In this document: piece after piece, positions 1-32,217 of the stretch | Numbering within the stretch: position 1 is the stretch's first letter | How the letters are laid out: each line of letters begins with the position of its first letter | Made by a program: the position numbers and the translations under genes | DNA from: Desulfobacteraceae bacterium | GTDB lineage: Bacteria > Desulfobacterota > DSM-4660 > Desulfatiglandales > Desulfatiglandaceae | NCBI GenBank assembly: GCA_030613055.1 | Contig: JAUWMR010000051.1 | Coordinates: forward strand, 1 to 32,217 | DNA length: 32,217 nucleotides | Reading direction: 5' to 3' | The notes under the pieces: model-generated | Database searches by the model: none | What the model saw: only the letters and a program-made list of their open reading frames with translations | What the model was told of the DNA's origin: nothing

Positions 1-102
1 TTAAACAACAAGATCCGTGTCATCCAGCGAAGAGCATACGGCATCAAAGATCAAGAATATCTGATGCTCAAAGTCATAACGTCATTTATCAAAACACCTT
101 AA
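1..102 (+). CDS. ISL3-family transposase, C-terminal fragment (5' end outside window)
   Basis: The first frame of the window reads, without a start, about 33 codons ending in TAA at 100-102. The peptide includes NNKIRVIQRRAYGIKDQEYL, which I recognise as the C-terminal signature of ISL3-type (DDE_Tnp_ISL3) transposases, normally about 400 residues long. Only this tail is visible, so whether the whole gene is intact cannot be judged. It runs convergent to, and downstream of, the toxin-like gene on the other strand. The family call rests on remembered motif similarity. Confidence 0.75.
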   Translation, partial: LNNKIRVIQRRAYGIKDQEYLMLKVITSFIKTP

Positions 103-140
103 AACGGTTAACATTTATGCACACGAAACCCAGAAGACCC
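1..140 (+). mobile_element. Right end of an ISL3-like insertion sequence
   Basis: After the transposase stop codon, about 38 bp continue to a terminus I place at 140. Read from outside inwards this end is GGGTCTTCTGGGTTTCGTGT, which resembles the terminal inverted repeats of ISL3 elements (they usually begin GGG or GGC and are about 20-25 bp). The following 8 bases (141-148, TGAAATAC) would be the target-site duplication expected of the family. The left end lies outside the window, so neither the inverted repeat nor the duplication can be verified. Confidence 0.55.
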
Positions 141-528
141 TGAAATACAAATCAACATAATCCTTCCATTTAGCACGTCCTCCCAGGGCATAGGTTTTCA
201 TTGCTGCCAGATCCAACAGTGGGGGAATTGAATGAATGATTTTATAGGGAAATAAAAAGAATGTTATTTTTACAGAATTTATTACAATATGCATTTGATC
301 GAAGGCTTCATACAACAAATTATCCACCGTAAATCCACTTTTATCAATCAACTTCCTGATGTTTTTACGCTTGATATCCTGGGTTGTGAATAAATCAAAG
401 TCAATTGATCTACGGTGTCCAATATACAAAGCAATCGCTGTGCCGCCTACCAGGTAGTAGTCGTTTGAAAATGACCTGATTAAAGGCAGAAGCCTTCGTT
501 GTTCCTCCGTTAAAACTTCACTGTGCAT
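115..528 (-). pseudogene. AbiEii/MNT-type nucleotidyltransferase toxin, 3' end lost to an IS insertion
   Basis: The protein carries YYLVGGTAIALYIGHRRS followed by IDFDLF, the nucleotidyltransferase signature of AbiEii/DUF1814 toxins of type IV toxin-antitoxin systems. I chose the ATG at 528 (peptide MHSEVLTEEQRRLL), which overlaps the stop of the upstream partner by 11 bp as in a translationally coupled pair; the open frame extends further to 633. The family normally runs on for tens of residues after the K-x-YxDLYF segment. Here the frame leaves that segment at about 141 and ends in RVFWVSCA, encoded by the IS terminus. I infer a truncation of the C-terminal helices. The nucleotidyltransferase core is intact, so partial activity is possible. 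Confidence 0.7.
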
Positions 529-793
529 GTCTTTTGAAATATATCTGAAAGAAATGTTTTGTTCGCTGATGATAGTTTGACCGTTTGCCGGATATTTGTC
601 TATAAAATATGTTCGCCACTGTTTCAATTCCAACTAAATCGAAAAGTCTTTTTACGCTTTTTTCATTTCCATAATTCAATACAGCTTCGACAAGAGCATT
701 GATGCTGATATTCATTTTATCTTCAGGCCTTATCCACCAGAACAAAGGACTGTTTTCCTGGATAAATTTGTCAATTTCAGAATTATGCGCCAT
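518..793 (-). CDS. Small partner/antitoxin-like protein of the AbiEii-type toxin
   Basis: A 91-residue protein with the pattern IDKFIQENSPLFWWI, then KMNISINALVEAVLNYG, and a basic end with NYHQRTKHFFQIYFKRHA. I recognise this as the small protein commonly found just upstream of DUF1814 nucleotidyltransferase toxins (a DUF6922-like family). Its stop overlaps the toxin start by 11 bp, so the two are probably one transcript with the small gene first, as in AbiEi-AbiEii pairs. It is much shorter than classical AbiEi antitoxins and shows no clear winged-helix motif, so its antitoxin role is inferred from position. The ATG at 793 has only a weak Shine-Dalgarno. Confidence 0.6.
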   Translation of the reverse strand: MAHNSEIDKFIQENSPLFWWIRPEDKMNISINALVEAVLNYGNEKSVKRLFDLVGIETVANIFYRQISGKRSNYHQRTKHFFQIYFKRHAQ

Positions 794-1134
794 TATTTAA
801 CGCCATCTCTATAATAATTTCCGGTTCTCCCTCTATCTTTGTCTCACTATCATTGACACTGAGGGCGGAGTTGACACGTAAGGTGCGTGATGCAAAGAAA
901 TCCGGCAAAATAATTTGGGGCAAAATGATTAGGGAAAAAGGATGATAAGGGTCAGGTCTCAATATCCAACAGTTCTTTTTAACGCCCAAATATTATTCAT
1001 CTTTCAAAGCAGTTTCTTTAATTCATCAATGCTCAGACCGTCGGTGGGGCATGGGGACGTTGTTAGGTTTTTAGGTTATTCTAACTTCAATTTTGACAGG
1101 ATTCACCCCAGGGGAATGTCAGAAAACAAATTGA
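794..1134. other. Gene-free stretch between the two toxin-antitoxin modules
   Basis: No convincing gene lies here. Short open frames on both strands have no recognisable motif and no ribosome binding site. The stretch contains a 27-bp repeat at 904-930 that recurs inverted at 1917-1943, plus low-complexity T-rich sequence around 985-1020. It probably carries the promoter of the AbiE-like pair, but I could not identify it. Confidence 0.5.
904..930 (-). repeat. 27-bp inverted repeat, left copy flanking vapBC
   Basis: The reverse complement matches 1917-1943 at 25 of 27 positions (key words ATTTTGCC and AAATTATTTTGCC). A shorter third copy of the second half lies at 1868-1883. Together the copies bracket about 1.04 kb carrying the VapBC-like pair. 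Confidence 0.7.
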
Positions 1135-1527
1135 TCACTTATTTGGTAAGAGCAGTCCATGAAGCTCATCATATTCCCGGAATTGTTTGTCAAATGACAT
1201 CAGTTGAGCACCATATGTGATGGCTGTGGCAATAATAATCCGATCGGCAGGGTCCCGATGATGATCTGGAAGATTTGCAGCAAGGACGGCTATTTTCTGA
1301 TCAATGGGCAAACAGGTTGTCTGTGTTTCAGAAAGCCCCACCTCTATCCATTTCTCTGCAGGGATAGGAAGTTCCATTCGTCCGCGTTTTGCAAGATATA
1401 CAACTTCCCAACAACTAATCGAAGAAACGCAGATCTCCTCTGAATTTTCAATGAGTGAGGTCAGTTTTGAACCTATGTTATCTGAAATCAACCAACGAAC
1501 CCAGATATGCGTATCAAGCAATATCAT
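1135..1527 (-). CDS. vapC: VapC-like PIN-domain toxin
   Basis: About 130 residues beginning MILLDTHIWVRWL, the usual first strand of a PIN domain with the first catalytic aspartate. SCWEVVYL carries the conserved acidic residue. DPADRIIIATAI and LMSFDKQF supply the remaining acidic residues of the Mg-dependent RNase site. Length is typical of VapC. I chose the ATG at 1527 because it overlaps the stop of the upstream antitoxin by 4 bp (ATGA); the frame opens slightly earlier, at 1542. By family, the protein would cleave RNA (often tRNA or rRNA) when freed from its antitoxin. No disruption is seen. Confidence 0.87.
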   Translation of the reverse strand: MILLDTHIWVRWLISDNIGSKLTSLIENSEEICVSSISCWEVVYLAKRGRMELPIPAEKWIEVGLSETQTTCLPIDQKIAVLAANLPDHHRDPADRIIIATAITYGAQLMSFDKQFREYDELHGLLLPNK

Positions 1528-1751
1528 TGCAGCGCATCCCACTCGTCTTCAGAAACAGCCGGCGCAATTAAGTCATCATGGATGACCGTACCTTCTAATT
1601 CCGTTGGCGGCCGCCGCCACTTGCCTCTTTTAGGGGATGTTTTTTTAGCGGCACGAACAATTACCTCAACGGTGTCGGCATCCATATCTGCAGGCAGCTC
1701 AATCATGATTCGGCGATCCACTGGTCTTGCTGTAAATCGCAATGCATCCAT
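1524..1751 (-). CDS. VapB-like antitoxin
   Basis: A 75-residue protein immediately upstream of, and overlapping, the PIN toxin by 4 bp. The first half (RRIMIELPADMDADTVEVIV) looks like a small beta-rich DNA-binding/dimerisation segment. The second half is charged and ends in VSEDEWDAL, suited to wrapping the toxin. The ATG at 1751 lies 8 nt behind a strong AGGAGG, which decides the start over the in-frame GTG at 1760. The antitoxin subfamily is not recognised with certainty; identity comes mainly from size and position. Confidence 0.75.
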   Translation of the reverse strand: MDALRFTARPVDRRIMIELPADMDADTVEVIVRAAKKTSPKRGKWRRPPTELEGTVIHDDLIAPAVSEDEWDALQ

Positions 1752-1774
1752 AGTTAACACCTCCTTCTGATGCC

Positions 1775-1803
1775 ATAATGGTTGTCATTGATAACCTTGT
1801 CAA
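1775..1803 (-). promoter_or_regulatory. Candidate sigma70 promoter with palindromic operator for vapBC
   Basis: On the minus strand TTGACA (1803-1798) is followed by a 17-nt spacer and CATTAT (1780-1775), ending about 25 bp upstream of the antitoxin ATG. The spacer is almost filled by an imperfect palindrome on the plus strand, GGTTGTCATTGATAACC (1780-1796). A palindrome inside the promoter is what autoregulation by a VapB-VapC complex would need. Binding itself is inference. Confidence 0.5.
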
Positions 1804-1916
1804 GTTAATTCCTCTGAGTGAATTTTCAAGTAAAACATAGGGTTATCGTTTGAGAAACTCGGATTGACCTAAATTATTTTGCCAATGGGCATCTTAATAA
1901 CCCTGACTCCTTGATT

Positions 1917-1943
1917 AATTATTTTGCCCTAAATTATTTTGCC
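1917..1943 (+). repeat. 27-bp inverted repeat, right copy flanking vapBC
   Basis: This is the inverted partner of 904-930, with two mismatches in 27. The half-copy at 1868-1883 is in the same orientation. It is followed by a short quasi-repeat of CAGCCTCTAAC words to 1971. Confidence 0.7.
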
Positions 1944-1971
1944 TCCAGCCTCTAACCTTCAGCCTCTAACA

Positions 1972-2715
1972 TTATTCCTCCACCGGCCAATAGTGAGGGA
2001 GTAGAGAAAGAATTTGTTCTGCAAAGCTTGTTATACGATATTTTGATTCAGCAATATGTTCTTTATTCGTGTTGGCTGATATGCGAATAAATGCGCCGTC
2101 ATTCCTGTTATGAAATACCCTGCCAAAAAACCTCGTTATATTCATTTGCATGCCGGTTGCCAGGATTTTGTTACGATCAGACTGATACCAGTGAAGTACA
2201 ACATCATAAAGCAGCCCTTTTTGTGATAGGATATAATTTACCTCCACACCATTTGGATAATAATCCGACTTTAGCTTGACCTTATATGCCTGAATTAGGC
2301 CCCAACCGGCGCCAGTAAAGCAGGCATATGGATTGTGCGGAGTGCGGCCACCCTTGGCTGTTCCGTAATAACCGATATACAGATGGACCTGTTGGCCTTT
2401 TTCTGATCGATAATGACGGTAGACGTGCTTGTCCGCATTGAGCTCCTTGTATACAGACTCATCAAAAGAGTCTTCTGTTGCTTTATAACCAAGGATTTCC
2501 ATGGGAAGATTTTCCAGATTCGTTGCAATAACTACGGGCTCTCCACGCCTGGAGATGAAGAGTACAGCAGCGATTGTTGCTAAGAGTATAATTAGTGCAA
2601 CATAAAAAGGGCGAATTGGGTTTGTTGGGTTCGTTGGGTTTGTTGGGTTTGTTGGGTTCATTGAGTTTGTTGAGTTTGTTGGGTTATTTGGGTTATTTGG
2701 GTTCATTGAGTTCAT
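1972..2715 (-). CDS. epsI: EpsI-family exosortase-associated protein with repeat-coded N-terminal tail
   Basis: After an Asn/Pro-rich tail there is one membrane helix (FYVALIILLATIAAVLFI). A periplasmic domain follows with EILGYKATED, NPYACFTGAGW (normally H-P-x-x-C-x-x-x-x-GW) and YDVVLHWYQ. This is the EpsI/DUF3485 pattern; members lie beside or fused to exosortases and support EPS export or PEP-CTERM processing. The N-terminus is encoded by a 9-bp repeat array. The frame opens at 2796 (TTG), with ATGs at 2772, 2715 and 2706. I chose 2715 because it starts just after the YdcF gene stops (2741), but no start has a recognisable Shine-Dalgarno. The gene is last in the minus-strand EPS run. Confidence 0.85.
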   Translation of the reverse strand: MNSMNPNNPNNPTNSTNSMNPTNPTNPTNPTNPIRPFYVALIILLATIAAVLFISRRGEPVVIATNLENLPMEILGYKATEDSFDESVYKELNADKHVYRHYRSEKGQQVHLYIGYYGTAKGGRTPHNPYACFTGAGWGLIQAYKVKLKSDYYPNGVEVNYILSQKGLLYDVVLHWYQSDRNKILATGMQMNITRFFGRVFHNRNDGAFIRISANTNKEHIAESKYRITSFAEQILSLLPHYWPVEE

Positions 2716-2738
2716 GGGGTTATTTGGGTTTGTTGGGG
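2615..2738 (+). repeat. 9-bp minisatellite array A (in epsI 5' end)
   Basis: About 14 units of GGGTTTGTT with variants (TTC, TTA, GAG, TTAT) read on the plus strand. On the coding strand it gives NPT, NPN, NST and MNP tripeptides and contains all the ATG candidates closest to the mature EpsI sequence. It ends just before the stop codon of the preceding gene at 2741. Confidence 0.95.
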
Positions 2739-2740
2739 TG

Positions 2741-3421
2741 CTAACTACTTGAAGAAACAAGGAAATAATCATATATTTTAAGTTTAAACAATTCAATTAT
2801 GAGTTGTTTAAATGTGTTGACTTCAGATGAACCTTGAACATAGAACCTGACATTACTATTCTTTAAAAAATTCCTGAAACTGATTTTGACCCTGTTAGCA
2901 TGACAGGGACATGAGATCAATATTATGCTCTTGTATCCTCTTTCATTGATGAGCCTGGAGATATATTTAGCTTCTGTCAAGGTGCCAAAAAATCCACTTT
3001 CAATACTTACTGGTTCAATGATTTTATCTGGTATCCCGAGGTTTTTTAGTTTCATAATAGCCCATTCATCGTTTGATAGATTTCTACCAAGCAAGTTTGA
3101 ATATTCCGTTATACCGGGCCTGCTGAGGATCAATATTTTATTACATATCCCTGTATGATAAAGGGTAGCTGCCACCTTAAACTTGAGCTCAAGGCTGGGC
3201 TGGGAACCACCGAGTACATAAATTGCATCAACCACTGTTGATCGGGGTAGTGGATCGATGCTGACCAATTCGCCTTTTATCAAGTGTATTAACTTTTCTC
3301 TAAAATCACCTGAGCCTCCTATTGTCAACCACACTGAGAATGAGATAAGAACAAGAAGAGCACCTATTGAAATCTTTGTTGAATGGTTGAGTAGTTGAGT
3401 AGTTAAGTTATTTTTAGACAT
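2741..3421 (-). CDS. YdcF/SanA-like DUF218 membrane protein
   Basis: A 226-residue protein. One N-terminal membrane helix (IGALLVLISFSVWLTI) is followed by a DUF218/YdcF-type domain: VVDAIYVLGGS, KILILSRPGITEY, GTLTEAKYISRLINERGYKSIILIS and an H-x-x-R pair in CHANRVKISF. Members are implicated in envelope polysaccharide or lipid-carrier metabolism (ElyC, SanA), but chemistry is not settled. The ATG at 3421 has no clear Shine-Dalgarno. The first 15 codons are themselves a degenerate 8-9 bp repeat (GTTGAATG and GTTGAGTA words at 3378-3411), so the true N-terminus is uncertain. It lies between exosortase and EpsI, fitting a role in the same export pathway. Confidence 0.8.
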   Translation of the reverse strand: MSKNNLTTQLLNHSTKISIGALLVLISFSVWLTIGGSGDFREKLIHLIKGELVSIDPLPRSTVVDAIYVLGGSQPSLELKFKVAATLYHTGICNKILILSRPGITEYSNLLGRNLSNDEWAIMKLKNLGIPDKIIEPVSIESGFFGTLTEAKYISRLINERGYKSIILISCPCHANRVKISFRNFLKNSNVRFYVQGSSEVNTFKQLIIELFKLKIYDYFLVSSSS

Positions 3422-3591
3422 TTAAAGGTATTTAGGTCGAAGACTGAAGGCTGAAGACTGAAGCCTGAAGTATATCAATCATCTCTGGGTCTCCCTTTTT
3501 CCCATTCAATCACGCCTTGGCGTGATTCGATGTTCGGTCCGCCGGAGGCGGACAAGTGTTCATTTATTTCAGTAAACCTTTCACCTTCAGT
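3422..3591. repeat. Intergenic low-complexity repeats and two hairpins
   Basis: Between the exosortase and the YdcF-like gene lie a quasi-tandem GAAGACTGAAGGCTGAAG block (about 3438-3471), a CACGCC/GGCGTG palindrome (about 3512-3525) and a GTCCGCC/GGCGGAC hairpin (about 3537-3553). The last resembles the TCCGCC/GGCGGA hairpin near 30430. No gene is visible. Neither hairpin is followed by a T-run, so they do not look like terminators. Confidence 0.6.
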
Positions 3592-4470
3592 CTATCCACC
3601 TGAGTATTTACATTTGTTCAATAATGAGAATTCCAGGAAGAGCAGCACAAATCCAAAGGCAAAAACAGCGAGGCCGGAAAATTCATGAAGAAAGCTTAGG
3701 GCGGGTTTAGCGCCGTAAAAATGTGCAAGAATGCCGGTGCCTGTTACTCTTACGATATTAGCAAAGATAGCCAGGGGAATTGCTGACAAGATGACAACAA
3801 TTCTATTCCGCCAGTGTTTGTCCATCATATAAGCAAAAAGAAAACCTAACATAATAAAAGCAGTCATAGACCGGAGTCCGGAGCAGGCTTCAGCTACTTC
3901 AAGTTGAGTGGTGGCAAAATATAGCATATTTCCTTCGCGATACACTGGGATGGATAGGGCGTGTATGAGAAACATGGATACTTTTGTCGCGAATAACTGA
4001 AGTGGAAACGCTGCTAATCCATAAATAGTAACCGGAACAGGTACCATGAATAAAAGATAAAAAAGGGGGAATTTAATAATAGAAAAGATGGCTTTTCCGA
4101 AATTTGATAGCACAATCCCTGTTAAGCTAAAAACAATCATAGATCTTGAAATAAAGGCCACTGCGCCGGCCAGGCTCAAAACATACAGCAACATGCTTAC
4201 GCACAAGATAATTATACCCCATTTTGAACCAGCGATTGGCGCATTTTTAAGCTTATCCCGCAGTTGCCAGATGAGATAGGCTGAAATAAAGGGTACCAGT
4301 ATCCCGTGAGAGTTATTTGAATGATTGAGCCAGGTAGTAAACAGGTAAGGATAGACTGGGATAAAGGCAATAGCCCATAGTATAAGCAGGACACAAAACT
4401 TCAGTATAGTGTTAGTTGGGTTCATTGGGTTTATTGGGTTTATTGGGTTTATTGGGTTTGTTGGGTTCAT
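3592..4470 (-). CDS. xrtA: Exosortase (PEP-CTERM protein-sorting transpeptidase)
   Basis: A polytopic membrane protein of 292 residues with the exosortase triad: Cys196 in EVAEACSGLRS, Arg241 in FANIVRVTGTG and His262 in LHEFSG. Eight or so membrane helices surround these motifs. By family it recognises the PEP motif plus membrane helix at the C-terminus of exported proteins, cleaves, and passes the product to the surface. The one PEP-CTERM protein in the window starts at 9743. The first about 20 residues (MNPTNPINP...) come from a 9-bp repeat array; ATGs exist at 4470 and 4425, neither with a Shine-Dalgarno. EpsI is a separate protein here. The subtype A assignment is inferred from the associated genes. 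Confidence 0.9.
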   Translation of the reverse strand: MNPTNPINPINPINPMNPTNTILKFCVLLILWAIAFIPVYPYLFTTWLNHSNNSHGILVPFISAYLIWQLRDKLKNAPIAGSKWGIIILCVSMLLYVLSLAGAVAFISRSMIVFSLTGIVLSNFGKAIFSIIKFPLFYLLFMVPVPVTIYGLAAFPLQLFATKVSMFLIHALSIPVYREGNMLYFATTQLEVAEACSGLRSMTAFIMLGFLFAYMMDKHWRNRIVVILSAIPLAIFANIVRVTGTGILAHFYGAKPALSFLHEFSGLAVFAFGFVLLFLEFSLLNKCKYSGG

Positions 4471-4509
4471 TGGGTTTGTTGGGTTTATTGGGTTTGTTGG
4501 GTTTGTTGT
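4411..4509 (+). repeat. 9-bp minisatellite array B (aminotransferase/exosortase junction)
   Basis: Eleven units. A GGGTTTATT unit gives the TAA stop of the aminotransferase at 4485-4487, and a GGGTTCATT unit gives the ATG of the exosortase at 4468-4470. The two genes use different reading frames of the same array: QQT for the upstream gene's tail and NPT/NPI for the downstream gene's head. Confidence 0.95.
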
Positions 4510-5777
4510 GAAATTGATGCTGTGATTTGTGATCTATCATTTTGGGAAACAAAAGGGTGTATCGGTAATGTAATTAGGTTTTTAGAGATTTTATTGGCCA
4601 CAGGAAAATATTTTCCTTTGAAATGCGAGGTTATTTCTTTGATATGATCAATGGAATCGGGGTAAGTGTACATAATTCCGAGACCCAGTCGATGGCTTTG
4701 TTGTACAATCCGTTCTCTCAGTGCATTATTGTCAAATCTAATGGGGTACCGGATCAGATTCGGGAGATTGCTGCTGTTTGAGCAGTAATGATGTATATAT
4801 CCTGATTTTAAGCTTGAGAGCCAGTTTTTTGAATTTTTTTTGCGATCCACTTTTAATCGCTGCAGCTTGTCTTCCCAGCCATTTGCCAGACCTGCCTGGT
4901 AAGGCGACATTTTTGTAATATTGAATGTTGAATCGTATATTGTCGCCCCAAGCCTGAGAAAGGGGATAGATTTGGGAACCCAATAAAGCCCGGGATGAAG
5001 AAAAATGTTCAGCAGGATCGATTTTATGACCAACTTCATCATATCAATCAAGGAATAATCCGAAATCCTGGATAAACGGGCCATTATTCTCTTAGCTATA
5101 TCCTCCCTGTTTGTTAAAACAATTCCTCCTTCCACCGTGGAGAGGGCCTTACCCCGGCCAAGGCTAAAAAAACTGATATCCCCAAGTGTCCCCAGATTTT
5201 TACCATTCCATTCTCCGCCCATTGCCTGGGCCGAGTCTTCCACTATGTTGACCTCTGGGTCACTGATCAATTCACGAAGTCGGTTAATATCAGAAGGAAG
5301 GCCGAAAAGATGGACGGGGATGACAGCAAGAAGGCGGGAGAAGGGTTGATTGGGTTCATTGGGTTCATTGGGTTCATTGGGTTTGTTGGGTTCGTTGGGT
5401 TCGTTGGGTTCGTTGGGTTTGTTGAGTATTTTGGATAACTGATCAAAGTCAAAGTCAAGCGTATCGGGGTTTATGTCGCAGAGTCTCACCTTAAGTCCGG
5501 CGCGGACAATAGCCGAAGGAACGGAGTAGCAAGTAAAGGCAGGGATGAGGACTTCGTCTCTATGTGGATGCATATCGCTTAATGCGCGTAGGACTAAAGT
5601 CAATGCGGCCTTTCCCGATGACAAAAGAAAGCAGTGTTTTATACCAAAATAGGTCTTGAGTTCCTTTTTGAAACGCTCGAGTTCTCGTTGTCCATGGACA
5701 AGGCCCTTTAGTCCTGAAATAATATCTTTTGGATAAATAGGCGATGCCGCAGGGGGGAGTGTTCGATTTAGGCGCAT
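4485..5777 (-). CDS. DegT/DnrJ/EryC1/StrS-family PLP aminotransferase
   Basis: A 430-residue protein of the DegT family, which transaminates keto-sugars for polysaccharide building blocks. Visible landmarks: LLSSGKAALTLVLRAL near residue 52, IPAFTCYSVPSAI near 78, the cofactor-contacting Asp181 and Gln184 in VEDSAQAMGG, and the probable PLP-lysine Lys210 in SFFSLGRGKALSTVEGG. The family usually has SxxxxK here, so the site looks intact. Residues about 119-145 are an in-frame NEP/NKP repeat inserted just before the strand LLAVIPVHLFG. The C-terminus (SQQTQQTQ) also comes from a repeat array. The ATG at 5777 has no Shine-Dalgarno and directly follows array D. Confidence 0.87.
   Translation of the reverse strand: MRLNRTLPPAASPIYPKDIISGLKGLVHGQRELERFKKELKTYFGIKHCFLLSSGKAALTLVLRALSDMHPHRDEVLIPAFTCYSVPSAIVRAGLKVRLCDINPDTLDFDFDQLSKILNKPNEPNEPNEPNKPNEPNEPNEPNQPFSRLLAVIPVHLFGLPSDINRLRELISDPEVNIVEDSAQAMGGEWNGKNLGTLGDISFFSLGRGKALSTVEGGIVLTNREDIAKRIMARLSRISDYSLIDMMKLVIKSILLNIFLHPGLYWVPKSIPFLRLGATIYDSTFNITKMSPYQAGLANGWEDKLQRLKVDRKKNSKNWLSSLKSGYIHHYCSNSSNLPNLIRYPIRFDNNALRERIVQQSHRLGLGIMYTYPDSIDHIKEITSHFKGKYFPVANKISKNLITLPIHPFVSQNDRSQITASISQQTQQTQ
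5345..5428 (+). repeat. 9-bp minisatellite array C (inside aminotransferase)
   Basis: About nine units, mainly GGGTTCATT and GGGTTCGTT. It is read in the frame AAC-GAA-CCC, giving NEP or NKP repeats, a different frame from the NPT reading used in neighbouring genes. It lies wholly inside a coding region with no frame disruption. Confidence 0.95.
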
Positions 5778-5779
5778 AA

Positions 5780-5886
5780 GGGGTTTGTTGGGTTTATTGA
5801 GTTCGTTGGGTTTGTTGGGTTTGTTGGGGTTGTTGGGTTTGTTGAGTTAGTTGGGTTAATTGGGTTGATTGGGTTTGCTGAGTTGA
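5780..5886 (+). repeat. 9-bp minisatellite array D (upstream of aminotransferase)
   Basis: About twelve diverged units between the aminotransferase ATG (5777) and the four-helix-bundle gene. The left part is non-coding leader sequence. The right part encodes the last residues (SKPNQPN) and the TAA stop (5856-5858) of the four-helix-bundle protein. Confidence 0.93.
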
Positions 5887-6245
5887 GAGTTCAAATATTT
5901 GATAAATCCTGAGTTCATCCTGGATACTTTTTCAGCCTGGTTATAAATTTGTTCGAAAAGTTCTTTTGATATGTATTTCTGATCAAGGGCGACATATAGC
6001 TGGCTTTGCACTTCTGCCGCAGAGCTTTTTGATATGAATAGGTATTGGATAAACTCTTTATTACTTTTACGAGAGAACCCCTCCGCAATATTACTCATTG
6101 AAGATACGGCAGCCCCCTGAATTTGATTCACGAGACGAAAATCCTTTTGGAATCGTCCACTTGCACTAATAGCATCGTATACAAGCTTAACAAGCTCGCG
6201 AGATTCCTTCCATGCGTCAATATCTTCAAAACGCTTTATTGTCAT
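5856..6245 (-). CDS. Four-helix-bundle protein (S23/23S-rRNA-IVS-like)
   Basis: 129 residues beginning MTIKRFEDIDAWKESRELVKLVYDAI and containing RLVNQIQGAAVSSMSNIAEGFSRKSNKEFIQYLFISKSSAAE. This is the signature of the TIGR02436-type four-helix-bundle family, first seen in rRNA intervening sequences. Members are also common as stray genes in environmental genomes; their function is unknown. The ATG at 6245 has AAAGGA 6 nt upstream, one of the few good ribosome sites in this part. The C-terminus ends in repeat-coded SKPNQPN. A role in polysaccharide synthesis is not evident; its placement between FemAB-like and aminotransferase genes may be a past insertion. Confidence 0.85.
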   Translation of the reverse strand: MTIKRFEDIDAWKESRELVKLVYDAISASGRFQKDFRLVNQIQGAAVSSMSNIAEGFSRKSNKEFIQYLFISKSSAAEVQSQLYVALDQKYISKELFEQIYNQAEKVSRMNSGFIKYLNSQLSKPNQPN

Positions 6246-6258
6246 AGAAGTCCTTTTA

Positions 6259-6300
6259 ACACAACAAACTCAATAAACTCAATAAACTCAATAAACTCTA
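6259..6300 (-). repeat. 9-bp minisatellite array E (inverted, intergenic)
   Basis: About 4.5 units of AATAAACTC on the plus strand, the opposite orientation to the other seven arrays. It fills the gap between the FemAB-like stop (6301) and the leader of the four-helix gene and codes for nothing. It carries GAG instead of GGG, so it lacks the G3 runs of the others. Confidence 0.85.
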
Positions 6301-7515
6301 TTATAGTCCAATATGTTTTCTGATCATGGGTCCTATGATTTTTGTTATTTGGACCGGGATTTTCTGCCAGACGGAAATGGCCTTATCAAATTTCGATCTT
6401 TCGGGGATGTCTGCCTTCATCGGAGCGCCATATAAAGAAATATAATGCCAATGCAGAGGGAAAGGTTTCGCGCCCCATTGTTCCTTAAACCTGTAGGTCC
6501 CCTCTCCAGGGGAGGATCGACCAAAGTCGAAGAATGAAAAGCCGTTATCGCAGGCATATTTGAGCATAGTCCAATAGAGGAGCATATTTGGGCTGAGACG
6601 GCTGTATTCTTGGAGGGCTGAAGCCCATGGGTTCTCAAGAGTATCTTTGAAACCGGCGATCAGGCTGCAGGCCACTGGCTGCTCAGCTTTATAGACAATT
6701 ATTATATTTACTGACTTAGAGAATTTATCAAGAATGCCTCTGATAAATCGCTTTGAATGGACCGGAGAACCCAGATCTCTCATATTTCTGGAAAAGACAT
6801 TGTAGAAAGCGTCAACTAATTCACGACCGCCTATTTTTGAGTGAAGCCCTTCTTTTATTGGTTTTTTTATCTGGCTTCTCAGTTTGGACTTGAAGGATTT
6901 CATCAATACGTCAGAGGACCGAGGGAGTTCAAGAAGCATGCGAACCTTATGAGACTTTGTCTCATGGGTTATTGGGTTTGTTGGGTTTATTGGGTTTATT
7001 GGGTTTATTGGGTTTGTTGGGTTTGTTGGGTTTGTTGGGTTTGTTGAGTTAGTTGGGTTCGTTGGGTTTATTGGGTGTGTTGGGTTTGTTGAGTTTGTTG
7101 GGTTGAGGCATGATAGGGGTTGGGTATGGCGAAGTTCGATTTGCCTTGCTCCTAATTTCTGTCCAATCTTTACAGCCTCAGACAGGATCAGCATTTCAGT
7201 TTCATTATCATTGGCTATAATACCTCCTAAATCAAAAAAAGGCATAGAGATAAGGCTGTTACCAAAGAGAAAGTGCTTGAGATGGACCAGGGGTAGAATG
7301 CCGACAATTGGGTTTGTTGGGTTTGTTGGGTTATTTGGGTTTGTGGGGTTTGTTGGGTTTATTGCTATAAGGTAATATGTTTTGTGGCCGTATGCATTTT
7401 CAATAACATCTTTCCATCCGGATAAATGATACAGGGTGGATAGAGGATGTGCGTTTACATAGGCATCCCATGCAAGGGGATCAGTCGATTGGATTACTTT
7501 AATCTTAGAGGACAA
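6301..7515 (-). CDS. FemAB-like protein of the exosortase/PEP-CTERM system
   Basis: A GNAT-fold FemAB-type protein: WDAYVNAHPLSTLYHLSGWKDVIENAYGH at the start, GILPLVHLKHFLFG, SMPFFDLGG, ELRHTQPL, and KSHKVRMLLELP. A second acyltransferase-like half ends in FFDFGRSSPGEGTYRFKEQWGAKPFPLHW. This matches the FemAB-related family found in XrtA loci (TIGR03019-like), thought to attach an amino acid to an envelope substrate. Two in-frame NPT insertions lie at about residues 52-69 and 137-182, in loops between conserved strands. No ATG start exists: the frame opens at a TTG (7551) within a dispersed repeat, and I chose the TTG at 7515 as closest to the conserved start. The stop at 6301 abuts array E. 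Confidence 0.85.
   Translation of the reverse strand: MSSKIKVIQSTDPLAWDAYVNAHPLSTLYHLSGWKDVIENAYGHKTYYLIAINPTNPTNPNNPTNPTNPIVGILPLVHLKHFLFGNSLISMPFFDLGGIIANDNETEMLILSEAVKIGQKLGARQIELRHTQPLSCLNPTNSTNPTHPINPTNPTNSTNPTNPTNPTNPINPINPINPTNPITHETKSHKVRMLLELPRSSDVLMKSFKSKLRSQIKKPIKEGLHSKIGGRELVDAFYNVFSRNMRDLGSPVHSKRFIRGILDKFSKSVNIIIVYKAEQPVACSLIAGFKDTLENPWASALQEYSRLSPNMLLYWTMLKYACDNGFSFFDFGRSSPGEGTYRFKEQWGAKPFPLHWHYISLYGAPMKADIPERSKFDKAISVWQKIPVQITKIIGPMIRKHIGL
6965..7106 (+). repeat. 9-bp minisatellite array F (inside FemAB-like gene)
   Basis: The longest array, nearly 16 units, read as NPT/NPI/NST. It sits between RHTQPLSC and THETKSHKVRMLLELP of the FemAB-like protein, which are close together in ordinary members. 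It remains in frame over its whole length. Confidence 0.95.
7306..7363 (+). repeat. 9-bp minisatellite array G (inside FemAB-like gene)
   Basis: About six units read as NPT/NPN between KTYYLIA and IVGILPLVHLK of the FemAB-like protein, where relatives carry a short turn. It is a second, independent array in the same gene. Confidence 0.95.
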
Positions 7516-7862
7516 TTTTAATATAGCCGCAAAAAGGCACAAAATACACAAAAAGAAGAATTTGCATGTAGTAATTTCAATTAGTTATGGGCAACAGATA
7601 CATGGAGCTGGATATTTTACAGGACAATCAATTTTGATATAGCCGTAAAAAGTCATTTTAACGACTGAATACCCGCTGTAGTTTATCCCGCACTTGATGC
7701 GGGGCGGGTATGACGGCCTTGGAGACTCTTTACGAAGCCGTCAAGTTTGATGGTCTTGTAAAAAGTCAGTTAAAGAAATTCCTCTGTCTGTAAACTATTG
7801 ATTTTGTTAAATGCGATTTTAAAATTTTACGCTTTTTGCGCCTTTTTGCGGCTATATCAAGT
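7509..7862. repeat. Composite dispersed-repeat element between deacetylase and FemAB-like genes
   Basis: A roughly 36-bp sequence containing ATATAGCCGCAAAAAGGC occurs at about 7524-7555. It recurs as a direct diverged copy at 7635-7654 (ATATAGCCGTAAAAAGTC) and inverted at 7826-7860. Within the element lies a module at 7676-7748 (CTGTAGTTTATCCCGCACTT, a GCGGGGCGGG block, CCTTGGAGACT, CGAAGCC). Parts of that module recur at 13822-13854 and 30342-30389. The inverted ends give it a MITE-like shape. It supplies the TAG stop of the deacetylase (7852-7854) and the first possible start of the FemAB-like frame. No gene is visible between 7552 and 7851. Confidence 0.75.
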
Positions 7863-8760
7863 TTAATAGCTCAAGATAATGGTGGCAGGTGATGAATCGA
7901 TATTCTTTGAAATGCTCAAGGAACTTCGACAATTTATTATATGTCCTATTTAAATTAACATAGTGCCTGAACCTGGACAGGGCCGGAGCTCCGGTTACCT
8001 TAGGCTGTTCAGGATCGATTTCCCAGGGATGGGTATAGAACAGGTAGGCTGTTTCTCTTTTGAGTATAAGCTGAACACCTAAACAAAAAATATAAAAGGG
8101 AATCAAACGGAAATATCCTCCCCCTCCCCATGGCAATATTAATTTCCCAAGCTTGATATTACTGATCGGAAGTTCATAAAATGTTTTTGAAATACGCGCT
8201 GCAATTCCTTTTATTGTGTATTGAGACAGGTCCAAATGACCATAACGCTGATTCATCGCAAATGAATTGTAACTGGAATCGTAGATGTAACCACTTTTTT
8301 CAATGGCTTTTAACATGAAATGATTAACGAAAAAATTAGGAGCACGGTATCCATAGACTCTGTCCCCGGTGATATCCTCCAGGAGCTTTTTGCTGTCAGC
8401 TATATCTTTTTCAAAATTATCGGAAGTTAGATCATTAGCCAGATTGTGGTTATAACCATGAGACGCCACTTCATGTCCTCGGGAATGTATTTCGCGCACC
8501 AGATTGGGGAGGCGCTCGGCGATCCAGCCAAGGACAAAGAAGGTGGCGTTTGGGTTTGTTGGGTTTGTTGAGTTTGTTGGGTTTGTTGGGTTTGTTGGGT
8601 TTGTTGGGTTTATTGAGTCGAGGAGGTCGAGGATACGGTGAATATTTTTTTCAACCCGCAATTCACATGATGACCAGGATGAGAAGGGGATACATTGCCT
8701 GAGATTTTCGACCTGAAACCAGTCCTCTACATCAACCGTTATGATAAGGGTATGGCTCAT
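7852..8760 (-). CDS. Polysaccharide deacetylase (PEP-CTERM locus type, with DUF3473-like C-terminus)
   Basis: A NodB-type carbohydrate esterase of 302 residues. It shows TVDVEDWFQVENL with the catalytic/metal aspartates Asp10 and Asp13, SHGYNHNLAND with metal-binding His101 and His105, GYRAPNFF, and the C-terminal FYTHPWEIDPEQP motif with GAPALSRFRHYVNLNRT. The last part is the DUF3473 extension typical of deacetylases in exosortase/EPS loci. It would remove acetyl groups from N-acetylated polysaccharide. No signal peptide is seen. Residues 50-70 are an NPT repeat exactly where relatives have a short turn before ATFFVLGW. The ATG at 8760 has a weak Shine-Dalgarno. The TAG stop lies within a dispersed repeat. 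Confidence 0.93.
   Translation of the reverse strand: MSHTLIITVDVEDWFQVENLRQCIPFSSWSSCELRVEKNIHRILDLLDSINPTNPTNPTNPTNSTNPTNPNATFFVLGWIAERLPNLVREIHSRGHEVASHGYNHNLANDLTSDNFEKDIADSKKLLEDITGDRVYGYRAPNFFVNHFMLKAIEKSGYIYDSSYNSFAMNQRYGHLDLSQYTIKGIAARISKTFYELPISNIKLGKLILPWGGGGYFRLIPFYIFCLGVQLILKRETAYLFYTHPWEIDPEQPKVTGAPALSRFRHYVNLNRTYNKLSKFLEHFKEYRFITCHHYLELLNLI
8549..8617 (+). repeat. 9-bp minisatellite array H (inside deacetylase)
   Basis: About 7.5 units read as NPT with one NST unit, between the helix HRILDLLDS and the strand NATFFVLGW. In family members this loop is only a few residues long (of the type hGVkATFF). This is the most clear-cut loop insertion in the window and the rightmost array. 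Confidence 0.95.
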
Positions 8761-9039
8761 AGCTCATGATTTTGTCGCTGACGGTAAGGGATAGCAAAAT
8801 CCTAAAAGAAAAGGGCTGTGCACTGCTCCGCCCCTTGAGTTACATAGTGGCAATCAGTTTAACTCATTGAAATTACGTTTAAATTTAGACATATGTTGCA
8901 AGATTGTCTGTCATATATAACTACAAATAACATTTTATTATAATCAAATAAAGAAAGGTAGTAAAGACGGAATTTAACATTGTACAGTTCACAGGGTTCA
9001 GTGGTTGGTTTCTGACTCGATTGTGGGCAGTACATTTAA
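8761..9039. other. Leader region upstream of the deacetylase
   Basis: No gene is seen in this AT-rich stretch. On the minus strand a hairpin AAGGGGC...GCCCTT followed by TTCTTTT (about 8837-8804) lies 45 bp upstream of the deacetylase ATG and could act as an attenuator or terminator. I found no convincing promoter, sigma-54 site or c-di-GMP riboswitch. Confidence 0.4.
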
Positions 9040-9077
9040 AAAAGACAAAAAAAGGCAGGGCCATGTCTGACCCTGCC
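9040..9077 (-). terminator. Rho-independent terminator of the PEP-CTERM gene
   Basis: On the minus strand, 31 bp after the TAA at 9108, GGCAGGGTCAGACATGGCCC with its closing TGCC forms a 7-bp GC-rich stem (9077-9054). A run of seven T follows at 9053-9047. It marks the end of the PEP-CTERM transcript and suggests the deacetylase has its own promoter or depends on readthrough. Confidence 0.85.
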
Positions 9078-9107
9078 ATCTATTTTTCGATTATCATTTG
9101 ATTGGCC

Positions 9108-9743
9108 TTACTTTTTAAATCCCCTCCTGCTGACTCCCAACAGACCTACGATACCTGCTCCCAGAAGGAGCATGGTTGAGGGCTCAGGAACCGGGGCCGG
9201 CAACTGTCCCGATGCCCCAGCATTATTTCCACCAGCACCACCGTCTCCAGAGGCAGGATAAAGCGCTGGAGGCGCATAACTTGTTATCCAGAACCAATCG
9301 CTTGTAGAGCCGTCGTCAAGAAAAGGCCAAAAATCCCACAACGCGGTTGTCCCGGTATCACTCATAGATAAGACATCTCCTGCGACAGTAGGAGGAGGAC
9401 CTTTATCATAATTGATCTCTTCCACAGTATTTGGCCAATGTTCAATTGAGATGCTCTGAAAATTAACACCGGAACCGCCTGCGCCATCATAAACATTGGT
9501 CACTTGATATTTGTATTGGTATAGCCCAAAATCCGGATCAGAAATATCAGTTTCCTGCCACAAATCAAAGTCAACATCGAATAAAAAAGCATCGCCAAGA
9601 CTATCCTGACCGGAAAAGTTGTAAGTGCCCTCTAAAACATGCCCAATATCTGTAAAGGCAGCAAACACATTTGCGGCTGGTGCAGCCAGAAACATGGCTA
9701 AAATAATTAGCAAGGGCAACTTGCAAATATTTTTCGTTTTCAT
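9108..9743 (-). CDS. PEP-CTERM sorting-domain protein (exosortase substrate)
   Basis: A 211-residue secreted protein. An N-terminal signal peptide (LPLLIILAMFLAAPAANVFA) is followed by a beta-rich body with no recognised domain (GTYNFSGQDSLGDAFLFDVDFDLW; VTNVYDGAGGSGVNFQSI). A Gly/Ala linker precedes the terminal tripartite signal VPEPSTMLLLGAGIVGLLG and SRRGFKK, that is the PEP motif, a membrane helix and a basic tail. This is the exosortase recognition module at residues 185-211. The ATG at 9743 has AGGGAGA about 7 nt upstream. The gene stands alone with its own candidate promoter and terminator, so it may be expressed much more than its neighbours. Its surface role is unknown. Confidence 0.95.
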   Translation of the reverse strand: MKTKNICKLPLLIILAMFLAAPAANVFAAFTDIGHVLEGTYNFSGQDSLGDAFLFDVDFDLWQETDISDPDFGLYQYKYQVTNVYDGAGGSGVNFQSISIEHWPNTVEEINYDKGPPPTVAGDVLSMSDTGTTALWDFWPFLDDGSTSDWFWITSYAPPALYPASGDGGAGGNNAGASGQLPAPVPEPSTMLLLGAGIVGLLGVSRRGFKK

Positions 9744-9787
9744 TTTGCATCTCCCTTTAAAAGCAATTACAGGTAAATTTTCCAGAT

Positions 9788-9818
9788 ATTATACGTAAAA
9801 TTATATAAGACCTTTCAA
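9788..9818 (-). promoter_or_regulatory. Candidate promoter of the PEP-CTERM gene
   Basis: On the minus strand TTGAAA (9818-9813), a 19-nt spacer and a perfect TATAAT (9793-9788) lie about 45 bp upstream of the ATG at 9743. The long spacer makes it imperfect. No TGGCAC-N5-TTGC sigma-54 motif was found, although such promoters are common for PEP-CTERM genes elsewhere. Confidence 0.4.
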
Positions 9819-9876
9819 GTGAATCATCTATCATAAACAATGTCAAGCATTTTTTTGAGTTTTATCACGGTCTTCC

Positions 9877-9907
9877 GTGTGAAATACTTCACACTCCATA
9901 AATGGAG
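9877..9907. promoter_or_regulatory. Two adjacent palindromes upstream of the PEP-CTERM promoter
   Basis: GTGTGAAATACTTCACAC (9877-9894) has 7-bp perfect arms around 4 nt, and CTCCATAAATGGAG (9894-9907) follows immediately. They lie between the beta-barrel stop (9925) and the candidate PEP-CTERM promoter, about 60 bp upstream of its -35. They could be regulator sites or a weak terminator of the beta-barrel gene. No T-run follows. Confidence 0.4.
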
Positions 9908-9924
9908 ATTTGAGTCTTTCCGGA

Positions 9925-11226
9925 TCAATATCCCCAACGAAACTCATGAAAGCCAGTCAGTGTCAACATAATCCTGTTATCCACATATTCATCATCCGGA
10001 TTATCACTTGTGTGATTTCTATATGTGTAGTCCAGACCTAACGAGAACCAGCGGGGAATTTCATATGAAAGACCGCATCGTCCCTCATAGGTTTGCTTAT
10101 CAATTTGCAGGTAATCTCTATCAATTCCAAAAGATAAGCCCGCATAGGCGCTCAAATTCTCCTGGAGCCTGTAATCAATCTTTCCATTAAAATTCATATA
10201 TTCCGCGAATCCGCCTTGTTCCGCGTCCATATAATCTTCACGCCATCCGCCACTAACCCCTAAAACAATGCTTCCATGCTCAATTCGTCTCGTGAGGCGC
10301 GCGTTGAAAAATGGCCCCGACCCTTCAGTGATATCCCCTTCGGGTATGTAGATACCTCCATCCAGGGACACAGACGTGTGTTCGGAAATATCATGCGCAA
10401 CCCCAAGCGAGGCCGTGTGCACCTGGTATTCCTTGGGCAACACCCTGAAATCCCTGAATGCAAAGGCATATCTGGCGTTTGCTCTTGTGCGCGGGCCGAA
10501 ACGATGAATGAAACGAACGCTCGCATCATGCCCGTCATAGTCATCTGCCTGTAAAGCGGCCTCTTCTCCCGGGTCGTCCCTGTACATGGTAAACGCGTAG
10601 TTCAGGTCAACCCCGTTTCTCACGTCAAACCAGTGGGATAATGCGACGAACGGCCCCTGCTCTGTAGAATCATCGAGAAAGGGGTCATCATTTTCCAGGA
10701 GTTGGTGAACATATCCGATAATGAAGTGGTCATTTGGGCCGTACTGATAGTCAAGACTGGCCCTGGCCCTATTTCTTTGATACATATCTCTGGTATGTCT
10801 TACCCCTGCTCTTTCAACATCCGGTTCGAATGTCTCTTCAAGAGGCCTTTCTGACTTCAGATACTGGTCTTCTATAACCAGATCCAGGTGCTCGCTGAGT
10901 CCGCGACGGTAAGATAGAGAGCCGGTATGTCTCAACGTGTCATGTTCCGAATGTTCATGATACCTTGCCCAGGTGGGGTAATAGGTAAGACTCAAGCCGT
11001 CCTTTTCAGATTCAACCTTAATTCTGATAGTCGGCGATATAGTGGTAATGTGGTCTGATTCCCTGTTTGTTTTGATCAGATAGATATTGTCATCATAGGT
11101 GTGAGCAACAACTACCATGGGAACAATTTCAATACGTTGCTTGCTCATGGCAGGGCAGGACATAAAAATGACTACCATTACCGCTGTCAAATTGAGGAAA
11201 AAACCTATTTTGAGAAAATTAGGCAT
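9925..11226 (-). CDS. Outer-membrane beta-barrel protein of the EPS locus
   Basis: 433 residues with an N-terminal signal sequence (FFLNLTAVMVVIFMSCPAMS). Repeated amphipathic strands with alternating aromatic residues follow (SLTYYPTWARYHEH, ASLDYQYGPNDHFIIGYVHQ, RTRANARYAFAFRDF, LGLDYTYRNHTS), and the last strand ends in FRWGY. The terminal aromatic residue fits BAM-dependent insertion. It resembles the barrel proteins found in PEP-CTERM/EPS loci (TIGR03016- or EpsL-like), proposed to form the export pore. It starts 11 bp after the export protein's stop, so the two are very likely co-translated. The exact family is from memory of context, not a specific motif. Confidence 0.8.
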   Translation of the reverse strand: MPNFLKIGFFLNLTAVMVVIFMSCPAMSKQRIEIVPMVVVAHTYDDNIYLIKTNRESDHITTISPTIRIKVESEKDGLSLTYYPTWARYHEHSEHDTLRHTGSLSYRRGLSEHLDLVIEDQYLKSERPLEETFEPDVERAGVRHTRDMYQRNRARASLDYQYGPNDHFIIGYVHQLLENDDPFLDDSTEQGPFVALSHWFDVRNGVDLNYAFTMYRDDPGEEAALQADDYDGHDASVRFIHRFGPRTRANARYAFAFRDFRVLPKEYQVHTASLGVAHDISEHTSVSLDGGIYIPEGDITEGSGPFFNARLTRRIEHGSIVLGVSGGWREDYMDAEQGGFAEYMNFNGKIDYRLQENLSAYAGLSFGIDRDYLQIDKQTYEGRCGLSYEIPRWFSLGLDYTYRNHTSDNPDDEYVDNRIMLTLTGFHEFRWGY

Positions 11227-11237
11227 TGATATATCCG

Positions 11238-13730
11238 TTACGGCACAACAATCACGTCCCGTCCACGCAGATAGATATTCAACTCAGGGTATTTTCCCGA
11301 AACTCCTTTCCTGTAATTATAGGGAATGTTTTCTTGTTTTCCGGCCTCATTTCGGACTATGGTTATGTGCTCTGCATCAGCCCACTCTGTCAAACCACCA
11401 GCAAGGGAAATGGCCTGTAGAATAGTCATATTGTCCCATAATTTATATTGCCCGGGGCTTCTGACCTTTCCTGTAACATAAAACAGCTCATCTTCCTTCG
11501 GCTCAAAAACAGTTAGTTCCACATAATTCACGTAGACCGTATCCCCTCCATATATCTCAGGTATCTTCATAAGACCTTCATTCTGCAGGAAGTCCTCTAA
11601 GTTTACACGTACTTCTACCTTGTTATTCCGTATAATCAATATCTTGCTAAGATCCGCATCGTCTGTTTCGCCGCTCGCTTGAACCAAAAGGTCGAGGAGG
11701 GTTATACCTTCGAAAGGCTCATAAATCCCCGGATTATTTACCGCACCAAATATTCGAACCTTTTTTTTGGGGTCCTTTTCCAGCCTTTCAGTGGGCGGCG
11801 TCCATGGCATCAGAGTTCTCTTGACATTGCCAAAAGCGGAAGAGATCGGGACGAAAATCCTGTCGCCTTCATGTAGCGGGGTAAGGAGCCTGGGATCACC
11901 TGTTACTGTGAACTGGTAAAGATTAACCCTTATCGACCGTAGTCTCCCACCCCATTCCCTCTTGATACTGACATCACTCATGATAGCGCCGTCAATAGCC
12001 CCGCCGGCCCTGTTGATGGCATTCTGTATATTCGATGCTTCCGGGATATTATAGCGGCCCGGATTTGTAACGTGTCCCGACACCTGGACATAGTGCTTTT
12101 TCTCAATAAGGTTTATCTCCACCTCCTTGGCCTGTCTGAGATACCTGGGAAGCTTGTCAGACACGAGCTTTGTTATCTCTTTGGTCGTCATATTCTTGAC
12201 ATAAAAATGACCATAGACCGGGACATAGAGATAGCCATTTTTGTCAACCTCGATTTGATTTTTCTTTATTGTGTCGGCTACTTGAAGGGACTCTATACCA
12301 ACAGCTCTCGTGGCCGGCTGTTTCCGCGGGATTTTTACATAAAGAAGATCGCCGGCGTCTATCCTGCTGTGATACACTTTGGGGTATGGAACTTCTAAGA
12401 TATCATCCGGCTCCATCGCTATCTTGCCTTTCAACCCAATTTCCCTGAGACCTTCCGCACTCTTTCGCTTCAGTCGAATTCCGGTGTAATCAGAACCCGA
12501 TAACAGGCCTCCTGACATTTCAACAAGCTCGTCCAGCGTTATTTTTTGAGGAACTCGATACCACCCCGCATAGCGCACGCCACCCCTTATTTGAATATAG
12601 CGGGTACGTTCTATAAGCCTGATTGATACCTTGTCTCCCTTTTTGAGAAATTTTTTGATCCTTTCCCATACTTCCTTAGTCAGTGTACCCAGATTCAGAC
12701 CTTTTGCCTCAATTTTACCAACACCCATCATATAGATGTTGCCTGACGGATCGACATCATAGTGTTTACTCATATCTTCCTGCTCAGGTATTTTCATCTC
12801 TAAGACATCGCCAGCGGATATGAGGCTCGCCCGGTCCACCTTCTTTGTAGCATCGTTAGAATCTATAGAAGCGAGTGGTGTCTCTACAGGTTTATCTGTT
12901 TTGGTTTCATCTGGCGCAAAGGGTAATAGCTCGGGTTTTTCTTCCCCAACGGGCATGGCAGGCTTGTCCTTAGGGCTGTGCTCTTTGACCGATGCTGCTG
13001 CGGGGAATGCCACCTCATTGGAATGAGGGCTTTCAATACCTTTATGGGTGCTGAAAGATGTAATGGATAAATAATAGTCTTTGATTTTACTTAAACCATG
13101 AAGAGTAATTTCGGTTACATCCTTTCCAATGATAACCGGCGGGGCGCCTTCATCCGCATAATCGGCCTCATCAGGTTCATAAGGTGGCCCGGGATCTGTA
13201 TCATAGTAGATCTTATACCCGTCAATATCGGCTTTATCGCTGGGGTCCCACTTGAGCGTTATATCCCTTTTGCCAGGAGAAGTTGCTTTTTTTGAATGGC
13301 TGCCGGATTTAGACTGAACAGGAGCAGTCGGAACAGGTTCAGTCCTTGACAAACGTTTATTCTTAGTAGAGCCATATTTTTGTCTAATAGTTCCCTCAAT
13401 AGTATCGGTCTTCCCCGACTGGGTTTTCACCACTACAATATCATCATTAAAACCAGTGGCGTGCATAGATCTTTTCCGGCTTAAGGCATCTTTTAATGTG
13501 GCAAAAGGCCCAATACGAACTTTGTACCAGGTCCCTTGCCCTGGAACTCTGCTTTTTTGGGTGTGAATAAAGGCCCTGTAGCTTTTTTCAGTAAGGTCCT
13601 TTACGGATTTTTCAGCGTTAGCCCTGTCTAAAAAAGAGCCTAACTGCAGGGCAAAGTCAGCGTTAGCTATTGACGAAAATAAAGCCACTAAAAAAAGCTG
13701 TATTAAAATATGGTAAAAGTATTTTTTCAT
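11238..13730 (-). CDS. SPOR-Fn3-polysaccharide export fusion with multiple SLBB domains
   Basis: An 830-residue envelope protein. Order: signal peptide (YHILIQLFLVALFSSIANA); SPOR domain (about 25-100, FALQLGSFLDRANAEKSV and WYKVRIGPFATLKDA); fibronectin type III domain (about 150-250, ITLKWDPSDKADIDGYKIYY); an acidic/proline linker; then two Wza-type polysaccharide export segments (ISAGDVLEMKIPEQ near 305, IDAGDLLYVKIPRK near 455). Soluble-ligand-binding beta-grasp repeats follow (IQIRGGVRYAGWYRVP, VQVSGHVTNPGRYNIP, VRIFGAVNNPGIYEPF, FYVTGKVRSPGQYKLW). SPOR binds denuded peptidoglycan. Ordinary Wza homologues are under 400 residues. I chose ATG 13730; an in-frame TTG lies at 13748. No lipobox is seen. 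Confidence 0.9.
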   Translation of the reverse strand: MKKYFYHILIQLFLVALFSSIANADFALQLGSFLDRANAEKSVKDLTEKSYRAFIHTQKSRVPGQGTWYKVRIGPFATLKDALSRKRSMHATGFNDDIVVVKTQSGKTDTIEGTIRQKYGSTKNKRLSRTEPVPTAPVQSKSGSHSKKATSPGKRDITLKWDPSDKADIDGYKIYYDTDPGPPYEPDEADYADEGAPPVIIGKDVTEITLHGLSKIKDYYLSITSFSTHKGIESPHSNEVAFPAAASVKEHSPKDKPAMPVGEEKPELLPFAPDETKTDKPVETPLASIDSNDATKKVDRASLISAGDVLEMKIPEQEDMSKHYDVDPSGNIYMMGVGKIEAKGLNLGTLTKEVWERIKKFLKKGDKVSIRLIERTRYIQIRGGVRYAGWYRVPQKITLDELVEMSGGLLSGSDYTGIRLKRKSAEGLREIGLKGKIAMEPDDILEVPYPKVYHSRIDAGDLLYVKIPRKQPATRAVGIESLQVADTIKKNQIEVDKNGYLYVPVYGHFYVKNMTTKEITKLVSDKLPRYLRQAKEVEINLIEKKHYVQVSGHVTNPGRYNIPEASNIQNAINRAGGAIDGAIMSDVSIKREWGGRLRSIRVNLYQFTVTGDPRLLTPLHEGDRIFVPISSAFGNVKRTLMPWTPPTERLEKDPKKKVRIFGAVNNPGIYEPFEGITLLDLLVQASGETDDADLSKILIIRNNKVEVRVNLEDFLQNEGLMKIPEIYGGDTVYVNYVELTVFEPKEDELFYVTGKVRSPGQYKLWDNMTILQAISLAGGLTEWADAEHITIVRNEAGKQENIPYNYRKGVSGKYPELNIYLRGRDVIVVP

Positions 13731-13748
13731 TTTTCCGTATCTGCTCAA

Positions 13749-13976
13749 TAAGTTGCGGCACCACCCTTTGGTTCACCGACTTCTTTGGATTCCCGCCTTC
13801 GCGGGAATGACGAAACATGTCCCCGCCCAGCATCAAGTGCGGGATAAACTACAGCTGGAATCCAGGACCCAATGCCTCGACTTCTTGAGCTGTTACATTT
13901 TTCATATATTAATGCCTCAATTGAGCTTTTTTGCTCAATTAAGGTAGAAGATACTCAGCATCAGTTTAGGGATTAT
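13749..13976. repeat. Intergenic dispersed repeats and hairpins
   Basis: ATTCCCGCCTTCGCGGGAAT (13789-13808) is a perfect hairpin of the kind dispersed in many genomes; a related GCGAAGGCGGGAATCCAGG occurs near 20093. 13822-13854 is an inverted copy of 7676-7708 with about one mismatch in 33. AATTGAGCTTTTTTGCTCAATT (13919-13940) has perfect 8-bp arms and lies about 37 bp beyond the OmpA gene's stop, but lacks a downstream T-run. No gene is visible. Confidence 0.7.
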
Positions 13977-15431
13977 TCATCTATATCCCGTCAGAACGTG
14001 AAGCTCGACCCTCCGGTTTAAGGCCCTGCATGCCTCATTTCTGCACGAAACCTTGGGCCTGGTTTTGCCGTATCCCACAGCGGTGAGGCGTTCCTCCTCA
14101 ATGCCTTTTTGCGCTAAATAATACATCACGGCCCTGGCGCGATTTTCGGAAAGAGTTTGATTGTACTGGGCGCTGCCTAAATTGCAGGTGTGGCCCTGAA
14201 CCTCAATCCTCAAATAGGGATTCCGCTTTATCACGGCAACGACTTTGTTGAGAACATGATAATATTTTGGCTTAATATTATGTTTGTTAAAATCAAACAG
14301 GGTATCCCCGAGAACCCAGCATCCGCGTGAATCCACCCGGGCTCCTTCCGGTGTATCCGGGCACTGGTCTATGTAGTCGGGTACACCGTCTCTGTCTGAG
14401 TCTAAAGGACACCCTCTACTGTCAACTTTTACTCCTCTTGGTGTTCCAGGGCATTTATCCAGGTAGTCGGGTACACCGTCTCTGTCTGAGTCTAAAGGAC
14501 ATCCCCTGCTGTCAACCTTCACGCCTTTTGGTGTATCCGGGCATTTATCCAGGTAGTCGGGCACGCCGTCGCCGTCTGGGTCTAACGGGCACCCTCTGCT
14601 GTCAACTTTCACTCCTTTGGGTGTTCCGGGACACTTATCCGGGCCATCCGGTACGCCGTCGCCGTCTGAATCTAAAGGACATCCCTTGCTGTCAACCCTT
14701 ACGCCTTTGGGCGTATCAGGGCACTTATCCAGGTAGTCGGGCACGCCGTCGCCGTCTGAATCCGGGGGACATCCCCTTTCGTCAACTTCTATGCCTTGAG
14801 GCGTTCCAGGGCATAGGTCTTTATCATCGGGTACGGTGTCACAATCCGAATCTTTTGGAACAACCGGACATGTAAGGTAGTTGCGGATATTGTCATCGTC
14901 AAACATGGCAGCCACCGCCTTTGACACCGCGCCGTCGCAGCAATCATATAGATCGGTGGACTTGTTGGCTTTTTTAAAGTTTACGGTATATCCGTCACCT
15001 GTCGTTACCCTTAGATTCAATTTGCATTCAACAGTCCAGAATCTCCAGAAAAGTTCTGCTTGTGTAATGGAGAGCTTTAGTATTTTAGGCGCGCCTTTAG
15101 TAACTTTAACCCCCCTTTTTTTCAGCTCGGTCTTAAGCACGCCAGTCGCTGTCTCTGTCCATTTCCTTAGATTTCCCCACCATTTGTGAGTATAAGAACC
15201 AATAGGTATTATGTCTTCATTGTCCTGAACATTTACGATGGTGACGAGTTTGCAGATACTGAACTCCGGTTTCACGAACATTCCCTGTTCTATTGGAATC
15301 TGTCTGGGGATATAGAAGCGCTGTGTATAATCGGGTTCATAGTAGATCCGATGTCCACTGCAGCCCGAAAAGATGAGCAGAACGAACAGAAAAAAGATGA
15401 TGCTCATTATAGATAATATTGATCTTGACAT
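13977..15431 (-). CDS. OmpA-family lipoprotein with six thrombospondin type 3 repeats
   Basis: 484 residues. A lipoprotein signal (FFLFVLLIFSGC) precedes a roughly 170-residue domain of unknown type (HKWWGNLRKWTETATGVLKTEL). Six tandem 30-residue TSP3 Ca-binding repeats follow (DSDGDGVPDYLDKCPDTPKG and variants). A C-terminal OmpA peptidoglycan-binding domain ends in ALNRRVELHV. The protein should tether the outer membrane to the wall through a rigid Ca-stabilised stalk. In the OmpA motif usually written GHTDN, the Asp that contacts diaminopimelate is Cys (GHTCNLGS). The paralogue at 26728-27579 has the same change. The start is supported by GCGAGG 6 nt upstream. Confidence 0.92.
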   Translation of the reverse strand: MSRSILSIMSIIFFLFVLLIFSGCSGHRIYYEPDYTQRFYIPRQIPIEQGMFVKPEFSICKLVTIVNVQDNEDIIPIGSYTHKWWGNLRKWTETATGVLKTELKKRGVKVTKGAPKILKLSITQAELFWRFWTVECKLNLRVTTGDGYTVNFKKANKSTDLYDCCDGAVSKAVAAMFDDDNIRNYLTCPVVPKDSDCDTVPDDKDLCPGTPQGIEVDERGCPPDSDGDGVPDYLDKCPDTPKGVRVDSKGCPLDSDGDGVPDGPDKCPGTPKGVKVDSRGCPLDPDGDGVPDYLDKCPDTPKGVKVDSRGCPLDSDRDGVPDYLDKCPGTPRGVKVDSRGCPLDSDRDGVPDYIDQCPDTPEGARVDSRGCWVLGDTLFDFNKHNIKPKYYHVLNKVVAVIKRNPYLRIEVQGHTCNLGSAQYNQTLSENRARAVMYYLAQKGIEEERLTAVGYGKTRPKVSCRNEACRALNRRVELHVLTGYR

Positions 15432-15469
15432 TTTTACCTCGCTTTGAGTGCGCGTTTTTTCTACCCTAC

Positions 15470-15722
15470 TGTTGCATAAACAACATGGTTAACATTATTA
15501 AAAACCCCTAAACTACAGTGTTTCGTCCCGTTGTCACAGGCATTGCAGGAATTCACCGCAGGTGCATTCGAGCAAGGCCCGTCAAATCACCATGTTGTTT
15601 ACCCGAAGGGAAAGCCGAGGGCACCGCATCTCCTTCGTTGTCAAGGGTTCGCAGTAGATTATTACGGCTTCACCCTTTACGCCTTAGATCTGCGGCACCC
15701 TCGACTTTTGCAACGTTAGGGT
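15470..15722. other. Structured intergenic element, possible ncRNA or MITE remnant
   Basis: A 291-bp gap without a supported gene. AAACAACATGGT (15476-15487) is perfectly complementary to ACCATGTTGTTT (15590-15601). GAGGGCACCGCATCT (about 15616-15630) can pair imperfectly with AGATCTGCGGCACCCTC (about 15689-15705), and CCCGAAGGG forms a short hairpin. The sequence is more GC-rich than the surrounding spacers. Short open frames on the plus strand (up to 84 codons) lack ribosome sites and known motifs. It may be a dispersed element or an RNA on the minus strand; I do not recognise the family. Confidence 0.45.
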
Positions 15723-16460
15723 CTATTCTTTGGCTGGGGAAGCCGCCCGTCGCAGAACGTCTGTATTTATGATCCACGTGCCTCCCTTGGCTTCACATGT
15801 TATCTGATCCTTTGCCTTTGGCCGCCATTTGCCGCCTCTGGCCTCGCATGTCTCTCTATCAAGTGATTTGGGTATCCATTTGTGATCCTGGGATTCACAC
15901 GCCATTTGATCTATGGCCGTAATCCATTTTCCATTGTTCTGTTTACATTCTGCTGGAAGCCTTCCTTCGGCGCCTTTGCAATGGGCAGCGCCTATTATTT
16001 TGCCATCAGCATCCTCACAATAAGGTATCTCAATGTTGCCATCATCAGTTTCACAATAATCCTCATCCGGGTTGCCGTCAGGTCTCCGGCAGTAGGCACA
16101 TAGATACGCGTCCCCCCTCAGTTCATTTCCATCACCCCTGTTAACAAATACATGGGTTGCTCCGAGTTCAGCAGCATTGTCTAATAATTCATTAACCGCC
16201 CTGTTGTTATATGTCCAGCAGCCGGGGAATCCCCAGCACAAGCAGAAGCCGCATAAGGGCTCCAATCCCGTTACATTTCCAAGAAATTCACACTTGGCTT
16301 CCACCTCATGGGCCTGAATTGCGGTAATCAGCCTGACGCGAGATGCCCGGGTGGACATAGTGGGAGTGGTTGAGCATGAAATTAGTGAGAGCGCGGAAAC
16401 CAGGCAAATAAGCATTGTTCCTGATTTAATTTGCAGTATTATTTTTTGCTTAATCTTCAT
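15723..16460 (-). CDS. Cys-rich lipoprotein with DUF4156-like domain
   Basis: 245 residues with a lipoprotein signal ending SALSLISC. A domain resembling DUF4156 lipoproteins follows (VRLITAIQAHEVEAKCEFLGNVTG ... NELLDNAAELGATHVFVNRGD), a small outer-membrane lipoprotein fold. The C-terminal half is a series of degenerate repeats of about 15-20 residues with one Cys and a GKW or GTW element (ACESQDHKW, CEARGGKW, CEAKGGTW). Such repeats probably form disulfide-stabilised loops. GAGG 6 nt before the ATG supports the start. Function in the EPS locus is unknown; a sensory or scaffolding role in the outer membrane is only a guess from position. Confidence 0.7.
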   Translation of the reverse strand: MKIKQKIILQIKSGTMLICLVSALSLISCSTTPTMSTRASRVRLITAIQAHEVEAKCEFLGNVTGLEPLCGFCLCWGFPGCWTYNNRAVNELLDNAAELGATHVFVNRGDGNELRGDAYLCAYCRRPDGNPDEDYCETDDGNIEIPYCEDADGKIIGAAHCKGAEGRLPAECKQNNGKWITAIDQMACESQDHKWIPKSLDRETCEARGGKWRPKAKDQITCEAKGGTWIINTDVLRRAASPAKE

Positions 16461-16579
16461 AAAAAACCTCGGCCTTGAAATATAATTTAGAACTCGTTGA
16501 ATAGTTGATTGGTTAAATGGTTTAGTAGAAAATAGTTAATGTTACATATTACCCCCATCGAGCTTTTGCTCAATTGGGT

Positions 16580-17647
16580 TTATACTTTTGGGATCTTGCC
16601 CAGCACCGGAAGATGGACGGTGCTTGTGATATCGCTTTCGTGACGAATGGGCCCTTTAATAAACTCCGGTAACAAGGCTACCCCAATGCCCAGAAACAAT
16701 CCTACCATAATTCCATAGGTCAGGAGCCTTTGTCTTAATTTCTTTGATCGTCCATAGCTGACCTCAGGGGAGCCTATAACAGAGATATTCCCAACGATTC
16801 CCGCTTCCTTCATCCGGGTCTCAAGAAACACCTGATCCATGAAATTAAAACGGGTCTTTGCCATCTCGAGATTGGCCTGGAGCCGTTCCATTTCTAACTG
16901 GAGTCCAACATCGCGCGCTACTTCAAGTTCACCTGGGATTTCATAGTGTTTCTTAAAGTCAAGAAGTTCTTTCTCTGCCTTTGTGTACACATGATATGCC
17001 TTATTTCTTTGCTCTGAAGCGAAATCAGCTTTGGCCTTGCTCTCTTTCTTATTGTCTTCCAGATTTAATGCTATCAGAACATCAATATAAGCCTTGATTA
17101 TTATAAGCCCTGTTTCTTTATTAATGGTCCTGAGAGAAATAGAGATCAACGAATTTCTGCTGTTTGGTTTGATTGTCAGTCTTTCCCGCATTTCCATCAG
17201 TATCATTTTTCTTTCTGAGATATCCGTGTCTTTTTTGATCAACCTGGTTCTCAACAATTTCTCGAGGCCACTGATGATCTGGGAACTGAGGCTCAATGAG
17301 GTTTTGAAATCATTTTTGGTTTTATCAGGCAAAATTTTAAAGACTTCAATGGCAATCCGGTTGCCCTTGAGCCTTTCTGCCATGGCACCAACATATGCCG
17401 CCCGGGCAAATCGTGGAGCGACCTCATCTTCTGTGCGCTTGGGTACAGCTTTTGTGCGGGGTTGTTGAATAAGCAGGGTCGAGAGGGTGACGTATTCAGG
17501 TTTGATAAGCTGGGTCATGGTCAGGGATACAAAGAGACATATCAGAAAGGTGATGAGCGCTATCCATTTCTTCTCCAAAACCGGAATAACATATTTTGAG
17601 ATATATACGGTAATATCTATTTTTTTTATTTCTGTTTCGTAGTTCAT
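16580..17647 (-). CDS. Wzz/GNVR-type polysaccharide chain-length determinant
   Basis: 355 residues with the polysaccharide co-polymerase layout. An N-terminal membrane helix (WIALITFLICLFVSLTMTQLI) precedes a long periplasmic helical domain (coiled segments around LEMERLQANLEMAKTRFNFMDQ, ending in the proline-rich GSPEV). A second membrane helix (LLTYGIMVGLFLGIGVALLPEFI) and a short cytosolic tail follow. It would control chain length of the exported polymer. Its start overlaps the stop of the kinase-like gene by 4 bp (ATGA), so the two are translationally coupled. Separate Wzz and kinase subunits are the usual arrangement in many Gram-positives and in XrtA loci. Confidence 0.9.
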   Translation of the reverse strand: MNYETEIKKIDITVYISKYVIPVLEKKWIALITFLICLFVSLTMTQLIKPEYVTLSTLLIQQPRTKAVPKRTEDEVAPRFARAAYVGAMAERLKGNRIAIEVFKILPDKTKNDFKTSLSLSSQIISGLEKLLRTRLIKKDTDISERKMILMEMRERLTIKPNSRNSLISISLRTINKETGLIIIKAYIDVLIALNLEDNKKESKAKADFASEQRNKAYHVYTKAEKELLDFKKHYEIPGELEVARDVGLQLEMERLQANLEMAKTRFNFMDQVFLETRMKEAGIVGNISVIGSPEVSYGRSKKLRQRLLTYGIMVGLFLGIGVALLPEFIKGPIRHESDITSTVHLPVLGKIPKV

Positions 17648-18525
17648 TTTACCTTTAGAAGAGCAGGAAGATTTTTGTGAAATTGCAAATTATATATAAT
17701 CCCGTGGATAATCCCGCCACCCTGGGCAATGACAGAGACCGCGTTTTCCAGTTTGGATTTAGACGTCTTCTTGTCCTGAACTATTATGAGCACCATGTCG
17801 CAAATGAGACTTAAAAGGACAGGATCCACGTTATTTCTGTTCTGGTTGAGTACGGGAGATGTATCTATCATTATGAGATCGAAGTCCTGTTTGATTTGAT
17901 GCATAAGATTATCAAGAAATGCCCGGTTTAAAAAACGGTATAGATCGGGGTTGGGATTGCCTGCCGTTATTATCTTCAGTTTTGGGAGGTTCGTGCTTTT
18001 GATGGCCGAGCGCCAGTTTATGGAACCTGTTGCGACTTCGGCAAAACCCGTATCCAGTTCTAACCCAAATGGAAGGTGTAACTGGGGACGACGCATGTTC
18101 ATGTCTATGAGAAGAACATTTAAGGCGCTGAATGAAGCGGCATTGTAGCCTAATAATGAGATCAGGAAGGTGTTGCCGGCATCATCATGGGGACTGGTTA
18201 CAAGTATCGTACTATGATTCTGCTCCTTAAGCGTGCTGACGATCCTTTCCCTCATCCTGTGTAATTCAGCATAATTAGAACCTCTGGTCACAATTGCCCT
18301 TGTGAGCGAGCTTTTTTCTGCCTGCTTCTTGCGTTTGCGTTTTGACGGAGAAGGCGCGGGAGTGGTTGAGGGTTCAGGCGGAAAATCAGCGGGAGGCGGG
18401 GGCGGATTATCCGGTCGTTTCAATGGGGGAGGAGGGGTGTCCGGAATGTCGTTTTCACCAAGACTTGATTCTCGAATTCTTTGAGCGAGGCCTCTGCGGT
18501 GTTTTTCTGTGTTTTGTGAGATCAT
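17644..18525 (-). CDS. BY-kinase/CpsD-like protein with degenerate P-loop
   Basis: 293 residues: a proline-rich basic N-terminus (about 28-70), then a CpsD/CapB-type domain. Walker A is degenerate: residues 110-119 read TSPHDDAGNT where the family has TSxxPGEGKT, so the catalytic lysine is Asn118. Walker A' (LLIDMNMRRPQLH, Asp141) and Walker B (DLIMIDTSPVL, Asp221) remain. The C-terminus (NLPALLKVK) lacks the usual tyrosine cluster. I infer a non-kinase that may act as scaffold or adaptor between the co-polymerase (4-bp overlap downstream) and the ParA ATPase (4-bp overlap upstream). Weak ATP binding without turnover cannot be excluded. Confidence 0.83.
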   Translation of the reverse strand: MISQNTEKHRRGLAQRIRESSLGENDIPDTPPPPLKRPDNPPPPPADFPPEPSTTPAPSPSKRKRKKQAEKSSLTRAIVTRGSNYAELHRMRERIVSTLKEQNHSTILVTSPHDDAGNTFLISLLGYNAASFSALNVLLIDMNMRRPQLHLPFGLELDTGFAEVATGSINWRSAIKSTNLPKLKIITAGNPNPDLYRFLNRAFLDNLMHQIKQDFDLIMIDTSPVLNQNRNNVDPVLLSLICDMVLIIVQDKKTSKSKLENAVSVIAQGGGIIHGIIYNLQFHKNLPALLKVK

Positions 18526-19346
18526 TTGTTCCTTTTCGGGGACGAATCTGTAAAGTCAGCGCAGACTGATAAAAATTCTTTAGCTAATTGCCTGTATGCC
18601 TTTGCCGCCCTTGTGGTTGAATGGTGGCGAAAAACCGTTTCCCTTGCGTATTCCGCTTCTTGAAACGCGGTGTTAGCCGGTATCAGGGTATTAAATATCT
18701 GACTTTTACTAAAACGTTCGGTAATATCGTGAATAATAACCCTGCTTATGGAGGTTCTCAAGTCAACACGGTTGATGAGGAGTCTTAAGAATTTTAGATC
18801 GGGATTTCCCGAGGCTCGAATACTGCTTATGAGTTCTAATGCCTTTCTGAGGCCATCAAAACTGTATGCCGACCCCGCGTCATTGGGCACGATAACAAAA
18901 TCGCTGGCGTACAGGGAGTTGGCAACAAAGACGCCCATATTTGGCGGGTTGTCAATGATAGTGAAATGAAAGTGTTTTTTTGCCCAGTCCCGCACCTTGT
19001 TTCTCAGGATCATCAGGCTTGCGGGATAATGGGAGATGAGATCCATTTCCAGACCGGATGTCTCTTCAACGTTCGGGAGGCAATAAAGACCCTTGTATTT
19101 TGAGAGATGAATGCAGTTTTCAACAGGCGGGGGGTTGGCTTTATTCGGATCGGTCAATTCATAGAGGGTATTGCGGGTCATTGTATTGTTGGAAAGCAGA
19201 ATGCCCGTAGCATTACATTGGGAATCAAGGTCTATGACGAGAACCCTCTTGTCTAAACGGGTCAAGGCCACGCCAAGATTACATGAAATGGTGGTTTTGC
19301 CGACGCCACCCTTATTGTTGACAACCGAGATAATAATACCTGGCAT
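18522..19346 (-). CDS. ParA/MinD-family ATPase heading the EPS operon
   Basis: 274 residues with a canonical deviant Walker A, VVNNKGGVGKTTISCNLG, right at the N-terminus. A' is VLVIDLDSQCNATG and Walker B is FTIIDNPPNMG. The length and the missing DNA-binding extension fit a small ParA/Soj-like protein. Such ATPases position plasmids, chromosomes or surface machines by ATP-dependent dimerisation on nucleoid or membrane. No ParB partner is present in the window. It is first in a three-gene coupled run (4-bp overlaps) with a P-loop-deficient kinase homologue and the chain-length protein. I chose the ATG at 19346; an in-frame GTG lies at 19355 and no strong Shine-Dalgarno discriminates. Confidence 0.9.
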   Translation of the reverse strand: MPGIIISVVNNKGGVGKTTISCNLGVALTRLDKRVLVIDLDSQCNATGILLSNNTMTRNTLYELTDPNKANPPPVENCIHLSKYKGLYCLPNVEETSGLEMDLISHYPASLMILRNKVRDWAKKHFHFTIIDNPPNMGVFVANSLYASDFVIVPNDAGSAYSFDGLRKALELISSIRASGNPDLKFLRLLINRVDLRTSISRVIIHDITERFSKSQIFNTLIPANTAFQEAEYARETVFRHHSTTRAAKAYRQLAKEFLSVCADFTDSSPKRNK

Positions 19347-19447
19347 ATTGACCACACTTGGATTGCTGATCCCATCTCCAGCAGGACTCCATCCAGGCTT
19401 TTTGATTTCTGGATAGGAAATAGTTAGATGGGTTGACAGCTAATGAT

Positions 19448-19510
19448 ATAATTGTTTATCACTTACAATATAACCTCCTTATTTGTCAAGATAATTTTTT
19501 ATCACTTATA
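19448..19510 (-). promoter_or_regulatory. 20-bp direct repeats flanking a TTGACA box upstream of parA-like gene
   Basis: ATAATTGTTTATCACTTACA (19448-19467) and ATAATTTTTTATCACTTATA (19491-19510) match at 18 of 20 positions, start to start 43 bp. Between them on the minus strand lies TTGACA (19489-19484), about 140 bp upstream of the ATPase ATG. A good -10 was not found at 16-18 nt, so the promoter call is tentative. The repeats look like regulator binding sites for the EPS operon. An orphan AGGAGG (19479-19474) with no reading frame behind it also lies here. Confidence 0.5.
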
Positions 19511-20175
19511 GTTACCAAGTCCTTACAATAGGTGTTTCTTCAAGAAAGATCATATCCTGCAAAACCCTGTCCTTTTGAGCCATGATTCATTGTCCAGACT
19601 TCATACAAGTTATTGTGGTAGTTGTCAAAATACAATCAATATATTGCATAACTGGCATGTATGGATGAAATTAGGGGCTTCGCCCCAATTGAAAAGTCGA
19701 AGATCCCGACTTTAGCGGGACTGGAATGATGGAATAATAGGTTGAAATAGTGTTAGAGCCTGCCCGCCGTTTTTCTGGCGGGTCTGGCAGGCCTTTTTGC
19801 GGCCTCATCAAACGTAAATGACTTGAAATTTTCCTTCGTCATGTTGATCTCTTGTGTTAAAGTTGCACTTAAGGGTCTTGCCCCAATGGGAATGTTGAAG
19901 ATTCCGTCTTTAGCCTTTAGCCTTGTGCCTTACGTATATAAATATTACAACGCAACTCAACATGCTGGGGCAACGAATATCCAATGTCCAATATCCAATG
20001 ACCAATATCCATCGAAAAACTTGAGAATTGGACATTGAACATTCAATATTGGATATTTTGTATCTGCACAAAAAATTAGGGTAAATCCCTTGCGAAGGCG
20101 GGAATCCAGGAGTTGTTACCCTGATTTATTGAGATGTTACATTCCAACTGACCAGGCAATGAGAGGAACAACCGT
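19511..20175. other. Divergent intergenic region rich in dispersed repeats
   Basis: About 665 bp without a supported gene. It holds a GGGGCTTCGCCCC hairpin (19674-19686) and a long hairpin with arms GCCTGCCCGCC and GGCGGG-TCT-GGCAGGC (19758-19792) followed by CTTTTT. Related blocks near 19680-19720 and 19875-19920 share GAAGAT-CCG-CTTTAGC. A palindromic cluster of AATATCCAAT words lies at 19975-20057. The PrsT-like gene's promoter must lie here, but I found no convincing -35/-10 pair. Confidence 0.5.
19975..20057. repeat. AATATCCAAT quasi-tandem palindromic repeat
   Basis: Left arm: repeated AATATCCAATGTCC/ATATCCAATGACC words (19975-20010). Right arm, inverted: GAATTGGACATTGAACATTC and AATATTGGATATT (20025-20057). 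From memory, translated forms of this kind of repeat (SNIQYPISNDQ-like peptides) recur in spacers of many uncultured bacterial genomes. It belongs to neither flanking gene. Confidence 0.7.
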
Positions 20176-23043
20176 ATGAATAGAAAAAAATCTAAAAAAA
20201 TAATGACAATTTTATTATTCATTTCTTATCTGATCATCAATTCCGGCTGCTTTTTGTTGGAAAGTGATGAAAAGAAGGCTGAAAACTATTATCAGTCAGG
20301 CATGACAGCGCTGGAGGAGCAAAAGGACGATGAGGCTATAATACAATTTAAGAATGCTGTGCAGAAAAATCCCTCTCATGCAAAGGCCCATTACCAACTG
20401 GGAACTCTCTATATTAAATCCAAAAAGCTCTATTTAGCCGTTCAAGAGCTAAGCATGGCCGTCGATCACGACCCAAAGCTGAACAAGGCAAAAAAGGCGC
20501 TGGCATTGCTATACTATCAGAATCGTGCCTATTCCAAGGCAGTTCCCATCTTAAAGGAATTGATAGCAAGTAAGGGAGAGGAACTGGAAACTCTCCTCCT
20601 TTTGGGCAACTCATTAGTGAATATGAAAAGCATGGACGAGGGGGAAGAAATACTGGTTAAGGCAGTGGACGCCTATCCGGATAATTCAAACGCAAAGATA
20701 AGCCTGGCCCGGGTGCTTGTCTTGAATGACCGCCCAAAAGAGGCACGAAAAATGATGGAGGATGCGGCAGCCCTTCATCCTGAAGACATTTATGCCCGGA
20801 TACTGCTTGCTCGCTTTTATGAAAAAATGAAACTTGGCAGGGAGGCTGAAAAGGAGTTTAAAAAAATCCGCCATGACTTCTCCGAAAAGGCGGTTTCATA
20901 TCAGGTCCTTGCGCGATTCTATCTGCGTAAAAATAGACTGAATGATTCTGTTGCCACAATAAGTGAGGCCATGGCGAAAGGAATTAAAAAACCTGACCTG
21001 TTGCATGTTCTTGGCCTTGTCCGGCACAGGCAGAAGAATCACCAGGCTGCTCTTGAAAGTTTTAAAGAAGCGGCAGCATTATCTCCGGATGATCTGAAAA
21101 GCTCAATTCTCCTCGCGGACTATTATATCTTTTTAAAGAAGTACACCGAAGCCAGGGCGATATATGAAACAGTTGCAGAAAAATGGCCCCGGCTTGTGCC
21201 GGTGAAGTCCAAGGTTGCTGAACTTCTTTTAGCAGAAAAACGTTATGACCAGGCCATGAAACACATAGAGAAGATGTTGGAAGAAGACCCTGAATACGCC
21301 AGGGGCCATATCCTGCGAGGCATGTTATGGATGAGGGAGGGAAAGGGTATCAGGGCAAGAGAGGATTTTTTAAAGGCCCGTGATCTGGACCCGGAATCGG
21401 CAGACGGCCATTACTATTATGGCCTGACGTTAATGGATAAGAAGGAGTATGAAATCTCCCTGTCTGAGATTACGAAGGCGCTTGAAAAAAGACCCGATTC
21501 CATAAAGATCCGACTGGCCCTTTCCTATCTCTATTACAAGACTAAGAAGTTGCGATTGGCTTTAGGAGAGCTTGACAGGGTTTTAAGAGTGCGGCCTGAC
21601 ACCGAGCGTGCCAGGATCCTGCGAGCGTCGGTTTACATGCTATCCAGGAATTATGAGGGCGCGGCATCAGACTACCGGTACTTACTAAAGAAAAATCCCA
21701 ATTCACCCCTTATTCGACTCCGGTTAGCAGACACATGCTATGCCCAGGGAAACATTGAAACGGCCTTGAAAAGTTATCATGACATTCTGGCGCGTTCGCC
21801 CGGTTTTGTGGGAGCCCTTGAAAGAATCGCGAAAATCTATGTAGGGCAAGGTAAACATGATAAGGCCCTCAGGCTGTGTGATGAGCAACTGAAAAAACAG
21901 CCGGACAACCTCCAGATGTGCCTTATAAAGTCCGCGCTCTTAATGGATCAAAAAAAATACAAGATGGCGGAAGGCCTCTTGACCGGTCTGATTGAGAAAA
22001 ATCCTGAATCGGATCGGCCTGTTATGTTAATGGCCAGAATCAACGTGGATCGCAAAAATTATGACGCCGCGTTAAAGCTCTATCAGAAGGCAGTTAAAAT
22101 TAGACCTGAGAAGATTGAGGCATATATAAAAATGGCCCATATTTATAAACTGACGGGGGATATGGATAAGGCAATAGAATCTTATGAAGACCTTCTCAGT
22201 ATTAACGATTCGTTTGCCCCTGCAGTGAATGACCTGGCCTACATCTATGCCGATATGGATGGAGACCTGGACAGGGCCCTGAACCTGGCCAGGAAGGCCC
22301 GTCAACTTATGCCTGATAACCCGGCCGTGGCAGACACACTGGGATGGGTATATTACAAGAGAGGCTCTTTGCTCCTGGCACGAGAGCATATTAGTGAGGC
22401 AGTCAAGGCCAAGCCAAAAGACGCCCTTTTGCATTACCACCTTGGAACAGTATTTCACAGGACCCAGGAATTTTCAGAGGCTGCAAAAGAATTGCAGCAG
22501 GCGTTGATTTTGGGGTTAGGCAAAAACGAGACAGCGGCTGCTTCCAGTCTCCTGAAGGAGATACAGGATATTGAGGCCCATATGAAAATGGTCAATGTTT
22601 ATAAGCGGTCAGGTGATATTAACAGGGCGGCCAAGGTCTATGAAGATCTCATTAAAAAGAAGGATTCATATACCCCCGCGCTTAATGACCTGGCTCGCCT
22701 TTATGCTGATATGGATCGAGACCTGGACAGGGCCCTGACCCTGGCCATGAAGGCGCGGGAACTTATGCCTGATAGCCCGGCCGTGGCAGATACACTGGGA
22801 TGGGTATACTATAAGAGAGGCTCTTTTCTTCTTGCAAAAAAATATTTAGATGAGGCAATAATGGCCACGCCGGAAGACCCGCTCTTCCATTACCATCTTG
22901 GCACGGTGTTTTATGAGGAAAAAAATTCTTCTGAAGCCGTTAAAGAACTCCAGCATGCCATCAAACTGGGCCTGAGGAAAAAGGAAACTGCGGCCGCCAG
23001 AAAGCTGCTTCAGCGGATGGGGGTGGAGGAGCGTAAGCGCTAA
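20176..23043 (+). CDS. prsT: PrsT-type TPR-repeat lipoprotein of the PEP-CTERM system
   Basis: 955 residues, nearly all tetratricopeptide repeats. An N-terminal signal is followed by a lipobox-like Cys (ISYLIINSGC; position -3 is Asn, so lipidation is likely but not perfect). Repeats such as KAHYQLGTLYIKSKKLYLAVQELS then run to the end. Length, lipoprotein start and locus match the PrsT family (TIGR02917) of exosortase A systems, proposed as a periplasmic scaffold for export. Residues about 650-800 and 803-950 form an obvious tandem duplication: both carry RALNLARKAR/RALTLAMKAR and PAVADTLGWVYYKRGS. AGAGGA 7 nt upstream supports the ATG. The gene is transcribed away from the main EPS run and convergent with the sugar transferase, 32 bp apart. 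Confidence 0.93.
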   Translation: MNRKKSKKIMTILLFISYLIINSGCFLLESDEKKAENYYQSGMTALEEQKDDEAIIQFKNAVQKNPSHAKAHYQLGTLYIKSKKLYLAVQELSMAVDHDPKLNKAKKALALLYYQNRAYSKAVPILKELIASKGEELETLLLLGNSLVNMKSMDEGEEILVKAVDAYPDNSNAKISLARVLVLNDRPKEARKMMEDAAALHPEDIYARILLARFYEKMKLGREAEKEFKKIRHDFSEKAVSYQVLARFYLRKNRLNDSVATISEAMAKGIKKPDLLHVLGLVRHRQKNHQAALESFKEAAALSPDDLKSSILLADYYIFLKKYTEARAIYETVAEKWPRLVPVKSKVAELLLAEKRYDQAMKHIEKMLEEDPEYARGHILRGMLWMREGKGIRAREDFLKARDLDPESADGHYYYGLTLMDKKEYEISLSEITKALEKRPDSIKIRLALSYLYYKTKKLRLALGELDRVLRVRPDTERARILRASVYMLSRNYEGAASDYRYLLKKNPNSPLIRLRLADTCYAQGNIETALKSYHDILARSPGFVGALERIAKIYVGQGKHDKALRLCDEQLKKQPDNLQMCLIKSALLMDQKKYKMAEGLLTGLIEKNPESDRPVMLMARINVDRKNYDAALKLYQKAVKIRPEKIEAYIKMAHIYKLTGDMDKAIESYEDLLSINDSFAPAVNDLAYIYADMDGDLDRALNLARKARQLMPDNPAVADTLGWVYYKRGSLLLAREHISEAVKAKPKDALLHYHLGTVFHRTQEFSEAAKELQQALILGLGKNETAAASSLLKEIQDIEAHMKMVNVYKRSGDINRAAKVYEDLIKKKDSYTPALNDLARLYADMDRDLDRALTLAMKARELMPDSPAVADTLGWVYYKRGSFLLAKKYLDEAIMATPEDPLFHYHLGTVFYEEKNSSEAVKELQHAIKLGLRKKETAAARKLLQRMGVEERKR

Positions 23044-23075
23044 GTTGTTTTTGCCTGTCAGGATTTTTTTAGGGG

Positions 23076-24455
23076 TCAGCGGCCTTTGCCAAACAGGACT
23101 TCCTTGATGGTCAGGATGATTATCAACAGATCCAGATGCCATGAAAAGTGTTTGACATAGTAAAGGTCATACTTGAGCTTTTCTCTGGCATCTTCGAGGC
23201 TGTCTCCGTATGGATAATTTATCTGTGCCCAACCCGTCAGACCTGGACGCCTGGTGTGGCGGAGGTTGTAGTAAGGTATTTGTTCCTGCATCTGTTTAAC
23301 AAAAAAGGGCCGTTCAGGTCTGGGGCCAACAAGGTCCATGTCTCCTTTGAAGATGTTAATAAACTGGGGCATTTCATCCAGCCTGGTGTTTCGGATAATG
23401 CGGCCCACCCGGGTGACGCGCGGGTCATTCTTTTTTGTGAACACGGGTTTTCCTGATTTTTCAGCGTCGATATACATGGAGCGGAATTTGAGCAGGCGGA
23501 ATATTTTGCCGTTAAGGCCGACCCTGTCCTGATGAAAAAATACGGGACCCGGGGAGTTGAGCTTAATCAGTATAGCTGTCAGCAATAAAATCGGCGAAAA
23601 AACAGTGAGCAGAATAAAGGACACAATTACTCCCTGTGATCGCTTAATGGAACCGTGGAGGGAGCTGTGGAAAAATCCTTCCTCAAATATTATCCAGCTC
23701 GGCTTGAGAAACTCGTCGATTATAATTTTTCGTTTGACCTTTTCGTAAAAACTCGGCCCCTCCTGGATGCGAACATTATTAACCTTGAATTCGAGCAACT
23801 CGTGAACCGGCAGTTTTCCACGCCGTTCGCGCAGCGTTATCACGATACTGTCAGGGCCGTGTTCCCTTATGATTTCTTGAATCCGCTCCATATGGCCGAG
23901 GACACGAACGCCGTGGAAGTCAGTCCCCACCTGGCTTTCCAGTGATGTAACGATCCCTCCAATTTCATAGCCGCAGAATTTTTTGTCGCGAGATTCCTTG
24001 ATAATCTCCCGGGCCTGCTCATTTGCGCCTATGATCAAGATGCGTTCCCGGTTTTCCGGAAGATAGTAATACAGCAAATACCGGAAGATAAAAATCAAAA
24101 CGCAAATAATAATTAGGGGAGGGAGCACCCGCCAGTTAAGTGAGGGAAAGCTTTTGGTAAGAAAACCAAGTGTGGCGATGGAGCCAATTGCAAGGGAAAA
24201 CACAGGAATGATTTCATTGAACAGGTCGATGGAGTATGTATATTCCATAAGAGAATAGAGGCGGGCCGGGACCAAAGAAACAATAACAAGCATGGTGAAG
24301 AGGAAATACGTCAGGTGAGCATATAGTCCACCGGAGGTTGCCCATTCAGGTGATCCGGGCAGATTCGGGATGACAAGCAAGAAGATCATGTAGGATATGA
24401 TTGCATCGGCAAGAATAACGGAAATTGTGCCCCAGGTAGTCCGAAGTGAAAACAT
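23076..24455 (-). CDS. Undecaprenyl-phosphate sugar phosphotransferase (EpsB/WbaP-like)
   Basis: About 459 residues. Four to five N-terminal membrane helices are followed by a CoA-binding-like central domain (ILIIGANEQAREIIKESRDKKFCGYEIGGIV). After another helix comes the bacterial sugar transferase domain: SPGPVFFHQDRVGLNGKIFRLLKFRSM, TRLDEMPQFINIFKGDMDLVGPRPERP and RPGLTGWAQINYPYG. It would move a sugar-1-phosphate to the lipid carrier, starting EPS repeat-unit synthesis; it resembles the TIGR03013 group tied to XrtA loci. I chose the ATG at 24455 (MFSLRTTWGT), because the longer frame to 24596 overlaps the GGDEF gene. A GGAGG lies 12 nt upstream, inside the end of that gene. Confidence 0.93.
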   Translation of the reverse strand: MFSLRTTWGTISVILADAIISYMIFLLVIPNLPGSPEWATSGGLYAHLTYFLFTMLVIVSLVPARLYSLMEYTYSIDLFNEIIPVFSLAIGSIATLGFLTKSFPSLNWRVLPPLIIICVLIFIFRYLLYYYLPENRERILIIGANEQAREIIKESRDKKFCGYEIGGIVTSLESQVGTDFHGVRVLGHMERIQEIIREHGPDSIVITLRERRGKLPVHELLEFKVNNVRIQEGPSFYEKVKRKIIIDEFLKPSWIIFEEGFFHSSLHGSIKRSQGVIVSFILLTVFSPILLLTAILIKLNSPGPVFFHQDRVGLNGKIFRLLKFRSMYIDAEKSGKPVFTKKNDPRVTRVGRIIRNTRLDEMPQFINIFKGDMDLVGPRPERPFFVKQMQEQIPYYNLRHTRRPGLTGWAQINYPYGDSLEDAREKLKYDLYYVKHFSWHLDLLIIILTIKEVLFGKGR

Positions 24456-24462
24456 ACCAGAA

Positions 24463-25959
24463 TCATTCCTCCATGTGCTCAAATGTTTTGACTCGATTGC
24501 CTCCCAATATTTTTGCGGAAACAAGCGCGGTTTTGGCTCTTTCCACAAGTTTTTCGGGCGTATCGGAGTCATCCGGAAATGTAGCCATGCCACCACTCAA
24601 GGTGGGTGGATGTGTCAACTGAATGCGCATATCCACAGGAAGATCTGAAACAGTATCAAGGATACGGCTCGCTACCTTGAACGCATCCTGTTTGGGGGTG
24701 TCAGGCAGCACAACACCGAATTCATCTCCCCCGATTCGACCCACTATGTCATTGCTTCTAAGACAGCTTTTTATTCTATCGGCAATAACGCGAAGTAGTT
24801 GATCTCCTATGAGATAACCGTGGGTTCGGTTAAACCGGTCCAGATGGTCAATGTCAAAAATTACGAGCGAAATCTTGCTGTCTTTCAGTCGCTGCCCGCG
24901 GTTGAATTCCTCATGGAGTCGTTTCCACCAGAGGCCGTAGTTGTATGTGTCGGTCAGGCTGTCGGTAAAAGCCAGCTCATGAAATTTGCGCCCTGAAGCC
25001 GCTTCTTCTATGCTCTTGGCAGCATCTTTGCAAATAAGTTCAATTGTCCCTCTCATTGCCTTGTCGAGAGCCGGTGATTTGCCGGCAAACAGCAAGAGAT
25101 GGCCGTGAGTCTGATCCTGCCATATAAAAGGCATGAGGACAAAATAGTCCTCCTTAAAAAATTTTGCCGGTCCAGCGAAAAGTTCCTTGCGGCTGAATAT
25201 TGTAATATGCCGGGCTTGCTCTACTTTTGATTCCTTAAGACACGGAACCAGTTCCTCGTAGATCTCGCGATAACGCTTTGTATCGAATCCGTAACCCAAT
25301 ACAAGATCAAAAAAACCCGATTCCGGATTTTTCAGGAGAAAGACGCCTTTTTTTTGTGTTGTTAGAAGGTCGGTGATAAGATGAAAAATGAAGTCGAATA
25401 CCACCCTCAGCTCCCTCAATGTGTTGTATTCTCGAAAGATATTCATCATGTAGAGCTGGGAGGGTGTCTCGTGATGACTTACGGGTGATTCTGCCTGGAT
25501 GAGGTATTCGAAAAAGCGGCTAATGATGCCCTGGACCAGCCATTCTTTTTCCGGACGTATGTCGTGATTTGCTTGAGTAGAGTTAATATTGACAGTACCA
25601 AGTGTTCCGTCGTTAAGCTTAATGGGCACTACATAAGAGGTGTCTATTTCAGGATTGATCAGATCGCCGGGCTCAATACTGAGACGCCGTTCACCGCTGA
25701 TCCCTTTTAGAAAGATAGACTGGCCGCTGGCAGCGACCTTTCCGGAGACACCGTTACCAAGCCGCACACGGGTTTTTTCAATAATCTCCTTTTTCAGGCC
25801 GCGGGCACTCCGGATTGTAAGCTCCTGGAACCGGTCATCGAGCAGCATGATGGAGCCCCGTTCCGCTTTCATGACTTCCAGTATTACATCCAGCATCAGA
25901 TCCAGGATATTGGCGGGAATTTGTTCAGCACCGGATTTTTTTATTGCTCTTTCGTTCAT
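24463..25959 (-). CDS. GAF-GGDEF diguanylate cyclase
   Basis: 498 residues. A GAF domain (about 15-150: AERGSIMLLDDRFQELTIRSARGL, GVSGKVAASGQSIFL, YVVPIKLNDGTLGTVNINS) is followed by a second GAF-like region (about 170-320). The catalytic GGDEF domain has FTDSLTDTYNY, the metal-site Asp in FDIDHLDRFN, and an intact RIGGDEFGV at 410-414. The inhibitory RxxD site is present (RSND, 401-404). It should make c-di-GMP with product inhibition. The gene ends 7 bp before the sugar transferase and shares its transcript, which suggests local control of EPS priming. The start is the ATG at 25959; a TTG at 25974 is in frame. Shine-Dalgarno is weak. Confidence 0.93.
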   Translation of the reverse strand: MNERAIKKSGAEQIPANILDLMLDVILEVMKAERGSIMLLDDRFQELTIRSARGLKKEIIEKTRVRLGNGVSGKVAASGQSIFLKGISGERRLSIEPGDLINPEIDTSYVVPIKLNDGTLGTVNINSTQANHDIRPEKEWLVQGIISRFFEYLIQAESPVSHHETPSQLYMMNIFREYNTLRELRVVFDFIFHLITDLLTTQKKGVFLLKNPESGFFDLVLGYGFDTKRYREIYEELVPCLKESKVEQARHITIFSRKELFAGPAKFFKEDYFVLMPFIWQDQTHGHLLLFAGKSPALDKAMRGTIELICKDAAKSIEEAASGRKFHELAFTDSLTDTYNYGLWWKRLHEEFNRGQRLKDSKISLVIFDIDHLDRFNRTHGYLIGDQLLRVIADRIKSCLRSNDIVGRIGGDEFGVVLPDTPKQDAFKVASRILDTVSDLPVDMRIQLTHPPTLSGGMATFPDDSDTPEKLVERAKTALVSAKILGGNRVKTFEHMEE

Positions 25960-26025
25960 GTCAGAAGCGCCCAATATGGTTACCTTCTATCTTCTTGCCA
26001 GGTAAGGATACAACCTGCAAAAAAC

Positions 26026-26055
26026 ATAATAAAAATTTTACACAAAATTTGTCAA
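26026..26055 (-). promoter_or_regulatory. Sigma70-type promoter of the GGDEF-sugar transferase operon
   Basis: On the minus strand a perfect TTGACA (26055-26050), 18-nt spacer and TATTAT (26031-26026). It lies about 65 bp upstream of the GGDEF start and beyond the FlgO-like gene's end. Confidence 0.65.
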
Positions 26056-26131
26056 GATTCAATTACAGGGGCTTGTTGTAATATAGTGGTGTTGCCGGCC
26101 TTATGAAGATGGAGGGAATACCGGGTTTAAC

Positions 26132-26677
26132 TTACCAGAGCATGGTTTTGAAATCATCCGTAAGCGGCATTCTAAAATCACAAGAAGAAATAATCCTCGC
26201 ATTGCTCGCCTGGACGATGCGAGCGGAGAGATATACATCATTAGGAGCAAGAAGGTATGTGCCCACTACAACGGCCTGGGCATTATGGGCGCTCGATATG
26301 TCCCTGAGCTTACGGGAGAGTAAAAACTCTCCTTCCCGCTCCTTGACATAAAGCGAGTCTCTTAACTTTACTTCAATTACAGTGTAGCCATTTTGGGAGA
26401 AACGGGAAACCATATGCTCTGCCAGCATACGACCGAAACTCGAGGACCTCTGGACATTGTTTACGTCTACGAAACATGCTACAAGTACAACTTCATCCGG
26501 GTTTAATGGCGTGCGCAGATTATTAATCAGGCAATCTGAAATAACATAGCCGACCCTGACGAGATTTGATTCTTTCAGATCGACAGAGGTACCTATCGTT
26601 GTATATGACACGTACGGCGCGCAACCAGCAAGCAGAAGTAATATCAGCGATCCCACAAAAAAAACTCGTTTTCGCAT
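26132..26677 (-). CDS. FlgO-like outer-membrane lipoprotein
   Basis: 181 residues with a classical lipobox (VGSLILLLLAGC). The domain resembles the FlgO family: DCLINNLRTPLNPDEVVLVACFVDVNNVQRSSSFGRMLAEHMVSRFSQNGYTVIEVKLRDSL, then LSRKLRDISSAHNAQAVVVGTYLLAPNDVYLSARIV. In Vibrio, FlgO is an outer-membrane lipoprotein linked to motility, but homologues occur outside flagellar loci and no flagellar gene is present here. The ATG at 26677 has AGGGGAA about 5 nt upstream. It follows the TSP3-OmpA paralogue by about 50 bp, with no terminator seen, so the two are probably cotranscribed. Confidence 0.82.
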   Translation of the reverse strand: MRKRVFFVGSLILLLLAGCAPYVSYTTIGTSVDLKESNLVRVGYVISDCLINNLRTPLNPDEVVLVACFVDVNNVQRSSSFGRMLAEHMVSRFSQNGYTVIEVKLRDSLYVKEREGEFLLSRKLRDISSAHNAQAVVVGTYLLAPNDVYLSARIVQASNARIISSCDFRMPLTDDFKTMLW

Positions 26678-26727
26678 TGGTGTTCCCCTAAAACCCTTCC
26701 TATTTAAGTTTTATGCCCAAAATGATT

Positions 26728-27579
26728 TCATCGAACCGATAAAATTGTATGGAGTTCTACCCTTCTGTTTAAGGCCCTGCCTTGCGGGGTTGCAGAGGAT
26801 GCCTTTGGTCTTGTTAACCCGTACCCGACTGCGGAAAGACGACTCCGGTTGACACCTCTTGCAACAAAATAATCCATTACCGCTCTTGCGCGATTCCCGG
26901 AAAGTATCTGATTGTATTGAGTGCTGCCTAAATTACACGTATGGCCCTGGATTTCGATATTCAGGTAGGGATTCATGTTTAATAGAGCGACAACTCTGTC
27001 GAGTGCATGATAGTATTGAGCTTTGATCACATACTTATTAAAATCGAACAGGGTATCCCTGATAACCCAGCAGCCCCGTGAGTCAACTATAGCGCCTTTA
27101 GGGGTCCCCGGGCATTTATCCATATCATTGGTTACACCGTCACCATCCGTATCCAGAGGGCATCCGTTCCCATCGACTCTGACGCCCCGCGGAGTTGCGG
27201 GGCAGTTATCCCTGTCATCTGTTATGCCGTCACCATCCGTGTCAGGGGGGCAACCGTCTCTAACGACCCCGGCTTCTTGCGGGATTTGCGGGCATTTGTC
27301 AAGGTAGTCCGGCACGCCGTCGCCGTCTGAATCTATTGGGCAGCCTCTGTCATCCGCCTTTTCGCATTTAGGTTCGCCCGGGCATTGGTCCCTGTAGTCC
27401 GGTACACCGTCGCAGTCTGAATCAACTTTTTCATCTACATCACATTCTTTGCCTTTCACCTTGAATTCTACCAGAGGTAACTCATCATAGGTAGGAGCAG
27501 GCTTAGGCCTCGGCATCTGAACACATCCTGCGATCAAGGCCGCTATTCCCAGTGCAATACAGATATTAAAAGATCGCAT
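26728..27579 (-). CDS. OmpA-family lipoprotein with four TSP3 repeats (paralogue)
   Basis: A 283-residue paralogue of the 13977-15431 protein. Lipobox IAALIAGC, short linker, four 30-residue TSP3 repeats (DSDGDGVPDYLDKCP and variants), then an OmpA C-terminal domain ending RALNRRVELHT. It lacks the 170-residue N-terminal domain of the other copy. The OmpA motif again reads GHTCNLGS, with Cys for the usual Asp. I chose the ATG at 27579 (MRSFNICIALGIAALIAGC), which gives a normal lipoprotein signal and has GGTGG 5 nt upstream; the frame extends to 27639. A strong promoter lies at 27670-27698. Confidence 0.9.
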   Translation of the reverse strand: MRSFNICIALGIAALIAGCVQMPRPKPAPTYDELPLVEFKVKGKECDVDEKVDSDCDGVPDYRDQCPGEPKCEKADDRGCPIDSDGDGVPDYLDKCPQIPQEAGVVRDGCPPDTDGDGITDDRDNCPATPRGVRVDGNGCPLDTDGDGVTNDMDKCPGTPKGAIVDSRGCWVIRDTLFDFNKYVIKAQYYHALDRVVALLNMNPYLNIEIQGHTCNLGSTQYNQILSGNRARAVMDYFVARGVNRSRLSAVGYGLTRPKASSATPQGRALNRRVELHTILSVR

Positions 27580-27669
27580 CTTTTCCACCATTTTTTTGAA
27601 ACAATTGCGTGTTTGCCAGCTTATCTCTTGAGAGGCCAATTACTTGATAAAGCTTCCTTTTGTGAGCGC

Positions 27670-27698
27670 ATTGTAGGATGTAATCCGTCTTGTGTCAA
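27670..27698 (-). promoter_or_regulatory. Strong sigma70-type promoter of the TSP3-OmpA/FlgO operon
   Basis: On the minus strand a perfect TTGACA (27698-27693), 17-nt spacer and TACAAT (27675-27670). The expected transcript start near 27663 gives a leader of about 85 nt before the chosen ATG. Confidence 0.75.
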
Positions 27699-27729
27699 TA
27701 GAATAAGAAAAAGAAGGGGGCGGGCCTGC

Positions 27730-28191
27730 TTATGACTCATTTAGTGTCATCTCCTCGATCCTCTCGAATAGTATCTTCATGTCTCCCCAGAGTATACATC
27801 CGGTGGGGCATACCCTAACGCATGCGGGCGTTTCATTGTTTTGGAGCCTTTCATAGCAAAGGTCGCACTTGATCGCCACCTCCGTGTTTTCATCAAATTG
27901 CATAGCCCCGAATGGACAGGCCTCCACACATTCCTTACAGCCAATACAGAGTTGATTGTCAATGAGCACGATTCCCCGCTCATTCCTGGATATGGCCCCA
28001 ACGGGACATGATTCCAGGCAGGGAGCCCTGGCGCAGTGGTGGCAATATACAGGTATGAAATCGGGGGCCTTCTCAATCACCTTGACCAGCCTCGGACCAA
28101 CGCCAAGCTTATGTTCCTGCTTGCAAGCTATTTCACAAGAGTGACAACCCATACAATCCTTCTTAAAGAACATTAAAGAGACTTTTTTCAT
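27730..28191 (-). CDS. DmsB/HycB-like four-cluster ferredoxin subunit
   Basis: 153 residues with four Cys groups for [4Fe-4S] clusters: CMGCHSCEIAC, CHHCARAPCLESCPVGA, CIGCKECVEACPFGA and CDLCYERLQ...ACVRVCPTGC. This is the electron-transfer subunit (B subunit) of DMSO-reductase-superfamily enzymes. Its start overlaps the stop of the molybdopterin subunit by 4 bp (ATGA), so the two form one complex. No membrane anchor subunit or quinone-reactive partner is present next to it, and there is no Tat signal, which suggests a cytosolic enzyme with a soluble electron partner. Confidence 0.93.
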   Translation of the reverse strand: MKKVSLMFFKKDCMGCHSCEIACKQEHKLGVGPRLVKVIEKAPDFIPVYCHHCARAPCLESCPVGAISRNERGIVLIDNQLCIGCKECVEACPFGAMQFDENTEVAIKCDLCYERLQNNETPACVRVCPTGCILWGDMKILFERIEEMTLNES

Positions 28192-30290
28192 TGCATTTTC
28201 TCCTCTTTGTCCTCACAGGGTGATATGTTGCACAAAAGGACTCTTAGGCTGGTGGCACCCATAACCGGGTCCATAGACTCATGAGAATTGTCGGTCAGTA
28301 TATTGATATTGGATATATCCCAACCGTGTCCCGGGTCCTTAATCTCAGGGAACCACCATCCATGTTCGGCCACGATGACAAGAGGATCAATCCCATTGTT
28401 CAGTTTGGCGCGCTCCTTCACACGGCCCCTTGGCGACTCTATAAAGACCCAGTCACCTTCCTCGATCCCATGTTTTTTGGCTGTCTCAGGGTGGATCTCT
28501 ACAATGGGATCGGGCCTGATCTCCCTCAGCCAGGGAATCATGCGGTTTGCGGAATGGAAAAAGGTAGGGGTCCGCAGCCCCGCATTGAGAATATACGGGT
28601 AGTCCCCAATGAGGTCGGGCCGGGAAACAGGGCTTTCCGGGATCTCCGTATATTTGGGAAGGGGATCATGCCCCCATTTCTCTAATATAGTCGAGTAGAG
28701 TTCCACTTTCCCGGTGGGGGTGGAAAAACCCTTCTCTTTGTATTTATAATAGACCTGGTCGCCTTTCAGATATCCCTTTTCTTTGAACTCCTCCCAGGTT
28801 AAGCCCGCAGGTTCAAGCAGGTAGTCAAGGGCGTCCTCCACAGTGTCCCACCATTCCTGCCCCATCTTTTTACCTAATTCCTGAAAGATCTTGTGGTCCT
28901 GCCAGCATTCCCCGATCTCCACTGCCTTCTGTCTTGCCAACACATAACCGTGCCGCTTCCAGTTGTCTGCTACATGGTTCTGCTCAAGCCAGGTCCCGGC
29001 GGGAAGAAAAATATCGGCAAGTTCTGCAGTGGGGGTGAGAAAGAAATCAATCACAGCAAGGAAATCAAGCTTTTTTAAGGCCTCATAGGCCTCCCTGGCA
29101 TTTGCCCTTGTTGACACGGGATTCGTGCCGCACAGCAGCCCCGCTTTCAGAGGATAAGGTTTTCCGGTAAGGATGGCGTCCCATGCCACCTTGGGGGTGA
29201 TGAGTGCCACGCGGGAGGCCAACTTATACTGATCGCCACCTAAGCGCTTCTTCCATTGTTCTTTGGAGAGGTCCCTGTGCCGGGAGAACTGGGAGACCGT
29301 GCGTACCGGTGGTGGCACAAAAAAGGCATTTCCACCCGGTGCGTCCAGGTTGCCTGTTGCTGCCATAAGGCCTGTGAGGATACGGGTGCAGTCCGTGCAG
29401 TTCAGGGTCTGTTCCGTAGGCACGCCCCAGTTGATACACGCGGGCTTTGTGACAGCATACATCCTTGCCGCCTTTCGGATCATGTCCTGTTGCACCCAGG
29501 TAATCTCTTCCACCTTTTCCGGGGGATACTCCCTGACCCTTTCCACAAAGGCATCCCAGCCGTTGATGTATTTATCAACAAATTCCTTATCGTAAAGTTC
29601 TTCTTCAATGATAACGTTAAGGAAACCCATGGCCAGGGCCGCGTCCGTCCCCGGACGAAGTTGAAGCCAGAGATTCGCTTTTTTTGCAAGAAAACCCTTT
29701 CGTGGATCAATGACGATCAGTTTGGCCCCTTTCTTGTAAGCTCTCCAGAAATCCACACCTTTATGCTCATCCGGGTTGGTCCACTGGGGGTTGCATGCCC
29801 ACATGACGATGCACCGGGGGCCACCGCTCCAGTCGGACACAGGCAAATTGCCACAGGTAATCAGGGTTGCCCCGACACGAGAGACATAGCACATGTGCCC
29901 CGCCGTAAGGACATTGGGTGTGCCTAAGAGGTTGGCGAAGCGATATAGATGGCTCTCGTAATCCCTCCCTGTTCCTTGACCTATGACGATGGACTCCGGC
30001 CCGTACTTTTTGATAACATCATTAAACTTCTCAGCCACGGTATCCAGGGCCTCATCCCAGGTGATCCGTTCCCAACCATTGTCACTTTTTTTCATGGGAT
30101 AGAGGACCCTGTCGGGATGGTAGGCTAATTGGGTGATGGCGAGGCACTTGCTGCACAGGGTGCCGTGACTGATTGGGGAATCAGGATCCCCTTCCACCTT
30201 GATCACCTTGCCGTCCTTTACATGGGCTATGACGCCACACCCACCGTGACAACTTCGGCAGGCAGTTCTAACCCTTTTTGGTTCTCCCAT
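28188..30290 (-). CDS. Molybdopterin (Mo/W-bis-MGD) oxidoreductase, DMSO-reductase superfamily
   Basis: 700 residues. An N-terminal [4Fe-4S] motif has Cys11, Cys14, Cys18 and Cys46 (CRSCHGGC ... LCSKC). MopB core motifs follow (GWERITWDEALD, GPESIVIGQGTGRDYESHLYRFANLLGT, WACNPQWTNPDEHKG, LIVIDPRKG, RPGTDAALAMGFLNVIIEE, LCGTNPVSTRANAREAYEAL), and a C-terminal cofactor-binding domain (IPWLREIRPDPIVEIHPETA). Cys134 in AGHMCYVSR sits where related enzymes carry the Mo/W ligand. No Tat signal, so cytosolic. Substrate is unknown; it is not a formate dehydrogenase by this site and no acetylene-hydratase aspartate follows Cys14 (His15 instead). GGAG 8-9 nt upstream supports the ATG. Confidence 0.93.
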   Translation of the reverse strand: MGEPKRVRTACRSCHGGCGVIAHVKDGKVIKVEGDPDSPISHGTLCSKCLAITQLAYHPDRVLYPMKKSDNGWERITWDEALDTVAEKFNDVIKKYGPESIVIGQGTGRDYESHLYRFANLLGTPNVLTAGHMCYVSRVGATLITCGNLPVSDWSGGPRCIVMWACNPQWTNPDEHKGVDFWRAYKKGAKLIVIDPRKGFLAKKANLWLQLRPGTDAALAMGFLNVIIEEELYDKEFVDKYINGWDAFVERVREYPPEKVEEITWVQQDMIRKAARMYAVTKPACINWGVPTEQTLNCTDCTRILTGLMAATGNLDAPGGNAFFVPPPVRTVSQFSRHRDLSKEQWKKRLGGDQYKLASRVALITPKVAWDAILTGKPYPLKAGLLCGTNPVSTRANAREAYEALKKLDFLAVIDFFLTPTAELADIFLPAGTWLEQNHVADNWKRHGYVLARQKAVEIGECWQDHKIFQELGKKMGQEWWDTVEDALDYLLEPAGLTWEEFKEKGYLKGDQVYYKYKEKGFSTPTGKVELYSTILEKWGHDPLPKYTEIPESPVSRPDLIGDYPYILNAGLRTPTFFHSANRMIPWLREIRPDPIVEIHPETAKKHGIEEGDWVFIESPRGRVKERAKLNNGIDPLVIVAEHGWWFPEIKDPGHGWDISNINILTDNSHESMDPVMGATSLRVLLCNISPCEDKEEKMQ

Positions 30291-30341
30291 TTTTTTTACT
30301 CCTTAAATGTTTGGCAACGTCCAAATAAGTTCGAATGGTCT

Positions 30342-30520
30342 AAAATTGAAGGCTTCGAAAAAAGTCTCCAAGGCTGTCACTCCCGCCCCGTACTTGACGC
30401 GGGGCGGGAATTACAATAAAGCATTTAATCCGCCAAAGGCGGACAAGCCAGCCAGAGGCAGACAGGGGTTTAATTCCCCGTAGCTTGTCGGAGCGTAACG
30501 GAGATCCCGCCTGAGCGGGG
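30342..30520. repeat. Dispersed repeat block and hairpins between MopB and GH130 genes
   Basis: 30342-30389 is an inverted copy of 7701-7748 (41 of 48 positions identical: GGGGCGGG, TGAC, GCCTTGGAGACT, CGAAGCC, TCAA). The CCCGCCCC/GGGGCGGG hairpin (about 30382-30408), a TCCGCC/GGCGGA hairpin near 30430 and a CCCGC/GCGGG hairpin near 30508 follow. No gene is seen between 30291 and 30539, and none of the hairpins has a terminator-like T-run on the minus strand. Confidence 0.75.
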
Positions 30521-30539
30521 CTGCGAGGTAGTTCATTTA

Positions 30540-31445
30540 TCAATTTGTAATTTTAATAGCAGAAAGGAGATCATCTATGTGGGCGGTGACAAGACAAATG
30601 GAGGTATCAGCGGCACCATAGTATATTTTAAGCTCACCATCCTTTTCCAAGATTGCCCCACAGGTAAAGACAACATTTGGAACCTCGCCAACGCGCTCAT
30701 AGTATTCAGTGGGTGATAAAATAGGCTCCTCTGAGCGACCAATAAGCCTGGATGGATTCTTTATATCAAGGAGGGCAACGCCAAGTCTGTAAATAGGGCC
30801 TGCAGATGTCATCTTGACACCATGGTATATAAGAAGCCAGCCCTTCTCCGTTCGGATAGGTGGGGCACCAGGGCCAATCCTGTCTGCATCCCAATAGCCC
30901 TGCCGGGTCTCAAAGACGACCTTTGAGTCTCCCCAATAAATGAGATCATTGGAGTACGATATCCAAGTGGCTATCCCCGCAGCCATGGGTCTGTCAAATC
31001 GGATAAACTTTCCATTAAACTTCTTAGGAAACATAACGGCATTTTTATTTACTGGCTCGGAGATAAGGCCGATCCGTTCAAATTTCTCAAAGTCTTCTGT
31101 TTTAGCTAAGGCAAGGCGAGGAGAGTAGTGGGAATAGGCGGTGTAGATGATGTAGTAGGTTCCATCCATCTTAGTGATTCTTGGATCCTCCAGACCCCTT
31201 TTCTCATATGTTTTAAAGGGCTCCTGATCCGATGGAGAAAGAGCAGGCTTTTTACCTATCTCAAATTTCATGCCGTCTTTGCTCCTTGCAAGCCAGAGCG
31301 AGGATTTGCCTTCCACTCCCTCAACCCTGACTAAGAGGATATATTCATCCTTATAGACCGTGGCTGCAGCATTAAAAACTGTATTACAAGGAACAGGTAT
31401 GTCTTCAGCCCTAATGATGGGATTTCCTCTAAATCTTTCGATCAT
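30540..31445 (-). CDS. GH130-family beta-mannoside phosphorylase/hydrolase
   Basis: 301 residues with the five-bladed propeller pattern of GH130: NAAATVYKDEYILLVRVEG near residue 25, the catalytic-acid Asp in RGLEDPRITKMDGTYYIIYTAYS, AVMFPKKFNGKFIRFDRP, GPGAPPIRTEKGWLLIYHG, YRLGVALLDIKNPSRLIGR and VPNVVFTCGAI. Members phosphorolyse or hydrolyse beta-mannosides. Whether this is a phosphorylase depends on phosphate-binding basic residues that I cannot assign safely. No signal peptide, so cytosolic. GGAGG 8 nt before the ATG supports the start. The glycosyltransferase upstream suggests a separate glycan-metabolism group. Confidence 0.9.
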   Translation of the reverse strand: MIERFRGNPIIRAEDIPVPCNTVFNAAATVYKDEYILLVRVEGVEGKSSLWLARSKDGMKFEIGKKPALSPSDQEPFKTYEKRGLEDPRITKMDGTYYIIYTAYSHYSPRLALAKTEDFEKFERIGLISEPVNKNAVMFPKKFNGKFIRFDRPMAAGIATWISYSNDLIYWGDSKVVFETRQGYWDADRIGPGAPPIRTEKGWLLIYHGVKMTSAGPIYRLGVALLDIKNPSRLIGRSEEPILSPTEYYERVGEVPNVVFTCGAILEKDGELKIYYGAADTSICLVTAHIDDLLSAIKITN

Positions 31446-31638
31446 CTCCCTACCCTCCGTTAGACAATTTCTAACCTATATTATCGGCAAAAAATGTTTA
31501 AATCTTTAATTTTGGTTCATATGGGGCAGGTTATACAAGTTGATTTAAACAGGTCAAGGAAAAAAGATGGGGATTTTATTTAACAGCACCTCACCTCTTG
31601 AGCCCTGGATCGCTTGAATCGGCTTTCTCAGTTACAAT
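31446..31638. other. Short spacer between GH130 and glycosyltransferase genes
   Basis: 193 bp, AT-rich. Only the GH130 ribosome site stands out. GATAATATAGG (minus strand, near 31479) could be part of a -10 region, but no matching -35 was found. Confidence 0.35.
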
Positions 31639-32217
31639 TTACTCAAATAATCGTTGATCTTTCAGAATCTTATTATAGACTGCCATATGTTTAGAGGAGA
31701 CAATCTGCCAGGAGAGATGCTTTTCGACATACCTTCTGGCATGATCAGAAAACTCCTTTGCCAGATTCTTGTCTGTCAGAATTTTGATTATGGCCTCTGT
31801 CAGCTCAGCGTCTGTGTCGGCCACAAGACCACTTCGGGTTTTTTGAATTGAATCAACAAGGGCCTGGGTATCGGAAGAGACAACCATTGGTTTTGCGAAG
31901 GCAAGACAATGAGCCATAATCCCGCTTTGCGCACCCTTAAGATATGGAAGGACGGCTACATCAGCCGATGAAAGAATAAGATCAAATCTCTGCTCTGGAA
32001 ATGGTCCCAGTAAGACCTTTATCTTATCCTTTGCCCTTGATTTAGCTACAAATTCAAGAAACTCATCCCGATAGGCAATATCCTCTGGTCTCCTGGCTGC
32101 AGATGCAATGAGAAGAAGGGCATCATCGACATCCTCTGCTATCTTTGGAAAAAGCCTGACCACTCGCTCAAAGTTTTTGCTTCTTCTAAAATAACCCTGA
32201 AGCAGGACTATCTTTTT
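31639..32217 (-). CDS. Glycosyltransferase family 4-like protein, C-terminal part (5' end outside window)
   Basis: The frame is open to the window edge (32217), 192 residues, beginning KKIVLLQGYFRRSKNFERVVRLF. It shows the C-terminal Rossmann half of GT-B enzymes: DDALLLIASAARRPED, VLLGPFPEQRFDLILSSADVAVLPYLKGAQSGIMAHCLAFAKPMVVSSD and a closing helix HLSWQIVSSKHMAVYNKIL. The GT4 signature glutamate is not obvious here (GIMAHCLAFAKP where many have E-x7-E), so subgroup and donor are unknown. The N-terminal acceptor domain lies beyond the window. Confidence 0.85.
   Translation of the reverse strand, partial: KKIVLLQGYFRRSKNFERVVRLFPKIAEDVDDALLLIASAARRPEDIAYRDEFLEFVAKSRAKDKIKVLLGPFPEQRFDLILSSADVAVLPYLKGAQSGIMAHCLAFAKPMVVSSDTQALVDSIQKTRSGLVADTDAELTEAIIKILTDKNLAKEFSDHARRYVEKHLSWQIVSSKHMAVYNKILKDQRLFE

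Follow-up and report, generated by a model that had tools for sequence, protein, structure and literature searches.

Nine-base-pair repeats in EPS genes of a Desulfobacteraceae bacterium cluster around an IVP gene that lies between inverted arrays of the same unit

Introduction

Rickettsia palindromic elements are non-coding repeats inserted in frame into unrelated genes, and the STRRs of cyanobacteria are short G-rich tandem repeats akin to heptamers. S23/IVP proteins are common and their structures have been solved; to our knowledge, they have neither a known function nor a known catalytic activity.

The 23S rRNA IVS with its S23/IVP ORF measures about 430-450 bp, possesses complementary borders that give an RNA stem-loop, and is sporadic and horizontally spread (PMC4990558). 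In Coxiella, the S23/IVP protein may not be made (PMC4990558). In the REP/RAYT (REPIN) system, the gene is flanked by two inverted repeats, repeat and gene co-vary, and gene-less inverted copies occur (PMC2817692). The G-rich heptamers GGGAATC of Xanthomonas and GGGGATT of Nostoc occur as convergent inverted pairs, of which 70 and 75, respectively, are reported, and S23 or IVP is not mentioned in the paper describing them (PMC4692102). A role as disordered stretches was proposed for the amino-acid repeats of Borgs (PMC9879509). No prior link between IVP/four-helix genes and tandem repeats was found in the openly licensed literature.

Results

Eight arrays of a 9-bp unit

The window analysed here is one complete contig (C44, 32,217 bp) of the draft assembly G000. 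Eight arrays, comprising about 75 units of the repeat TTGGGTTYR, were located by Tandem Repeats Finder together with a scan for the unit; the initial annotation had reported the same eight arrays with about 80 units. Seven of them lie on the + strand, while the eighth is inverted. The arrays and the genes that surround them are the following.

1972-2796, - strand: EpsI / DUF3485 protein gene (DUF3485 domain, residues 67-268)
2616-2732, + strand: array, 13 units, epsI N-terminus, upstream of the conserved domain
about 3426-3616, - strand: remnant left by deletion within another IVP element, of the 7-bp type (C80 type), whose termini it matches
3592-4470, - strand: exosortase A gene (TIGR03109)
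4416-4505, + strand: array, 10 units, aminotransferase/exosortase junction; supplies the aminotransferase stop (TQQTQ*) and the exosortase ATG (MNPTNP)
4485-5777, - strand: DegT/DnrJ/EryC1/StrS aminotransferase gene
5350-5421, + strand: in-frame array, 8 units, loop of the aminotransferase
5779-5877, + strand: array, 11 units, forming the cassette's 3' arm, which is C-rich on the coding strand of the IVP gene
5856-6245, - strand: IVP / S23 / four helix bundle gene, 129 aa (PF05635, 4.4e-31; TIGR02436, 2.4e-29)
6256-6300, - strand: inverted array, 5 units, forming the cassette's 5' arm and starting at the FemAB stop codon
6301-7551, - strand: XrtA-associated FemAB-like protein gene (TIGR03019)
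6972-7106, + strand: in-frame array, 15 units, FemAB loop 2, NPT frame; array at the same site in genomes G065 and G004
7308-7361, + strand: in-frame array, 6 units, FemAB loop 1; array at the same site in G065 and G004
7852-8760, - strand: XrtA-system polysaccharide deacetylase gene (TIGR03006)
8550-8612, + strand: in-frame array, 7 units, deacetylase loop; array at the same site in G065 and in genome G045

All the arrays had been placed inside six genes, which is true of the four loop arrays only. The array at 2616-2732 lies in the epsI ORF, but N-terminal to the DUF3485 domain; that at 4416-4505 spans the junction of the aminotransferase and exosortase genes; that at 5779-5877 encodes only the C-terminal tail and stop of the four-helix gene, and ends just before the aminotransferase ATG; and the inverted array is intergenic. 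As claimed, no frame is broken. Three frames are in use: NPT in most arrays, NEP/NKP in the aminotransferase loop and TQQ at the aminotransferase C-terminus. The in-frame intrusion into surface loops was also supported, the array-free G069 homologue having short loops at these places.

A dimer pattern with at most 2 mismatches gave 48 matches in the whole assembly (4,260,235 bases, 97 contigs), as against 2 for the reversed-pattern control. Among these, 47 fell on the window's contig, the sole exception being a weak single match on contig C43. With a 3-unit pattern, 36 matches were obtained for 0 in the control and, among the matches listed, all were on the window's contig. The arrays are thus local in this assembly, but the unit is not private to it: related genomes carry TTGGGTTYR arrays that are often dispersed, as in G006 and G007. 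Dispersal was measured by searches and 20-kb samples. No array was present in the viral contigs searched (IMG/VR), and a viral origin was rejected on this ground.

Orthologous clusters

The FemAB proteins of the three lineages sharing the arrays are about 61-63% identical to that of the window. The orthologous clusters of G065 and G004 contain the same in-frame loop arrays, whereas no loop arrays were found in the orthologues of G070 and G069. The closest array-bearing cluster found, that of G065, comes from another family of the same order. In the G004 cluster, the loop arrays are present and the IVP cassette is absent; its FemAB-to-aminotransferase gap is 14 bp, while in the window and in G065 the cassette lies between these two genes. 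The arrays, being common to three lineages, are old, which had escaped the initial annotation, and their local character would then be at least partly due to inheritance with the cluster.

Arrays within ORFs were read in the C-sense in 25 cases and in the G-sense in 5; the ORFs of these last 5 appear to be spurious, and the evidence used here does not include them. Concerted evolution of the arrays was also considered, but within-genome similarity (0.62) against that at orthologous sites (0.56) was too weak to claim it.

IVP genes are bracketed by inverted arrays

The initial annotation had overlooked that the inverted array and its neighbour form a bracket around the IVP gene (+ array 5779-5877, IVP gene, - array 6256-6300), and that brackets of this type, with a different unit each time, surround IVP genes generally. 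The solved structure nearest to the window's IVP protein is 2gsc (XCC0516). The predicted fold of the cassette transcript contains an end-to-end stem (z = -3.1), and that of one 7-bp IVP element reached z = -7.4.

In a first set of 129-132 IVPs, the median arm-to-arm score was 21; swapped partners and a set of 246 control ORFs both had a median of 10, and 85% of the IVPs exceeded the control 95th percentile (p = 5e-40). Near-duplicate elements had raised the scores of the raw swapped-partner controls, which is why ORFs lying over 1 kb away from any IVP had been added as controls. The survey was then extended to 215 non-redundant IVP genes, drawn from several phyla. Of these, 88% are enclosed by inverted arrays of a 7-9 bp unit particular to the locus, this figure being the share above the control 95th percentile. 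The repeat period was 7 bp in 118, 9 bp in 11 and 8 bp in 10. The polarity of the arm upstream of the gene was G>C in 160 of 170 cases and C>G in the other 10.

Bracketing was observed for 26 of 28 gammaproteobacterial IVPs (with only 10 local controls), for 30/30 in the family of G480, and for 8/8 on cyanobacterial and Riemerella plasmids. Each unit is confined to the locus of its own IVP. G-rich heptamers accompany the IVP genes of Nostoc plasmids and of the G480 family. Furthermore, a search of 369 gammaproteobacteria yielded one GGGAATC-rich genome, the single IVP of which is bracketed by GGGAATC. The top non-IVP controls included GxxExxY genes (PF13366), a second family, unrelated to IVP, which is bracketed likewise (16/21 above the control 95th percentile).

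The repeat unit follows the IVP lineage

On the IVP tree, the repeat period changes 10 times, as compared to 22.8 after shuffling (the lowest of 300 shuffles gave 19), and the more similar two IVPs are, the more their units resemble each other (Mantel r 0.34, 0/500). TTGGGTTYR arrays were present within 1 kb of 8/8 IVPs at least 60% identical to that of the window, of 4/25 at 45-60% identity and of 2/119 below 45%, in a comparison spanning genomes labelled Zixibacteria, Omnitrophota, Binatota, Bipolaricaulota and others. For a few IVPs with this unit, some upstream arrays are direct rather than inverted. Genome G010 has many TTGGGTTYR arrays and no PF05635 gene in its draft assembly, and an IVP search gave no match in the draft assemblies of several other array-bearing genomes. 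This suggests that arrays can persist, and perhaps spread, without IVP.

Mobility of IVP elements

The second IVP element of the genome (C80 type) is 73-93% identical in six other genomes, across genera, within its termini; outside of them, identity drops to background (54-61%). Such confinement within the bracket indicates that bracketed IVP units move as discrete elements. A mobile unit with defined ends is thus shown for the C80-type element, while the 9-bp cassette displays presence/absence at an orthologous site only. Deleted forms were also encountered. The derivative at 3426-3616 retains both termini, one at 88% over 43 bp and the other at 95% over 38 bp that take in the final IVP codons, and has lost most of the IVP ORF, and a degenerate IVP element occurs in this genome as 5 copies at 95-98% together with two end fragments. 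Dispersed copies of the flanking repeat were seen in G480 and G007, and only local ones in G000.

No transposase was found in the element, its only Pfam match being 23S_rRNA_IVP. No target-site duplication or insertion motif was established for the IVP cassettes, which counts against the explanation proposed below. Rfam gave no match in the window or around three dispersed IVP copies, and a location of these copies in rRNA was rejected.

Discussion

The 9-bp repeats of the EPS genes share their unit with an IVP gene and cluster around it. The explanation that we consider probable is that they belong to an S23/IVP repeat element, of which the arrays in the EPS genes are derivatives. This element would be a mobile cassette of about 450-520 bp, in which a small four-helix-bundle gene is placed between two inverted tandem arrays; the unit, specific to each element, is usually 7 bp long but has 9 bp in the window. 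On the coding strand, the 5' arm is G-rich and the 3' arm C-rich. The single arrays of the neighbouring EPS genes would be one-arm derivatives that had been copied across distances of a few kb. The simplest mechanism would be that homologous arrays at replication forks undergo slipped pairing or allow the template to be switched; alternatively, a single array could remain after loss of the cassette. Due to the 9-bp unit, any length change would stay in frame, and selection would keep the copies located in surface loops or at gene junctions, in the sense reading hydrophilic NPT/NEP/NKP. We propose that the arrays stay local because they are inherited with the cluster. By analogy, and less firmly, the repeats might be a trans target of the IVP protein, just as REPs are of RAYT, and the two arms, once paired, might work as a stem in RNA or DNA, like that of the 23S rRNA IVS. 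Several observations speak against the explanation: the arrays of G010 and of other genomes that gave no IVP match, the loop arrays of G004 in a cluster devoid of IVP, the direct orientation of some upstream arrays, the absence of a known catalytic activity and the doubtful synthesis of the protein in Coxiella.

The IVP protein could also be idle. Slippage and fold-back template switching would then make the arrays, and the IVP and GxxExxY genes would hitchhike as passive cargo, in cassettes that tolerate arms always able to pair or even benefit from them. The bracketing of GxxExxY genes, the common gene-less inverted pairs with gaps below 30 nt (13/29) and the arrays of G010 agree with such a process; we nevertheless regard it as rather unlikely, as pure slippage predicts neither a unit and period that track the IVP lineage even across phyla, nor a nearly fixed arm polarity. 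It is more improbable still that the NPT/NEP repeats were selected as useful disordered loops of surface-polysaccharide enzymes. The hydrophilic sense, the only one shown by convincing ORFs, the location in loops and the use of the same loops in several lineages are in line with this idea, but mere tolerance accounts for the same facts. Moreover, three different reading frames are used, the junction arrays supply stop and start codons, inverted copies are intergenic, and the G070 and G069 orthologues are array-free.

A horizontal transfer of the cluster with its arrays, from a lineage having the repeat genome-wide and with nothing happening in this genome, is a serious possibility that falls somewhat short of an even chance. 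The single contig occupied here, as against the dispersal in G006 and G007, and the affiliation of G065 to another family would fit with it. Such an acquisition accounts for the locality, but not for the origin of the arrays or the bracketing of IVP genes, and it is compatible with the S23/IVP element explanation. Finally, the assembly artefact or chimeric contig evoked by the initial annotation can hardly be upheld: in spite of a draft assembly of 97 contigs and of the mis-counting to which short-read repeats are prone, the frames are intact, and genomes assembled independently have arrays in these very loops.

The presence of IVP, in several phyla, between inverted arrays of a short unit that co-varies with the protein provides a concrete candidate substrate for it. 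Bracketed IVP elements are also a candidate source for heptamer repeats reported without origin, which may extend to other long-unexplained bacterial simple repeats. The window would illustrate how mobile simple repeats turn into in-frame protein loops, and even into start and stop codons. On a larger scale, and only tentatively, S23/IVP proteins could be the partners of bacteria-wide short tandem-repeat elements (7-9 bp, convergent arms), parallel to RAYT/REP and without a recognised transposase, from which the Xanthomonas and Nostoc heptamers and the 9-bp coding repeats would derive.

With respect to the Rickettsia palindromic elements, to which the repeats had been likened, the resemblance is confined to in-frame intrusion, the in-gene copies here being one-strand 9-bp tandem arrays and not long palindromes. 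The Borg tandem repeats are likewise in frame, disordered and found in surface-related proteins (PMC9879509); in the excerpts considered, no inverted bracket or partner gene was seen, whereas here one unit is shared across unrelated genes. The heptamers resemble the present repeats by their short G-rich units and convergent inverted pairs (PMC4692102), but the present unit has 9 bp and has intruded into the loops of coding genes. As in REP/RAYT, IVP genes are flanked by inverted repeats that co-vary with the gene, and inverted copies with no gene also occur; however, IVP is a four-helix bundle and not a Y1/HUH tyrosine transposase, and its repeat is a short tandem unit instead of the single palindrome of REP. 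The 23S rRNA IVS shares with the window cassette the protein family, a comparable unit length, a sporadic occurrence with horizontal spread, and the complementary borders, which here give a predicted terminal stem. The cassette differs from it by its position between protein genes, by stem arms made of tandem arrays (9-bp unit, elsewhere 7-8 bp) and by single-arm copies in frame within coding genes.

Arrays and the IVP cassette in the window

Eight arrays of a 9-bp repeat had been proposed among the EPS/exosortase genes, and their presence was confirmed: TTGGGTTYR-like units, about 75 in total, lie within 2616-8612, with seven of the eight arrays on the + strand. The local character of the repeat, also claimed in the initial annotation, held when the 4.26-Mb assembly was searched, as 48 dimer matches were found (reversed-pattern control, 2) and only a weak one lay outside the window contig, C44, which the window spans entirely. 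The arrays had moreover been placed inside genes, but 6256-6300 is an intergenic array in inverted orientation. Together with its neighbor, it flanks a gene:

5779-5877, + strand, array, arm of the bracket flanking the IVP gene
6256-6300, - strand, array, arm of the bracket flanking the IVP gene

The enclosed gene encodes a 129-residue protein of the 23S rRNA-IVP/S23/four helix bundle family (PF05635, TIGR02436; hereafter IVP), whose closest solved structure is 2gsc (XCC0516). In the predicted fold of the transcript, both arrays form an end-to-end stem (z = -3.1). Elsewhere in the window, other 7/14-bp tandem arrays (19976-20011 and 1942-1970; AATATCCAATGACC; CCTCCAGCCTCTAA) lie away from any IVP gene, and an OmpA-like ORF (13977-15431) contains 90-bp repeats (14350-14813) encoding DSDGDGVPDYLDKCP-type repeats.

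Because the unit measures 9 bp, the reading frame stays intact whatever the copy number, which does not hold for the 7-bp units common at other loci. Arrays in long ORFs are read as the C-rich strand in 25 cases (NPT, NKP, NEP and similar) and as the G-rich strand in five, the latter ORFs looking spurious. Unit variants provide the ATG of the exosortase ORF, start codons being taken as those of the longest ORF, and the stop codons of the aminotransferase and IVP genes. The analysis was carried out on assembled DNA sequence alone, the compared genomes being draft assemblies.

Extent of the bracket

The genome of the window (G000) gave about two dozen matches to IVP, a large share of which are fragments. 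In this genome and its relatives, IVP genes carry inverted tandem arrays on both sides, the unit varying between loci. A bracket score was obtained by aligning the upstream flank locally with the reverse-complemented downstream flank, swapped partners and 246 ORFs more than 1 kb from any IVP gene serving as controls. The median was 21 for IVPs and 10 for each control, and 85% of the IVPs exceeded the 95th percentile of the control ORFs (13.8; p = 5e-40). Brackets were found around 26 of 28 IVPs of Gammaproteobacteria (with only 10 local controls), all 30 from the family of the gammaproteobacterial genome G480, and 8/8 on plasmids (Nostoc, Calothrix, Geminocystis, Stanieria, Riemerella). In a non-redundant set of 215 IVPs, 88% were above control; the upstream arm was G-rich in 160 and C-rich in 10, and the period was 7 in 118, 9 in 11 and 8 in 10. 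A second protein family, GxxExxY (PF13366), showed a like bracket in 16 of 21 cases.

GxxExxY genes (PF13366/TIGR04256) with inverted short tandem arrays on both sides were seen in stretches L305-L334, L302:1278-1640 and L291:251-640, with units mostly of 8-10 bp (CACAGAGG, ACAGGATA, CACGAAA). A 1.5-Mb gammaproteobacterial genome (G438, L449) contains 11 weak IVP matches; 10 of them have nearly identical scores and share a single strand of a single contig.

The repeat unit follows the IVP lineage. On an IVP tree built on few columns and with many unresolved forks, the period changed 10 times, versus a mean of 22.8 after shuffling (minimum 19, 300 shuffles), and more similar IVPs had more similar units (Mantel r 0.34, 0/500). 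TTGGGTTYR arrays were located within 1 kb of 8/8 IVPs at least 60% identical to that of the window, 4/25 at 45-60% and 2/119 below 45%. The source genomes of these IVPs are labeled Zixibacteria, Omnitrophota, Binatota, Fischerbacteria, Bipolaricaulota, Desulfobacteraceae or Deltaproteobacteria; as some were chosen for carrying the array, the contrast with other IVPs of the same genomes outweighs the raw fraction.

Presence, absence and movement of cassettes

The gap between the stop of FemAB and the start of the aminotransferase measures 14 bp in G004 (TAG CCGGGTTTGACTGA ATG); this exact site is occupied, both in G065 and in the window, by the IVP cassette with its inverted arrays. Arrays occur at matching positions of two FemAB loops in G065 and G004, and of a deacetylase loop in G065 and G045. 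At the array positions, the loops of G069 are short and those of G070 are polar, with a sequence other than the TTGGGTTYR repeat. Over its length, FemAB of G065, like that of G004, shares about 61-63% identity with the window's protein, so the arrays are no fresh burst.

The IVP gene of G065 is split by a small ORF (L355:4220-4497) resembling, as judged by eye, a GIY-YIG nuclease and bordered at both ends by a 12-bp inverted repeat, CCCTGTTAAATA. In the aminotransferase ORF of this genome (L355, 2543-3967), the loop holding the window's array has a different in-frame repeat, RNPQSAIRNPQSAIR, whose 21-bp period would fit a heptamer, and QATQATRAT repeats are present in a further loop; these aminotransferase loops are hot spots of repeats unrelated to one another.

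Between its termini, a second IVP element of G000 (contig C80, 7-bp type) matches elements in six other genomes at 73-93% identity; in the same comparison, identity beyond the termini is that of the background (54-61%). A deletion derivative of this C80 element lies in the window (~3426-3616), where the two ends are retained and the IVP gene is mostly lost. Of a degenerate IVP element whose unit is 8 bp, G000 has five copies at 95-98% identity, plus two end fragments, in separate places:

G000 C34:63421-63661, C90, C67, C97, C58 ends (L369-L375), copies of the degenerate IVP element, several at contig ends

No copy lay in rRNA where this was tested. A conserved palindrome, TTCTCCAACTAAATTGGAGAAGAACC, is found beyond the 3' array.

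Origin of the arrays

The bracket, its polarity, its match to the IVP lineage, the presence/absence of cassettes and their movement were demonstrated. The single in-gene arrays would be one-arm derivatives, which may have spread across a few kb via template switching or slippage, selection then presumably filtering the copies. An action of the IVP protein on the repeats in trans is a weaker proposal than this one-arm origin. Many TTGGGTTYR arrays are present in G010 (L361, L363, L368), which lacks IVP, and this, like the bracket of the GxxExxY genes, was counted against such a role; G006 has many arrays and distant IVPs only. Given these observations, paired arms may be shared by small mobile genes in general.

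Gene-less pairs also have a polarity. Among neighboring 9-bp arrays of opposite orientation at most 800 bp apart, 29 pairs were convergent versus 3 divergent, and 13 of the 29 had a gap below 30 nt. For the heptamer GGGAATC, 70 and 75 convergent pairs are reported in two Xanthomonas genomes, in a paper that mentions neither S23 nor IVP (PMC4692102). When 369 gammaproteobacterial genomes were searched, GGGAATC arrays were found in one, G480, whose one IVP gene has them on both sides and has XCC0516 as its best solved-structure match; about half of the IVPs in its family have GGGAATC-like arms. This suggests, short of proof, that the GGGAATC repeats derive from IVP elements.

Follow-up and report, generated by a model that had tools for sequence, protein, structure and literature searches.

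A ParA-type ATPase joined to a BY-type pseudokinase and a polysaccharide co-polymerase: a candidate cargo system in an exosortase-linked EPS locus

Introduction

Pairs of BY pseudokinases and polysaccharide co-polymerases (PCPs) have already been described. In Myxococcus xanthus, the BY pseudokinase EcpK, which has none of the Walker motifs and whose gene lies apart from epsV, is paired with the kinase-less PCP-2 protein EpsV, and in the Caulobacter holdfast system the pseudokinase HfsB matters for the stability of the kinase-less PCP HfsA, according to the available text of PMC12004946. The same text cites Cuthbertson et al. for the Syntrophus proteins SYN_00779/00780, and it was the only paper returned when these tags were searched for in the literature. 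Other polysaccharide systems touch on ParA. CpsD of Streptococcus pneumoniae, an active kinase, resembles ParA and binds chromosomal ParB, and CpsC/CpsD captures the polymerase at midcell (PMC4574921, available part). BcsQ, a pole-localised ParA/MinD relative with the motif RGGVGTT, is encoded in a cellulose secretion operon and is tied to the synthase (PMC9178275, available part). The known partners of ParA/MinD ATPases, as in ParAB, McdAB and ParC/PpfA, contact the ATPase through a charged, disordered N-terminus and the cargo through the remainder of the protein (PMC10241942, available part).

Here, we analysed a stretch of DNA from a Desulfobacteraceae bacterium (JAUWMR010000051.1, positions 1–32,217; hereafter the window, to which all coordinates refer), in which a ParA gene adjoins the genes of a pseudokinase and a PCP. 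Like EcpK/EpsV, this pair consists of a stand-alone BYK fold without catalytic residues or a Tyr tail and of a PCP without a kinase domain. Unlike EcpK, the pseudokinase of the window keeps Walker B and the first Asp of Walker A', and its gene adjoins that of the PCP. Moreover, it has a ParA and an N-terminal tail, whereas a word search of the available text of PMC12004946 found no ParA partner of EcpK/EpsV, and that text reports none for HfsB/HfsA. The likeness to EcpK, HfsB and the SYN_00779/00780 type is one of description, not of sequence comparison. As with CpsC/CpsD, a BYK/PCP pair is tied to the ParA/ParB world, but here the dead kinase has a ParA of its own and would itself be ParB-like, while CpsD stands in the ParA-like place. 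The window ParA differs from BcsQ in carrying KGGVGKTT and in being tied to a Wzc-type PCP instead of a synthase. The arrangement resembles ParAB, McdAB and ParC/PpfA in joining an ATPase to a partner whose N-terminus is disordered and whose body putatively binds cargo. Here, however, a PCP/EPS export complex would be carried, and we did not meet such a complex as ParA cargo in the literature searched.

The initial annotation stated that no described EPS system is built this way. This does not apply to the pseudokinase/PCP pair, but it stands for the link between such a pair and ParA, which we found in no paper among those searched, the available parts of the above sources included; the link to ParA is what is new. 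From sequence comparison we propose, with a probability of about 55%, that the three genes encode a ParA cargo system for the polysaccharide co-polymerase, in which the pseudokinase would serve as the adaptor.

Results

The three genes lie on the minus strand, and successive genes overlap by 4 nt each (ATGA), so that both junctions agree with the translational coupling claimed at first annotation. EpsH, the DUF3485 gene and the PEP-CTERM protein in the window identify an exosortase-linked EPS locus (Table 1). In all 31 loci, the PCP gene directly follows the pseudokinase gene on the same strand; a strict gap rule gives 29, and the remaining two have stop-to-stop overlaps (97 and 150 nt). The conserved C-terminal tail of these PCPs is at most suggestive of an anchor for the pseudokinase.

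Table 1. Features of the locus (positions in the window).
Feature	Position	Strand	Remarks
ParA-type ATPase	18522..19355	-	277 aa when started at GTG, with an ATG in frame at 19346; intact KGGVGKTT and catalytic-Asp position; ParA clade II
BY-kinase-like pseudokinase (CpsD/CapB fold)	17644..18525	-	293 aa
Pseudokinase N-terminal Pro-rich tail, residues 1–84	18274..18525	-	low-confidence, probably disordered; putative site of ParA contact; missing from ParA-less relatives
Pseudokinase basic N-terminal peptide KHRRGLAQRIRESS, residues 8–21	18463..18504	-	conserved with G780 (KNRKGLSERIRDSA); proposed ParA-docking peptide
Pseudokinase degenerate Walker A SPHDDAGNT	18169..18195	-	Lys replaced by Asn118
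Pseudokinase degenerate Walker A' DMNMR	18091..18105	-	D141 kept; second Asp is N143
Pseudokinase Walker B IMIDTSP	17854..17874	-	D221 kept
GNVR/Wzz-type PCP without kinase domain	16580..17647	-	C-terminal tail RHESDITSTVHLPVLGKIPKV family-conserved; proposed pseudokinase anchor
Small lipoprotein-like protein	15723..16460	-	also present in several related loci; DUF4156 match weak and below cut-off
TSP3/OmpA outer-membrane anchor protein	13977..15431	-	
SPOR-fn3-Poly_export-SLBB polysaccharide export (OPX) protein	11238..13748	-	836 aa; fn3 just below cut-off
BBP2_2 beta-barrel outer-membrane protein, PEP-CTERM/EPS type	9925..11226	-	
PrsT-type TPR protein	20176..23043	+	TIGR02917, above cut-off
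XrtA/PEP-CTERM-type priming glycosyltransferase	23076..24596	-	TIGR03013, above cut-off
Exosortase EpsH	3592..4470	-	
DUF3485 gene	1972-2796		
PEP-CTERM protein	9108-9743		

The perfect KGGVGKTT noted for ParA is indeed present (NNKGGVGKTT). The deviant Walker A motif, KGGxGK[ST], and the catalytic Asp, which aligns with the position altered in the solved Soj structure 2bek, are invariant in nine of nine aligned ParAs. The structure model of the protein was poor (pLDDT 41) and was left unused. Identity with BcsQ was rejected (TIGR03371 score of 60.5 against a cut-off of 157.85), as was identity with MinD (TIGR01968, 55.1 against 212.9; TIGR01969, 59.1 against 201.75). The EPS ParAs form part of two starred clades (100/97 and 100/99), both of which also contain ParAs with a downstream gene for a winged-helix-like, partition-like protein; the closest other ParAs adjoin such winged-helix partners, which probably partition DNA, and not PCPs.

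As in known cargo systems, the ParA gene of the window is followed downstream by the gene of a partner with a disordered N-terminus: pLDDT is below 50 across most of pseudokinase residues 1–84. Among the 26 of 31 loci with visible ParA status, a long N-terminal tail (84–201 aa; in G877, in another frame) was found in all 18 with an intact ParA, but in none of the eight ParA-less ones, seven of which have 12–58 aa in its place and one a fusion to a glycosyltransferase. The five loci dropped from this count were L047, where the N-terminal part of ParA is missing near the contig end, L073 and L083, where ParA is cut by the contig end, and L084 and L105, where the upstream region is outside the contig. 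The trees and the trait-change test took all 31 loci, with L105 as ParA-less and L047, L073, L083 and L084 as ParA-bearing; ParA and the tail each need five changes on the tree, and the test repeated without the latter four loci gave the same result. Independent ParA/tail pairs number only two on starred branches, too few for a sign test, and five on the best tree. L025 resembles a single deletion that took ParA and the tail together. A genome-wide search of seven ParA-less genomes (G1183 and G1102 were left out) revealed no EPS-type ParA; the best matches, with E values of 1.9e-45 to 7.1e-52, were at the level of chromosomal copies, while the window's own ParA scores 1e-115.

The tails also resemble the starts of other ParA partners. 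In clade I, 17 of 20 pseudokinase tails match D[LI][FC]x[ST]I (mean of 0.03 in shuffles) and both winged-helix partners carry DDLFRSIP (chance 5e-5 and 2.5e-4), a DDLFxSIP-type motif being common to the two kinds of protein. The starts of the six clade I tails tested have a net charge of -2 to +1 over 15 residues, unlike the usual basic partner peptide. In clade II, a basic peptide stands at the start of all ten partners (L070 was taken to start at the ATG in frame with its conserved peptide), and KxRxGLxxRIRxS is common to the window and G780 (0/5000 shuffles); the pseudokinases and winged-helix partners of this clade are alike in basic character, with no alignable motif.

These observations bear on the possibility that ParA merely hitch-hikes or is regulatory, acting elsewhere or controlling transcription, while the tail serves otherwise, e.g., by binding other EPS proteins. 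In its favour, ParA has been lost repeatedly, and the ParA gene ends at the 5' end of the tail, so that one deletion can remove both and contiguity may explain part of the co-loss; additionally, 20 of 22 tails carry [DN]PF[ED]G[IL][DN] motifs without a known partner. We nevertheless consider it unlikely in view of the ParA/tail association (18/18 versus 0/8) and of the clade I motif that tails have in common with unrelated winged-helix partners. The comparison favours instead the suggestion, made in the initial annotation, that ParA positions the machine and that the dead kinase is the adaptor.

The pseudokinase has a BYK fold, with the kinase domain of Wzc (3la6) as the best Foldseek match (E 1.7e-14) and profile matches to BceF, CapB and Wzc. 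Asn in place of the P-loop Lys, loss of the PGEGK pattern and absence of a C-terminal Tyr cluster had all been annotated and all hold, the last Tyr (Y278) lying 15 residues before the protein end. Walker B had been called intact, correctly, together with Walker A', which is not: active BY-kinases have DxDxR at this position, while the window protein has DxN. The Walker A Lys, the A' DxD and the Tyr-rich C-terminus of active BY-kinases are all absent, and in this, and in having a kinase-less PCP, the protein resembles the EcpK/HfsB type. The P-loop Lys is kept in none of 31 relatives (S13 N9 T4 C2 A2 I1), Walker A' is D-x-N in 31/31, and each has at most one Tyr from the last five domain residues onward. 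GK[ST], on the other hand, is kept in 22 of 23 other BYK-like matches from the window's class. Two Syntrophales relatives (L033 and L034) were found. The pseudokinase clade stands apart from 26 other BYK-like rows on the tree (support 99/95), on which the placement of four BYK-like rows is uncertain: L126 and L128, which have long branches, and the pair L120/L123. The absence of Lys and the presence of DxN in all relatives support the view that kinase function was lost by the whole lineage rather than through a single mutation. With these residues lost, the protein is probably no longer able to phosphorylate.

It could still bind nucleotide without the Lys and act as a nucleotide-gated switch, which would be compatible with the cargo explanation. 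The Walker B Asp and first A' Asp are invariant in all 31 relatives, the P-loop Gly and mostly also the Ser/Thr are kept, and Lys-to-Met mutant structures of Wzc and CapB, some with MgADP in the title, are among the best fold matches. However, the residue at the Lys position varies freely and Asn stands for the second A' Asp throughout, and we give such a switch only about one chance in five.

Less probable still is that the pair is an EcpK/HfsB-type scaffold for which ParA, as the initial annotation suggested in its other reading, took over the ATP-driven switching and drives PCP assembly in place of the lost kinase cycle. Every catalytic mark is present in ParA, the 4-nt overlap ties it to the operon, and PCP-2 proteins are thought to require assembly/disassembly cycles (PMC12004946, available text). 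Nevertheless, eight loci have the pseudokinase and the PCP without a local ParA, no EPS-type ParA was found anywhere in the seven of these genomes that were searched, and the nearest other ParAs have no PCP beside them.

A recent one-off Lys-to-Asn pseudogenisation, whose effect might be offset by three intact BY-kinases encoded elsewhere in this genome, can be dismissed, as no relative has the Lys and all adjoin a PCP gene. Those three kinases, on contigs C84, C18 and C40, have xEGKT loops and Tyr-rich stretches, and those on C84 and C40 adjoin export-type ORFs by the look of the sequence; within the window, no intact BY-kinase was found.

Discussion

In the cargo system that we favour, the GNVR protein would be the membrane PCP, and its short cytoplasmic C-terminal tail would hold the pseudokinase domain, by analogy with CapA–CapB and EpsV–EcpK. 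The pseudokinase, its phosphorylating activity presumably lost, would act as a scaffold, and its flexible N-terminal tail would start with a ParA-docking peptide, as the partner swap and the co-loss suggest. ParA, which by its sequence has kept the hallmarks of an active ATPase that dimerises, would bind to a matrix extending through the cell; this is probably the nucleoid, with the membrane as the alternative. By stimulating ParA, the tail would cause the EPS export complexes to be spread, positioned or partitioned in the cell. In this way, an EPS pseudokinase would have acquired a partition module, and the PCP complex would have become a cargo of ParA. As ParA and the docking peptide resemble modules that lie beside winged-helix proteins in other genomes, the EPS machine would replace DNA as the cargo. 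ParA itself is an add-on outside the core export cycle, since the eight loci without it indicate that the core machine does not need it. To the broader proposition, that ParA has a new class of cargo in EPS export complexes and that a partition module joined a BY pseudokinase at least two times, the latter then becoming a ParB-like adaptor, we assign somewhat less than an even chance.

If this is true, some environmental bacteria position a sugar-export machine as other cells position DNA, and the placement of one type of EPS system would be explained. ParA modules could then switch cargo through the transfer of a short docking peptide. BY pseudokinases would gain a concrete job, as adaptors with exchangeable N-terminal parts, either a ParA tail or a glycosyltransferase. 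A fusion of the pseudokinase domain to a GT2 glycosyltransferase occurs in two genomes and is in keeping with a docking role.

The CpsD-like Pseudokinase and Its Locus

The CpsD-like protein scored 86.1 against TIGR03018 and 84.2 against TIGR01007, below the curated cut-offs of both models (230.65 and 108.05, respectively). Its fold is that of a BY-kinase: Foldseek placed chains of the Wzc kinase domain first (3la6, E 1.7e-14), and the profile search matched it to BceF, CapB, VpsO, Etk and Wzc. In the structure model, pLDDT was mostly below 50 over residues 1–84. The initial annotation described Walker A' as kept, but the second Asp of this motif is Asn (DMNMR) in the window protein. The protein is probably without kinase activity. 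Three intact BY-kinases are encoded elsewhere in the window's genome.

The three genes lie on the minus strand at the location given initially, and successive genes overlap by 4 nt each (ATGA). The surrounding EPS locus is of the exosortase type, with genes for an exosortase, DUF3485, a PEP-CTERM protein, PrsT, a priming glycosyltransferase, an OPX/SLBB export protein and a beta-barrel. The OPX protein is unusually long (836 aa), and contains SPOR, a weak fn3, two Poly_export stretches and several SLBB domains.

Positions of the triplet genes and of the OPX gene in the window
Feature	Position (nt)	Strand
ParA	18522-19355	minus
CpsD-like protein	17644-18525	minus
GNVR	16580-17647	minus
OPX protein	11238-13748	

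Conservation of the Pseudokinase and Its PCP

Within the phylum draw, profile searches revealed relatives in 4 of 395 genomes. The window's class gave 7 of 85, two further classes 4 of 340 and 16 of 257, and the class with the Syntrophales relatives 4 of 155. A genome-contig scan gave seven loci, with titles Desulfobacteraceae, Syntrophales, Syntrophaceae, Thermodesulfobacteriota or Deltaproteobacteria. All searches pooled, with overlaps removed, yielded 31 distinct loci. The family is set apart in the window's class, where seven matches reached at least 314.9 bits and the next one 94.1.

The P-loop Lys is absent in all 31 loci (S in 13, N in 9, T in 4, C in 2, A in 2, I in 1), and its loss is thus not a one-off mutation. 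Walker A' reads D-x-N, and the Walker B Asp is kept, in every locus. In the tree, the 31 pseudokinases were separated by one branch (99/95) from 26 other BYK-like rows. GK[ST] was kept in 22 of the 23 BYK-like comparison rows chosen by score from the class, a count that sets apart three kinases of the window's own genome (the script missed the loop in two of them, though it is visible in the sequence). One BYK-like protein of 250 aa without GK[ST] (L128, genome G056) forms a long branch outside the pseudokinase family.

A PCP gene lies directly downstream on the same strand in 31/31 loci, and the C-terminal tail of its product is conserved (RHESDITSTVHLPVLGKIPKV in the window). An intact ParA is encoded immediately upstream of the pseudokinase in 18 of the 31 loci.

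ParA Is an Add-On Accompanied by the Pseudokinase Tail

ParA status could not be judged in five loci (L047, L073, L083, L084, L105), and no ParA adjoined the pseudokinase in eight (L025, L026, L033, L034, L049, L086, L087, L104). Of these, L025 retains only a ParA remnant (35 residues, 51% identity to the window ParA, E 4.4e-7). No EPS-type ParA was found genome-wide in the seven ParA-less genomes searched (all but G1183); their best ParA matches (E 1.9e-45 to 7.1e-52) were at the level of a chromosomal copy, the reference values in the window's genome being 6.9e-49 for the chromosomal and 1e-115 for the EPS ParA. This chromosomal ParA adjoins a ParB-like frame containing MVKRKALGRGLSALIPD.

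A long N-terminal tail, of 84 to 201 residues ahead of the YAE motif as measured by script, was present in 18/18 pseudokinases with ParA and in 0/8 of the ParA-less loci, seven of which have 12–58 residues and one (L104) a fused GT2 glycosyltransferase. On the tree, ParA and the tail require five changes each. Only two independent ParA/tail pairs lie on starred branches, and as the ParA gene and the tail are adjacent, a single deletion could take both. ParA is an add-on to the EPS locus, and the tail accompanies it.

GT2 glycosyltransferases carrying a C-terminal pseudokinase domain occurred in two genomes (L104:6662-8419, L105:2-1444), with Thr in place of the P-loop Lys and the PCP gene directly 3'. 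In G877 (L076, around 7329-7835), the tail and the domain are in different frames, owing to a frameshift or an assembly error.

Other Partners of Related ParAs

With E 1e-54 as the cut-off, the EPS ParA profile found matches in 12 of the 395 phylum-draw genomes. The pseudokinase is present in four, one (G045) has a chromosomal ParA beside ParB, and the other seven have at least one ParA, with no pseudokinase found (G138, G217, G266, G285, G306, G418, G435). In all seven, the gene after ParA encodes a protein that includes a long low-complexity stretch. Nine of the ten downstream partners (all but that of G138) were scanned for domains, and seven had matches of winged-helix or replication type with E no higher than 0.01. 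Models were above cut-off in four (L141 HTH_IclR, L142 HTH_24, L148 DnaD_N, L149 RPA_C); those of L145 (E 0.0093) and L144 (E 0.097) were weak. The winged-helix partners presumably serve partition. G418 has four modules of a ParA and a winged-helix partner (L141, L147, L148, L149), with low-complexity repeats that differ among the partners.

The ParA phylogeny nests those of the window and G780 among eight ParAs that have such low-complexity partners (clade II; 100/97, inner 96/93), and the remaining 17 EPS ParAs grouped with those of G266 and G435 (clade I; 100/99). Sequence comparison showed that the partner N-termini track the ParA clade, although the protein bodies are unrelated. In clade I, D[LI][FC]x[ST]I occurs in the tails of 17/20 pseudokinases (shuffles: mean 0.03, maximum 1). 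The two winged-helix partners of this clade have DDLFRSIP. Moreover, [DN]PF[ED]G[IL][DN] is present in 20/20 clade I loci and was not found outside clade I tails among the 31 loci scanned. Short motifs resembling DPFEGID or NPLDGID are repeated in clade I tails, e.g., those of L072 and L048. In clade II, KHRRGLAQRIRESS of the window aligns with KNRKGLSERIRDSA of G780 (0/5000 shuffles did as well), and the remainder of the two tails aligns only weakly (53/2000 shuffles did as well). The eight other clade II partners start with 3–6 basic residues within an eight-residue stretch; they resemble the pseudokinases in kind, without alignment.

Relation to Known Systems and Proposed Mechanism

The initial annotation knew of no EPS system built this way. 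Pairs of a BY pseudokinase and a PCP are already known, including one named from Syntrophus (PMC12004946). However, our search of open-licence papers found none reporting ParA with a BY pseudokinase. Pneumococcal CpsD binds ParB and links the capsule to the cell cycle (PMC4574921), and BcsQ of cellulose secretion is a ParA relative (PMC9178275). The arrangement is real and conserved, and joins two known kinds of system; what is new is the joining.

The analysis shows the order of the genes, the lost residues, the co-occurrence of ParA and tail, the clades and the shared motifs; both contacts described below are inferred. Myxococcus EcpK binds EpsV, at the EpsV C-terminus according to modelling, and is thought to be a scaffold for it (PMC12004946). 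In known ParA/MinD partners, a charged, disordered N-terminus reportedly contacts the ATPase and the remainder the cargo (PMC10241942). Combining the two layouts suggests a chain in which the PCP tail would hold the pseudokinase, whose own tail would hold ParA. ParA may then position the PCP/pseudokinase complex, with the nucleoid as its probable matrix.
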